From: an uncultured Acetobacteraceae bacterium
Lineage (GTDB): Bacteria; Pseudomonadota; Alphaproteobacteria; Acetobacterales; Acetobacteraceae
Length of the DNA: 49,797 bases
Assembly: GCA_937873095.1 (NCBI GenBank)
Contig: CALMVI010000024.1
Coordinates: forward strand, 1 to 49,797
Reading direction: 5' to 3'
The translations under genes and the position numbers were made by a program. The notes beneath the pieces were generated by a model that saw nothing but the letters and a program-made list of their open reading frames with translations, ran no database searches and was not told the origin of the DNA. Of the stretch, positions 1 through 49,797 are shown piece by piece; position 1 is the stretch's first letter, and each line of letters opens with the position of its first letter.

Positions 1-1001
1 CACCGCCCCGCATCGGGCCGCATGCCCGCCGGCCGCTGCCGCTGCGCATCGGCAGCCGCGCGTCGCCGCTGGCACTGGTGCAGACGCGCGCCTTCATAAG
101 CGCCATCATGCATTTCTGCCCGATGCTGCGGGCGCCGGGGGACTCCGACGACGTGGCGGTGTTCGTCGAACACGCCATACGCACCACCGGCGACGCGGTG
201 CAGAACCGCCGCCTGGCGGAGATCGGCGGCAAGGGCCTGTTCGCCAAGGAGATCCACGAGGCGCTGGCCGATGGCCGCATCGACATGGCGGTGCACAGCC
301 TCAAGGACCTCGAAACGGTGCTGCCGCCGGGCATCGTGCTGGCCTGCACGCTGAAGCGGGAGGACGCGCGCGACGTACTGATCCTGCCCGAGGACGCGGC
401 CGCGCCCGATCCGGACGACCCGTTCGCGGCTCTGCCGCCCGGCGCGCTCGTCGGCACCTCCTCGGTGCGGCGGCAGGCGCAGCTGCTGCACCGGCGGCCG
501 GATCTGGCCATCGGCCTGATACGCGGCAACGTGCAGACCAGGCTGGACCGGGTGGCCGCGGGCGATTTCGCCGCAACCCTGCTGGCGCTGGCGGGCCTGC
601 GCCGGCTCGGCCTGGACCAGCGCGCCAGCCTGGTGCTGAACCCTGACATCATGGTGCCCTCGGCCGGCCAGGGCATCGTGGGCGTCACCGTGCGCGAGGC
701 GGACGTCGAGTTGCGCGGGCTGCTCGAAAGCATCGAGGACCCCGTGGCGCGCGCGGTGTCCACCGCCGAACGTTCGATGCTCGCCGTGCTCGACGGGTCG
801 TGCCACACGCCGATCGGCGGGCATGCGCGCATCCGCTCGGACGGCCGGCTGCGCCTGACCGGCCTGACCGCAAGCGAGGACGGCAGTTTTCTGCTCAAGC
901 GCAGCCTGGACGGCTTGGCGGGCGACGCGGCCCGGCTCGGCGCCGAACTCGGCGCCTCGTTGCGCGCTGACAGCCCTGACGCGCTGTTCGCCGTTGACTG
1001 A
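1..1001 (+). CDS. hemC: Porphobilinogen deaminase (hydroxymethylbilane synthase), 5' end cut by window
   Basis: HemC joins four porphobilinogen units into hydroxymethylbilane for heme and corrinoid synthesis in the cytoplasm. The reading frame is open from the window edge. The typical N-terminal motif LRIGSRASPLALVQ is read from about base 42, so the first GTG at 78 is internal and the true start lies upstream of the window. Other family motifs seen are HSLKDLE, VGTSSVRRQAQL, IRGNVQTRLDR and GSCHTPIGGHA, whose Cys carries the dipyrromethane cofactor. The stop is at 999-1001. hemD follows after 42 nt, the order expected for a heme operon. Family identity is clear; only the start is missing. 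Confidence 0.96.
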   Translation, partial: PPRIGPHARRPLPLRIGSRASPLALVQTRAFISAIMHFCPMLRAPGDSDDVAVFVEHAIRTTGDAVQNRRLAEIGGKGLFAKEIHEALADGRIDMAVHSLKDLETVLPPGIVLACTLKREDARDVLILPEDAAAPDPDDPFAALPPGALVGTSSVRRQAQLLHRRPDLAIGLIRGNVQTRLDRVAAGDFAATLLALAGLRRLGLDQRASLVLNPDIMVPSAGQGIVGVTVREADVELRGLLESIEDPVARAVSTAERSMLAVLDGSCHTPIGGHARIRSDGRLRLTGLTASEDGSFLLKRSLDGLAGDAARLGAELGASLRADSPDALFAVD

Positions 1002-1043
1002 CCGTGACCGGCCCTGGCCGGTCATCCGCAGGCCGGGCGGGCG

Positions 1044-1724
1044 ATGCAGCGCTCGGTGCTGATCACCCGCCCTGGCCTCTCCCAATCCACCGCCGCGCAG
1101 GTCGCCGCGCGCGGCTACCTGCCGTTGCAGGCGCCGTTCCTGACCATCCACCACCGCGCCCCGGCCCTGCCCGCCGGCGCGCAGGCCTTCCTGGTGACCA
1201 GCGGCAACGCCCTGCCGTCGCTGCCGCCAGGGCCGACCAGGCTGCTCGCGGTCGGCGACGCCACGGCGGAGCGCGCGCGCGCCCAGGGCTTCACCGACGT
1301 GGTCAGCGCCGGCGGCGATGCGGCGGCGCTGGCCGAACTCGCCGCACGTGTGGCGGACCCTGCAGCGGGCCCCCTGGTGCTGGCCAGCGGCGCCGGGCAG
1401 GGGCACGCCCTGGCCGCCGATCTGCGCGGCCGAGGGTTCCGGGTGATCCGCCGCGTGTGCTACGCAGCACGGCCGGTGCGCCGGTTCCCGGATGCGGCCG
1501 CGGACGCGCTGCGGTCCGGCAGGCTGCACGCCGTGCTGTTCCTCTCGGCAGAGACCGCCGAGGTGTTCGTCCGCCTGCTGCCGCCAGGGCTTGCCGCCCG
1601 GCTGGGCAGCGTCGCCGCGCTGGCGATCGGTGCGTCGGCTGCGGCAAGGCTTGAGGCGCTGCCATGGCTGCGCGTATGCCGTGCGCGCAACCCAACCCTG
1701 GACGATGTTCTGGCCCTGATATGA
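1044..1724 (+). CDS. hemD: Uroporphyrinogen-III synthase
   Basis: HemD cyclises hydroxymethylbilane to uroporphyrinogen III, inverting ring D. The protein has 226 residues, in the usual range for bacterial HemD. It opens with MQRSVLITRPG and carries the LVTSGNALPSL region and a VGDATAERARAQGF segment, both typical of this weakly conserved family. Position directly after hemC supports the call. The stop TGA overlaps the ATG of the next gene (ATGA), suggesting translational coupling. The sequence is divergent, as is usual for HemD, so part of the assignment rests on context. Confidence 0.9.
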   Translation: MQRSVLITRPGLSQSTAAQVAARGYLPLQAPFLTIHHRAPALPAGAQAFLVTSGNALPSLPPGPTRLLAVGDATAERARAQGFTDVVSAGGDAAALAELAARVADPAAGPLVLASGAGQGHALAADLRGRGFRVIRRVCYAARPVRRFPDAAADALRSGRLHAVLFLSAETAEVFVRLLPPGLAARLGSVAALAIGASAAARLEALPWLRVCRARNPTLDDVLALI

Positions 1725-3169
1725 GCGATCCCGACCCGACATCCTCCGCGTCCACGCCGCCGGTGATCGAGCACGAGCCCCAGCCCGCGCCTGCGCCCCC
1801 GCTCGCGCCCCCGCTCGCGCCAGCGCGGCGTCGCGGCGGCACGCCGCTGCCGCTGACGCTGCTGCTGGCGGCAGGGCTCGGCGGCGGCCTGTACTGGGTG
1901 TGGGCGCACCCGCAGGGTGCCGGGCCGGCCGCGCCTGGCGAACCCCAGGCAACGGTCGAGGCGGCGCGCGCCCAGATCATGGCATCGGTGCAGGCGCAGA
2001 CCCAGCCGCTCGGACAGCAGCTCGCAGCGCTGTCGGCCAGGGTCGACGCGCTGGAGAAGCAGGCCGCCCATCCTGCCGAGACGCCGCCTGCCGCCCCGGC
2101 CCCGGCCCCGGGCGTCAGCCAGGATGCGTTTGCGGACGCGTCGAAGAAGCTCGACGACCTGTCCGGCCGCGTGGACGCGCTGTCGGCCAAGCAGGACGCG
2201 CAGGCCGCCGAGCTGCAAAAGACGCGCGAGATAGCCGCCCAAAAGACGCCCGAGCCAGCGCCCGAGCCGGCGCAAGCGACCGCCCCGCCGCCGCCCGACA
2301 CCACCGCCGCCCAGGTTCCCGCCATCATCGCGGGGCAGCAGGCGGCCGATCAGGCCATCGCCCAGCAGAAGGCCGCGTCCGAGCAAGCCGTCGCCGAGCA
2401 GAAATCGGCGCTCGGCGGGCTGGAACAGCGCCTGGCCAAGCTCGAGGCGGCGTCCGGCCAGGCCGAGGCGGCGATCAAGCAGCAGCAGGCCTCGCAGCAG
2501 GGGCAGACCCAGCTCGGCGCGCATCTCGACACGCTCGACGCACGGCTGCAGAAGCTGGAGCAGGCGGCGGGCCAGGCGCAGTCGCAAACGGCGGAGGCGG
2601 ACAAGGCGTCCGCCCAGGGAGCGGCGGAGGCAAGGACGCAGATCGACGCGCTGACCGCCCGCGTCGCCAGGCTGGAGAGCGGGGAAGGCCAGGTGCAGGG
2701 CGCCGCCCGGAACGCCAGCCGCGCCATCCGCATCGAGGCCGCGGAGGCGGCACTCGCCTCGGGCCAGCCGCTCGGCGCGCTGCCGGACGCGCCGCCGGCG
2801 CTCGCGCGGTTCGCCACAGTGGCGCCGCCGACCGAAGCCGGTCTGCGCGCCGCCTTCCCCCAGGTGGCAGACGCGGCGCGCGCCGCCAGCCAGCCGGACG
2901 TCTCGCAACGCTCCTTCCTCGACCGCGCCCTGGCGCGCGTGCAGCAGAGCGTGACCGTGCGCCCCGGCGACCGCGTGCTGGTGGGCGACCCCGCAGCCGG
3001 CGTCCTGGCCCGCGCGCAGGACGCGCTGGACGCGGGCGACCTCAAGCGGGCTGCCGACATCCTGGGCGGGCTGAACGGTCCCGCCGCCGCCGCCGCGAGC
3101 GGCTGGGTCGCGCAGGCCCGCTCGCTGGTGGAGGCGCGCGCCGCCCTGGCCGCCATGGCGCGCGGCTGA
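1721..3169 (+). CDS. Mitofilin-like inner-membrane coiled-coil protein
   Basis: The protein has 482 residues. It begins with a Pro/Ala-rich cytoplasmic tail, followed by one membrane segment at about residues 43-62. A long Ala/Gln/Lys-rich region of predicted coiled coil fills roughly 80-330, and the C-terminal domain of about 120 residues is helical. Alphaproteobacteria typically carry such a mitofilin (Mic60-related) gene between hemD and hemY, which is exactly its position here. The family is linked to inner-membrane shaping in mitochondria; its bacterial role is less certain. The ATG at 1721 was chosen because it overlaps the hemD stop; an in-frame ATG at 1664 would lie well inside hemD. 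Confidence 0.85.
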   Translation: MSDPDPTSSASTPPVIEHEPQPAPAPPLAPPLAPARRRGGTPLPLTLLLAAGLGGGLYWVWAHPQGAGPAAPGEPQATVEAARAQIMASVQAQTQPLGQQLAALSARVDALEKQAAHPAETPPAAPAPAPGVSQDAFADASKKLDDLSGRVDALSAKQDAQAAELQKTREIAAQKTPEPAPEPAQATAPPPPDTTAAQVPAIIAGQQAADQAIAQQKAASEQAVAEQKSALGGLEQRLAKLEAASGQAEAAIKQQQASQQGQTQLGAHLDTLDARLQKLEQAAGQAQSQTAEADKASAQGAAEARTQIDALTARVARLESGEGQVQGAARNASRAIRIEAAEAALASGQPLGALPDAPPALARFATVAPPTEAGLRAAFPQVADAARAASQPDVSQRSFLDRALARVQQSVTVRPGDRVLVGDPAAGVLARAQDALDAGDLKRAADILGGLNGPAAAAASGWVAQARSLVEARAALAAMARG

Positions 3170-4479
3170 TGCGCACCATCCTGCTGATCATCGTCCTGGC
3201 AGCCGCCGCAGTCGGCGCGGGCTGGTGGGTGCAGCACCTGACCGGCGCGGTGTCGATGACGGTCGGCCAGACCGTGATCCAGATGCCGCTCTCGGTCGCC
3301 GTGCTGGCGCTTATCCTGCTGGTGGCGCTGGTCTACGTGCTGTTCCGGCTGGCGGCGACCGTGTTCAGCCTGCCCGGCGCGTTCCGCCGCGGCGGCGAGC
3401 GGCGGCAGCGCCGGCGTGGCGACGCGGCAGTGACGAACACCCTGCTCGCTTTGGCGGCACGCGAACCCGCCGACGCGCGGCGCGAGGCGGCGCGCGCCAC
3501 CCGCCTGCTCGGCGAGACGCCGCAGACGCTGCTGCTGCGCGCCTATGCCGGCAGCATCTCGGGCGACGAGGCGGAAGCGGAGGCGGCCTTCGAGAAGCTG
3601 GCCGAACGCCGCGATGCGGCGTTCCTCGGCCTGCGCGGCCTGCTCCGCCTGGCCATCGAGCGCGAGGATTTCCCGCGCGCCGCCGTGCTGGCGCGGGAGG
3701 CCGAGGCGGCCCATCCCGGCGCCGCCTGGCTGCGCGGCGAGCGCATGCAGCTGGCGCTGCGCACCGGGGCCTGGTCCGAGGCCTTGCAACTGAGCCACGA
3801 CGACACGCCGAAGGCCGGGTTCGGCGCGGCGGCCGCCGATGCCGAGGCGGACCCCGCGCTCGCGCACAAGCTCGCCAAGCAGGCGTGGAAGCGCGACCCG
3901 TCGCTGCCGCCAGCGACCATCGCCTATGCCCGCCGCCTGCGCGAGGGCGGGCGCGAGAAGGCCGCGTTCGACGTGCTGCGGCGCGGCTGGACCGCGGCGC
4001 CGCATCCCGACATCGCCGAGTTCGCCCTGCGCACCGCGCCGGACAAGCTGACCCGCCAGAAACTCGGCGCCGAGCTGGTGCGCGGCGCGCCGGACCACGC
4101 CGAAAGCCATCTGCTGCTGTCGCGCCTGGCGCTGGATGCCGGGCAGCCGGACGAGGCGCGGCGCCACCTCGACGCGGCGCGCGCGGCCGGGCTCGACCAG
4201 CGGCGTGTCCACCTGCTGGATGCCGACATCGCCGAGGCTGCCGAAGACGAGCCCGGCCAGCGCGACGCGCTGCGCCACGCCGCCATGGCCGGCCCCGACC
4301 CCGCCTGGCGGTGCGAGGCGTGCGGCACCGCGCTCGGCGGCTGGCATCCCGCCTGCCCGGCCTGCCACGCCGTCGGCCGCGTGCGCTGGGGCGTGCCCGA
4401 AGCCGGCTTTCCGGCCCCCGTCGCCCGCATCGGCGCCCCTGCCGCGCCCGCGCTCGACGGCCGGGCCGAGCTGTATTGA
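3169..4479 (+). CDS. hemY: HemY-type TPR membrane protein with C-terminal metal-binding ribbon
   Basis: The protein has 436 residues. Two membrane segments (about 3-19 and 42-66) are followed by a helical TPR-rich region, the pattern of the HemY N-terminal family. This is not the protoporphyrinogen oxidase that shares the name. Near the C-terminus lie four cysteines in a C-x2-C-x10-C-x2-C arrangement (about 382, 385, 396, 399), like the rubredoxin-type ribbon of LapB, so a bound metal is likely. The start ATG shares one base with the upstream stop (TGATG). The exact biochemical role of this family in heme metabolism is unsettled; placement after hemD is conserved. Confidence 0.88.
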   Translation: MRTILLIIVLAAAAVGAGWWVQHLTGAVSMTVGQTVIQMPLSVAVLALILLVALVYVLFRLAATVFSLPGAFRRGGERRQRRRGDAAVTNTLLALAAREPADARREAARATRLLGETPQTLLLRAYAGSISGDEAEAEAAFEKLAERRDAAFLGLRGLLRLAIEREDFPRAAVLAREAEAAHPGAAWLRGERMQLALRTGAWSEALQLSHDDTPKAGFGAAAADAEADPALAHKLAKQAWKRDPSLPPATIAYARRLREGGREKAAFDVLRRGWTAAPHPDIAEFALRTAPDKLTRQKLGAELVRGAPDHAESHLLLSRLALDAGQPDEARRHLDAARAAGLDQRRVHLLDADIAEAAEDEPGQRDALRHAAMAGPDPAWRCEACGTALGGWHPACPACHAVGRVRWGVPEAGFPAPVARIGAPAAPALDGRAELY

Positions 4480-4495
4480 CCGCCGGGACCGCCGC

Positions 4496-5938
4496 ATGGG
4501 GTATAGCCGTCCGATGATTCCCCTGGTGCTGGACCTGGACGGAACGGCCGCCTGCACCGACACGCTGGCCGAGACCGCGATCCGCCTGCTGGCGACCCGC
4601 CCGTTCGCCTTCCTGGCCATGCTGCCCAGGGCGCTCGGCGACCGGGCCGCGTTCAAGCGCGACATGGCGGCTGCGTCCCCGCTCGACCCCTCCACCCTGG
4701 TCTATGACGACCAGGTGCTGGACCTCGCGCGCCAGGCGCAAACCGACCGGCGGCCCGTCTACCTGGCCACCGCGGCCGACAGGAGCGTCGCCGACAGCGT
4801 GTCGCGCCACCTTGGCGTGTTCGACGGCGTGTTCGCCTCCGACGGCCTGGTGAACCTGAAAGGGGAGGCCAAGGCCCGGCTGCTGGTCGAGCGGTTCGGC
4901 GCGGGCGGGTTCGACTATGCGGGCGACTCGGCGGCCGACCTGCCGGTCTGGCGGTCGGCGCGGCGCGGCTACGTGGTCGCGCCGTCCTCAGGGTTGCGCC
5001 AGGCGGCCGGCGCGGTGTGCGCGGACGTCCGGGCGATCGGCCGGCCCGCCTCCTGGCTGCAGACCGCCCGGCTGCTGGCGCGCGCGACCAGGCTGCACCA
5101 ATGGGCCAAGAACCTGCTGGTGTTCGTGCCCTTGCTGGCGGCGCATGCCTCGGCCGGCGGCCTGTTCGGGCAGGCGTGCCTGGCGTTTCTCGCCTTCTCC
5201 GCCTGCGCCTCCAGCGTCTACGTGCTCAACGACCTGGTCGACCTGCCGCATGACCGCCTGCATGCGACCAAGCGGCGGCGTCCGTTCGCCAGCGGCGCCC
5301 TGAACCTGGCCTGGGCGCCAGGCCTGACCGCCGGCCTGCTCGGGCTGTCGATGCTGCTGTGCCTGGGGCTGCCCTGGCGGTTCGCGGCCATGCTGGCGCT
5401 GTACTACGGCTGCACGCTGGCCTACTCGCTCGTGCTCAAGCGGCGGATGGTCTGGGACGTGATGACGCTTGCCGGGCTGTACACGCTGCGCATCTTCGCC
5501 GGCGGTGCTGCCACCGGCATCACGCTGTCGCCCTGGCTGCTGGCGTTCTCGCTGTTCCTGTTCTTCTGCCTGGCCGTGGTCAAGCGGCTGACCGAGCTGA
5601 CCCGGCTGGTGCAGCGCGCAGCACCCGCCGCGCCGATCGCCGGCCGCGGCTACGCGCCGGACGACCTCGACATGCTGCGCAGCATGGCCGCGTCCTCCGG
5701 TACGATGGCGGTGCTGGTGCTGGCGCTCTACGTCAACAGCGCCGAGGTGGCATCGCTCTACCAGCGGCCGGCGGCGCTGTGGGCGCTGTGCCCCATCCTG
5801 CTGTTCTGGGTCAGCCGCGTGCTGATGCTGGCCAATCGCGGGCTGATGAACGAGGACCCGGTGGTGTTCGCGCTGCGCGACCGTGTCAGCCTGGCGGCCG
5901 GTGCGGCGAGCCTGGCCGCCATCCTGGCCGCCACGTGA
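4496..5938 (+). CDS. HAD-UbiA fusion: decaprenyl-phosphate phosphoribosyltransferase-like prenyltransferase
   Basis: This two-domain protein has 480 residues. Residues 1 to about 190 are a HAD-type phosphatase domain with the nucleophile motif DLDGT (about 13-17) and a late GDSAADLP motif. The remainder is a UbiA-family polytopic prenyltransferase with the Asp motif NDLVDLPHD and the YSLVLKRRMVWDVMTLAG segment. Relatives include Mycobacterium Rv3806c, which makes decaprenyl-phosphoryl-5-phosphoribose; a fused HAD domain would suit removal of the 5-phosphate (inference). It sits 16 nt after hemY and overlaps the next gene by 4 nt (GTGA). An ATG at 4514 is an alternative start. A role in quinone or heme prenylation is less likely given the neighbours. 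Confidence 0.85.
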   Translation: MGYSRPMIPLVLDLDGTAACTDTLAETAIRLLATRPFAFLAMLPRALGDRAAFKRDMAAASPLDPSTLVYDDQVLDLARQAQTDRRPVYLATAADRSVADSVSRHLGVFDGVFASDGLVNLKGEAKARLLVERFGAGGFDYAGDSAADLPVWRSARRGYVVAPSSGLRQAAGAVCADVRAIGRPASWLQTARLLARATRLHQWAKNLLVFVPLLAAHASAGGLFGQACLAFLAFSACASSVYVLNDLVDLPHDRLHATKRRRPFASGALNLAWAPGLTAGLLGLSMLLCLGLPWRFAAMLALYYGCTLAYSLVLKRRMVWDVMTLAGLYTLRIFAGGAATGITLSPWLLAFSLFLFFCLAVVKRLTELTRLVQRAAPAAPIAGRGYAPDDLDMLRSMAASSGTMAVLVLALYVNSAEVASLYQRPAALWALCPILLFWVSRVLMLANRGLMNEDPVVFALRDRVSLAAGAASLAAILAAT

Positions 5939-7272
5939 CCCCTGCGCTCGAGATGCTGACCGGCTGGGGCAGGGCGCGCCGGTCGCCCAGCGTGACCTGG
6001 CGCGCCGCCAGCCCGGAGGATGCCGCCGCGGCCCTGGCGCAGACGCCGCGCGCCCACGGGCTGATCGCCCATGCCGGCGGCCGGTCGTACGGCGATTGCG
6101 CCCTGAACGGACAGGGCGCGGCGCTGCTGACCGGGCGGCTGGACCGCATTCTCGGGTTCGACCCCGACACCGGCATCCTGCAGGCCGAGCCGGGCGTCAC
6201 CTTCGCCCAGCTCATGGACACGCTGCTGCCGCAGGGTTTCATGGTTCCGGTCACGCCCGGCACCAGCTTCGCCACCCTCGGCGGCGCTGTCGCCAACGAC
6301 GTTCACGGCAAGAATCACGAGGCCGCGGGCAGCTTCTGCCGCCACGTGACGGAGCTGGACCTTCTCGCGCCCGACGGCGCGCTGCACACGGTCGGCCCCG
6401 AGCGGGATGCCGAGCTGTTCTGGGCCACGGCAGGCGGGCTGGGGCTGACGGGGGTGATCACCCGGGTCGCGCTGCGCATGCGACGCGTCCCGTCCAACGC
6501 GCTGGCGGTGCGCCGGCAGCGCTTGCCCGACCTGGACGCGTTTTTGGGCGCGATCGACGCGGCGCACGGCGCCACCTACGCCGTCGGCTGGATCGACGGT
6601 GTGGCGCGCGGGCGTGGGCTCGGCCGGGGCATATTGGAAACCGCCGAGCCCGCGCCCGACGCGCTGCCGGAGCGGGCGTTGCGGCGGCTGCGCGTGCCGT
6701 TCGACCTGCCGAACCTGGCGCTGAACCCGCTCAGCATACGCCTGTTCAACGCGGCGTATTTCCGCTCCGCCCCTGCCCGCGGCCGTTCGTCGCCGGCGGG
6801 CGCCCGAACATTCTTCTACCCGCTCGACGCCGTCATCGGCTGGAACCGCATCTACGGCCGGCGCGGCTTCCACCAGTTCCAGAACGTGGTGCCGTTCGAC
6901 CGCGGACCGGAAGCGCTGGCGGCACTGCTCGAGGTCATCGCCGCGTCCGGCCGGGCCTCGTTCCTCGCGGTGCTCAAGCGCATGGGTGCCGCCGGTCCGG
7001 GCCACCTGTCGTTTCCCCGGCCGGGCTACACCCTGGCGCTCGACTTCCCGGCCGGTCCCGGCATCGAGGAGCTGTACGCGGCGCTGGTGGCGATCACGCT
7101 GCGCTACGGCGGCCGCGTCTACCTGGCCAAGGACGCGCTGCTGACGGCCGACGCGTTCAGGGCGATGTATCCGCGCTGGCATGAGTTCCGGGCGGTGCTC
7201 GACAGGGTCGATCCCGGCCGGCGGCTGCAATCGGACATGTCGAGGCGGCTGCGGCTGAGGGAGCCCGCGTGA
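5935..7272 (+). CDS. FAD-binding oxidase, DprE1-like (decaprenylphosphoryl-ribose oxidase family)
   Basis: The protein has 445 residues. The N-terminal FAD-binding domain of the vanillyl-alcohol-oxidase/PCMH fold contains AHAGGRSYGDCALNG, TPGTSFATLGGAVANDVHGK and the HGKNHEAAGSF motif characteristic of DprE1. The C-terminal substrate domain carries RPGYTLALDF and VYLAKDALL, where DprE1 has its catalytic Lys. DprE1 oxidises the 2-OH of decaprenyl-phosphoryl-ribose on the way to the arabinose form. The GTG start at 5935 overlaps the stop of the HAD-UbiA gene; an ATG at 5953 is the alternative. The DprE2 reductase that would complete epimerisation is not adjacent. Confidence 0.85.
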   Translation: MTPALEMLTGWGRARRSPSVTWRAASPEDAAAALAQTPRAHGLIAHAGGRSYGDCALNGQGAALLTGRLDRILGFDPDTGILQAEPGVTFAQLMDTLLPQGFMVPVTPGTSFATLGGAVANDVHGKNHEAAGSFCRHVTELDLLAPDGALHTVGPERDAELFWATAGGLGLTGVITRVALRMRRVPSNALAVRRQRLPDLDAFLGAIDAAHGATYAVGWIDGVARGRGLGRGILETAEPAPDALPERALRRLRVPFDLPNLALNPLSIRLFNAAYFRSAPARGRSSPAGARTFFYPLDAVIGWNRIYGRRGFHQFQNVVPFDRGPEALAALLEVIAASGRASFLAVLKRMGAAGPGHLSFPRPGYTLALDFPAGPGIEELYAALVAITLRYGGRVYLAKDALLTADAFRAMYPRWHEFRAVLDRVDPGRRLQSDMSRRLRLREPA

Positions 7273-8447
7273 GGCCTGTGTGCCTGGCGCTCATGGCGGG
7301 CTGCATGATCCTCGGCTGGTATGTCTACGCCGTCCTGTTCCGCACCACCCCTGGCCAGGACTGGATGGTATTCGACACCGCGGGCAAGGCTTACCTGCGC
7401 GGCGATACCGGGCTGCTGCTGGACGGGCAGCGCTTCACGGCGGTGCTGAACGCCACCCATGGCTGGCTGGCCGAGCCACTGCGCTTCCATCCCTGGATCT
7501 ACCCGCCCTACACGCTGCTGCTGGCGCTGCCCTTCGCCCTGCTGCCGTGGTGGGCGAGCTACGGGGTGTTCCAGGCGGCCAGTTTCGCGGGCCTGGTCGC
7601 CTCGCTGTCGCTCTGGGCGCGCGGCACGGACAGAGTGCTGCTGATCGCGGGCGTCGCCTGCTGCGCCGCCACCGCCTTCACGCTGGGCTCGGGACAGAAC
7701 AGTTTCCTGAGCGCGGGCCTGGTGACGGCGGGGATCGCCCTGATGGACCGCCGGCCGCGTGCGGCGGGCGTGCTGCTGGGACTGCTGTGCTTCAAGCCGC
7801 AGCTGGCGTTCCTGGTCCCACTGGCGCTGGCAGCGGCAGGGGCGTGGCGGGCGCTCGCCGCTGCGGCGGCGACAGTGTGCGCGCTGCTCGGCCTGAGCCT
7901 GATCGCCCCCGGCATCGGCCTCTGGCGCGCCTGGCTGCACCTGATCCTGGGCGGGGACCCGGCTTTCCATGCCTGGGTCGAACAGGGCCGGCTCTACGGC
8001 CAGAGCGTGTTCGCCTGCGCCCGCCTGGCGGGGCTGTCCGGCCAAGCGGCGGCCGTGGCCCAGGCGGTTGCCGTGCTCTGCGGCGCGCTCTGCGTGGCGG
8101 CCGCCTTCCGCCTGTGCTCCCGCGCCGACCGGCTGGCCGTGCTGCTGCTGTCGATGGTGCTGGCAGCGCCGCATGTCGGCACCTACGACGCCGTCCTGCT
8201 GGGCGAGGCGTCGACGATGGTCCTGCTGGGGCTCGGCGAGTCGCAGCCGGGCGTGGGGGAGGCTGCGCTGGCGGTGGCCGTGTGGTGCTCGCTGAGCTTC
8301 CAGCCGCCCTTCGTCCTGCGCGCGGCCGTGGCGACGCCGTTGCTGGTCCTGGCGCTGGCCGTGTCGGTCGTCCGGCGGGCGGCGCAGGCCGCGCCAGGCG
8401 GCCCGCGTGCCAGCCTCACCCCGAAGTTACCGCGGCAGCCGGTTTAG
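7269..8447 (+). CDS. GT87-like (DUF2029) polytopic glycosyltransferase
   Basis: The protein has 392 residues and about ten hydrophobic segments. The DWMVFDTAGKAYLRGDTG loop after the first membrane helix, the YPPYTLLLALPFALLP stretch and the GQNSFLSAGL region with LLCFKPQLAFLVP resemble the GT87/DUF2029 family of GT-C enzymes, which use polyprenyl-phosphate sugars. The first conserved Asp in the DWMVFD loop is the expected catalytic or donor-binding residue (family knowledge). The GTG start overlaps the stop of the DprE1-like gene by 4 nt, so the three genes are likely co-translated. The donor is probably the product of the two upstream enzymes; the acceptor is unknown. Confidence 0.75.
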   Translation: MRPVCLALMAGCMILGWYVYAVLFRTTPGQDWMVFDTAGKAYLRGDTGLLLDGQRFTAVLNATHGWLAEPLRFHPWIYPPYTLLLALPFALLPWWASYGVFQAASFAGLVASLSLWARGTDRVLLIAGVACCAATAFTLGSGQNSFLSAGLVTAGIALMDRRPRAAGVLLGLLCFKPQLAFLVPLALAAAGAWRALAAAAATVCALLGLSLIAPGIGLWRAWLHLILGGDPAFHAWVEQGRLYGQSVFACARLAGLSGQAAAVAQAVAVLCGALCVAAAFRLCSRADRLAVLLLSMVLAAPHVGTYDAVLLGEASTMVLLGLGESQPGVGEAALAVAVWCSLSFQPPFVLRAAVATPLLVLALAVSVVRRAAQAAPGGPRASLTPKLPRQPV

Positions 8448-8504
8448 CGCACTGCGGTCTTCTGCTTCAACGCTACATGGGACTCGCCCAAGAACTGGAT
8501 ATTC

Positions 8505-9164
8505 ATGCGTCAGCTTTTCGCGCCGGGTGCCGATGCCGTCCTTCGTCTTGCGCTGCTGACGGTTTCCGTCGGCGCGATCCTTCTGCTGGTGGTCGTCGGC
8601 GCCGTCGCCAATTCCGACTACATCTCGGGCGTGGGCATCGCGCCGCGCCAGCCTGTGCCGTTCAGCCACAAGCATCACAGCGGCGAGCTCGGCATCGACT
8701 GCCGCTATTGCCACACCAGCGTGGAGGTTGCAGCGACTGCGGGCATGCCGCCGACCCATACCTGCATGACGTGCCACAGCCAGATCTGGACCGGCGCGCC
8801 GATGCTGGCGCCGGTGCGCGACAGCCTGGCCAACGACGACCCTCTGCACTGGACGCGGGTCAACCACATCCCGTCCTACGTCTATTTCAACCACTCGGTG
8901 CACGTGACCAAGGGGATCGGCTGTTCGAGCTGCCACGGTGCGATGGACCACATGCAGATGACGCTGCGGGTGCAGTCGTTCCACATGGAGTTCTGCCTGC
9001 AGTGCCACCGCCACCCCGAGGAGCACGTGCGCACGCCTGACCAGGTGTGGAACATGGATTGGGGCGCGCCGCCCGACCAGGCGGTGCGCGGCCCGGCGCT
9101 GGTCGCCAAGTACCACATACGCAACGCCGCCCAGCTGACGGATTGCTCGATATGCCACCGCTAG
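8505..9164 (+). CDS. actA: Alternative complex III, pentaheme cytochrome c subunit ActA
   Basis: The protein has 219 residues. One N-terminal membrane anchor (about 12-35) precedes a periplasmic domain with exactly five CxxCH heme motifs: CRYCH, CMTCH, CSSCH, CLQCH and CSICH. Additional His residues for axial ligation occur in HKHH and HSVH. This matches ActA, the pentaheme subunit of alternative complex III, a quinol:electron-acceptor oxidoreductase that replaces the bc1 complex. The last CxxCH lies at the extreme C-terminus and overlaps the next gene by 13 nt. It is the first gene of a long plus-strand cluster, 57 nt after the preceding stop. Confidence 0.93.
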   Translation: MRQLFAPGADAVLRLALLTVSVGAILLLVVVGAVANSDYISGVGIAPRQPVPFSHKHHSGELGIDCRYCHTSVEVAATAGMPPTHTCMTCHSQIWTGAPMLAPVRDSLANDDPLHWTRVNHIPSYVYFNHSVHVTKGIGCSSCHGAMDHMQMTLRVQSFHMEFCLQCHRHPEEHVRTPDQVWNMDWGAPPDQAVRGPALVAKYHIRNAAQLTDCSICHR

Positions 9165-12061
9165 GTTTCGTCGCCCGCGACGCGAGCGGCCAGTGGCGGC
9201 GCGCGGCCGAAGGCGACCCGGCGGCGCTGGCCTTGATCCGTGAGAGATACCCGGCGGCGGCCGACCTGCTGCGCACGCCCGACCGTCGGCAGTTCATGCG
9301 GCTGATGGCGGCCTCTCTCGCGCTGTCCGGCCTGGCCGGCTGCGATGACGATACGCGCGACGAGATCGTGCCGCCGGTCAACCAGGCCGAGGGGTCGGCG
9401 CCCGGGTCGGTGCTGACCTATGCCTCCTCCGCCCTGGTGGACGGGTTCGCCAACGGCGTGCTGGTCAAGTCGCGCGACGGGCGCCCGATCAAGATAGAGG
9501 GCAACCCCGGCCACCCCTGGAGCCGCGGCGGAACAGACGTGTTCGGCCAGGCCAGCGTGCTGGGGCTGTACGATCCGTTCCGCTCGCAATCGGTGCAGTT
9601 CGACACGCGCGAGAGCGACTGGGCGGCGTTCCGGGCGGCGCTGGCGGGACCGCTCGGCCAGTGGCGCGCCAGCGGCGGGCAGGGCGTCGCGATCCTGCTG
9701 GGGCCGAGCACGTCGCCCTCGCTTGCCGCCCAGCTCGCGGCGTTGCAGCGGGCCTGGCCGCAGCTGCGGCTCTACGTGCACGTGCCGGCGACCCGGGCGG
9801 CGCTCTACGAGGGCACGCGGCAGGCGTTCGGCCGGCCGCTCGAGACGCATTGGCGGCTGTCTGGCGCGCGAGCCATCGTCAGCCTGGATGGCGACCTGCT
9901 CGATCCTGGGCCGCAGCAGGTGGGTGCGGCGCGTGAGTGGGCCGATGCGCGCCACGCCCAGGCGGCGGCCGACGGCCTGCTCGAGATGTGGGCCGCGGGG
10001 CCGGTCCCCAGCCTGACCCTGGCCAAGGCCGACCATCCGCTTGCGGCCTCGCCTGCGGTGGTATCGGCGATGGCGCAGTGGCTGCTGGCGCGCGCCGACG
10101 GACGCGCCGGCCAGGCGCTGCCGCCCGACGCCCGGCGCTGGTGCGAGGCGGCGTGGCGCGCGCTGGACGGCGCCCGCGGCAGTGCCGCCGTGATGGCAGG
10201 GCTGCACGCCGCGGCCGATGTGCAGGCGGCGGTGCAGCGGCTGAACGCGTCGCTGGGCAATGCCGGCCGCACGGTGCTGCACACCGCCCCGCTGCTGCAG
10301 CAGGCGCCCGACCTGGCCGCGCTGGCGTCGGACATGGCGGCGGGGCAGGTGCAGGCGCTGCTGATGCTCGGCGTCAACCCGGTCTACGACGCGCCATGCG
10401 ACCTGGATTTCGCGGCCAGGCTCTCGCGCGTGAAGCTGAAGATCCATGCCGGGCTGTACGCCGACGAGACGGCGCTGAACGTGGACTGGCACCTGCCCAC
10501 CACGCATCCGCTCGAATGCTGGGGCGACGCCTACGCCCTGGACGGCACGGCGTGCCTGGTCCAGCCGACGATCCGGCCGCTGTACGACGGCCGGTCGCTG
10601 CCGGAGATCGTCTCGCTCCTGGCCGATGCCGAGCCGCGCAACGGGCTCGACCTGCTGCGCGCGCACTGGCTGGGACCGGACGCGACGCCCGCGGCCGAGC
10701 AACGGTGGAAGCAGGCGCTGCTGTCGGGCGTGTTCGAGGACGGGCGTTCGCCTCTCGTCACGGTGCAGGCGACCGCTGCGCCGGCCGCAGCACCCGGTCC
10801 GGCGGCTGGCGGTCCGACTCTGGTGTTCCGGCCCGACCCCACGGTCTGGGACGGGTTCGGCGCCGACAATGCGTGGCTGCAGGAACTGCCCAAGCCGATC
10901 AGCAAGGTGGTGTGGGAGAACGTGGTCGGCATCGGTCCGGCACTCGCCGCGCGCGAGCATCTTGCGACCGGCGACGTGGTGCGGCTGGAGGCCGGCGGCA
11001 GGACCATCGAGGGACCGGTCTGGGTGTATGGCGCCCAGGCCGACGGCGTGGTCAGCGTGACTCTGGGCTACGGCCGCAGCGTGGCCGGGCAGCTTTCGGC
11101 AGGGCTCGGCTACAACGCCTACGCGCTGCGCCGGTCCGACGCGCCCTGGGACGGCGGGACAGTCACCCTGCACCGCACGGGCGAGCATCGCACCATGGCC
11201 AGCACGCAGGACCACACCACCATGGAAGGCCATGATTTCGTGCGCGTGCAGCATCTGGGCGCAGCGCCGGTGGGCGACGGCGCCTACCGCCCGCCGACCC
11301 TGTACCCCGACCACCAGTCCGACGGCCGCGCCTGGGGCATGGTGATCGACCTGGACACCTGCATAGGCTGCAACGCCTGCGTCACCGCGTGCCAGTCGGA
11401 AAACAACATCGCCGTCGTCGGCCGCGACGAAGTGCTGCGCGGCCGGGAGATGCATTGGCTGCGCGTCGACATCTACCAGTCCACGGCCGCGGCGCAGGAC
11501 GCCGCCCCGGCCGAGGCGGGCAGTCTGGCGCCCGCGCACTTCATGCCGGTGCCCTGCATGCATTGCGAGCAGGCGCCCTGCGAGGTCGGCTGCCCGGTGG
11601 AGGCGACTCTGCACGACCATGAAGGCCTGAACCTGATGGTCTATAACCGCTGCATCGGCACGCGCGCCTGTTCGGGCTACTGCCCGTACAAGGTGCGGCG
11701 CTTCAACTACGCCGACTACTCCGCCGGCGCGGCGCCCTCGATCGTGGAGCAGCGCAACCCCGACGTGTCGGTGCGGGCCCGCGGGGTGATGGAGAAGTGC
11801 ACCTACTGCGTCCAGCGCATCGCCGAGGCGCGCGCCGCCTCCGACCGCGACTACACGCCGATCCAGGATGGCGGCGTGCGCACCGCCTGCCAGGATGCCT
11901 GTCCGACGCGCGCCATCACCTTCGGCGACCTTGCCTTGCCGGGCAGCGAGGTTGCGCGTGCGCATGAGGACCCGAGGCGCTACGCTCTGCTGGGCGAGCT
12001 GAACACGCGGCCGCGCACCACCTACCTCGCGGCGCGCGCGCCCGCAGCGGGAGACAGCTGA
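9152..12061 (+). CDS. actB: Alternative complex III, iron-sulfur/molybdopterin-like subunit ActB
   Basis: The protein has 969 residues. It opens with a Tat-like RRQFMR motif (about 45-50) and the hydrophobic stretch ending LSGLAGC, a possible lipobox. A large molybdopterin-oxidoreductase-like domain spans about 70-700; in the ACIII family this part lacks the Mo cofactor. The C-terminal ferredoxin-like domain (from about 725) has four Cys clusters: CIGCNACVTACQ, CMHCEQAPCEVGCP, CIGTRACSGYCPYKVRRFN, and CTYCVQR with CQDACPTR. These would hold three 4Fe4S and one 3Fe4S centres. The start at 9152 overlaps actA; frame continuity and family N-terminus support it. Confidence 0.93.
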   Translation: MPPLGFVARDASGQWRRAAEGDPAALALIRERYPAAADLLRTPDRRQFMRLMAASLALSGLAGCDDDTRDEIVPPVNQAEGSAPGSVLTYASSALVDGFANGVLVKSRDGRPIKIEGNPGHPWSRGGTDVFGQASVLGLYDPFRSQSVQFDTRESDWAAFRAALAGPLGQWRASGGQGVAILLGPSTSPSLAAQLAALQRAWPQLRLYVHVPATRAALYEGTRQAFGRPLETHWRLSGARAIVSLDGDLLDPGPQQVGAAREWADARHAQAAADGLLEMWAAGPVPSLTLAKADHPLAASPAVVSAMAQWLLARADGRAGQALPPDARRWCEAAWRALDGARGSAAVMAGLHAAADVQAAVQRLNASLGNAGRTVLHTAPLLQQAPDLAALASDMAAGQVQALLMLGVNPVYDAPCDLDFAARLSRVKLKIHAGLYADETALNVDWHLPTTHPLECWGDAYALDGTACLVQPTIRPLYDGRSLPEIVSLLADAEPRNGLDLLRAHWLGPDATPAAEQRWKQALLSGVFEDGRSPLVTVQATAAPAAAPGPAAGGPTLVFRPDPTVWDGFGADNAWLQELPKPISKVVWENVVGIGPALAAREHLATGDVVRLEAGGRTIEGPVWVYGAQADGVVSVTLGYGRSVAGQLSAGLGYNAYALRRSDAPWDGGTVTLHRTGEHRTMASTQDHTTMEGHDFVRVQHLGAAPVGDGAYRPPTLYPDHQSDGRAWGMVIDLDTCIGCNACVTACQSENNIAVVGRDEVLRGREMHWLRVDIYQSTAAAQDAAPAEAGSLAPAHFMPVPCMHCEQAPCEVGCPVEATLHDHEGLNLMVYNRCIGTRACSGYCPYKVRRFNYADYSAGAAPSIVEQRNPDVSVRARGVMEKCTYCVQRIAEARAASDRDYTPIQDGGVRTACQDACPTRAITFGDLALPGSEVARAHEDPRRYALLGELNTRPRTTYLAARAPAAGDS

Positions 12062-12063
12062 GC

Positions 12064-14022
12064 ATGCCGTCCGGCGCATCCGAAACCGTCTCGCCGTTCC
12101 TGGGCGCGGGCCAGACCTATGACAGCATAGGCAGCACGCTCGCCGGCATCCCGCTCAGCGCACGCGGCTGGAGCCGCTGGTGGATCGCGATGGCGGCCGC
12201 GGTGGCGCTGACCGGGGTGCTCGTCGTCTCGCTCGGCGTGCTGTTCTACGAAGGTGTCGCGATCTGGGGCAACAACATCCCCGTCACCTGGGCGCTCGAC
12301 ATCGTCAGCTACGATTGGTGGATCGGCATCGCCTGCGGCGGCCTGCTGGTGAGCGGCGTGTTCCTGCTGCTCGACGTCGCCTGGCGCAGCGCGCTGAACC
12401 GGATCAGCGAGACGATGGCCCTGCTCGCTGCGGCAGCGGCGGCGGTGTACCCGATCATCCATCTCGGGCGGCCCTGGTTCTTCTACTGGAACCTGCCCTA
12501 CCCGAACAGCTTCGCCCTGTGGCCGCAGTTCCGCAGCCCGCTGTTCTGGGACGCGTTCGACATCCTGAGCTTCCTGGGCCTGGCGGCAGGGGTGTTCTAC
12601 GTGGGGTTGCTGCCCGACCTGGCGACGCTTCGCGACCGGGCCTGGGAGCGATCGAAGGATGACGGCCGGCCGGACGGCATCGACTGGCCGCTGCTGCGGG
12701 CGCAGCTCTACGGCATCGCGGCACTCGGGTGGCGCGGTTCGGCGGTGCACTGGCACCGCTGGGTGCAGGCCTATCGCACGCTGGCACTGCTCGGGGTCGT
12801 GACCGTCGTCGCCCTGCAGGTCGGCGCATCGGTGATGTTCGCCGGCACCTCCGAACCCGGCTGGCACGACACGCTGCTGCCCGTCACCTACCTGGCCGGC
12901 GCGGTCCTGTCCGGGGTCGGCATGCTGTGCGTGCTGACCGTGGTGCTGCGCCACGCCTTCCACCTCGAGACGCTGATCACCGAGCGGCACGTGCAACGCC
13001 TCGCTCTGGTGCTTCTGGGCCTGGCCCTGGTCAACATCTACTGCGAGACCACGACCGGTTTCGTGGGCGCGCTCAGCGGCGATTCGTTCGAGCACGCGGC
13101 CCAGCTGCGACGCGTGGCGGGGCCTGCGGCGTGGAGCTTCTGGATGCTGGTGACCGCCGGCCTGCTGCCGCCGCTGCTGTTCGCCATCCCCAGGCTGCGC
13201 GCCTCCCCGGCTGTGCTGGCCTGGGTCGGCGGTGCGGCCGCCGCAGGCATTTGGGGCGACCACTACGCGCTGATCGTGGGCAGCCTGCAGCACGATTTCC
13301 TGCCGTCCGCGGCGCATGGCAGCCGGATCACCGTGTTCGAGTGGAGCACGTTTGCCGGCTCCGCCGGGCTGTTCCTGCTGCTGCTGCTGCTGTTCCTGCG
13401 CGCGCTGCCCATCGTGTCGATGATGGAGAGCCGGCAGCTGGCGACCCGCACCGGCGCGGGGCCGGAGCCTGCGAGGCCGGGCGCCGGCCACCGCGCGCCG
13501 ATCTGGGGGGTTGCGGCCGAGTTCGCGACCGAAGCCGACATGGCCTACGCGGCAGCGTCGCTGCGGTCGGGGTGCAGGCTGCGGGTGGACGCGTATTCGC
13601 CGGTGCCGAGCCCGACGACCGCGGCAGCGCTCGGCCTGCACAGCCATTCGATCCGCGGTTTCGCCCTGGGGGGGTTCGTGCTGGGCGCTGGCGGCACGTT
13701 CGGCGTGTGCACCTACGCCACCGTGCACGATTACGTCTTCAACATCGGCGGCCGGCCGGATTTCAGCTGGCAGTCCTTCGTGGTGCCCAGCCTTTCGTTC
13801 GGCTCGCTGGTGGCCGGCATGGGCGTCGTGGGCGCCATGCTGGTGTTCAACCGGCTGCCGCGCCTGAACCACCCGGCGTTCAACATCCCGGGCATCGCGC
13901 GCGCCTCGGCCGACCGCTTCTTCGTGGCGGCCCACGGCATGGGCGAGGAGTTCGACCTGAAGCCCGCCGAGACGATACTGTCGGCGCTGCCCGCCCTGTC
14001 CGTGCACCAGGTTCCGCGATGA
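12064..14022 (+). CDS. actC: Alternative complex III, fused ActC (NrfD-like) and ActD subunits
   Basis: The protein has 652 residues and reads as one uninterrupted frame. Residues 1 to about 460 form an NrfD/PsrC-like quinone-interacting membrane domain with about ten helices, matching ActC (GIACGGLLVSGVFLL, LGRPWFFYWNLPYPN, ETTTGF). From about 481 (AEFATEADMAYAAASLRSG) to the end it matches ActD: a cytoplasmic domain, then two membrane helices around FALGGFVLGAGGTFGV and VVPSLSFGSLVAGMGVV, then an amphipathic tail. actC and actD are usually separate genes in described ACIII clusters. It starts 2 nt after actB and overlaps actE through ATGA. Confidence 0.92.
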   Translation: MPSGASETVSPFLGAGQTYDSIGSTLAGIPLSARGWSRWWIAMAAAVALTGVLVVSLGVLFYEGVAIWGNNIPVTWALDIVSYDWWIGIACGGLLVSGVFLLLDVAWRSALNRISETMALLAAAAAAVYPIIHLGRPWFFYWNLPYPNSFALWPQFRSPLFWDAFDILSFLGLAAGVFYVGLLPDLATLRDRAWERSKDDGRPDGIDWPLLRAQLYGIAALGWRGSAVHWHRWVQAYRTLALLGVVTVVALQVGASVMFAGTSEPGWHDTLLPVTYLAGAVLSGVGMLCVLTVVLRHAFHLETLITERHVQRLALVLLGLALVNIYCETTTGFVGALSGDSFEHAAQLRRVAGPAAWSFWMLVTAGLLPPLLFAIPRLRASPAVLAWVGGAAAAGIWGDHYALIVGSLQHDFLPSAAHGSRITVFEWSTFAGSAGLFLLLLLLFLRALPIVSMMESRQLATRTGAGPEPARPGAGHRAPIWGVAAEFATEADMAYAAASLRSGCRLRVDAYSPVPSPTTAAALGLHSHSIRGFALGGFVLGAGGTFGVCTYATVHDYVFNIGGRPDFSWQSFVVPSLSFGSLVAGMGVVGAMLVFNRLPRLNHPAFNIPGIARASADRFFVAAHGMGEEFDLKPAETILSALPALSVHQVPR

Positions 14023-14582
14023 GCGCGCCCCACCTTGCCGGGGCCTGTGCCGCCCTGGCGCTGCTGGCGGCGCTCGGCGCCTGCAAGCGCGAGGACATGT
14101 ACACGCAGCGCGAGATACGCCCGTGGGACCGCGACGACACGGCTGCCAACTCGTCCAGCATGCGGCCGCCGGTGGCGGGCACGCTGGCCCGCGAGCAGCC
14201 CGACGCGCCGGTGCCGCCGCCGCGCATCATCGACGCCGTGCTGATCGAACGCGGCCAGGCGCGCTACGACATCTTCTGCACCCCCTGCCACGCCGACAGC
14301 GGAGACGGCGAGGGCATGATCGTGCAGCGCGGCTTCCCGCATCCGCCGAGCTTGCATTCCGAGCGCCTGCGCCACGCCCGCGCCCAGGTGTTCTACGACG
14401 CGATCACCTACGGGCACGGCGCCATGTACAGCTACGCGGCGCGCGTGCCGCCGCCGGACCGCTGGGCCATCGCCGCCTACATCCGTGCGCTGCAGTTCAG
14501 CCAGGCAGCGCCCGTCGCCAGCCTGTCCCCGGAGGACCGCGACCGCCTGGCGCAGGCTCCCGTCATGGAGGGTGCGCGGTGA
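14019..14582 (+). CDS. actE: Alternative complex III, monoheme cytochrome c subunit ActE
   Basis: The protein has 187 residues. A lipoprotein-type signal ends LAALGAC (about 16-22), so a lipid-anchored periplasmic protein is likely. A single CTPCH heme motif lies near residue 87, with candidate distal Met residues further on in GEGMIVQRG and GHGAMYSY. The [10 protein letters not shown] region before the heme is typical of ActE. It probably receives electrons from ActA/ActB and hands them to the oxidase. The ATG start overlaps the ActC-ActD stop, and its own stop overlaps the next GTG start, so the cluster is translationally linked. Confidence 0.9.
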
Positions 14583-15607
14583 GGCGGCTTGCCTGGGCAG
14601 GCGCGCTGGTGCTGGTGCTGATCTACGCAGCGGCGGCGCTGCTGGGCAGGCCGATCATGGCGTCCTACCTCGCGGCCTGGCTGTTCTGCCTGTCCGTGCC
14701 GGTGGGCGCGCTTCCCGTCGTGTGCGGGCTGGAACTGGCCGGGCTGGGCGGCTCGCTGCACACCGGTTACCTGCGCTGGCTGCTGCTGCTGATGCCGGTG
14801 GCGGCGCTGGCCGGGCTGCCGGTGCTGTTCTTCCTGCCCTCGCTCTACCCCTGGGTGTCGCACCCGTTGCACGGCTTTGCCGGGGCATGGTGGAGCCCGG
14901 TGCCGTTCGCCGTCAGGAGCGTGGCCTACCTGGCGGTGTGGACCGTGCTCGCACTGCTCAGCGCCCAGCCGCCGCAGGCCAATACCAGGCCGCCGCAGGC
15001 CAATACCAGGCCGCCGCAGGCCGCGGCCCGGGCGGGGCTGTGCTGCGCCGGGCTGGTGCTGCACGTGGCGGTGGGCACCCTGGCCGCGACCGACTGGATC
15101 ATGTCGCTGACGCCGGGCTTGAACGCGGCCGGCTTCGGCCTGCTGGTGCTGGCTGGACAGTCCGCCCTGGCGCTGGGCGCGGGTGTGCTGCTGGTGCCGG
15201 CGCGGCCCGCCGGTGCTGCGCCGTGGCTGGTGACGGCCATGGTGGCGTGGGGTGCGATGCAGTTCACCCAGTACCTCATCATCTGGTCGGCCAATCAGCC
15301 TGGGGAGATCGCCTGGTACATCCAGCGCGGCGGCGCGCTCGGCGACGCGGCGTCCTGGGCGGGTGCTGCGGTCCTTCTGCTGTGCGTGGCGCTGCTCGGC
15401 CCCGCCTGGCTGGCCGGACGCCGCTTCGTGCTGGCGGGATGCGGGGCGGCGGTGGTTCTGGTGCAGATGGCCGCGACGCTGTGGCTGGTCACGCCCAGCA
15501 TACGCGGCCGTTTCACGCTGGCTCTGCCCGACCTCGCCGTGCCTGTGGCGGCGCTGCTGTTCGCCGCCCTGGCCTGGTCGCTGCGGCCCCGCGCGGTGCC
15601 GGCATGA
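14579..15607 (+). CDS. actF: Alternative complex III, membrane subunit ActF
   Basis: The protein has 342 residues and about ten hydrophobic helices. Family-like segments include FLPSLYPWV, ATDWIMSLTP, QFTQYLIIWSANQPGEIAWY and a C-terminal helix pair. ActF is the second NrfD-like membrane subunit of ACIII and is thought to shape a proton-translocation path. The loop at about 130-150 contains a heptad PPQANTR repeated in tandem, encoded by 21-bp DNA repeats, which is not a conserved family feature. The GTG start shares GTGA with the actE stop. The stop overlaps the next gene by 4 nt. Confidence 0.88.
   Translation: MRRLAWAGALVLVLIYAAAALLGRPIMASYLAAWLFCLSVPVGALPVVCGLELAGLGGSLHTGYLRWLLLLMPVAALAGLPVLFFLPSLYPWVSHPLHGFAGAWWSPVPFAVRSVAYLAVWTVLALLSAQPPQANTRPPQANTRPPQAAARAGLCCAGLVLHVAVGTLAATDWIMSLTPGLNAAGFGLLVLAGQSALALGAGVLLVPARPAGAAPWLVTAMVAWGAMQFTQYLIIWSANQPGEIAWYIQRGGALGDAASWAGAAVLLLCVALLGPAWLAGRRFVLAGCGAAVVLVQMAATLWLVTPSIRGRFTLALPDLAVPVAALLFAALAWSLRPRAVPA
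14966..15028 (+). repeat. 21-bp tandem repeat inside actF
   Basis: Three consecutive copies of a 21-bp unit containing GCCGCCGCAGGCCAATACC; the first two are nearly identical and the third diverges at its 3' end. The unit is a multiple of three, so it only lengthens a Pro/Gln loop (PPQANTR twice, then PPQAAAR) between membrane helices of ActF. It is read directly from the sequence. Copy number may vary between strains through slippage. Confidence 0.9.
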
Positions 15608-16161
15608 CCGCGCCGCGGCGGCGCGCCGGGATACTCGAGTTTTTCATCGGCGCTGCGGCGGCGCTGGGCGGGGCGCGGCTGTTTGCATCCCGCGCCGGCA
15701 AGGCGAACGACCCGTTCGACGAGCGCGCCGGACGCGGCGCGCCGGGCGACGAACCGAGCGCTGCCGCCGTTTCGGCCGGGCACGAGCCGGCCGACGCCGA
15801 CGCGCGCGACATCTTCCGCACGATGGCGATCTTTGGCGGTGTGGCGCTGACCTCGGTCGCTCTGATGGCGGCGCTGCTGCACGGGCTGCACCGGGCGGAC
15901 GCCGCGCGCGAGGCGGGGCTGACCCAGATACAGCGCATCCACGTGACACCGCCCGAGCCCAACCTGCAGCCCGACCCGGTGGGCGACATCGCCCGGTTGC
16001 GCAGGCACGAGTACCAGCTGCTGCACAGTTTCGCCCGCATCGACGCCGGCACGGCCAGGATACCGATCGACCGCGCCATCGCCCTGATGGCCGGCCAGAC
16101 GCTGGACCGGCCGGACACGCAGGGTGACGGGCGACAGCCGACCAGGGGAGACGGGCGTTGA
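15604..16161 (+). CDS. Membrane-anchored protein of unknown function in the ACIII/oxidase cluster
   Basis: The protein has 185 residues. The N-terminus has a short hydrophobic stretch (LEFFIGAAAALGGARLF), followed by a charged Asp/Ala-rich linker. A clear membrane segment lies at about 78-97 and a soluble C-terminal part follows. The C-terminal motif ARIPIDRAIALMA is recalled from small proteins encoded beside cytochrome oxidases and ACIII in other bacteria, so an accessory or assembly role is plausible. It has no heme motif and no copper-binding CxxxC pair, so it is not a Sco protein. It starts on the last bases of actF (ATGA) and ends just before cytochrome oxidase subunit II. Function is not known. 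Confidence 0.75.
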   Translation: MTAPRRRAGILEFFIGAAAALGGARLFASRAGKANDPFDERAGRGAPGDEPSAAAVSAGHEPADADARDIFRTMAIFGGVALTSVALMAALLHGLHRADAAREAGLTQIQRIHVTPPEPNLQPDPVGDIARLRRHEYQLLHSFARIDAGTARIPIDRAIALMAGQTLDRPDTQGDGRQPTRGDGR

Positions 16162-16189
16162 GCGGAGACGGGTTGAGCGGAGAAGTGCG

Positions 16190-17149
16190 TTGAGCGTTTC
16201 GGGGAGCCCGGCCGAACACGCGCTCGCGCTGTGGCCGCCGGCCGCGAGCCATGCGGCCACCCATGTCGACTACCTGATCCTGGCGTTCACCGCGGTCACG
16301 CTTCTGCTGACGGTGCCGATCTTCCTGGCGATCACGTATTTCGCGCTGGTCTATCGCGCGAACCGGCGCGTCGATCGAACACACGGCTCAGACCGGAACG
16401 TGAAGCTCGAACTCTCCTGGATGCTGATCCCGTTCTTCCTGACCCTCACGTTCTTCGCCTGGGGCGCCCAGATGTTCGACACGGCCAAGCACCCGCCGGC
16501 CAACGCGCTGCGCATCGAGGCGATCGGGCGGCAGTGGATGTGGAAGTTCCAGCATCCCGGAGGACAGGCGGAGATCAACGACCTGCACGTGCCGGCGGGG
16601 CAGCCGGTGCTGGTCAACATGATCAGCCAGGACGTGATCCACTCGCTCTACCTGCCCTCGTTCCGTGTGCAGATGGAAACCCTGCCCGGACGCTACACCC
16701 AGCTCTGGTTCACCGCCAACCTTCCGGGCATCTACCGCTTGTACTGCTCGGAGTACTGCGGAACCGACCATTCGGTGATGGACGGCCAGATCACCGTGCA
16801 GAGCCCCCGCGACTACGAGCATTGGCTGAGCCAGGCGGGGTCGAGCCAGTCGCTCGCCGCCGGCGGCAAGCGGCTGTTCGCCAATTACGGCTGCACCGGC
16901 TGCCATGGTGCCGCGGCGACAGTGCGCGCGCCGATGCTGGCCGGGCTGTACGGGCGCCCGGTGCCGATGGAGGCCGGCGGCACGGTGACCGCCAGCGACG
17001 ACTACATCCGCGACAAGATCCTGAACCCGGACCACAACCTGATTGCCGGCTACAAGCAGGTCATGCCGAGTTTCGCGGGCGTGATCCCAGAAGACGAGCT
17101 GATCCAGCTGATCGCCTACATCAAGACCATGCAGGAGCCAGGATCATGA
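16190..17149 (+). CDS. ctaC: Cytochrome c oxidase subunit II with fused cytochrome c domain (caa3 type)
   Basis: The protein has 319 residues from the TTG at 16190. Two membrane helices (about 26-56 and 75-95) precede a cupredoxin domain with the CuA ligands His151, Cys186, Glu188, Cys190, His194 and Met197 ([18 protein letters not shown]). A cytochrome c domain follows with CTGCH at about 235-239 and a likely distal Met near 292 (QVMPSF). The fused heme makes this a caa3-type enzyme that can accept electrons directly from ACIII. The start is uncertain: the TTG has GGAGA 6-7 nt upstream, while an ATG at 16124 would overlap the preceding gene by 38 nt. Confidence 0.93.
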
Positions 17150-18798
17150 GCCCACTCGACTCCCTCTACCGCGATCCCGACACCGCGCGCATCACGCTGG
17201 ATCGGCCGGCCGACTACCTGCACGCCGAACATACGCTGCGCAGCTGGTTCTTCACCACCGACCACAAGCGCATCGCGCTGCTGTACCTGGCCTCGATCAC
17301 GGGTTTCTTCGTGCTGGGCGCGATTGCCGCAGGGCTGGTACGGCTGTCGCTGGTGGTGCCGAACGGCGTCATTTTCACCAACGACACCTACAACAAGCTG
17401 TTCACCATGCACGGCGTGATCATGGTGTGGTTCTTCCTGATCCCGTCCATCCCTGCCACCTTCGGGAACTTCCTGATACCGCTGATGATCGGCGCGAAGG
17501 ACCTGGCGTTTCCGCGCCTGAACCTGCTGAGCTGGTACGTGTTCATGACCGGCGCGCTGTTCACCATGGTGGTGCTGATCGTGGGCGGCGTGGATACGGG
17601 CTGGACGTTCTATGCGCCGTTCAGCACCACGTATTCGAATTTCTACGTGATACCGGCGCTGATCGGCGTGATCATCGTGGGCTTCAGCTCGATCCTGACC
17701 GGGCTGAACTTCATCGTGACGATCCACAAGATGCGCTGCCCGGGCATGACGTGGTTCCGCATGCCGATCTTCGTGTGGACGCTGTACGCCACGAGCCTGA
17801 TCTTCCTGCTCGGCACGCCGGTGATCACGCTCGCGCTGATCCTGCTGGTGATGGAGCGGGCGTTCCACATCGGCGTGTTCGACCCGAAGCTCGGCGGCGA
17901 CCCGGTATTGTTCGAGCACCTGTTCTGGTTCTACTCGCACCCTGCGGTGTACATCATGGTGCTGCCAGGCATGGGGGTGGTCACCGAGCTGGTGGCGGCG
18001 TTCAGCCAGAAGCGCGTGTTCGGCTACCGCTTCGTGGCCTATGCCAGCATCGGACTGGCGTCGATCACGTTCTTCGTCTGGGGGCACCACATGTTCGTCA
18101 ACGGCCAGAGCCAGTTGGCGAGCACGGTGTTCTCGTTCCTGAGCTTCGCGGTCGCCGTGCCGTCGGCGGTCAAGGTGTACAACTGGACGGCAACGATCCA
18201 CAAAGGGGCCATTCGCCTAGACACACCGATGCTCTACGCCATGGGGTATATCGGGCTGTTCGTGCTGGGCGGGCTGACTGGGCTGTTCCTGGCGACGCTG
18301 GCGGTGGACGCGCATCTGCACGACACGTATTTCGTCGTGGCGCATTTCCACTACATCATGGTGGGCGGCACCATGCTCGCCTTCCTTGGCGGCCTGCATT
18401 ACTGGTGGCCGAAATTCACCGGCCGCATGTACCCCGAAGCCTGGGGGCGGGTGGGTGCGCTGCTGATCTTCATCGGCTTCAACGTCACCTTCTTCCCGCA
18501 ATTCATCCTGGGCTATCTGGGCATGCCCAGGCGCTACCACGTGTACCCGCCGGAGTTCCAGCTGCTCAACGTGCTGTCCAGTGCGGGGTCCACGATCCTC
18601 GCACTCGGCTATTTCTTCCCGATGATCTACCTTGTCTGGTCGCTATGGTTCGGCAAGCGCGCGCCGGCCAATCCGTGGCAGGCCAAGGGGCTGGAGTGGA
18701 CGACCAGCTCGCCGCCGCCCGCGCATAATTTCCTGGCCATCCCGCGCGTCGATTTCGAGCCTTACGACTACCCGATCAAGGCGCCCGAACGTGCCTGA
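17146..18798 (+). CDS. ctaD: Cytochrome c oxidase subunit I, A2-type heme-copper oxidase
   Basis: The catalytic subunit has 550 residues and reduces O2 to water while pumping protons. It shows the low-spin heme ligands His89 ([10 protein letters not shown]) and His402, the a3 ligand His400 ([12 protein letters not shown]), the CuB ligands His314-His315 (WGHHMF) and His265, cross-linked to Tyr269. The D-channel entry Asp is about 119 (AKDLAFPR). At the end of the D-channel it reads YSHPAVYI (263-270) rather than HPEVYI, so Glu is absent and the Tyr-Ser pair marks an A2-type oxidase. It overlaps subunit II by ATGA and subunit III by 8 nt. Confidence 0.96.
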
Positions 18799-19450
18799 TG
18801 CCGTGACCGCGGAGGCGGTGGACATCGAACTCGCCGAGCAGTTCGTCACCAAGGAGCAGCAGCGCGACGTGGGCACGCTGGGCATGTGGGCCTGGCTGGT
18901 CACCGAGTTGCTGCTGTTCGCCGGGCTGTTCCTGTGCGCGCTGATCCTGCGCATCCAGTTCCCGGCCGACGTCACGCTGGCGACGACGCATCTGAAGTTC
19001 TGGATCGGCGCCACCAACACCGCCGTGCTGATCTGTTCCAGCCTGACGATGTCCGGCGCGATCGTGCTGTCCCGCCTCGGCTGGCGGCGCGGGATGCTCG
19101 GCTGCATGCTGGCCACCGCTTGTCTCGGCACGCTGTTCCTGGTGCTGAAAGGCTACGAGTACTACCAGGATTACGACGAGAACATGATGCCGTTCCTGGC
19201 GCGGCCCTACGCGCTCGGCGCGCATCCGTCCACGCGGCTGTTCCTCGACATCTACTACGTGACCACTGGGCTGCACGGCGTGCATCTGATCACCGGCGTG
19301 TCGATATTGCTGGTGCTGACATGGCAGGCGAGCAGGCCGCGGTTCCTGCAGATGCACCAGAACCGGATCGAAATCTACGGCCTGTACTGGCATTTCATCG
19401 ATCTGATCTGGATCATCGTGTTCCCCGTGCTCTACGTGCTGAACCGATGA
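18791..19450 (+). CDS. ctaE: Cytochrome c oxidase subunit III
   Basis: The protein has 219 residues and five membrane helices, the shorter form common in caa3-type oxidases. Family segments include [20 protein letters not shown] near the N-terminus, [17 protein letters not shown] in the middle, and [11 protein letters not shown] and [17 protein letters not shown] towards the end. Subunit III stabilises the oxidase and its proton uptake. The GTG at 18791 overlaps the subunit I stop; a GTG at 18803 is also possible. The stop overlaps the start of subunit IV (ATGA). Confidence 0.93.
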
Positions 19451-19737
19451 CGCGGGAGGATCGCGCCACGCTGTGGCGGCACATGCGGGCGCCGGTGTTG
19501 TCCTTCGTCGCCCTGATGGCGTTGCTGGCGGTCAACGTGGTTCTCGGCGCCACCTTGCCGTTCCGGGCCGTGTGGGTGGCCGAAGCCGTCGTCGTCGTCT
19601 GCATGGTCCTGACTGTGCTTCTCGTGTCGATGGAGGTGTGGAGCGAGCCGCCGCTGGTCAGGGTGTTTTCCGCGCTGGGCTTTTTCTGGCTGCTGATCCT
19701 GTTCGGCATGACGCTGGTGGATTACCTGACCCGTTAG
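19447..19737 (+). CDS. Cytochrome c oxidase subunit IV-like small membrane protein
   Basis: The protein has 96 residues and three predicted membrane helices (about 16-35, 42-62 and 70-93). Size, topology and position as the last gene after subunit III fit the bacterial subunit IV (CyoD/CtaF-like) family that assists assembly or stability. The sequence itself has few diagnostic residues. It starts on the subunit III stop (ATGA). The cluster ends here; no CtaB, Cox11, Cox15 or Sco gene is present in this window, so assembly factors must be encoded elsewhere. Confidence 0.8.
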   Translation: MTREDRATLWRHMRAPVLSFVALMALLAVNVVLGATLPFRAVWVAEAVVVVCMVLTVLLVSMEVWSEPPLVRVFSALGFFWLLILFGMTLVDYLTR

Positions 19738-19803
19738 CCTTACGCCGGCTGCAACCTTGACTGCACCTGGGTGTTTGGGCCGTTCGCACAGGAGGCGCCG
19801 GTC

Positions 19804-20817
19804 ATGGCATACGCGCAGCTCAAACCGATTTCCCAGCAGACGATCGTGCTGACGGGAGCAACGTCGGGCATCGGCCTGGCGACGGCCCGCCTGGCGAGCG
19901 AACGCGGCGCGCGCCTGCTGCTGGTGGCGCGCAACGAGGACGCGCTGAAGCAAGTCTGCGCGGAACTGACCGCGAAGGGCGGGCGGGCCGAGTACGCGGT
20001 CGCCGACGTGGCCGATCGTGCGCAGGTCGATGCTGCGGCCGCCCGCGCCGTGGCGTTGTTCGGCGGGTTCGACAGTTGGATCAACGACGCGGGCGCGTTC
20101 ATCTACGGCGCCATCGAGGACGTGCCGTTGGAAGACCAGCGCCGCCTGTTCGACGTCGTCTACTGGGGCGTGGTGCACGGCATGCTGGCGGCCAGCGCGC
20201 AACTCAAATCCCGCGGCGGCTCCATCATCAACGTCGGCAGCGTGCTGGGCGAAATCGCCATTCCGTTCCAGGGGCCGTATTGCGCGGCAAAGTTCGCGGT
20301 GAAGGGATTCACCGAGGCGTTCCGGCGCGAGACGGAAGCAGCCGGCCAGCCGATCTCGATCACCCTGATCAAGCCCGCAGCCATAAACACGAGTTTCATG
20401 GAGCACGCCCGCAACGCGATAGGCTCGCCGGGAACCCGCAACCCGCCGCCTGCCTATGATCCGCATCTGGTGGCCCGCGCCATACTCCACGCCGTGGAGC
20501 ACAAGATGCGGGACATCACCATCGGCGGCCTGGGCGGGGAGTCGATGGTGCTGGCCAACCGCGTTGCCCCTCGTGCGATGGACTGGATGTTCGCCACCTT
20601 CGGAAAGTTTGCCCAGACGACCGAACACAAAGGCGACCTGGCGCAGCGCGACAACCTCTATGAGGTGCGCGAGGATTTGCACGAACGAAGCACGCTGAAA
20701 CCTTTCACGCGCAAGACCAGCCTGCTGCTGGAGGCGCAGATCAATCCGGTAGCGACCGCGGTTGCGGCCGGGCTGGGCGCGGTGCTGCTCGGCGCCGCTG
20801 CACGCCGCAGGCGATAA
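19804..20817 (+). CDS. Short-chain dehydrogenase/reductase with hydrophobic C-terminal tail
   Basis: The protein has 337 residues, longer than a classical SDR (about 250). The NAD(P) motif GATSGIG lies at 18-24, NDAG near 94-97, and the catalytic Ser146, Tyr159 and Lys163 (PYCAAKFAVKG) are intact. After the SDR core a C-terminal extension ends in a short hydrophobic stretch and RRRR, which could attach the enzyme to the membrane. The start at 19804 is set by AGGAGG at 19790-19795. The substrate is unknown. The following DUF892 gene (80 nt on) may point to a stress-related unit. Confidence 0.85.
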   Translation: MAYAQLKPISQQTIVLTGATSGIGLATARLASERGARLLLVARNEDALKQVCAELTAKGGRAEYAVADVADRAQVDAAAARAVALFGGFDSWINDAGAFIYGAIEDVPLEDQRRLFDVVYWGVVHGMLAASAQLKSRGGSIINVGSVLGEIAIPFQGPYCAAKFAVKGFTEAFRRETEAAGQPISITLIKPAAINTSFMEHARNAIGSPGTRNPPPAYDPHLVARAILHAVEHKMRDITIGGLGGESMVLANRVAPRAMDWMFATFGKFAQTTEHKGDLAQRDNLYEVREDLHERSTLKPFTRKTSLLLEAQINPVATAVAAGLGAVLLGAAARRRR

Positions 20818-20897
20818 GAGCGGTCAAACAAGCGTGAAACACGAAGCGCGGACGGTGTCTGCGCGCTAACCCACAACACCCTGCAATGGAGCAAGTC

Positions 20898-21422
20898 ATG
20901 GACGGCGACGCTGGCGGCAACAAGATGCACGAGATTTACCACACGGGCCTGCGCAACCTGCACGCGCTGGAGCAGATGGCGATAGAACTGACGGAACGTC
21001 AGGTTGAGCGGCTGGAAAACTATCCTGAGATGAAGGCGAAACTCCTGCAGCACCATCAGGAATCGAAGGAGCAGGCCAACCGCCTCGAGTCGATCCTGCA
21101 GCGCCACGGCACGTCGCCATCGGCCGTCAAGGGCGCAGTCCAGTCGGTGATGGGCAACGTCGCCGCAGCACTGCACGCTCCGGCGCCGGACGAGATCCTG
21201 AAGAACACGTTTGCCAACTTTGCGTTCGAGCATCAGGAGATCGCCTCCTACACAAGCGCGATCGCGATGGCCGAACAGGTGGGCGACACTGCCGCGATCC
21301 CGTTGCTCAAGCAGTCCCTGGCGGAAGAACAGGCGATGGCGAAGTTCATCGAGCAGGCAATCGTGCCGACGACGCAGAAATACATGTCTCTGGCGCAGGC
21401 CGGTCAGACGGCCGGCGTCTGA
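20898..21422 (+). CDS. DUF892 (YciE/YciF) ferritin-like protein
   Basis: The protein has 174 residues and is all-helical. It contains NKMHEIYHTGLRNLHALEQM at the N-terminus, the FAFEHQEIASYTSAIAMAEQ helix and LLKQSLAEEQAMAKFIEQ, matching the DUF892 family of ferritin-like four-helix bundles. Acidic and His residues on these helices would hold a di-iron site. The family is often stress-induced in proteobacteria; its reaction is not established. The ATG at 20898 follows GGAG at 20888-20891; an earlier in-frame ATG at 20886 lacks a site. A strong hairpin follows the stop. Confidence 0.88.
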   Translation: MDGDAGGNKMHEIYHTGLRNLHALEQMAIELTERQVERLENYPEMKAKLLQHHQESKEQANRLESILQRHGTSPSAVKGAVQSVMGNVAAALHAPAPDEILKNTFANFAFEHQEIASYTSAIAMAEQVGDTAAIPLLKQSLAEEQAMAKFIEQAIVPTTQKYMSLAQAGQTAGV

Positions 21423-21431
21423 CGATCCAAG

Positions 21432-21453
21432 CCTGGGGAAGCAATTCCCCAGG
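21432..21453. terminator. Hairpin between convergent genes, likely bidirectional terminator
   Basis: A perfect 9-bp stem CCTGGGGAA / TTCCCCAGG closes a 4-nt loop. It lies 10 nt after the DUF892 stop and 5 nt beyond the stop of the minus-strand GFA gene. The downstream tract on the plus strand (TTCTCTATGT) is only moderately T-rich. Position between two converging genes makes a shared terminator the best reading. Confidence 0.75.
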
Positions 21454-21457
21454 TTCT

Positions 21458-21940
21458 CTATGTGGCTTTCGGGCCGATGCCGCCCAGCGCGAAGGCTTTT
21501 GCCAGCGTTTCGGGATCGTCGAACTCCTCCGTGAACGTGAAGTGCAGCGGCATCAACGCCCAAGACAGCGCGCTTTTGGTGAAAATCTGAGCCAGCGGAC
21601 GAACCCAGGCGTGTTCGTCCAGGGTCATAGGCCGAACCACGGTTATATCCGGCTGGCTTTCCGTGCGGGTGTGCGTCCAGCAGGCGCAGCCCGGGCAGGT
21701 ATATCGCGTGCTCTGTTTTCCGCTTTCCGCGGTTCTCGTCCATTCATGCGGCACGCCGGCGGTCAGCGCGAACTGCTTGTCGTCCACCGGCATGCCGAGC
21801 GAGAAGGCGCTCGACGTGAAGTGCTGACAATCCGTGCAATGGCATGCGAAGACGAATTTCGGCGTGCCTGTCACACGGTAGCGTATCCGGCTGCAGCGGC
21901 AGCCGCCGAGCATCTCCGATGGGAACGTAGGTGCGGCCAT
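21458..21940 (-). CDS. GFA/CENP-V family zinc protein
   Basis: The protein has 160 residues. It has the zinc-binding Cys pattern of the GFA (glutathione-dependent formaldehyde-activating enzyme-like) family: GGCRC (Cys14, Cys16), CHCTDC (Cys33, 35, 38) and CPGC (Cys82, 85). Most family members have no proven reaction, so a formaldehyde role should not be assumed. The start at 21940 has GGAG about 7 nt upstream on the minus strand. It lies 22 nt after a small hypothetical gene and probably shares its transcript. Confidence 0.85.
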   Translation of the reverse strand: MAAPTFPSEMLGGCRCSRIRYRVTGTPKFVFACHCTDCQHFTSSAFSLGMPVDDKQFALTAGVPHEWTRTAESGKQSTRYTCPGCACWTHTRTESQPDITVVRPMTLDEHAWVRPLAQIFTKSALSWALMPLHFTFTEEFDDPETLAKAFALGGIGPKAT

Positions 21941-21962
21941 GCTGTCTCCGGTGCTGCAGCTG

Positions 21963-22259
21963 CTACCAGCGGCGGTGACGTCCGAACGTGCCGCCGGGCT
22001 GGTCGATGATGTCTGCCCCGGCCGGTTCGTCCGGCAACGAGGGATGCACGCCGGATTGCGGCGCCGCCATGGTGTCAGGCTCGCCGATATCCTGGTTCGG
22101 GTTGTCCTCGCTCGGCGCAGGCGTGTCGGCCGCAAGCGCGCCGTTGACCAGGTCGGTGATGACGGCGACGGACACGTCGCGCGCATAGCCGTCCGCCTCG
22201 GCTTCGGCCAGCAAGGCCACGAGCCTCGGGCGGAAATACTGGTGCGGCGAGTCGGCCAT
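21963..22259 (-). CDS. Small hypothetical protein
   Basis: The protein has 98 residues. The N-terminal half (HQYFRPRLVALLAEAEADGY) looks helical and ordered; the second half is Pro/Asp-rich and probably disordered. An AAGGG site lies about 6 nt upstream of the ATG. It precedes the GFA gene on the same strand by 22 nt and follows tRNA-Thr. I do not recognise a characterised family. Good start context and ordinary composition support it as a real gene, but length and lack of motifs limit certainty. Confidence 0.6.
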   Translation of the reverse strand: MADSPHQYFRPRLVALLAEAEADGYARDVSVAVITDLVNGALAADTPAPSEDNPNQDIGEPDTMAAPQSGVHPSLPDEPAGADIIDQPGGTFGRHRRW

Positions 22260-22320
22260 CGATGCCCTTCATGTCACGGTATAGCGGCAAGCGGCGCCGG
22301 GGCAATGTTGGCGAGTACGG

Positions 22321-22392
22321 TGCCGGGTGAGGGGATTGAACCCCCGACCTTCGGTTTACAAAACCGCTGCACTACCGCTGTGCTAACCCGGC
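22321..22392 (-). tRNA. tRNA-Thr (anticodon TGT)
   Basis: A complete 72-nt cloverleaf is read on the minus strand: acceptor GCCGGGT/ACCCGGC, a D arm GCAC-GTGC, an anticodon loop TTTGTAA giving TGT (threonine ACA), and a T arm containing GGTTCAATCC. The discriminator base is A and CCA is not encoded. The closing pair of the anticodon stem is a G-A mismatch, and the T stem has one G-T pair. Confidence 0.95.
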
Positions 22393-22451
22393 TGCCGCGT
22401 GACAGAACTAGACAAAGCGGGGCGGGCTGGCAAACTTGCTGGCAGGGTGAG

Positions 22452-22515
22452 GAAGGCCAGGGGCGCTGCCCCTGGACCCCGCTGGGATTTGGAACCCCAG
22501 GCCCCCAATCCAGAG
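22452..22515. repeat. Intergenic hairpin repeat, copy 1
   Basis: The gap between tRNA-Thr and the SDR gene contains a perfect 8-bp hairpin CCAGGGGC-GCT-GCCCCTGG at 22457-22475. It is followed by a C-rich stretch (22476-22511) that resembles 49305-49340 and, in inverted orientation, 25073-25106. It lies just beyond the stop of the minus-strand SDR, so it may also act as its terminator. No coding potential was seen. Confidence 0.65.
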
Positions 22516-22519
22516 GGTG

Positions 22520-23287
22520 TTATCGTCGCCAGGCCATTCCGCCATCTACCACCAGGGTGCCGCCGACCACGTAGTCGCCGGCGCGGGAGGCGAGATAGAT
22601 GGCCGAACCGGCCATGTCCTCCGGCGTGCCGATCCGGCCGGACGGGATGATCTTGGAGACCTCGTCGGCGTGGTCGCGCGCGACCTTGTTCATGTTCGAG
22701 GCGAAGGCGCCGGGGGCGATCGCGTTGACCACGATGTGGTCCTCGATGAGGCGCAATGCCATGCGCTTGGTCAGGTGGATCAACCCCGCCTTGCTGGCCC
22801 CGTAGGAATAGGTCTCCTGGTGGCTGACAGAGACGCCGTCGATCGAGGCGATGTTGATCACCTTGGCCGGCCGGTCGCGCGTGGCGGCCGCGCGCAGGGC
22901 GCCGTGCAGCGCCTGGGTCAGGAAGAACGGCGTCTTCACGTTCAGCTCCATCACCTTGTCCCACCCGGTTTCGGGAAAGGTCTCGAACGCTTCGCCCCAG
23001 GCGGCACCGGCGTTGTTGACCAGTATGTCGAGCGTGCTCTCGTGCTTGAGGTAGCGCTCGGCCATGGCGCGCGCGCCCACCGCGCCCGACACGTCGGCCG
23101 GCAGCGGGATGCAGGTTCCAAGCCCGCTCAGGCGCTGTGCCGTCTCCTCGCACGCGCTGGCCTTGCGGGCGGAGACGTAGACCTTGGCGCCCGCGCGCAG
23201 GAAGCCTTCGGCGATCATCTCGCCGATGCCGCGCGATCCGCCGGTCACCAGGGCTGTGCGTCCCGCCAAGGAAAAGTAGTCGTTCAT
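22520..23287 (-). CDS. Classical SDR oxidoreductase
   Basis: The protein has 255 residues, the classical SDR length. TGGSRGIG (15-22) binds NAD(P); NNAG is at 91-94; the catalytic Ser148, Tyr162 and Lys166 (YSYGASKAGL) are present, and NAIAPGAF and the C-terminal GGTLVVDGG close the fold. Members of this group include 3-oxoacyl-ACP reductase-like and gluconate 5-dehydrogenase-like enzymes; the substrate cannot be set from sequence. The ATG at 23287 is preceded by a purine-rich AGGGATGGATGGA; an ATG three codons upstream (23296) is the alternative. Confidence 0.88.
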   Translation of the reverse strand: MNDYFSLAGRTALVTGGSRGIGEMIAEGFLRAGAKVYVSARKASACEETAQRLSGLGTCIPLPADVSGAVGARAMAERYLKHESTLDILVNNAGAAWGEAFETFPETGWDKVMELNVKTPFFLTQALHGALRAAATRDRPAKVINIASIDGVSVSHQETYSYGASKAGLIHLTKRMALRLIEDHIVVNAIAPGAFASNMNKVARDHADEVSKIIPSGRIGTPEDMAGSAIYLASRAGDYVVGGTLVVDGGMAWRR

Positions 23288-23473
23288 TCCATCCATCCCT
23301 GTTTGCGCGCCCGCGATACGGCCTGCGCCTGACGCTGCCAAGCCGGGTGCCGACGTGGTGAATTCAACGTCATGACGCCGCTTTCACCGCAGCGAGGATG
23401 GAACGGTCAGGCCTGCGTCTATATTGCAACAGGTCAGCCGGCGAATTTCGCTGCTCAACCGATTGGAGTGCCA

Positions 23474-25033
23474 ATGATGACGAAGCGGACACCCTGGCGC
23501 GGCCGTGCCCTGGCCTTCACCCTGCTGGCCGGAACGGCGATGGGCGGCGCCATGACCGGCCTGTATCCTGCCGCGCACGCCCAGAGCGACCCGGGCGTGG
23601 TGCAACCCAAGCCGGGCGCCATCGAGCCAGGCCAGATCAGCCACCCGCTGCCCGATTTCGTGGGCCTGGTGCGCCAGGTGAAGCCGGCCGTGGTTTCCAT
23701 CACCAGCAAGATGCGACCTGACGAGGATGAGGAGGGCCAGGGCGGCATGCCCGGCTTCGGCCACGGTCAGGGCTTTCCGTTCGGCTTCCCGTTTGCGATG
23801 CCCATGCCGCAGCAGCGCCAGCATCTGGTCGAGGCGCGCGGCTCGGGCTTCCTCATCGATTCGAACGGCACCATCGTGACCAACAACCACGTGGTGCGCG
23901 GGGCGACGTCGGTTTCCGTGACCCTCGATGACGGCACCGTGCTGCCGGCGCGCGTGATCGGGCGCGACAAGGCGTCCGACCTGGCGGTGCTGCGCGTTCG
24001 GGCCAACCACCCGCTGCCGTTCATCAACCTGGGCGATTCCAACGCGGCGCAGCCCGGTGCGTGGGTGGTGGCCGTGGGCAACCCGTTCGGCCTGGGCGGC
24101 ACCGTGACGGCAGGCATCGTCAGCGCGCGCGGGCGCGACATAGGGGAGGGCAACTACGACAGCTTCCTGCAGATCGACGCGCCGATAAACCAGGGCAACT
24201 CCGGCGGCCCGCTGTTCACCCAGGATGGCAAGGTTGTGGGCGTCAACAGTGCGATCATCTCGCCCAACGGCGGCGGCAGCGTGGGCATCGGCTTTGCCAT
24301 CCCGTCCAACACCGTCAAGAGCGTGGTCGCCCAGCTCGAGCGGTCAGGGCACGTCACCCGCGGCTATATCGGCGTGCAGGCGCAGGCGGTGAACGCGGCG
24401 ATGTCGGACGCCCTGCATTTGCCGGCCGGCTCGACCGAGGACCGTGGCGCGCTGGTGGCCAGCGTGGAGCCGGACGGTCCGGCCAGCCATGCGGGCGTGC
24501 AACCCGGCGACGTGATCGTGTCGGTCAACGGCCAGCATGTGGGCAACCCGCGCGAGCTGGCGATCAACGTCAGCCAGGTCGTCCCCGGCAGCCACGCCAA
24601 GCTGGACGTGCTGCGCCAGGGCCACGACCAGACGGTCGACGTGACCGTGGGCACGCTGCCGTCAGACGGCTCCGGCCGCGGTGCGGCCCCGGCCGGCGGC
24701 GAGGGGCAGGGGCTCGGCGTGTCGCTGTCGGGGATCACGCCGAACCTGCGCCAGCAGCTCGACCTGGCGGACGGCACGCGCGGCGCGGTGATCACCGAGG
24801 TCAAGCCGGGCTCTCCGGCCGAGCAGGCGGGCCTGCAGCCGGGCGACGTGATCACCGGCGTGGGCGAGCATGCGGTGACCGGCACGGCGGACGCGACACG
24901 GGCGATCCGTGAGCAGCTCAAGTCCAACCAGGCCGTCGCCCTTCGCATCGTGCGCAGCGGCGAGAACCTGTTCGTCGCGGTCAGTCCCTCACAGGATGAC
25001 CAGGGCGACTCGCAAGACGACGGCAACGGCTGA
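23474..25033 (+). CDS. degP: Periplasmic serine protease/chaperone of the DegP (HtrA, Do) family
   Basis: The protein has 519 residues. A signal peptide is seen with probable cleavage after AHA (about 36). The trypsin-like domain has the full triad: His139 (TNNHVV), Asp169 (DKASDLAVL) and Ser243 (GNSGGPLF). A Gly/Phe/Met-rich loop (about 88-112) occupies the LA-loop position. Two PDZ domains follow, with GYIGVQAQ and GLGVSLSG starts and PGDVIVSVNG and PGDVITGVGE cores. It degrades or refolds damaged periplasmic proteins. Start at 23474 is supported by TTGGAG at 23463-23468; the longer in-frame opening from 23372 has no signal-peptide logic. Confidence 0.94.
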   Translation: MMTKRTPWRGRALAFTLLAGTAMGGAMTGLYPAAHAQSDPGVVQPKPGAIEPGQISHPLPDFVGLVRQVKPAVVSITSKMRPDEDEEGQGGMPGFGHGQGFPFGFPFAMPMPQQRQHLVEARGSGFLIDSNGTIVTNNHVVRGATSVSVTLDDGTVLPARVIGRDKASDLAVLRVRANHPLPFINLGDSNAAQPGAWVVAVGNPFGLGGTVTAGIVSARGRDIGEGNYDSFLQIDAPINQGNSGGPLFTQDGKVVGVNSAIISPNGGGSVGIGFAIPSNTVKSVVAQLERSGHVTRGYIGVQAQAVNAAMSDALHLPAGSTEDRGALVASVEPDGPASHAGVQPGDVIVSVNGQHVGNPRELAINVSQVVPGSHAKLDVLRQGHDQTVDVTVGTLPSDGSGRGAAPAGGEGQGLGVSLSGITPNLRQQLDLADGTRGAVITEVKPGSPAEQAGLQPGDVITGVGEHAVTGTADATRAIREQLKSNQAVALRIVRSGENLFVAVSPSQDDQGDSQDDGNG

Positions 25034-25040
25034 TCCTGGC

Positions 25041-25072
25041 GGCCCCAGACCCAAAAAAAGGGGTCTGGGGCC
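25041..25072 (+). terminator. Strong hairpin after the DegP-like gene
   Basis: A perfect 12-bp stem GGCCCCAGACCC / GGGTCTGGGGCC closes an A-rich 8-nt loop, beginning 7 nt after the stop. No T tract follows on the plus strand, so it may need Rho or act mainly in RNA stability. A second smaller hairpin (CGAGGGC-AGC-GCCCTCG, 25090-25106) lies just after. Confidence 0.75.
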
Positions 25073-25110
25073 GACTGGCCCCAGCGGGTCGAGGGCAGCG
25101 CCCTCGCCTT
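25073..25110. repeat. Intergenic hairpin repeat, copy 2
   Basis: This stretch, read on the minus strand, contains GGGCGCTGCCC followed by GACCCGCTGGGG, resembling the repeat at 22452-22515. It holds a 7-bp hairpin at 25090-25106. It separates the DegP-like gene from the convergent small minus-strand gene. No gene was seen in it. Confidence 0.55.
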
Positions 25111-25114
25111 ACTC

Positions 25115-25351
25115 TTATGCGTTCCCCACCGTAGGAAAACTATCCAAGGTCGTCTCCCGAACCAGCGCCGCAAACAGCTTCAGCGCGTCCGGTGCGCCCC
25201 GGTCCTGCAGCACGCCGCCGGAAAACTGGGCGGCGAACAGCTCGGCCTGTTCGGCCAGGATCAACGCGGCCCGGCGCATCGCCTGCTGGGCCAGCGCCGC
25301 CTGCAGGTCGTCCGGCAACGCCTGCCAGCCGCTTCCGGAGTGTTTCTTCAT
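25115..25351 (-). CDS. Small hypothetical protein
   Basis: The protein has 78 residues, helical and Ala/Leu/Gln-rich (LPDDLQAALAQQAMRRAALI), with no signal peptide or Cys. I do not recognise a named family. The ATG at 25351 begins MKKHSGSG; a longer in-frame reading to 25630 would run through rlmB on the same strand and is rejected. It is 56 nt downstream of rlmB on the same strand and could share its transcript. Confidence is moderate because no strong ribosome site precedes it. Confidence 0.55.
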   Translation of the reverse strand: MKKHSGSGWQALPDDLQAALAQQAMRRAALILAEQAELFAAQFSGGVLQDRGAPDALKLFAALVRETTLDSFPTVGNA

Positions 25352-25407
25352 CAGCCCAGGATGAGGGCAAAACGTTAATTCCGGGTGCAGACGCGCCCAC
25401 CCCCGCG

Positions 25408-26295
25408 TCAGGCCGGCCTGCTCAGCTCGTACAGCGCCACGGTCGCGGCTGCGGACACGTTGAGGCTTTCCATCGTCCCGCGCATCGCCAGGCCTGCAAC
25501 CTCGTCGCAGGTGTCGCGCGTCAGGCGCCGCAGCCCGACGCCCTCGGACCCCAGCACCAGCGCCACGCGTCTGCCGGCGAGCTCGGTGCCGCGCAGCATC
25601 TTGGCATCGGCAGCCAGCCCCACCGTCCACAGCCCGGCCGCCTTCAGCGCCACCAGGGTGCGCGCCAGGTTCACGGCGCGGATCATCGGCACGGTCTCCA
25701 GCGCTCCCGACGCCGCGCGGGCCAGCGCCCCGGTCTCCTCGGGGGCGTGCCGGTCCTGCACGATCACGCCGGCGACGGCGAATGCCGCGGCCGAGCGCAG
25801 GATCGCGCCCACGTTGCGCGGGTCCGTCACCTGGTCCAGCACCAGCACAGGGCCCGGCCGCTCCAGCAGCGCGGTCAGCGCGGGCTGCGGCAGCGGGTCG
25901 GCCAGCACGGCCATGCCCTGGTGCACCGCGTCGCGCCCCAGCATCTGGTCCAGCCGGCCGCGGTCCACCCGCTCGTGCGATTGCGGCCAGGGTGGCGGCA
26001 GGTGCGCGGCCAGGGCCGCCTCTCCCTCCTCGGTCAGCATCAGGCGGCGCAGCCGGCGCTGCGGGTTCGCCAGGGCGGCGGCCACGGGATGCAGGCCATA
26101 GAGGTAGATGGCGCCGCCTGGCGCATGGCCGCGGGGTTCGGCCTCACCCCTCTGCGCGAACGGGCGTGCGCCCTCGTGCGGCGGGCGGGGCGGTCCGGCG
26201 GGCGCGTGCGGCGCGTGCCGTCCCGCATCGGGGCCTGGCGGGCGTTTGCCGGGCGGCCGGCCGGCCGGCCGGTTTCCTTGGGTCGGTGGTTTCAT
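25408..26295 (-). CDS. rlmB: 23S rRNA (guanosine-2'-O-)-methyltransferase, TrmH/SpoU family
   Basis: The protein has 295 residues. A Pro/Arg/Gly-rich, likely RNA-binding N-terminal tail (1 to about 60) precedes a substrate-binding domain (YGLHPVAAALANPQR) and a SpoU-type knotted SAM domain. The three family motifs are visible: DQVTDPRNVGAILRSA, LVLGSEGVGLRRLT and MESLNVSAAATVALYE. RlmB methylates G2251 of 23S rRNA in E. coli; the same target is likely here. The tail region contains a run of GGCC units (26255-26272), an unusual simple repeat near the gene start. Confidence 0.9.
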   Translation of the reverse strand: MKPPTQGNRPAGRPPGKRPPGPDAGRHAPHAPAGPPRPPHEGARPFAQRGEAEPRGHAPGGAIYLYGLHPVAAALANPQRRLRRLMLTEEGEAALAAHLPPPWPQSHERVDRGRLDQMLGRDAVHQGMAVLADPLPQPALTALLERPGPVLVLDQVTDPRNVGAILRSAAAFAVAGVIVQDRHAPEETGALARAASGALETVPMIRAVNLARTLVALKAAGLWTVGLAADAKMLRGTELAGRRVALVLGSEGVGLRRLTRDTCDEVAGLAMRGTMESLNVSAAATVALYELSRPA

Positions 26296-26385
26296 GGGCG
26301 TGCTATACAGGCCGGCACGGTGCTGGGCTACCGCGCGGGTCCGCCGTTTGACAACGCGCCTGCGACGGCATACGGCCGGATTGCC

Positions 26386-26470
26386 GGAGGGGTGCCCGAG
26401 TGGCTAAAGGGGGCGGACTGTAAATCCGCTGGCTTCGCCTACGTTGGTTCGAATCCAACCCCCTCCACCA
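26386..26470 (+). tRNA. tRNA-Tyr (anticodon GTA)
   Basis: An 85-nt class II tRNA with long variable arm. The acceptor GGAGGGG pairs with CCCCTCC at 26460-26466, the discriminator is A, and CCA is encoded at 26468-26470. The anticodon GTA is at 26420-26422 in the loop of GCGGACTGTAAATCCGC, and the T arm reads GGTTCGAATCC. It points away from rlmB on the opposite strand. Confidence 0.96.
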
Positions 26471-26495
26471 CCTCGTACATCGTCGTTCAGCCGAA

Positions 26496-29400
26496 TTAGC
26501 GAAAATCCCGCGTCGGCACCTTGATGCCGCGCGTGTCCGGGATGCCGCGCGTGTCCGGTGCGCCGCCGTGTTTGGCCTCGTCGCCGCGGCCGGTGTGGAA
26601 GGGGAACACGTCGCGTGCGGCGACGCTGCGCAGCATGTCGGACAGGTCGTCCAGCCGTTCGGCGACAACGTGGATCACGCTGCCCTCGCGCTGCAGGCGG
26701 CCGTGGCAGGCGATCATGCCGGCTGACAGGATCAGGCGGCGCTGGGCGGCGAACACCGTGGGCCAGATGACCAGGTTGGCGTGCCCGGTCTCGTCCTCGA
26801 TGGTGATGAACATGATGCCCTTGGCGCTGCCGGGCTTCTGCCGCACGAGCACGATGCCGGCGACGCTGACGCGCGCGCCTGGGCGCATGTGGGAGAGGTC
26901 GGCGGCGCGCACCATGCCGGCGCCGGCGAGCGTGCGGCGCAGAAAGCCCACCGGGTGCCGGCGCAGGCTGAGGCCGACGCTGCGATAGTCCTCCACCACC
27001 TCCCTGCCCGGCTTCATGGCGGCGATCTGCGTTGCGGGTTCGGCAAACTCCTCTGTGGCGAACAGCGGCAGGTCGGTGGCGGGAAGCGCGCGCACCTGCC
27101 AAAGCGCGTCGCGACGGGTCATGCGCAAAGGCGCGTCAGGCCGTGCCGCGTCGTCAGGCGCCAGGCAGGCGAAGCCGTCGGCCTGCACCAGATGTTCGAG
27201 CGCGCGGGTCTCCAGGCTGGCGCGGCGTCTCACCTCGGCGATGCTGGCATAGGGCGACGCGGCGCGGGCCTGGGCGATGCGGTCGCCTTCCGCCTTGGAC
27301 AGGCCCTTGACCATGCGCAGGCCGAGGCGGATGGCGTGCCTGCGGCCGGAAGGCTCCAGCGTGCAATCCCAGGAACTGTCATTGACCGAGATCGGGCGCA
27401 CCTCCACGCCATGCTGTCGGGCATCGCGCACGATCTGGGCGGGCGCGTAGAAACCCATCGGCTGTGCGTTCAGCAGGGCGCAGCCGAACACGTCCGGGTG
27501 GTGGCACTTCATCCACGAGCTGGCATAGGCGATCAGCGCGAAGCTGGCGGCATGGCTTTCCGGAAAGCCGTAGCTGCCAAAGCCCTCGATCTGCTTGAAG
27601 GTGCGCTCGGCAAACTCCCTGGTATAGCCGCGCTCGACCATGCCGAGGGTCAGCTTGTCGTGAAACTTGCTGACGCCGCCTGTCACCTTGAAGGTCGCCA
27701 TGGCGCGGCGGAGCTGATCGGCTTCGGTGGCCGTGAAGCCCGCGCAGACCATGGCCACCTGCATCGCCTGTTCCTGGAACAGCGGCACGCCGAGCGTCTT
27801 CTTCAGCACGCCCTCCAGCGCCTTGGTCGGGTATTCGGGGCGTTCGAGGCCGTCGCGTCGGCGCAGATAGGGATGCACCATGTCGCCCTGGATCGGGCCC
27901 GGGCGCACGATGGCGACCTGGATGACCAGGTCGTAGAGCTCGCGCGGCTTCATCCGCGGCAGCATCGACATCTGCGCACGGCTCTCGATCTGGAACGTGC
28001 CGATCGTGTCGGCGCGCTGGATCATGCGGTAGGTGGCCGCGTCCTCCTTCGGCACGTCGTCCAGCGTGTGGTAGTGCTGGCCCCGATGCGCCGACAGCAG
28101 GTCGAAGGCGCGACGCATGCAGCCGAGCATGCCAAGCCCCAGGACGTCGACCTTCATGAACTGCAGATGGTCGATGTCGTCCTTGTCCCATTCGATGACC
28201 TGCCTGTCGGCCATCGCGGCGGGCGCGATCGGCACCAGCGTGTCGAGCCGGTCCTGGGTCAGCACGAAGCCGCCGGGGTGCTGGGACATGTGGCGCGGAA
28301 AGCCGATCAGCTCGCGCGCGATGTCCAGCGTCATGCGCAGGCGCCGGTCCGACGTGTTGAGGTTGAGCGCTGCTGCGTGTTCCTCGTCCACCCCCTCGGC
28401 GCTCCAGCCCCAGACCTGGCCGGCGAGTGCGGCGGTGACGTCCTCGGCCAGGCCGAGCGCCTTGCCGACGTCGCGCACGGCGCCGCGCGAGCGATAGCGC
28501 GCGACGGCGGCGCACAGCGCCGAGCGGTCCCGGCCGTAGGTCTGGTAGATCCACTGGATGACTTCCTCGCGCCGTTCGTGCTCGAAATCGACGTCGATGT
28601 CCGGCGGCTCGCGGCGTTCGGTGCTGAGGAAACGCTCGAACAGCAGATTGCTCTGCACCGGGTCGATGGCGGTCACGCCGAGCACGTAGCAGACCGCACT
28701 GTTGGCGGCACTGCCGCGGCCCTGGCAAAGGATGCCGCGCGAGACGGCAAACTGCACGATCCGGTGCACCGTCAGGAAGTACGGCGCATACTGCATCTGC
28801 GCGATCAGGGCGAGTTCGTGACGGAGCTGTGCCGATACGGCGTCCGGCACGCCGGCCGCATACTTGCCTGCCGCACCCTGCCAGGTGAGGTCTTCCAGCA
28901 TCTGCTGGGCGGTGCGGCCGGGCATCGCCTCGTGCGGGTACTGGTAGCAGAGTTCGGCCAGGCTGAACCGGCAGCGTTCGGCGATCCTGCGCGTGCGCGC
29001 CACGGCTTGCGGGTAGCGTTCGAACAGCCTTGCCATGTCCTGCGGCGTCTTGAGGTGGCGGTCGGCATGTCGCTCGCGCCGGAAACCGGCATCGTCGATG
29101 GTGCAGCCTTCGCGTATGCAGGTGACCACGTCCTGCAGGATGCGCCGCCCGGGTTCGTGATAGAGCACGTCGTTGGTGACGACGGTGGCAACGCCCGCCG
29201 CCTCGGCCATGCATGACAGCTCGTGCAGCCGCACGGCGTCGTTCGGCCGGCGGCGCAGGGTGAGCGCCAGATGCGCGTCCGACGCAAAAACCCGTGTCAA
29301 GCGTTGCAGGTTTTCGCGCAGCGTGTCGTCCGCCTGGTCCGGCAGCAGGATCGCGATCAGGCCTTCGGCATGTGCGCCGACATCGTCCCAGCGCAGGCGG

Positions 29401-29708
29401 CAGACGCCCCTGTCGGCGCGGCTCTTGCCGATGCTGAGCATCTGGCACAGCCTTGCGTAGGCCGCGCGGTCAGTGGGGTAGACGAGCAGCGAGGCGCCGC
29501 ATTCCAGGTCCAGCCGGCAGCCGACGATCAGCCGGATCTCGGCTTCCTTTGCGCGCTGGTGGGCGCGCGCTACGCCTGCCAGCGTGTTGCGGTCGGTGAT
29601 GGCGATGGAGTCGTAGCCGAACAGCTTTGCTTGCGCCAGCAGCTCTTCCACGTGCGAGGCGCCGCGCAGGAAGGAGTAGTTGGAAGTGACCTGGAGTTCT
29701 GTGTACAT
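26496..29708 (-). CDS. dnaE2: Error-prone DNA polymerase III alpha-type subunit, DnaE2 (ImuC)
   Basis: The protein has 1070 residues, shorter than replicative DnaE as expected for DnaE2. It starts with a PHP domain ([19 protein letters not shown]), has the GRGSAANS motif (330-337) and the catalytic aspartates in PDIDVDF (about 370-374), then palm, fingers, a helix-hairpin-helix region and an OB domain ([18 protein letters not shown]). With ImuA and ImuB it forms the SOS mutasome for translesion synthesis. The ATG at 29708 fits the family N-terminus; a TTG at 29732 was rejected. The C-terminus has a PDTRGI duplication from an 18-bp tandem repeat. imuB lies 51 nt upstream. Confidence 0.95.
26523..26558 (-). 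repeat. 18-bp tandem duplication in the dnaE2 3' end
   Basis: Two exact copies of GATGCCGCGCGTGTCCGG stand side by side, at 26523-26540 and 26541-26558. On the coding strand they encode PDTRGI twice near the C-terminus of DnaE2. The repeat keeps the frame and falls outside the catalytic core. Confidence 0.9.
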
Positions 29709-29717
29709 CAGGCAAGC

Positions 29718-29741
29718 GCTTCTTTTTTGCAAAAAAGAAGC
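29718..29741. repeat. Perfect 24-bp palindrome between imuB and dnaE2
   Basis: The half-site GCTTCTTTTTTG is followed without spacer by its exact complement. It lies 10 nt upstream of the dnaE2 start and 18 nt after the imuB stop. It could fold into an RNA hairpin in the imuAB-dnaE2 transcript or bind a dimeric protein. It is not a LexA box (no GAAC half-sites). Confidence 0.8.
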
Positions 29742-29759
29742 AAAAAACTTTTGTTCATT

Positions 29760-31277
29760 TTAGCCGAACATTCCGTGCAGGAACCATTGCAGGTCTCCTG
29801 TCTGCTCGTGTTCTCCGTCGCCCCTGCGGAACAGCCAGAAGCGCTGCCCGGCCTCGTCCTCCACGCGGAAGTAGTCGCGCACCGCCCAGGTTTCGGCGTC
29901 GTCACGCCACCATTCGCCGAACACGCGCTCCGGCCCGTCGGCGCGGCGCACGCGGTATGGACGCTTGCGCCAGGTGAAGCGCACCGGCGCGTGGTCGGGC
30001 AGCAGGGCCACCGCGTCCACCCGGCAGGGCGGGGTGAACAGCCGGGTCGGCCGCGGCAGGCGATCCGGCCAGCCGGCACCCTCCGCGCCGGCCAGCGGCC
30101 GTATCGCGCGCAGGCAGCGTTCGGGCACGTCGCTCTGCACCGGCTGCATGCGGAAGATGCGGTCGGGGCCCAGGCGGTTCATCAGCATGTCGATCAGGCC
30201 GGACAGGTCGGGCGCGCGCGACGGCACGCAGAGTTCCGAGACGTCCTGGCGTGCACCGAGCGCGCTGGTGAGCGGCGCCGACAGGCAGACGGAGTCGATG
30301 CCGAAACCGGGATCGACCGTCTCGATCTGCACGCCCAGCAGGCGGGTCAGGTGGGCGGCGTCGCGCGTGGGCTGGGCGGTGCCGACGCGGATGGCCTGGG
30401 CCACGCCGTCCACGCGCTGGAACACCAGATCGAGGCGTGAGGCGCCAAGGCCGCGTTGCTGCAGCTTCTCGCACAGGCGTTCGGCGAGCAGGGCGGTGAT
30501 GCGCGCCAGATCCTCGGGTGTCGCCACGGGTTCGGGGAAACCCTGCCGGGTGCGCGGCATGTCGGCCGGCGCGGCGGGCTCGATCGGTTCGGGCGCGCTG
30601 CCCAGCGCCTGGTCCAGCCGGTGGAGCACGGCGCTGCCCAGGCGCTTGGCCAGCGGCGCGCGGGGGGCGGCCATCAGCTGGCCTATCGTGTCGAAGCCGA
30701 GCGTGCGCAGGGCGGCCAGCGCCTCGTCCGGCAGGCGCAGGGCGGCCGGCGGCAAGGAGGCGAGCGAGGCGCGCGCGCCGGGCGGGTCGATGGTGATGGG
30801 TGCTGCGGCGTGGCGGGCCAGCGCGTGGGCGGCGCCGGGCGTGTCGGCCACGGCGGCGCGGCTGGCGATGCCGGCGCCCGCCAGGCGGGCGGCCAGACCG
30901 GTCAGCAGATCCTCCTCGCCGCCGAACAGGTGGGTGCAGCCCGTCACGTCCATCCACACGCCGTCCGGCGGGCTGGGTGCCGCAAGCGGGGTGTAGTGAC
31001 GCAGGCACCACGCGGCCAGGCGCTGCAGGGCGGAGGCGTCGCCGGCAAGGTCCGCCTCCTCGATGGCCAGGTTCGGAACCAGGGCCTGGGCATGCGCCAC
31101 CGCCATGCCGGCTCGCAGGCCCAGGGCTGCGGCGCGCGCATCCACCGCCATCACCAGCCGGCGGGAGCCTTCGCGGGCGGCGGTCAGCAGGGGCGCCGCC
31201 TCGGCGTCATGCGACGCGGCGCGACGCAGCCGGTCGGTTGGCCAGCTCGGCAGGTAGAGCGAGACGACCCTGCGCAT
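29760..31277 (-). CDS. imuB: ImuB, catalytically inactive Y-family polymerase-like protein
   Basis: The protein has 505 residues with a Y-family (DinB-like) fold: VVSLYLPSWPTDRL at the N-terminus, VWMDVTGCTHLFGGEE in the palm and a TLGFDTIGQL helix-hairpin-helix. The first metal-binding Asp motif (DMDxFF) is replaced by LYLPSWP and the SxDE motif by MDVTGC, so polymerase activity is not expected, as in known ImuB. ImuB links ImuA, DnaE2 and the beta clamp. Start: ATG at 31277 has GGAGG 6 nt upstream; a GTG one codon earlier (31280) is possible. It overlaps imuA by about 70 nt. Confidence 0.92.
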   Translation of the reverse strand: MRRVVSLYLPSWPTDRLRRAASHDAEAAPLLTAAREGSRRLVMAVDARAAALGLRAGMAVAHAQALVPNLAIEEADLAGDASALQRLAAWCLRHYTPLAAPSPPDGVWMDVTGCTHLFGGEEDLLTGLAARLAGAGIASRAAVADTPGAAHALARHAAAPITIDPPGARASLASLPPAALRLPDEALAALRTLGFDTIGQLMAAPRAPLAKRLGSAVLHRLDQALGSAPEPIEPAAPADMPRTRQGFPEPVATPEDLARITALLAERLCEKLQQRGLGASRLDLVFQRVDGVAQAIRVGTAQPTRDAAHLTRLLGVQIETVDPGFGIDSVCLSAPLTSALGARQDVSELCVPSRAPDLSGLIDMLMNRLGPDRIFRMQPVQSDVPERCLRAIRPLAGAEGAGWPDRLPRPTRLFTPPCRVDAVALLPDHAPVRFTWRKRPYRVRRADGPERVFGEWWRDDAETWAVRDYFRVEDEAGQRFWLFRRGDGEHEQTGDLQWFLHGMFG

Positions 31278-31980
31278 CACATGCCTCCATCATCCAGGTT
31301 TTTGGCGCCGCACCGCGGCAGCGCGTGAGCTCGACCTGCCAGCGGGCGCGCCCGATGCCCGGCACCGGCAGCGGCGAGGACGGCATCGGCGTCACGCACC
31401 AGCGGCTATAGGCGGCGTTGTGGCCGGCCTCCTCAGGCCGGCCCTCAGGCCGGCGCCGGAGGGCCAGCGCCATCACGCCGGTCTTCTCCGCCGCCAGGAC
31501 CAGGCGGCGGGAGGCGGTCATCGGCAGGCGCGCGACCTCGCCCAGCACGGCCGACAGGCCCGGGTGGCGCAAAGCTTCCTCCATGACCAGCAGCACGGCG
31601 GTGTCGTCGTCGGCCACCGCGTGGATCACCCGGTCAGGGTGCAGGCCGGCACAGGCCAGGCCAGGGGCGAACACGTCCTGGCGGGTGGTGCACCACAGAA
31701 CGGGCCGGCTCAGCACGGGCCGATCCAGCACGGGCCGGGCCAGGCCGGACTGCAAGCGGGCCAGGATGCCCGCGGCGAACAGGCTGGCTGCGGCGCCATG
31801 CACCGCATCGGGGCCGCCGCCGCTGATTTCGTGCAGGGCTGCGCGCGGCAGGCCGAGTTCCGGCAGGTGGCCGTCGATCTGGTCGATGCCGAACGCCACC
31901 GTCCCCTTGCCGCGGGCAGAGGGGCGTTCCAGCAGGCGGATGCGGCTTTTCAGCGCATCCAGTGTGGCGGGGGAGGACAT
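31207..31980 (-). CDS. imuA: ImuA, RecA/SulA-like component of the SOS mutasome
   Basis: The protein has 257 residues with a RecA-like core (TVAFGIDQIDGHLPELGLPR, ALHEISGGG, LAAGILARL-type helices) but no canonical Walker A lysine motif, as in described ImuA proteins. It works with ImuB and DnaE2 in damage-induced mutagenesis. It is first in the minus-strand operon imuA-imuB-dnaE2. The ATG at 31980 was chosen because the upstream in-frame region crosses a LexA box at 31984-31998; translation from 32070 would read through that box. Confidence 0.88.
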   Translation of the reverse strand: MSSPATLDALKSRIRLLERPSARGKGTVAFGIDQIDGHLPELGLPRAALHEISGGGPDAVHGAAASLFAAGILARLQSGLARPVLDRPVLSRPVLWCTTRQDVFAPGLACAGLHPDRVIHAVADDDTAVLLVMEEALRHPGLSAVLGEVARLPMTASRRLVLAAEKTGVMALALRRRPEGRPEEAGHNAAYSRWCVTPMPSSPLPVPGIGRARWQVELTRCRGAAPKTWMMEACDAQGRLALPAELANRPAASRRVA

Positions 31981-31983
31981 GAC

Positions 31984-31998
31984 GTTCGTAGTTTGTTC
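31984..31998 (-). promoter_or_regulatory. LexA (SOS) box before imuA
   Basis: On the minus strand the site reads GAACAAACTACGAAC, an exact GAAC-N7-GAAC direct repeat, the alphaproteobacterial LexA operator. It ends only 3 nt before the imuA ATG, so LexA would cover both transcription start and ribosome access. This predicts SOS induction of imuA-imuB-dnaE2. Read directly from sequence; LexA binding itself is inferred. Confidence 0.88.
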
Positions 31999-32077
31999 CC
32001 CCCAGAGGACGCCGTCAACCCGTGCTTGCCTACTTTGGGAAAGGCCGGCCGGACTCCTCAGGGCGACCATCTCACCG

Positions 32078-32983
32078 TCAGATGTGGCACAGCCCTGCCC
32101 ACCACAGCGGCAGCGTGACGAATGACAGGGTGATCCCCAGCCCCACCATCAGCGTGACCAGAGGCGCGTTCAGCCCGTATTGCACCGCCACGATGCCGCC
32201 GCCGATCTGCGGTCCCATCGCCGCCTCGAAGATCGTCACCCGCGTGGTGTCGCCGGTGCGGTGCAGGGCCAGCACGTAGAGCAGCAGCAGCGCCAGCGGG
32301 CCGAGCACCAGCTTGAACGCCAGCCCGCAGGCCAGGGTCAGCCGGTTGCCGGCGGAGTTGCCCAGGCGCAGCTGCAGCCCCACCGACACCAGGGCCAGCG
32401 GGGCCACCAGGTCGCCGAGCCGGTGCAGCACGCCTGCCAGCCAGGGCGGATAAGGCAGGGACCCCGCCAGCAACGCCGCCAGCAGCGCCACCAGGGGCGG
32501 GAAGCCGGCCATGCGCATCGCCAGGCTGCGCCACCGGACGGCGCCGCTGGAGAACAGGCAGGCGGTCGCGATGCCCGCCGTGCTCAGCACCAGGTAGGTG
32601 CCGAACTGGTCGATCAATATGCCGGTCGGCACGTGCCGGGCGCCGTAGAACGTCTCGATCATCGGCAGCCCCACGAACGAGGTGTTGCCGAGCCCGGTCG
32701 TCATGATCAGGGCGCCGGTGGTGGCCTTGGGCAGCCGCAACGCGCGCGCCAGGGCGATGAAAGACATCCCGCTCAGCAGGAACAGCAGCCACGGCATCAG
32801 GACCGGCCAGACCAGATCGGCGGTCAGCCTCAGCCCGTGCAGCTGCCCCAGGATCAGCGCGGGCAGGGCCAGGTTGATGATGGTGCCGTTCAGGGCGGCA
32901 TGGGCGTTGTCCGGCACGCGCCCCGACGCCCTGAGCACCATGCCCGACACCAGGCAGACGAAAAGCAGCGCGATGTTGGTCAT
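32078..32983 (-). CDS. AEC (auxin efflux carrier) family transporter
   Basis: The protein has 301 residues and about ten membrane helices in two inverted halves. The N-terminal INLALPALILGQL and the GLGNTSFVGLPMIETFYG loop are typical of the AEC/BASS-fold family, as is the C-terminal EAAMGPQIGGGIVAVQYGL segment. Bacterial AEC members export or import organic acids such as malate or malonate; the substrate here is unknown. The ATG at 32983 begins MTNIALLFVCLV; the longer open frame to 33055 lacks a membrane-protein-like start. Confidence 0.87.
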   Translation of the reverse strand: MTNIALLFVCLVSGMVLRASGRVPDNAHAALNGTIINLALPALILGQLHGLRLTADLVWPVLMPWLLFLLSGMSFIALARALRLPKATTGALIMTTGLGNTSFVGLPMIETFYGARHVPTGILIDQFGTYLVLSTAGIATACLFSSGAVRWRSLAMRMAGFPPLVALLAALLAGSLPYPPWLAGVLHRLGDLVAPLALVSVGLQLRLGNSAGNRLTLACGLAFKLVLGPLALLLLYVLALHRTGDTTRVTIFEAAMGPQIGGGIVAVQYGLNAPLVTLMVGLGITLSFVTLPLWWAGLCHI

Positions 32984-33106
32984 CGTGGACGTCCGGCACC
33001 GCACAGGCCCAGTCCCGCCGGCCGGCATCTGAGACCACGTCACGCCGGCCGGCACATCTTAAGAGGCCTGAAAACGCCTGAAGCGATCTGAACGGCCGCG
33101 GCCGGG

Positions 33107-34360
33107 TCAGTGCGCGGGCAGGGGCCCGCCCGTCGTGCGGTCACGGCCGCCGGCAAGCAGCGGAAGCGATGCGGCGCACATGCCCAGCATCGCCCAGAAC
33201 GCCCCCGACCCGAAGCGGCCGTAAAGGCTGCCCGACAGCAGCGTGACCAGCGCCGGCGTCGCCCCCATCGCCACCGTCGCGTAGAAGGCCTGGGCGGTGG
33301 CGGCCAGACGCGACGGCACGGTGCCGGCGATGACCTGCATGCATGTCAGGTGGAGCAGCGCGAAGGTCAGCCCGTGCAGCGGCTCCACCAGCGCCATCCA
33401 GCCGAAGCGCGCGGTCAGCGCGGCCGTGCCCCAGCGCAGCATGCCGGCCAGGGCAGAGACGGCGAACGCCCCCCTGGTGCCAAGAAGCCGGATCAGCGGC
33501 GCGCCGGCCAGCGTGAACACGACCACCTCGCTGGCCACCGACAGCGCCCACAGCACGCTGCATTGCGGGGCCGACAGCCCGGCCGCCCGCCAGCGTATCA
33601 CCTCGAAACCGTCATGCAGGGCGTGGCTGCCGCCGATCAGCGCCACGACCAGCATCAGACGGCCGAACGTCGGCACCCGCAGCAGATCGACCATGGCATT
33701 GCCGGACGCAGCACCCGCCCGGTCGGCCCCCGCCTGGTTCGCCCCAGCCTGGTTCGCCCCAGCCTGGTTCGTTTCGGCCTGATGAGCGCCAGCCTGGTCC
33801 GACACGCCGCCCAGGCGGTCCGGCACGGCGGCGGCGGCGCAGGCGGCCAGGGCAAGCAGCCCGGCGTTCAGCCAGACGACCACGCCCAGCCCGTGCCGAC
33901 CGACGAGCTGGCCGGAGAGCAGCGTGCCGGCGATGAACGCCGCCGACCCCGCACCCCTGACCCAGCCATAGGCAAAGCCGCGCCCGGCGCGGGCCGATCC
34001 CAGCGCCAGGGCGTCGGCCACCGGCGTGAGCGGCGCCAGCACGGCTGCGTGCACCAGGCTGACCGCCAGAAGCAGCGCCAGCCCGCGCGCCGGCACGTAG
34101 CCCAGCGCGACCAGGGCGGCCGCCGCGGTGAACCCGGCCAGCACGACCGACGGCCGCCCGCCGCGGTCGGCCAGCCGCCCGCCGAACGGGCCCGCCGCCA
34201 GCCGTATGGCCGTCCCCCCGGCCAGCACGATGCCCACGGCGGAGGAGGTCAGGCCGTCCTGTTCCAGCAACCCGGGCATGAACGGGGACGCAACGCCGAA
34301 GGCCGCGAACAGGGCCGCGTACAAGACCAGGAAGCGCGGGAGGGCCGTGCCGTGTGTCAC
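33107..34360 (-). CDS. MFS transporter (MFS_1-like, HcaT-related)
   Basis: The protein has 417 residues and 12 predicted membrane helices. N-terminal features are FGVASPFMPGLLEQDGL and the cytoplasmic motif GRLADRGGRPSVVL. The layout resembles the MFS_1-like/3-phenylpropionate transporter group. The central loop between the two halves contains tandem NQAGA pentapeptides, unusual for the family. The start is a GTG at 34360. It diverges from the next gene across 145 nt that hold a perfect inverted repeat (34374-34401). Substrate unknown. Confidence 0.82.
   Translation of the reverse strand: MTHGTALPRFLVLYAALFAAFGVASPFMPGLLEQDGLTSSAVGIVLAGGTAIRLAAGPFGGRLADRGGRPSVVLAGFTAAAALVALGYVPARGLALLLAVSLVHAAVLAPLTPVADALALGSARAGRGFAYGWVRGAGSAAFIAGTLLSGQLVGRHGLGVVVWLNAGLLALAACAAAAVPDRLGGVSDQAGAHQAETNQAGANQAGANQAGADRAGAASGNAMVDLLRVPTFGRLMLVVALIGGSHALHDGFEVIRWRAAGLSAPQCSVLWALSVASEVVVFTLAGAPLIRLLGTRGAFAVSALAGMLRWGTAALTARFGWMALVEPLHGLTFALLHLTCMQVIAGTVPSRLAATAQAFYATVAMGATPALVTLLSGSLYGRFGSGAFWAMLGMCAASLPLLAGGRDRTTGGPLPAH
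33726..33800 (-). repeat. 15-bp tandem repeats in an MFS central loop
   Basis: Five 15-bp units of the pattern GCCCCAGCCTGGTTC are arranged head to tail; two are identical and the others degenerate. On the coding strand they give NQAGA/DQAGA-like pentapeptides in the loop joining the two MFS halves. The frame is kept. Copy number is a likely strain-variable trait. Confidence 0.88.
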
Positions 34361-34373
34361 CGCTGGAGCAGAT

Positions 34374-34401
34374 CCCGATCAGACGGAATCGTCTGATCGG
34401 G
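34374..34401. promoter_or_regulatory. Perfect 12-bp inverted repeat between divergent MFS genes
   Basis: CCCGATCAGACG and its exact complement are separated by GAAT. The site lies 14 nt upstream of the minus-strand GTG start at 34360 and about 105 nt before the plus-strand start at 34506. It could be an operator for both transporters, a hairpin, or a copy of a dispersed genomic palindrome; sequence alone does not decide. Confidence 0.6.
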
Positions 34402-34505
34402 TGAGGATGCCCGCGGAACATGCTCTGGACAACGGCGCGCGGGGTGGAACGTTGCGCCTCGCGACCCGGCCGGAACTGCATACGGGGTTATGCCTTGCAG
34501 ACGCC

Positions 34506-35699
34506 ATGGCGAACCGCCCCAACGCCTCCGTCGCCTTCATCCTGGTCACGCTCGGGCTCGATGCGCTCGGCGTCGGCATCATCGCGCCGATCGTGCCGGG
34601 GCTGGTGCGCACGCTCGCTCATCTGTCTCCGGCGGGCGCCGCACCCTGGGTGGGCGCGCTGATCGCGGCCTATGCCGGCGTGCAGTTCTTCGCCTCCCCT
34701 CTGCTGGGCGAGCTGAGCGACCGGTTCGGGCGGCGGCCGGTCATCCTGGTGTCCGTCTTCGGCCTGGGCTGCGACTACGTGATGCTGGCGCTGGCCCCCA
34801 ACCTGTGGTGGCTGTTCGCCGGCCGCCTGATCGCCGGGGCAACCTCGGCGAACGTCGCCGCCGCAACCGCCTACATCGCCGACATCACCGCCGAGGACGA
34901 CCGGCCGCGACTGTTCGGGCTGATCGGCGCCACGTTCGGTGCCGGCTTCGTGGTCGGCCCGGCGCTGGGCGGGTTCCTCGGCGCCTACGCGCTGCGCCTT
35001 CCCTTCGTGGTGGCGGCAGGGCTGTCCTTCATTAACGTGTGCTTCGGCCTGTTCGTGCTGCCCGAAAGCCTCAAGCAGGAGAACCGGCGCTCGCTGACCT
35101 GGAGCCGCGCCAACCCGTTCGGCCTGCTGCGCTTGGTCAGCAGCCGTTCGTTGGGCCGTCTTGCGATGGCCTGGTCGTGCACCTGGATCGGGCTGGGCGC
35201 GGTGCAGAGCAGCCTGGTGCTGTTCACCGGCTACCGGTTCGGCTGGGGACCGCAGCTGAACGGCGCGGTGCTCGCCGGGGTGGGGCTGAGCCAGGCGCTG
35301 GTCGAGGGCTTCCTGCTGCGGCACGTCACCGGCCGGCTCGGCAACCGGCGCACGGCCGTGCTGGGCTATGTCTGCGGCGCGCTCGGTTACGGCTTCCTGG
35401 CGCTGGCCATCGCCGGCTGGTTCGTGGCGCCGGCGGTGCTGTTCATCGCCCTGGGCGGGCTGGCGACGCCTTCGGTCCGCGCCATGGTGTCCGGCAAGGG
35501 CGGCGTGGACACGCAGGGGGAGATGCAGGGCATCCTCTCGGCCGTGGAAGGAGTGACGGCGGTGTTCGCGCCGTTGCTGACGGCGGGGCTGTTCTACGCC
35601 TTCACCATGCATCTGACCCCGGTCAGCTTTCCGGGCGCGCCGTTCGCGTTGGCGGCCGGCGCCGCCCTGGTGGCGTGCATGCTCCTGCTGCGGAGCTGA
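34506..35699 (+). CDS. MFS drug-efflux transporter of the TetA-like (DHA1) group
   Basis: The protein has 397 residues and 12 membrane helices. It has the Tet-type motif LDALGVGIIAPIVPGL in helix 1 and GELSDRFGRRPVIL in the helix 2-3 loop, plus AATAYIADITAEDDRPRLFG and GPALGGFLG, all seen in tetracycline/H+ antiporter relatives. Many chromosomal homologues do not confer tetracycline resistance, so the substrate stays open. The ATG at 34506 begins MANRPNASVAFILV. It diverges from the MFS gene at 33107-34360. Confidence 0.85.
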   Translation: MANRPNASVAFILVTLGLDALGVGIIAPIVPGLVRTLAHLSPAGAAPWVGALIAAYAGVQFFASPLLGELSDRFGRRPVILVSVFGLGCDYVMLALAPNLWWLFAGRLIAGATSANVAAATAYIADITAEDDRPRLFGLIGATFGAGFVVGPALGGFLGAYALRLPFVVAAGLSFINVCFGLFVLPESLKQENRRSLTWSRANPFGLLRLVSSRSLGRLAMAWSCTWIGLGAVQSSLVLFTGYRFGWGPQLNGAVLAGVGLSQALVEGFLLRHVTGRLGNRRTAVLGYVCGALGYGFLALAIAGWFVAPAVLFIALGGLATPSVRAMVSGKGGVDTQGEMQGILSAVEGVTAVFAPLLTAGLFYAFTMHLTPVSFPGAPFALAAGAALVACMLLLRS

Positions 35700-35707
35700 G
35701 CCGGCGA

Positions 35708-36937
35708 TTAGGAGGCCACGTCGGCCTGTCGCGACTGGGCTACGGCGCCGGCCGGCACGGGGCCGGGCGTGGCCGGCCGCACCATGTCGGTCAGCTTGGC
35801 TGCAACCGCGCCGGCGAGCATCAGCCCTGCCATCGGAACGGCCGTGCCGTCCGTCAGCCAGCCGACCAGGAAGCCGCCGCTGGCGCCGATGGCGAATTGC
35901 AGCATGCCGAGCACCGCCGAGGCGCTTCCTGCATGGGCCGCATGGCGCCGCAGCGCGCCCACTGTAGCGGTGGGGTTGAGGAAGCCGGTCAGGCCCTGGG
36001 TCAGCGCCAGGAACACGCCCAGCCACAGGGCGCGCGAATCGACCACGGCCAGCCCCAGCACCACGCAGGCGAGCGCCAGGTACAGCGTGCTCGCGCGTGC
36101 CAGAGTGCCGTCCAGGTCGAGCCGCGCCACCACCCGCATGTTGAGCTGCGAGGCGGCGATGTAGGTGGCCGCCACGCTGCCGAACACCAGCGCGTACTGC
36201 GCCGTGGTGAAGCGGTAGTGCTGGATGAACACGGTGGGCGAGCCGCCGAGATAGGCGAACAGGGCGAAGGCGTAGAACGACATCATCAATGCGTGCGTCA
36301 GGAAGCCACGCTCGGTCAGGATGAGGCGGTAGCGGCCCAGCATGGCCGCCGGGTGGAGCGCCGAGCGCGCCGCGGCCGGCAGAGTGTCTGGCAGCGCTGC
36401 CGCGGCCGACAGCAGCGCCAGCGCACCGTAGCCCATGTTGATCCAGAAGATGCCGCGCCAGCTCGCCACCTGCAGCACGGCGCTGCCGAGCGAGGGCGCC
36501 AGGATAGGGGCCGCACCCAGCACCAGGATGAGGCGCGACAGCAGACGTGCCGAGTCGTGGCCCTCGCTGATGTCGCGCACGATGGCGCGCGGGATCACCA
36601 TGCTGGCCGAGGCGCCGATGGCGGTGGCGAAGCGCCATGCCGACAGCGCGGCGATGCTGCCGGACAGCGCGCATCCGGCAGAGCCGAGGGTGTAGAGTAC
36701 GGTTCCGGCCAGCAACGGCCGCCTGCGGCCGAACCTGTCGGCGAGCGCCCCCTGGACCAGCTGACCGACCGAGAGCCCCAGCACCCAGGCGCCCAGCGTC
36801 AGCTGCGCGCTGCCTGCCGGCGCGTGGAAACTCGCCTCGATGGCGGGGAAGGCCGGCAGGTACATGTCGGTCGAAACGGGTCCGACCGCCTGGAGGAAGC
36901 CGAGCAGGACCGGCAGCCAGGCCGGGATGCGGCGCAC
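35708..36937 (-). CDS. Bcr/CflA-family MFS multidrug transporter
   Basis: The protein has 409 residues from the GTG at 36937. The N-terminal GPVSTDMYLPAFPAI signature is diagnostic of the Bcr/CflA group (bicyclomycin, chloramphenicol and other drugs), with ALADRFGRRRPLL in the 2-3 loop and RAIVRDISEGHDSARLLS further on. Twelve helices are predicted. The start is uncertain: the GTG follows the upstream stop by 2 nt, while an ATG at 36985 would overlap the phosphoribosyltransferase gene by 46 nt. It converges with the TetA-like gene, 8 nt between the stops. Confidence 0.86.
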   Translation of the reverse strand: MRRIPAWLPVLLGFLQAVGPVSTDMYLPAFPAIEASFHAPAGSAQLTLGAWVLGLSVGQLVQGALADRFGRRRPLLAGTVLYTLGSAGCALSGSIAALSAWRFATAIGASASMVIPRAIVRDISEGHDSARLLSRLILVLGAAPILAPSLGSAVLQVASWRGIFWINMGYGALALLSAAAALPDTLPAAARSALHPAAMLGRYRLILTERGFLTHALMMSFYAFALFAYLGGSPTVFIQHYRFTTAQYALVFGSVAATYIAASQLNMRVVARLDLDGTLARASTLYLALACVVLGLAVVDSRALWLGVFLALTQGLTGFLNPTATVGALRRHAAHAGSASAVLGMLQFAIGASGGFLVGWLTDGTAVPMAGLMLAGAVAAKLTDMVRPATPGPVPAGAVAQSRQADVAS

Positions 36938-36939
36938 GG

Positions 36940-37413
36940 CTACCGGCGCGCCAGCGGCGGCACGAAAACCGGGGCGGTGTCCCATGGAAACAGGATCCAG
37001 GTGTCCTGGGGCACTTGCGTGACGTAGCTGCCCGTGGCCGGCAAGCCCGCCGGCTTGGCGTACAGGCAGGCGAAATGCGCCCGCGGCAGCAGGCCCCGCA
37101 CCAGCCGCGCGGTCACGCCGCTGTCGACGAGGTCGTCCACGATCAGGAACCCGCTCCCGTCGCCTGCCGCGTCCGGCGTCTTGAGGACGATCGGTTCGCC
37201 CCTGGTGCCGGCTTCCCCGGCATAGGTGGCAATCGAGATCGTCTCGACCAGCCTGCAATCCAGCTCGCGCGCCACGATCGCCGCCGGGACCAGGCCGCCC
37301 CGGGTGACTGCCACGATGCCGCGAAACGGGCCGCGCGGCACCAGCAGGCCGGCGAGCACGCGGGCGTCGCGGTGCAGCTGGTCCCAGGTGACGGTGGTGG
37401 TGGCGGCAGGCAT
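36940..37413 (-). CDS. gpt: Xanthine-guanine phosphoribosyltransferase-like enzyme
   Basis: The protein has 157 residues, close to E. coli Gpt (152). The PRPP-binding loop IVDDLVDSGVTARLVR (about 91-106) is intact and VAVTRGGLVPAAIVARELD forms the early substrate region. The C-terminal WILFPWD matches the Gpt family end. It salvages guanine and xanthine to nucleotides in the cytoplasm. It sits between a CsaA-like gene (29 nt upstream) and the Bcr/CflA transporter on the same strand; no functional link is evident. Confidence 0.9.
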   Translation of the reverse strand: MPAATTTVTWDQLHRDARVLAGLLVPRGPFRGIVAVTRGGLVPAAIVARELDCRLVETISIATYAGEAGTRGEPIVLKTPDAAGDGSGFLIVDDLVDSGVTARLVRGLLPRAHFACLYAKPAGLPATGSYVTQVPQDTWILFPWDTAPVFVPPLARR

Positions 37414-37442
37414 GATCGCTGTCTTGGCCGTGCCCTGCACGG

Positions 37443-37775
37443 TCAGTACAGGCGGCCGCCATCGGGCAGTTTGAAATCCGGCTTGATCAGCACGACCTCG
37501 CCGTTCTCGTCGGGCAGGCCCAGGGTCAGGACTTCGCTGGTGAACGGCCCGACCTGGCGCGGCGGCAGGTTGACCACTGCGCAGACCTGCCGGCCGATCA
37601 GCTGGTCCACCTTGTAGTGTACGGTGATCTGCGCGCTGGACTGCTTGACCCCGAGCGCCGGGCCGAAATCGATCCAGAGCCGGATGGCCGGCCGCCTCGC
37701 CTCCGGAAACGGCCGCGCATCGGTGATGGTGCCCACACGGATGTCCAGGCGCTCGAAATCGGCAATCTCGATCAT
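37443..37775 (-). CDS. CsaA-like tRNA-binding-domain protein
   Basis: The protein has 110 residues and is a single OB-fold tRNA-binding domain (EMAP-II/Trbp111 type). It starts MIEIADFERLDIRVGTI and contains RQVCAVVNLPPRQVGPFTSE and GLPDENGEVVLI, matching the CsaA family, described as an export-related chaperone in Bacillus but mostly uncharacterised in proteobacteria. The ATG at 37775 is the natural family start. It is divergent from the asparaginase gene at 37888, leaving a 112-nt shared upstream region. Confidence 0.88.
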   Translation of the reverse strand: MIEIADFERLDIRVGTITDARPFPEARRPAIRLWIDFGPALGVKQSSAQITVHYKVDQLIGRQVCAVVNLPPRQVGPFTSEVLTLGLPDENGEVVLIKPDFKLPDGGRLY

Positions 37776-37887
37776 GGGCACTGCATAGGGGGTTCGCCGC
37801 GGTTGGAAAAGCGCCCGCCGCGCACACCCGCCGCGCGCGCCGGCCGCGCATCTTGACGCGCCCGGCCGCGTGCCGCGCATAAGGCGC

Positions 37888-38874
37888 ATGCGTTCCGTCC
37901 TGATGGCCGAGGTACTCCGTGGCGCGGAAGTGGAATCCTCGCACACCGGCGCTTTCGCCGTCGCCGACGACGCTGGCCGGCTCGTGCTGTCGGGCGGCGA
38001 TGCCGACCGTGCGGTGTTCCCGCGCTCGGCCATCAAGGGGCTGCAGGCGTTGCCGCTTCTGCTGTCAGGAGCCGCCGACCGCTACGGGCTGACCGGCGCG
38101 GAACTGGCGCTGGCCTGTGCGTCCCATTCCGGGGCCGCTGCCCACACCAAGACGGCGGCCGCCATGCTGGCGCGCTGCGGCCGCGACGCGGGCTGTCTGG
38201 AATGCGGCGCGCAACCGCCAGGCGACGAGGCGGCAGCCAGGGCGCTGGCGGGTGACGGGGCGAGCCCCGGGCCGCTGCACAACAACTGCTCGGGCAAGCA
38301 TGCCGGGTTCGTGTGCACCGCGGTCGCCGCCGGGCACGATCCCGCGGGCTACGTGTCGCCCGACCATCCGGCCATGCGCGAGGTGACCGCGTGCGTGGCC
38401 GCGGTCACCGGGGTCAAGCTCGACTGGCAGGACCCGGCCGTCGACGGCTGTTCGATCCCGGCGTACCGGATGCCGCTTGCCGCGCTGGCGACCGGTTTTG
38501 CCCGTTTCGCGACCGGCGCGGGGCTGCCGCAAGGATTCCGCGACGCTGCCGCCCGGCTGCGAAGGGCGGTGGCGTGCAACCCTGTCATGGTTGCCGGGGA
38601 GGGGCGCTTCGACACGCTCGTGGCCAGCGCGTTGGGCGAGACCGCCTTCGTGAAGGTTGGCGCGGAGGGCGTGTATTGCGCAGCGCTCCCCGGCAGGGGA
38701 TTGGGCTTCGCGCTGAAATGCGACGACGGTTCGGTGCGCGCGGCCGAGGTGGCGGCAGCCTGCCTGCTGCGCCGCCTGATCGGCCCCCAACCGGTCCTGG
38801 ACGGGCTGGCCGCGCCCGTGCTGCGCAACCGGCGCGGCATCGAGGTGGGGAGCATACGATGCCCGATCGTGTAG
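37888..38874 (+). CDS. L-asparaginase of the Rhizobium etli AV (asparaginase II, PF06089) type
   Basis: The protein has 328 residues. It hydrolyses asparagine to aspartate and ammonia. All residues described for the R. etli ReAV active site are seen at nearly the same numbers: Ser47 and Lys50 (RSAIKGLQ), Ser79 (SHSG), Cys134 and Lys137 (NNCSGKHAG), Asp186 and Cys188 (DGCSIPAYRMP), the Lys and Cys being zinc ligands in ReAV. It is unrelated in fold to E. coli AnsA/AnsB. Start at 37888 has AAGG 4-7 nt upstream; a GTG at 37870 is possible. Confidence 0.92.
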   Translation: MRSVLMAEVLRGAEVESSHTGAFAVADDAGRLVLSGGDADRAVFPRSAIKGLQALPLLLSGAADRYGLTGAELALACASHSGAAAHTKTAAAMLARCGRDAGCLECGAQPPGDEAAARALAGDGASPGPLHNNCSGKHAGFVCTAVAAGHDPAGYVSPDHPAMREVTACVAAVTGVKLDWQDPAVDGCSIPAYRMPLAALATGFARFATGAGLPQGFRDAAARLRRAVACNPVMVAGEGRFDTLVASALGETAFVKVGAEGVYCAALPGRGLGFALKCDDGSVRAAEVAAACLLRRLIGPQPVLDGLAAPVLRNRRGIEVGSIRCPIV

Positions 38875-39057
38875 GGCAGGAAGCGGCCGTGGCGGACGTG
38901 CGCGGTGTGGTCTGCAAGCTTGCGCGCGCAAGTTCTGCAGTGTCGCGGCCTGTCGTGACAGACCGTGGCAAACTCGCCATGATAGGCGGCGGGGCGAGCG
39001 GTTCGCCCAGCCGAGGCAATCACGAGCGGCCATGTTGAGTGGCGGGAGGTTGAGGCA

Positions 39058-39411
39058 GTGAAGCGACCCAGGCTTGGCCGCCCCGCGGCCCCTCCAGGCT
39101 TGCCCCTGATCCCCCGGATGTTCGCCGTCGTGGCGGCGGTCCTGCTCGTCGGCTCGATCGCGCTCGCGTCCCTGGTGCCGGCCGACACGAACCTGCGACA
39201 GGCGATCAACGCGATGGACGGCATGGCCATCGAGCATGCCCAGCACGCGTTCGTCGGCGTCTTCGGGCGCGGTTTTTGGGAGGCCATGCTGGTGCCGCTG
39301 CTGGTCAGGCCGGTGTGGATGATCCCGGTTTGCCTCGGGCTGATCTGCGTGGGTGCCGCCGTCACCGCGCTGACCCAGGCATCCCCTCGCCCGAAGCAGC
39401 ACAGGAGCTAG
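39058..39411 (+). CDS. Small hypothetical membrane protein, stop codon at the edge of a repeat element
   Basis: The protein has 117 residues. A cationic Pro-rich start is followed by a membrane segment at about 21-41 and another at about 85-106, with a loop between containing NAMDGMAIEHAQHAFVGVFG. I do not recognise a named family. The GTG start at 39058 has GGGAGG about 10 nt upstream. The stop TAG (39409-39411) lies inside the CTAG that begins the repeat element 39408-39627, so the original C-terminus may have been longer. Confidence 0.7.
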   Translation: MKRPRLGRPAAPPGLPLIPRMFAVVAAVLLVGSIALASLVPADTNLRQAINAMDGMAIEHAQHAFVGVFGRGFWEAMLVPLLVRPVWMIPVCLGLICVGAAVTALTQASPRPKQHRS

Positions 39412-39627
39412 CAGGCTGCGAGGAAAGGCCAGGGCGTTCAGGCTGTGAATCTGTTGGTTAAGCTTGGGGCTCTGCCCCAAACCCCGCCGGGGGCGGGCGC
39501 CCCCGGACCCGCAAATCATCGGTGTTACTGGGATCCAAACGCCCGGCGTTTGGCGGGGCCTGTTGCGCCTTCGGCGCCGATAAAGTCATAGTCTCAGCGC
39601 TCCTGGCCTTTCTCAGCAGCCTGCTAG
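39408..39627. mobile_element. MITE-like non-coding element with terminal inverted repeats
   Basis: About 220 bp bounded by CTAGCAGGCTGC on the left (39408-39419) and its exact complement on the right (39616-39627). The inverted similarity extends inward for roughly 40 bp with small indels, through AAAGGCCAGG. CTAG at each outer edge could be a target duplication. The interior has three hairpins: 39464-39480, 39487-39106-type G/C stem at 39487-39506, and 39535-39553. It has no open reading frame for a transposase. An inverted partial copy lies at 49122-49290. The element carries the last codons of lipB. Confidence 0.75.
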
Positions 39628-40296
39628 CGGTCCAAAGACGCGCGACCAGCCTGCCTGAAGCGCCATCTGCACGTCATCGAGCGTTGCGCCCACGCCTAGG
39701 TCCCGAAGGCTGGTCACCCCGTGCTCCCGGATGCCGCACGGGACGATGCCGGAGAAGTGCTCCAGCTCGGGGCTGATGTTGAGCGAGATGCCGTGCCAGC
39801 TGACCCAGTGGGTGATGCGGACGCCGATGGCTGCCAACTTGCTGTCCTTGCCCGTTGTCTCGTCCATCACCCAGACGCCGACGCGGCCCGCCCGCCGGCC
39901 TGCGTTCACGCCGAACTCAGCCAGCACGCTCATCAACCAGTCTTCCAGCGCGCTGACATAGGCGTGCGTGTCGCGTGCCGGCACCATGCCGTGCCGGAGC
40001 GTGAGGTCGAGCATGACGTAAGCGACGAGCTGTCCTGGGCCATGATAGGTCCACTGGCCGCCGCGCCCTGCCTGGAAGGTTTCGAAACGGTCCGGCTCGG
40101 CCAGGTCGGCCGGTTTGGCCGAGCTGCCCGCCGTATAGAGGGGTGGATGCTGGAGGAACCAGACGAGGTCACGCGCCGCGCCGGCACGGATGGCCGCGAC
40201 CCGGTCGCGCATCATGGCGACGGCGTCCGGATAGGCGACAAGGCCCTGGCTGTAGCGCCATTCGGGCGCGCACGCGGTTGAACTGGTGTGGTGCAT
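39613..40296 (-). CDS. lipB: Octanoyl-[acyl carrier protein]-protein N-octanoyltransferase
   Basis: LipB moves the octanoyl group from ACP to lipoyl domains, the first step of lipoate synthesis. The protein has 227 residues with QHPPLYTAG, GQWTYHGPGQLVAY, the catalytic Lys153 (SKLAAIGVRI) and Cys187 (FSGIVPCGIREHGVTSL). The last residues LAGC and the stop are encoded by the right inverted repeat of the element 39408-39627, so the natural C-terminus was probably replaced; the catalytic core is intact. The ATG is at 40296; a tRNA-Leu diverges upstream. Confidence 0.93.
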   Translation of the reverse strand: MHHTSSTACAPEWRYSQGLVAYPDAVAMMRDRVAAIRAGAARDLVWFLQHPPLYTAGSSAKPADLAEPDRFETFQAGRGGQWTYHGPGQLVAYVMLDLTLRHGMVPARDTHAYVSALEDWLMSVLAEFGVNAGRRAGRVGVWVMDETTGKDSKLAAIGVRITHWVSWHGISLNISPELEHFSGIVPCGIREHGVTSLRDLGVGATLDDVQMALQAGWSRVFGPLAGC

Positions 40297-40320
40297 CGGC
40301 TATAGGCCGCTGCCTACCCG

Positions 40321-40403
40321 GCGGCCGTGGCGGAATGGTAGACGCGCAAGCTTGAGGTGCTTGTGGGGGCAACCTCGTGGAAGTTCGAGTCTTCTCGGCC
40401 GCA
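40321..40403 (+). tRNA. tRNA-Leu (anticodon GAG)
   Basis: An 83-nt class II tRNA with a long variable arm (TGGGGGCAACCTCGTGG). The acceptor GCGGCCG pairs with CGGCCGC at 40396-40402, the discriminator is A, and CCA is not encoded. The anticodon GAG is at 40354-40356 in a stem CAAGC/GCTTG and reads CUC/CUU leucine codons. The T loop reads TTCGAGT. Confidence 0.95.
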
Positions 40404-40481
40404 TACCGCCATGCTTCCGACTGATAGCGTCGGTCTGCAACGCTTGCGGCCCTACCAGCCTGTCGAACTAGGTCGTGGAGC

Positions 40482-40745
40482 CTATAACCGTCCACGCTCG
40501 TCGCGTTCCGGCGCACGCTCGGTCGGGCCGTTGACGCTGACCGAATCGTCGAGGTTTTCGTCGAGGCCTACGACCTTATCGACATCGGTTCCATGCTCGA
40601 TGTTGGTGACCGGCTGTTCGACGTTTTCGGCACCTATGCGGGTTCCTCCAGGGGTGGGCGGTCCTGCCTTGGGGTCGCGATGGTTGCCGGTGTCCTGTTC
40701 GCCATCGGTGTGGTCGACCGCGGTCTCGGTGTGGGGCTGTTTCAT
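40482..40745 (-). CDS. Small acidic hypothetical protein
   Basis: The protein has 87 residues from the ATG at 40745, rich in Asp, Glu, Thr, Pro and Gly, and probably disordered (GNHRDPKAGPPTPGGTRIG, DKVVGLDENLDDSVSVNG). A GGAAAGGCGAG stretch lies upstream as a possible ribosome site. It has no recognised domain and no membrane segment. It is 54 nt downstream of fliP on the same strand. The rest of the gap from tRNA-Leu (40404-40481) shows nothing else. Confidence 0.5.
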   Translation of the reverse strand: MKQPHTETAVDHTDGEQDTGNHRDPKAGPPTPGGTRIGAENVEQPVTNIEHGTDVDKVVGLDENLDDSVSVNGPTERAPERDERGRL

Positions 40746-40799
40746 GGCTCGCCTTTCCAGGGATCGACAGCACAACGCCCGCCGCCGCCGCGGGATCGT

Positions 40800-41531
40800 T
40801 CACCCTGGTGAAAAGCTCTGCGTCAGGCTGCCCGCCACCAGCCGCCAGCCATCGACCATGACGAAGAAGATCAGCTTGAAGGGCAGCGACACCCCGCTCG
40901 GAGGCAGCATCATCATGCCGAGCGACATCAGCACGCTGGAGACCACGAGGTCGATGATGGTGAACGGCAAGTAGAGCAGGAACCCCATCTCGAACGCGCG
41001 CCTGAGCTCGCCGATCAGGAAGGCCGGAACCAGTGCCCGCCATGACGCATGGTCCGCGTCGCTCGAGGCGGGGAGGTGGCCGATCTGCTCGAACAGCGCG
41101 AGGTCAGGCGGGCGCAGGTTGCTCACCATGAAGTGGCGGAACGGCTCGGCTGCCAGCCGCAACCCGTCCAGCGGGTCCAGGCTCCCCTCCGTCATCGGCC
41201 GGATGGCATGGACCCAGGCCGCATCCAGCGTAGGCTGCATCACGAACAGCGTCAGGAACAGCGACAGCCCGATCAGCACGATGTTCGGCGGCGTGCCCTG
41301 AGCGCCGAGCGCTCCGCGAAGCAGCGAGAGCACCACGACGATGCGGGTGAACGCGGTGACCATGACGAGCAGGCTGGGCGCCAGGGACAGCACGGTGAAC
41401 AGCGCGGTGATCTGCACCAGCCGCCCGGTTGCACCCGCATCACCCGCATGCCCCAGGTCGATGTTGACCGACTGTGCCAAGGCCAGACCAGGCAGCGCGC
41501 AGAACGCCAGGATGGAGAGGATGAGGCGCAT
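40800..41531 (-). CDS. fliP: Flagellar type III export protein FliP
   Basis: The protein has 243 residues, typical for FliP. A cleavable signal (ALPGLALAQ) is followed by four membrane helices, with the family segments VMVTAFTRIVVVLSLLRGALG, PPNIVLIGLSLFLTLFVM, LVPAFLIGELRRAFEMGF and LVVSSVLMSLGMMMLPP. FliP forms the export gate with FliQ and FliR. It is downstream of fliO (TGATG overlap) on the minus strand, separate from the fliQ-fliR genes on the plus strand. Confidence 0.95.
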   Translation of the reverse strand: MRLILSILAFCALPGLALAQSVNIDLGHAGDAGATGRLVQITALFTVLSLAPSLLVMVTAFTRIVVVLSLLRGALGAQGTPPNIVLIGLSLFLTLFVMQPTLDAAWVHAIRPMTEGSLDPLDGLRLAAEPFRHFMVSNLRPPDLALFEQIGHLPASSDADHASWRALVPAFLIGELRRAFEMGFLLYLPFTIIDLVVSSVLMSLGMMMLPPSGVSLPFKLIFFVMVDGWRLVAGSLTQSFSPG

Positions 41532-41836
41532 CAGCCGTCTGCCTGTCTGAGCGCAAGCATGAGGTCGGTTGTGCCGCCGGTCAGGATCAGAGTGGACTGG
41601 CCGCCCGCCTCGACCAGATAGACGCGCCTCCTCAAATCCAGGGCGAGCGTGCCGCGCAGCGTGAGGCCGCCTGGCGCATCCGGTCCGAACGGGACCGCTT
41701 GCCGCAGACCTGCCGGCAGGAAGCGTGCGGACCGCGACGCGCCGAGGACGCGCGATGCCCCCACGATCACCAGCAGGATGACCGTCAGCCAGAGTACGGC
41801 CATCAGGCCCTGATGCAGGGGGAGCAGGGTCAGCAC
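41531..41836 (-). CDS. fliO: Flagellar biosynthesis protein FliO
   Basis: The protein has 101 residues. One membrane helix (VLWLTVILLVIVGASRVL) is followed by a small soluble domain with LRGTLALDLRRRVYLVEAGG and LILTGGTTDLML, matching FliO. FliO assists FliP assembly in the export gate. The start is taken as GTG 41836, which overlaps the upstream gene by 7 nt; an ATG at 41803 (MAVLWLTV) is an equally reasonable start. Confidence 0.85.
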   Translation of the reverse strand: MLTLLPLHQGLMAVLWLTVILLVIVGASRVLGASRSARFLPAGLRQAVPFGPDAPGGLTLRGTLALDLRRRVYLVEAGGQSTLILTGGTTDLMLALRQADG

Positions 41837-42153
41837 GGCAGGCCCGGCCGGCCGGCCGGCCGGTGCAGCGCCGCGGCGAGCAGATCCAGCTGGGCCAGGA
41901 CGGTCTGCAGGACCGGCACCATCGCGCTGGCGTCTTCCGGCGCGAGGTCGAGCGTCTGGGCGCAGAGTATGCCTACCCCGTCGTCGATCCCCGTCATGTC
42001 CAGGCGACGGCCACCCCGCACCAGGCCGCGCGCCAGGGCGATGGTGCGGGACAGCCTTGCCGCAAGTTCCGTCAGGCGCTGGCGACGGCAGCACGTCAGG
42101 GGCGGATCGAAAGGCTGGGGTGAGTGCGAACGGGTGAGGGTTGCGCTGTCCAT
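41830..42153 (-). CDS. Hypothetical protein upstream of fliO
   Basis: The protein has 107 residues from the ATG at 42153 (a GTG at 42195 would add 14). It looks helical, with a CCRRQRLTELAARLSRTIALARG segment mid-protein split across two helices and a DLAPEDASAMVPVLQTVLAQLDLLAAAL helix pair further on. It has no membrane segment. It is first in the fliO-fliP transcript, so a flagellar role is likely but unproven. Its 3' end contains a GGCC run (41846-41863) that also lies at the fliO start. Confidence 0.6.
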   Translation of the reverse strand: MDSATLTRSHSPQPFDPPLTCCRRQRLTELAARLSRTIALARGLVRGGRRLDMTGIDDGVGILCAQTLDLAPEDASAMVPVLQTVLAQLDLLAAALHRPAGRPGLPC

Positions 42154-42175
42154 ATGTCGATCTTGTAGCGAAATG

Positions 42176-42193
42176 GTTAGCCGATCGTTAGCC
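42176..42193. promoter_or_regulatory. Direct repeat GTTAGCC-N4-GTTAGCC between divergent flagellar operons
   Basis: Two exact GTTAGCC heptamers spaced 11 bp centre to centre, about one helical turn, in the 114-nt region between the minus-strand hypothetical-fliO-fliP genes and the plus-strand flgB operon. This geometry fits a protein-binding site serving both directions. No match to a named operator is claimed. Confidence 0.45.
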
Positions 42194-42267
42194 ACAGGTT
42201 TAAGTTTTCTGCAACGTTTTCACGGCATCGTGCAGTCACTGGTTTACGTCTCGACAGGAGCTTTGGG

Positions 42268-42654
42268 ATGATCGCGGCCGGATCGCAGGCTGGGCTTTTC
42301 GCGCTGGCCGAAAGCAAACTCGGCTGGATCGACGCGCGCCAGCGGGTGTTGGCGCAAAACATCGCCAACGCGGACACGCCGGGGTACCGCGCCAGGGACG
42401 TCAGCGCGTTCTCCGACATCGTGGGCGCCAGCGCGGTCGCCCCCGTGCGCACGAACCCGCTTCATCTTGCCGGCCTGAGCGAACAGTTCGGCACGGCCGC
42501 CGCGTCTTCCGAGCGCGCGCCGGACGGCAACGCCGTCAAGCTGGAAGATCAGATGACCAAAGTCGCCGATGACGAGACCGCTCAGGCGATGGTCGGCAAT
42601 TTGTGGCACAGCTACATGGGCATGTTCATGACGGCCCTGGGGCATGGGAGCTGA
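42268..42654 (+). CDS. flgB: Flagellar proximal rod protein FlgB
   Basis: The protein has 128 residues. The N-terminal helix with QRVLAQNIANADTPGYRARDV is the rod/hook signature of the FlgB family, and a C-terminal helix (DETAQAMVGNLWHSYMGMFMTALG) completes the coiled-coil pair. FlgB forms part of the rod in the periplasm. A GGAG site lies about 8 nt before the ATG. It opens the plus-strand flagellar operon. Confidence 0.94.
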   Translation: MIAAGSQAGLFALAESKLGWIDARQRVLAQNIANADTPGYRARDVSAFSDIVGASAVAPVRTNPLHLAGLSEQFGTAAASSERAPDGNAVKLEDQMTKVADDETAQAMVGNLWHSYMGMFMTALGHGS

Positions 42655-42657
42655 CGG

Positions 42658-43065
42658 ATGGACCTTTCTCAAGCGCTCAGCATTTCTGCCGCCGGGATGG
42701 ACGCGCAAACGCAGCGTCTTCGCGTGATCGCAGAAAACCTCGCCAATCAGGACAGCACCGGCTCGTTCCCGGGTGCCACCCCCTACCGGCGCAAAAGTGC
42801 GGTGTTCGAAGCGGCACTCGATCAGTCGACTGGCGCCGAGGCCGTGCGCGTCAAGGCGATCATCCCGGACGCGAGCCCGTTTCCGCAGAAATACGACCCG
42901 TCCAACCCCGCAGCCGATCCGACCGGCTACGTGCGCATGCCCAACGTGAACAGTTTCGTCGAAATGATGGACATGCGGGAAGCGGAACGGAGCTACAGCG
43001 CCAACCTCAACGTCATGCAGGCATCCCGCTCCATGCTTACCCGTGTGATCGACCTGCTCAAATGA
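42658..43065 (+). CDS. flgC: Flagellar proximal rod protein FlgC
   Basis: The protein has 135 residues. It has the SAAGMDAQTQRLRVIAENLA start, the YRRKSAVFEA region, and the C-terminal rod signature NSFVEMMDMREAERSYSANL with the final helix to DLLK, typical of FlgC. It starts 3 nt after the flgB stop and overlaps fliE by ATGA. Confidence 0.95.
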   Translation: MDLSQALSISAAGMDAQTQRLRVIAENLANQDSTGSFPGATPYRRKSAVFEAALDQSTGAEAVRVKAIIPDASPFPQKYDPSNPAADPTGYVRMPNVNSFVEMMDMREAERSYSANLNVMQASRSMLTRVIDLLK

Positions 43066-43367
43066 CGATGCCAGCTTTGCACGCCGTCCAGGCGCTGTCC
43101 GCCTACCGCGCCGTCGACTCTGCCGCTCCGGAGGCGGCCTCGGCCGGAGGCGCCGATTTCGCGAGCATGCTCTCCAGCAGCTTGGGCAGTGCGGTCGACA
43201 CCGGCCGCCAGGCTGAGGCGCAGGCGATGTCGGCAATCGGCGGCGGCGGCGACCTGACATCGGTCGTCACCGCCGTTTCCCGGGCCGAGCTTGCCTTGCA
43301 GACCACCGTTGCCGTTCGCGACCGCGTACTGCAGGCCTACCAGGACATCATCAAGATGCCGATCTGA
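43062..43367 (+). CDS. fliE: Flagellar hook-basal body protein FliE
   Basis: The protein has 101 residues. The C-terminal helix AVSRAELALQTTVAVRDRVLQAYQ with DIIKMPI is the FliE signature. FliE connects the MS ring/export gate to the rod. The ATG overlaps the flgC stop. A second ATG two codons later (43068) could be used. Confidence 0.93.
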   Translation: MTMPALHAVQALSAYRAVDSAAPEAASAGGADFASMLSSSLGSAVDTGRQAEAQAMSAIGGGGDLTSVVTAVSRAELALQTTVAVRDRVLQAYQDIIKMPI

Positions 43368-43379
43368 CGGGGCCGGGGC

Positions 43380-43652
43380 ATGCAGGAACTCGACGTTGCG
43401 GCAATATTGCACGGCGGCATGCTGGCGGCGCTCAAGATGTGTGCGCCGCTGCTTCTGGCGGCTTTGGCGGCAGGCCTGGCAATCGCCATCGTCCAGGCTG
43501 TCACGCAGATCAGCGACTCCACCATCTCCTATTTGCCCAAGCTGGTGGCGACCGGTGTTTCGGCCTGGGTAGCCGGTCCGTTCCTGTTCCATGTGCTTGC
43601 CGACTACATGCATGACATGGCCGACAAGATCGTGGCAGTCGGCGGACAATAG
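43380..43652 (+). CDS. fliQ: Flagellar export gate protein FliQ
   Basis: The protein has 90 residues and two membrane helices, the FliQ size and topology. Family segments are LKMCAPLLLAALAAGLAIAI, QAVTQISDSTISYLPKL and FLFHVLADYMHDM. It follows fliE by 12 nt and precedes fliR by 4 nt, the standard gate order. Confidence 0.94.
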   Translation: MQELDVAAILHGGMLAALKMCAPLLLAALAAGLAIAIVQAVTQISDSTISYLPKLVATGVSAWVAGPFLFHVLADYMHDMADKIVAVGGQ

Positions 43653-43656
43653 AGCC

Positions 43657-44442
43657 ATGCCAGCGGCGGCCGGTGCGGCAGGAATTTCGCACGAACTCCT
43701 CGCCCTGGCGTTCACGTTCATGCTCGTGCTCTGTCGCAGTGCCGCTGCTGTCATGCTGCTTCCCGCCTTGGGGGAGAGCGAGCCGCCGGTAATGCTGCGT
43801 GCCGGATTGGCGGTGGGTCTGGCGGCGCTGCTGGTTCCTGTCGTGTCGGCATCCATTCCGCAGGAGCCTGCGAGTTTTCTGAGGCTTGCGGGAATGGTGG
43901 CGGTCGAACTGCTGGCCGGCGGGCTGATCGGGTGGCTTGCGCGCCTGCTCGTCCTGGCATTGCCGGCAGCCGGCCAGGTCGTATCCTTGATGATCGGTCA
44001 ATCGAGCGTGCTGCAGCCCGATGCGCTGCTGGGCGCGCAGTCGGCGGTGTTCGGCAAGCTGTTCAGCATGCTGGCACCCGTCCTCGTCCTGTCCACCGGG
44101 TTGTACGCCTTGCCGCTGAGTGCGCTGTCCGACAGCTACGCGGTGTTTCCGGCTGGCGGCGGCATCTCCTCCGGCGACCTCGCGGAGACAGCGGTCAAGG
44201 CGGTGGGAGGCAGCTTCGCCCTGGCGCTTCGCCTGGCATCGCCTTTCGTGCTGTTGTCCGTCGTCTGGCAGGTCGCCTTGGGTCTGCTGTCCCGGCTGGT
44301 TCCGCAGATACAGGTCTATTTTCTAGCGCTGCCCGGACAGGTTTTGGGCGGGCTGCTGCTGGCCGCCCTGTTGAGTGCTGCAATCGTGCATGCGTGGCTG
44401 ACCGCCGTCGGCGACGGCTTTGCGCATCTGCCCGGGCTGTGA
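43657..44442 (+). CDS. fliR: Flagellar export gate protein FliR
   Basis: The protein has 261 residues and six or more membrane helices. Features include MLVLCRSAAAVMLLPALGE, the VSLMIGQSSVLQPDALLGAQ loop and VVWQVALGLLSRLVPQIQVY with LPGQVLGGLLL, typical of FliR. The ATG at 43657 was chosen over an upstream in-frame start at 43591 that would lie inside fliQ. Confidence 0.93.
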   Translation: MPAAAGAAGISHELLALAFTFMLVLCRSAAAVMLLPALGESEPPVMLRAGLAVGLAALLVPVVSASIPQEPASFLRLAGMVAVELLAGGLIGWLARLLVLALPAAGQVVSLMIGQSSVLQPDALLGAQSAVFGKLFSMLAPVLVLSTGLYALPLSALSDSYAVFPAGGGISSGDLAETAVKAVGGSFALALRLASPFVLLSVVWQVALGLLSRLVPQIQVYFLALPGQVLGGLLLAALLSAAIVHAWLTAVGDGFAHLPGL

Positions 44443-44498
44443 TCGAGCCGATGGCTGCGTTCATCTGCCCCGAACCGGTTCGGAGGTGACCGGACACC

Positions 44499-45536
44499 GT
44501 GTCTGAAGAGAAAACGCAAGCCCCGACCCAGCGCCGGATCGAAAAGGCGCGCCAGGACGGTGAGGTCGCCGTCTCGCGCGAACTGGCCATGCTGGCCAGC
44601 CTGTCTGCCGGATTGCTGACGGCCGTCATCCAGGGCGGCGACGGTTCGGCGGTCACCCATTGGTTCTCGGTCAGCCTCGAGCAGTCCCGCTTCGAGGGTG
44701 TGCAGACCTGGAGCGCAGCGCTCCGCGCCCTTATGCTCGCCACCTTGCCCACCGCGCTGGCGGCCATCGGCGGGTACGCTGCCGCGACGGCGCTGCAGAC
44801 AGGGTTTCTCCTGCGCGGATCGGCGCTGCAACCCGATCTGTCCCGCCTCAGCCCGCTGGCGGGGCTGAAGCGCATGTTCGGTCCGAACGCGCTGGTTCTG
44901 GTGGTCAAGGCCAGCGCCAAGCTTGCCCTGCTCGGCGGCTGTTTCTACCTGGCGCTCGAGCGGATCCTCCCCAGCCTGCCGCTCACGCCTTTTCAGGAGC
45001 CGCAGGGCCTCTACAGCCATATCACGCAGCAGGGCTGGCGCCTTGTCCTGTCCATATTCGGCGGACAGGCGGTGATCGCCGGCGCAGATCTGGCGTGGGA
45101 GCGTTTCAGCCACGCACGCAAGCTGCGCATGAGCTTCCAGGACGTTCGCGACGAACACAAGGAGAGCGAGGGCAACCCCCAGATCAAGCAGCGCCTGCGT
45201 CAGCTTGCTCGCGCCCGTAACGGCCGCCGCATGATGAAGAAAATCCCCAAGGCGGCGGTCATCATTACAAATCCGACCCACTACGCGGTAGCGCTGACCT
45301 ATGATCGCGGGTCACAGGGCGCCCCGCGAGTGGTCGCCAAGGGCGCCGACGAGGTGGCAGCCCGGATACGTGAGGCCGGACGTGAGCACCGCGTGCCGAT
45401 CGTTGCTAATCCGCCGCTTGCGCGGGCATTATACCGCGTCGAACTCGACACGGAGATTCCGGCGGAGCATTTCAAAGCGGTGGCCGAGATCATTGCCTAT
45501 ATCTGGCGCATGCGCGCCCAGGCTCTGCGCCGATGA
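44499..45536 (+). CDS. flhB: Flagellar export switch protein FlhB
   Basis: The protein has 345 residues. The N-terminus EEKTQAPTQRRIEKARQDGEV, four membrane helices and the conserved SFQDVRDEHKESEGNPQIK linker lead to the autocleavage motif NPTH at 258-261 (ITNPTHYAVALTYD), so substrate-specificity switching should work. The GTG start is used (44499). It overlaps the downstream kinase gene by ATGA. Confidence 0.95.
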   Translation: MSEEKTQAPTQRRIEKARQDGEVAVSRELAMLASLSAGLLTAVIQGGDGSAVTHWFSVSLEQSRFEGVQTWSAALRALMLATLPTALAAIGGYAAATALQTGFLLRGSALQPDLSRLSPLAGLKRMFGPNALVLVVKASAKLALLGGCFYLALERILPSLPLTPFQEPQGLYSHITQQGWRLVLSIFGGQAVIAGADLAWERFSHARKLRMSFQDVRDEHKESEGNPQIKQRLRQLARARNGRRMMKKIPKAAVIITNPTHYAVALTYDRGSQGAPRVVAKGADEVAARIREAGREHRVPIVANPPLARALYRVELDTEIPAEHFKAVAEIIAYIWRMRAQALRR

Positions 45537-47050
45537 GGCTGCCCGATCTGCTGTCGCGCGGCGTACAGGCGAGCGCCATCGCCGAATGCCTGTTCGACGA
45601 CGAAACAGACGGCGTCGCTCTGCTCGACACCCAGGGTTTCGTCCAGCGGGCCAATCAGCGCTTCGTCCAGCTGTCGGGCGCCGGCGAAGGCCAGCTCGCC
45701 TGGACTGCGCTGCCCCCGCAGAGCGCGACCAGGCTCGGCGATGCCTTGCGCGCGCATCGGCCGGAGACGGTGACGACGACCGTCATGCGCGGCAATGTGC
45801 GTCGAGTGCTGCGTCTGGCCTGCTTGGCCATCCCCGACCACGGCGCCCTGCTGCGCGTCAGCGATTACACCCATGAGCAGGATCTGGAGGAGCAGCTCTG
45901 CCAGTCGCAGCGGCTGCAAGCCGTGGGCGAACTGGCGGGCGGCATCGCGCACGACTTCAACAATCTGCTGACAGCCATCCTGGGCGCCACCGACGACCTG
46001 CGGACACGGTCCGACCGCCCGGCCGACCGCGACGATCTGACCCAGATACGCCAAAGCGCCGAACGCGGGGCGACCTTGGTGCGCCACCTGCTGGCGTTCA
46101 GCCGGCAGCAGACGCTGCAGCCGCGCGTCGTCGTGCTGAACGATGAGATCCGCCAGACATACGCATTGCTGCATCGCCTGATCGGGGCGCGCGTGGAACT
46201 CGAACTGCAGCTTGAGGAACCCAGCCGGCAGGTCCGCATCGACCCGACCCAGCTTTCCCAGGTGTTGATGAACCTCGCGGTCAACGCCCGCAACGCCATG
46301 CCGAACGGCGGCCGGCTCCTCATCTCGACCGGCCATCGGCTGATGTTGCATCCCGAGCCGTTCGGCGGCGAGCTTCTGCCGGCTGGCCGGTATGCAAGCC
46401 TCAGCGTGGCCGATACCGGCATGGGCATTCCGCCCGACGTTCTGCCGCGCATCTTCGAGCCGTTCTTCACCACCCGGCGCGACTCGGACGGCAACGGCCT
46501 GGGGCTCTCCACGGTCCACGGCATCATCAAGCAGTCGGGCGGCTACATGGCGGTGGAAACCACCCTGGGCCAGGGCACCCGGTTCGACATATTGCTGCCC
46601 AGGCATGAGGATCAGGCCGTGTGGCAGGCAGCGTCAGACCCCGCTCCGACCCGACCCGCGCGGCCGCCGGTCAGCCGCACGCTGCTGCTCGTCGATGACG
46701 AAGGTGCGGTGCGCCGGCTCGCCGAGCGCGTGCTTATCCGGTCCGGCTGGAACGTCGTGGCCGCTCCCAGCGCGGAGGACGCGCTCGAGCTGGTCGAGGG
46801 CGGCGGGCTTGGCGAGGCACTCGGCTGCGTCGTCTCCGACGTCATGATGCCGGGCATGGACGGTCCTGCCCTGGTCGGGCGCCTGCGCCGCATCTGGCCC
46901 AGCCTGCCGGCCGTGCTGATGTCGGGCTACTCGGACGCAAGCCTGCGCGAATCGCTGACCGCCTCGGACATCCGCTTCATCCCGAAGCCTTTCGCGATGT
47001 CGGACCTGACCCGCACGCTATCGGACATGCTGCACGAACCCGCCGGATGA
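45533..47050 (+). CDS. cckA: CckA-type hybrid histidine kinase lacking membrane segments
   Basis: The protein has 505 residues. One PAS-like domain (about 22-115, GVALLDTQGFVQRANQRF) leads into the dimerisation helix with phospho-acceptor His140 (ELAGGIAHDFNNLLTAILG, the CckA H-box), an ATPase domain (NLAVNARNAMPNGG, ADTGMGIP, IFEPFFTT, GNGLGLSTVHGII) and a receiver domain with Asp436 (SDVMMPGMDG) and Lys485. CckA feeds the ChpT-CtrA pathway, which controls cell cycle and flagella. Caulobacter CckA is about 690 residues with two membrane helices; none is seen here, so this form appears soluble or is a close paralogue. Confidence 0.85.
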   Translation: MRLPDLLSRGVQASAIAECLFDDETDGVALLDTQGFVQRANQRFVQLSGAGEGQLAWTALPPQSATRLGDALRAHRPETVTTTVMRGNVRRVLRLACLAIPDHGALLRVSDYTHEQDLEEQLCQSQRLQAVGELAGGIAHDFNNLLTAILGATDDLRTRSDRPADRDDLTQIRQSAERGATLVRHLLAFSRQQTLQPRVVVLNDEIRQTYALLHRLIGARVELELQLEEPSRQVRIDPTQLSQVLMNLAVNARNAMPNGGRLLISTGHRLMLHPEPFGGELLPAGRYASLSVADTGMGIPPDVLPRIFEPFFTTRRDSDGNGLGLSTVHGIIKQSGGYMAVETTLGQGTRFDILLPRHEDQAVWQAASDPAPTRPARPPVSRTLLLVDDEGAVRRLAERVLIRSGWNVVAAPSAEDALELVEGGGLGEALGCVVSDVMMPGMDGPALVGRLRRIWPSLPAVLMSGYSDASLRESLTASDIRFIPKPFAMSDLTRTLSDMLHEPAG

Positions 47051-47062
47051 GGCGCAGCACTC

Positions 47063-47077
47063 GAACTAAAAGTGAAC
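47063..47077 (+). promoter_or_regulatory. LexA (SOS) box before recA
   Basis: GAACTAAAAGTGAAC is an exact GAAC-N7-GAAC repeat, about 140 nt upstream of the recA start and 12 nt after the preceding stop. It is the same operator form as the imuA box, so one LexA regulon probably covers both. The -35/-10 elements cannot be placed with confidence. Confidence 0.9.
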
Positions 47078-47214
47078 AAAGCGCTTGTTGGACGGTCGCC
47101 GAGGGTTGCAGCTTTGTTCACATCCGTGACAGAGTGCGTGCAGAATGACGCGAAACTGAACGAAAACATTCGCGGCAAGGTTGAGCCGGTCGCAGCCGGG
47201 CAGGGAGCAGTCGA

Positions 47215-48241
<1,027 letters not shown>

Positions 48242-48255
<14 letters not shown>

Positions 48256-48730
48256 GCTTCAGGCGTCAGCGGTCGGCTTTCAGTCGTCAGAACAAGAGGA
48301 CATGCCTGCCGATTCAGGAGCGTCGCTGTCGGAGGCCGACCAGGTGCTGGTCGGGGCAGCCCGTGCGGTCATCACCCGCCATTACCGCCCGTTCTGGCAC
48401 ATGGTGGCCGCCGCCCTGCGCTCGCGTGACGGTCGTATCTGGACCGGCCTGCATCTCGGCGCCACCGTCGGCCGGATGCAGGTCTGCGCCGAAGCCATCG
48501 CCGTCGGCCGCGTGATCCTGGAGGGCGACGGGACCATCGAGTGCGCGGTGGCCGTGCGCCATCCCAAGGAGCACGAGGCGCTGCAGGACATCGCCGTCGT
48601 TCCCCCCTGCGGCGCCTGCCGCGAGATGCTCACCGACTTCGACCCGGGCGCAAACGTCATCGTTCCCGGCCCTTTCGGCCTGACGCGGGTGCCGCTCGCC
48701 TACCTGCTGCCACTTCCCTATCAGCGATAG
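48242..48730 (+). CDS. Cytidine-deaminase-like zinc enzyme
   Basis: The protein has 162 residues. The zinc motif is seen as CAE (82-84, Cys82 and catalytic Glu84) and PCGAC (122-126, Cys123 and Cys126), as in small homotetrameric cytidine deaminases and blasticidin-S deaminase relatives. The [12 protein letters not shown] stretch before CAE differs from the usual FHVGA-type, so the substrate may not be cytidine. The first ATG at 48242 overlaps the recA end by 14 nt and has AGGAGG close by; an ATG at 48302 is also possible. Confidence 0.78.
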
Positions 48731-48803
48731 CGGGCACAGTCGTATTGTACTTCACAGCCGCGTCATCCCGGAACGAACCCGAAACACCAGCGTTCACCCG
48801 ACC

Positions 48804-49115
48804 ATGAAAGACACACCCAAGACCAGCGAAGCGGACGAGCAGGCGAAGCCGTCGTCCGCGCACACCACCGGCCAGCCGCACAACCCCAAGCAGCACACCA
48901 GCGAGGCCGATGCCGAAAGCTTGCCCTCGAACGCGGAAAAGAACCCTGACGACTGGACGACCGGCGGGGAGACGATGACCGGCGCGCAGGCATCCTACCT
49001 GAAGACACTGTCGGAAGAGGCGGGCGAGCCGTTCGACGACACGCTCACCAAGGCGGAAGCGTCCAAGCAGATCGACGCCCTGCAGGCCAGGACGGGCCGG
49101 GGCCGCAATCACTGA
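48804..49115 (+). CDS. DUF3072 protein
   Basis: The protein has 103 residues. A disordered polar N-terminal half is followed by the DUF3072 core: NPDDWTTGGETMTGAQASYL, KTLSEEAGEPFDDTLTKAEA and SKQIDALQARTGRG. The core is a small helical domain of unknown function, frequent in soil alphaproteobacteria and actinobacteria. It lies 73 nt after the deaminase-like gene and is followed by a 340-nt repeat-rich gap. Confidence 0.87.
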   Translation: MKDTPKTSEADEQAKPSSAHTTGQPHNPKQHTSEADAESLPSNAEKNPDDWTTGGETMTGAQASYLKTLSEEAGEPFDDTLTKAEASKQIDALQARTGRGRNH

Positions 49116-49121
49116 TGCGGT

Positions 49122-49350
49122 GTTGAGAAGGCCAGGGGCTCTGAGGCGGTGAATGTATTGGCAGGAAAGCGGGGCTCTGCTCCGCACCCCGCCAAACGCC
49201 GGGCATTTGGATCCCGGTAATCTCACTTGTTTGCGGGTCCGGGGGCGCCCGCCCCCGGCGGGGTTTGGGGCAAAGCCCCAAGCTTAAACCTCTCTGCCTC
49301 CGGATCCCGCTAGGGCTTGAATCCCCAAGCCCCCAATTTCCACACAGCCG
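49122..49350. repeat. Inverted partial copy of the lipB element plus a second repeat
   Basis: The 49116-49457 gap has no gene. Its first part (49122-49290), read on the minus strand, closely follows 39459-39620: AAGCTTGGGGCT, the GCCGGGGGCGGGCGCCCCCGG hairpin region split over its two arms, GGATCCAAA, and AAGGCCAGG near the end. The outer TIR CTAGCAGGCTGC is absent, so this copy is truncated. The second part (49305-49340) resembles 22476-22511. Strong hairpins may also stop transcription. Confidence 0.75.
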
Positions 49351-49457
49351 CGGGTGGAACGCGTCCTGCATGGCTGCGTCCGCTTCGTGCGCTTGCCCGC
49401 CGCCCGCCGCGCGGGCACATCACGCCGCGCGGCGCGTGAGGGCTGGCAGGAGGGTTC

Positions 49458-49797
49458 GTGGCTAGGATCAAGGTGAAGACGCCGCTGGTGGAGCTCGACG
49501 GCGATGAAATGACCCGGATCATCTGGGGGTTCATCAAGGACAAGCTCATACTGCCCTACCTCGATGTCGACCTGAAATACTACGATCTCGGCATCGAGTA
49601 CCGCGACCAGACCGACGACCACGTCACCGTCGATGCCGCCAACGCCATCAAATTGTACGGCGTCGGCGTCAAATGCGCGACGATCACCCCTGACGAGGCG
49701 CGGGTGCGGGAGTTCGGGCTCAAGCGGATGTGGCGCAGCCCGAACGGCACCATCCGCAACATCCTCGACGGCACCATCTTCCGCGAGCCGATCATCT
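49458..49797 (+). CDS. icd: NADP-dependent isocitrate dehydrogenase, 3' end cut by window
   Basis: The frame is open to the window edge (113 residues seen). [20 protein letters not shown] begins the eukaryotic-like homodimeric NADP-IDH family, and [29 protein letters not shown] and [18 protein letters not shown] match its N-terminal domain with the substrate-binding Ser-Pro-Asn-Gly-Thr-Ile-Arg stretch. It oxidises isocitrate to 2-oxoglutarate in the TCA cycle. The start is GTG 49458, with AGGAGGG at 49448-49454. Confidence 0.95.

Follow-up and report, generated by a model that had tools for sequence, protein, structure and literature searches.

A HAD-UbiA, DprE1-like and GT87 gene module without a detected DprE2 partner in an uncultured Acetobacteraceae bacterium: a probable lipid-linked pentofuranose pathway

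The window, i.e., the whole stretch of 49,797 nucleotides analysed here (GenBank assembly GCA_937873095.1, contig CALMVI010000024.1), contains three open genes that form one overlapping run on the forward strand at 4496-8447. They encode a HAD-UbiA fusion (4496..5938, with the start at 4496 or at the in-frame ATG 4514), a DprE1-like FAD oxidase (5935..7272, with the start at GTG 5935 or at the in-frame ATG 5953), and a GT87-type polytopic glycosyltransferase of the GT-C class (7269..8447). The GTGA overlaps by which a preliminary description of this DNA had joined the three genes were confirmed by reading the sequence at 5935-5938 and 7269-7272. On the same strand, the module is preceded by a HemY-like gene (3169..4479), the last of a hemC-hemD-mitofilin-hemY run in which HemC, HemD, and mitofilin were identified with Pfam and HemY is presumed from the gene order. 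It is followed by a gene for an ActA-like multihaem cytochrome (8505..9164; Pfam Cytochrome_C7), which we take to be an Act gene and which opens a respiratory run. With hemY and actA flanking the module, no flippase gene was found inside it. No promoters were found at 4000-9000, and two terminator-like sites were present there versus 1.6 expected.

The DprE1-GT87-ActA order is repeated in each of the three species sampled from the genus (the window, G128, and G049, whose contig starts inside DprE1), and the three-gene arrangement is therefore not due to chance. The entire hemC-to-actB order is common to the window and G128. An apparently broken HAD-UbiA gene in G128 was set aside, as the break falls at two N in the assembly and no mutation is demonstrated. 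The hem gene order upstream of the module is kept in loci L039, L043, and L045, and an ActA-like gene comes after GT87 in L039 and L057.

The HAD-UbiA protein belongs to the curated NCBIfam family PRK08238 (NF006088, ‘UbiA family prenyltransferase’; 593 bits, cut-off 351), with its residues 6-480 matching profile positions 10-480 of 482, and Pfam UbiA was matched at 2.6e-18. Pfam gave no separate HAD match in this protein; the HAD phosphatase domain (about 4511-5047) was assigned because of the PRK08238 match, the DxDGT motif, and the structural model, and the UbiA-type phosphoribosyltransferase domain follows at about 5063-5935. HAD loop I reads DLDGT (4532..4546; D8 and D10 of the 4511-5935 translation), while the N240-D241-D244-D248 motif of the UbiA domain (5228..5254), the predicted PRPP/Mg site, is invariant in all 28 sequences of one alignment. 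D8, D10, N240, D241, D244, D248, R359, and E362 are all invariant in a further alignment of 17 sequences. In the AlphaFold2 model (pLDDT 93), residues 185-475 superposed on Rv3806c (8j8j_A) with a Z score of 27.9 (281 aligned residues, 30% identity), and residues 1-179 resembled SerB-type phosphatases (Z 13-15) and 3fvv, a protein of unknown function (Z 17.0). The sequence also matched that of Rv3806c in the PDB (E 1.4e-22). Judging from the model, HAD-UbiA shares the Rv3806c fold despite missing the NCBIfam equivalog cut-offs for decaprenyl-phosphate phosphoribosyltransferase (142 vs 234, 140 vs 207, and 106 vs 474 bits), and the initial view of an Rv3806c-like UbiA enzyme with a fused HAD thus held.

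The DprE1-like protein matched the PDB sequence of DprE1 over residues 5-441 (E 2e-82), together with Pfam FAD_binding_4 (4e-21) and ALO (1.2e-8). It reached 421.4 bits on the NCBIfam DprE1 equivalog (NF053785; positions 4-449 of 449), below the curated cut-off of 500, and is therefore named DprE1-like. The HGKN motif that had been pointed out earlier lies at 6304..6315 (H124-N127) and aligns with H132-N135 of the mycobacterial enzyme; together with Y52, R305, Q316, K348, and K399, it is invariant in all 18 aligned sequences. K399, Q316, R305, and Y52 align with K418, Q336, R325, and Y60 of DprE1, which, with HGKN, we take to be its FAD/substrate residues, and the position of Cys387 is occupied by Ala368. 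The dN/dS ratio of DprE1 between the window and G128 was 0.23, compared with 0.20 for HemY and 0.19 for a DprE2-bearing pair; purifying selection still acts on DprE1 in this genus.

The window yielded no DprE2-like gene. A DprE2 profile was made from 11 family neighbours and gives ordinary SDRs from elsewhere 65-107 bits; the two SDRs of the window, at 19804 and 22520, scored 57.8 and 36.4 bits on it, respectively, and the former is PRK07109 (340 bits). Both were ruled out as DprE2, in agreement with the earlier remark that they are not obvious partners. The absence of DprE2 noted at that time was borne out in the window and, by a genome search, over the whole draft genome (99.79% complete), where the best of all 32 first-look candidates reached 58.7 bits on the NCBIfam model NF053786 and a probe with the DprE2-like protein of G080 reached at most 47.3 bits. 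Among the 19 DprE1-bearing family genomes, 12 carry a DprE2-like SDR (120-201 bits) directly after DprE1. In the other seven, among them the three species sampled from this genus, the best SDRs scored 58.7-94.6 bits and fall within the background of 19 genomes without DprE1 (60.9-96.6 bits). Scoring covered 52 candidates at first in large genomes, including the DprE2-less G067 (70 candidates) and G057 (73); G067 was later scored in full, and G057 for 75 of 75 candidates with another query. The SDRs of the genus-mates G128 and G049 (94.6 and 90.6 bits; 97 and 99 bits on our DprE2 profile) were rejected as DprE2, their closest NCBIfam models being PRK07024 and PRK07825, respectively, and no SDR match of 90.6-94.6 bits was found in the window's genome. 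The G128 SDR adjoins a very large gene that looks polyketide synthase-like by eye only.

Across bacteria, a DprE2-like gene lies within 6 kb of the DprE1-like gene in 71-75 of the best 80 of at least 588 loci, a set that overlaps the family set. The count depends on the profile threshold (75 at 80 bits, 73 at 110 bits, and 71 at 140 bits), of which the 80-bit threshold sits below ordinary SDR scores of 97-107; the scores of the 11 family neighbours are partly circular, since the profile was made from them. The missing reductase in this module is unusual, and GT87 occupies the slot beside DprE1 that DprE2 holds in relatives.

The GT87 protein passed the Pfam gathering cut-off (104 bits, cut-off 25; E 1.4e-29) and had no NCBIfam match at E values up to 0.001. 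Asp31 (7359..7361), a candidate catalytic base just past the first membrane helix, is, like K176 and H302, invariant in all six aligned sequences, one of which (L207) is partial. In pattern, without an alignment, these three residues are reminiscent of D58, K195, and H321/H322 as given for PimE in the available part of its source. The single-sequence model was too poor to use (pLDDT 44.5), and a PDB search with a profile of the six sequences returned nothing significant (best E 0.11). GT87 is linked to HAD-UbiA/DprE1 only in the window's genus, and GT87 of at least 45% identity is absent from 14 of the 19 DprE1-bearing genomes. A role as pentose transferase is plausible but unproven, and no paper joining GT87 with polyprenyl was found in the open-licence literature searched.

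Several known systems share parts of this arrangement. The three-component pentofuranose system of Citrobacter youngae O1/O2 comprises the HAD-UbiA protein ORF15, the MATE flippase ORF14, and the GT136 enzyme ORF12, and ORF15 makes farnesyl-P-ribofuranose in vitro (PMC11127046). Since the Citrobacter HAD-UbiA was shown to make polyprenyl-phosphate ribofuranose (PMC11127046), this kind of module is already known. Both systems have a HAD phosphatase N-terminal to a UbiA-type phosphoribosyltransferase and a GT-C partner, and N240, D241, D244, and D248 are spaced as N247, D248, D251, and D255 of ORF15 (PMC11127046); this precedent also supports the earlier assignment of the phosphatase step to the fused HAD. 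Unlike in Citrobacter, the window module has GT87 in place of GT136, no flippase, and a DprE1-like enzyme without DprE2. DprE1/E2 homologues are named in candidate arabinofuranose systems in the same paper (PMC11127046). The mycobacterial decaprenyl-phosphoryl-arabinose pathway (Rv3806c, Rv3807c, DprE1, and DprE2) likewise has the Rv3806c-type fold and a DprE1 enzyme, but its phosphatase, Rv3807c, is unrelated to the fused HAD; DprE2 and the equivalog scores, noted above, also set the window module apart. The parallel drawn earlier with Nod-factor arabinosylation in Azorhizobium found support in the available parts of two sources on the noeCHOP and noeCNHOP operons of Azorhizobium and Rhizobium IRBG74 (PMC2443382, PMC5080398). 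By their description, these operons likewise combine mycobacterial-type donor genes with one transferase gene each. The same texts assign noeC, noeH, and noeO to three of four steps in donor synthesis, and the noe set is therefore fuller than the window module; its acceptor is the Nod factor. The closest loci are the clusters of HAD-UbiA, flippase-like, DprE1, and DprE2 genes in G145 and G080 (L042 and L043), whose DprE1 is 60-63% identical to that of the window; G080 shares the hem context. Unlike the window module, these clusters keep DprE2 and an LPG_synthase_TM/TIGR00374 gene. This ‘flippase-like’ partner was dropped as a candidate, having no match in the window's genome, and GtrA was also rejected, its three copies in the genome being all unlinked and none tied to the module. 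The open-licence literature searched yielded no paper combining Acetobacteraceae, lipopolysaccharide, and arabinofuranose, and none combining DprE1, Alphaproteobacteria, and arabinose; the phrase ‘without dpre2’ was absent among the matches listed.

On balance, we favour the reading that the module is a lipid-linked pentofuranose pathway with GT-C transfer to an envelope acceptor; the three genes probably assemble a five-carbon sugar linked to a membrane lipid, to be transferred beyond the inner membrane. Good support for the donor-making part comes from the Rv3806c-like model, the key catalytic motifs, and the Citrobacter precedent, by analogy with which the HAD-UbiA reaction is also supported. 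The HAD half of HAD-UbiA would strip the 5-phosphate to leave polyprenyl-P-ribofuranose, whose 2-hydroxyl the DprE1-like enzyme would oxidise to a 2-keto sugar. A reductase outside the DprE2 family, encoded elsewhere, would most likely convert the keto sugar into its arabino form. The lipid-linked sugar would cross the membrane with the help of an unlinked flippase, and the pentofuranose would be passed to the acceptor from the periplasmic face by a GT-C enzyme, which in this genus is most likely the adjacent GT87. Against this reading, no DprE2-like gene was found genome-wide, so that an arabinose end product would lack its second enzyme. We infer the oxidised substrate, the replacement reductase, the flippase, the GT87 donor, and the acceptor.

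Other readings concern the transferase, the sugar, and the reductase. GT87 orthologues lie away from the module in G145 and G043, homologues of 39-43% identity occur in G086, G034, and G027, where HAD-UbiA had no match at 1e-30, and HAD-UbiA and DprE1 have other neighbours in other genomes. HAD-UbiA and the DprE1-like enzyme might then feed another, unlinked transferase, GT87 being an adjacent enzyme with a hexosyl-phosphate lipid as its donor. PimE, a characterised relative resembling the GT87 protein in the Asp after the first helix, uses polyprenyl-phosphomannose according to the available part of its source, unlike the role proposed for GT87. We regard this reading as doubtful: GT87 and DprE1 share the GTGA overlap in both the window and G049, their linkage holds in the three species of the genus that were sampled, and the five closest GT87 orthologues among 150 genomes (48-100% identity) are all in genomes with DprE1 and HAD-UbiA or its locus. 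It is very improbable that, as in Citrobacter O1, polyprenyl-P-ribofuranose itself is the donor and the oxidase serves another pathway. Of the 38 genomes tested, 19 have HAD-UbiA but no DprE1, and ribose alone would therefore be a normal end point; against this, the DprE1-like gene overlaps HAD-UbiA here and keeps the DprE1 motifs, and the two genes share a locus in 18 of the 19 DprE1-bearing family genomes, the remaining one (G049) being cut inside DprE1 by the contig end.

The third alternative dispenses with a reductase step: the DprE1-like enzyme alone would finish the donor, either as polyprenyl-P-2-keto-pentofuranose or, acting as a one-enzyme epimerase that returns the hydride on the other face, as polyprenyl-arabinofuranose. 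The seven DprE2-less family genomes fall into two distinct regions of the DprE1 tree (a quick tree with SH-aLRT support only), DprE1 of this genus is still constrained, and a Rhodoblastus MAG (L200) also had no DprE2-type SDR. Nevertheless, we consider this alternative unlikely. By sequence, the active-site residues of the DprE2-less enzymes look like an ordinary DprE1 set, and a comparison of the two groups found no residue that separates them, four columns differing in part. Moreover, the numerous SDRs could include one that has taken over the role, with a few candidates per genome remaining by sequence, and some DprE2-less genomes are incomplete (G114 87%, G049 85%, and G128 89%). Improbable, too, is the broader proposal that several family lineages use DprE1 without any DprE2-type partner to supply a 2-keto-pentofuranosyl lipid donor, and with it an undescribed envelope sugar, or as a redox-neutral lone epimerase, with GT87 as the dedicated transferase in this genus.

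DprE1, which is a drug target in mycobacteria, is treated as obligatorily paired with DprE2. Genomes with a constrained DprE1-like gene and no DprE2-type gene would allow a direct test of a lone DprE1 versus another reductase, and GT87 would join the GT-C families for which pentofuranosyl lipids are suspected donors. Should the reductase prove to be an ordinary unlinked SDR, the module would be a modest variation on a pathway reported in 2024.

The three genes of the module, a fused HAD-UbiA gene (4496-5938), a DprE1-like gene (5935-7272) and a GT87 gene (7269-8447), all on the (+) strand, are joined by GTGA overlaps at 5935 and 7269, bearing out the preliminary description. The window spans an entire contig, and the draft genome to which it belongs measures 3.69 Mb (completeness 99.79%). 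Among the named genomes in the collection, its close relatives are Belnapia, Dankookia, and Paeniroseomonas, among others, which places the family at or near Acetobacteraceae. The first gene belonged to the PRK08238 family (593 bits, cut-off 351), the second matched DprE1 in the PDB (E 2e-82) with a score below the NCBIfam equivalog cut-off (421 vs. 500), and the third was a Pfam GT87 member (104 bits). Elsewhere in the window, a long respiratory run with an ActA-like cytochrome (Pfam Cytochrome_C7) occupies 8505-19737 (+) and by eye comprises alternative complex III and a haem-copper oxidase. At 26496-31980 (-), a DnaE-type polymerase (Pfam) follows two genes resembling an ImuA-ImuB mutasome pair, the first of which (31207-31980) had no Pfam match; we assume the names ImuA/B and DnaE2 for these genes.

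The HAD-UbiA protein was modelled from 17 sequences with a mean pLDDT of 93. Residues 185-475 superposed on Rv3806c, 8j8j_A (Z 27.9, 281 aligned, 30% identity), upholding the proposed likeness, with archaeal UbiA enzymes scoring lower (Z 20-22); residues 1-179 matched SerB-type HAD phosphatases (Z 13-15) and the uncharacterised protein 3fvv (Z 17.0). N240, D241, D244, D248, R359, and E362 were invariant in 28/28 sequences, and together with D8 and D10 in 17/17. Their spacing is that of N247, D248, D251, D255, R366, and E369 in Citrobacter ORF15. According to excerpts of PMC11127046, mutating the four N/D residues abolished ORF15 activity in vitro, and R366A and E369A kept some; wild-type membranes converted PRPP to farnesyl-P-ribofuranose, whereas with D18A, a HAD mutant, the 5-phosphate form remained, together with some residual dephosphorylated product. 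Because of this product and the D18A results, the suggested role of the fused HAD as the phosphatase step has a direct precedent.

The DprE1-like protein kept HGKN and the positions aligned with mycobacterial Y60, R325, Q336, K367, and K418 (invariant in 18/18 sequences), which we take to be FAD/substrate residues. Ala368 (encoded within window 6304-7272) stands at the position of mycobacterial Cys387, and alanine was nearly invariant there in the 18 family sequences. Between the window and its genus-mate G128, dN/dS was 0.23 for DprE1, 0.20 for HemY, 0.15 for HemC, 0.24 for GT87, and 0.40 for HAD-UbiA (N part); since the DprE1 value is comparable to those of HemY and a DprE2-bearing DprE1 pair (0.19), DprE1 is not decaying in this genus.

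At 1e-30, 37 of the 150 family genomes gave a HAD-UbiA match. Among 38 genomes tested for DprE1 (those 37 and the genus-mate G049, whose contig begins within DprE1), 19 carried a DprE1-like gene, directly adjoined in 12 by a DprE2-like SDR (120-201 bits on NF053786; none reached the equivalog cut-off of 250, and several of those scanned passed PRK07102). The other seven were the window's genome (best SDR 58.7 bits), G128 (94.6), and G049 (90.6), all of one genus, and G043 (63.5), G114 (82.7), G067 (76.8), and G057 (67.1), within or near the background of 19 DprE1-less genomes (60.9-96.6). With the DprE2-like protein of G080 as query, the best hit in the window's draft genome was 47.3 bits, against 531 and 401 bits in the DprE2-bearing G080 and G145; DprE2, reported missing here, was not found elsewhere in the draft genome either. 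Beyond the family, though with some overlap with it, 80 named DprE1 loci (the best of at least 588) had a DprE2-like gene within 6 kb of DprE1 in 75, 73, and 71 cases at 80, 110, and 140 bits; for the 54 loci flanked on each side by over 3 kb of sequence, the counts were 51, 50, and 50. The 80-bit threshold overlaps the scores of ordinary SDRs. Four of the weaker matches were fragments, three close to contig ends (L125, L126, and L167) and one not (L165). The five loci lacking a nearby DprE2-like gene served as a control: for three of them (L156, L164, and L181) a DprE2 turned up at another place in the genome (206-290 bits), which shows that unlinked copies are detected; the same search found none in the genomes of L200 (a Rhodoblastus MAG) and L182.

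A tree built from 45 DprE1 sequences split the DprE2-less proteins between two distinct regions, one shared with G145 and G080 (clade support 100), the other surrounding G059 and G130 (support 93); these four genomes all bear DprE2. G043 fell within the first clade, where the tree does not fix its position, and L200 was separate from both. The distribution of DprE2 requires more than one loss, or more than one gain.

hemY and actA flank the module in the window and G128, and the order DprE1-GT87-ActA is visible in G049. Since the hem side is also found in G080 and G043, the module presumably already occupied the hem locus when GT87 or DprE2 arrived or left. An A/T-rich palindromic intergenic repeat of ~34 nt recurs in the genus (window 29719-29752 (-), one mismatch, none expected by chance; G128 locus L039 7305-7341, 9897-9931, 9984-10018, and 11478-11511; G049 locus L057 5523-5544), and the G128 copies separate hemY/HAD-UbiA, HAD-UbiA/DprE1, and GT87/actA. 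Two DprE2-bearing relatives, G145 and G080, each have a 'flippase-like' LPG_synthase_TM/TIGR00374 gene separating HAD-UbiA from DprE1 (L042:2396-3340 (-) and L043:6910-7893 (-)); these genes are candidate pentosyl-lipid flippases. Small EamA-like transporter genes beside HAD-UbiA in DprE1-less genomes (L053:7450-7821 (-), below the Pfam cut-off; L055:7596-7958 (-); L060:5670-6071 (+)) are another candidate type. Related genes of 337-377 aa directly precede HAD-UbiA in the second DprE2-less group (L048:4726-5838 (-), without a Pfam match; L052:9398-10411 (-); L059:7238-8371 (-)).

The best GT87 orthologues among the 150 genomes were those of the window, G128 (67%), G049 (66%), G145 (58%), and G043 (48%), all with DprE1 and HAD-UbiA or its locus. 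The next homologues (G086, G027, and G034; 39-43%) lacked HAD-UbiA at 1e-30, and G055 (40%) had HAD-UbiA without DprE1. The G145 gene follows one looking by eye like lpxC, itself after a mur-fts run, and the G043 gene lies in another unrelated place. GT87 is thus not a general partner: its tie to the module is positional in a single genus and, in two further genera, a matter of co-occurrence. Asp31, Lys176, and His302 (invariant in 6/6 sequences) recall D58, K195, and H321/H322 of PimE in excerpts of PMC12041525, as a pattern rather than an aligned equivalence. The window's genome also has three to four GT87 homologues in a row, with 32-36% identity to the GT87 of the module (G000:C130:44658-48009, L208; one copy with a TGA within its match), and such arrays recur in G128:C93, G145:C135, and G080:C54.

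No alignment columns were found that set the DprE2-less DprE1s apart. A bolder reading is that DprE1 may be enough alone, without a DprE2-type partner. The kind of system is already known, since arabinofuranose pathways with DprE1/E2 homologues are described in excerpts of PMC11127046. Further sources, also as excerpts, were PMC10994848, PMC5080398, and PMC2443382. The most likely route is one with a different reductase: the module would make polyprenyl-P-ribofuranose, which would be oxidised at C2, a reductase outside the DprE2 family would complete the epimerisation to arabinofuranose, and GT87 would then transfer this sugar.
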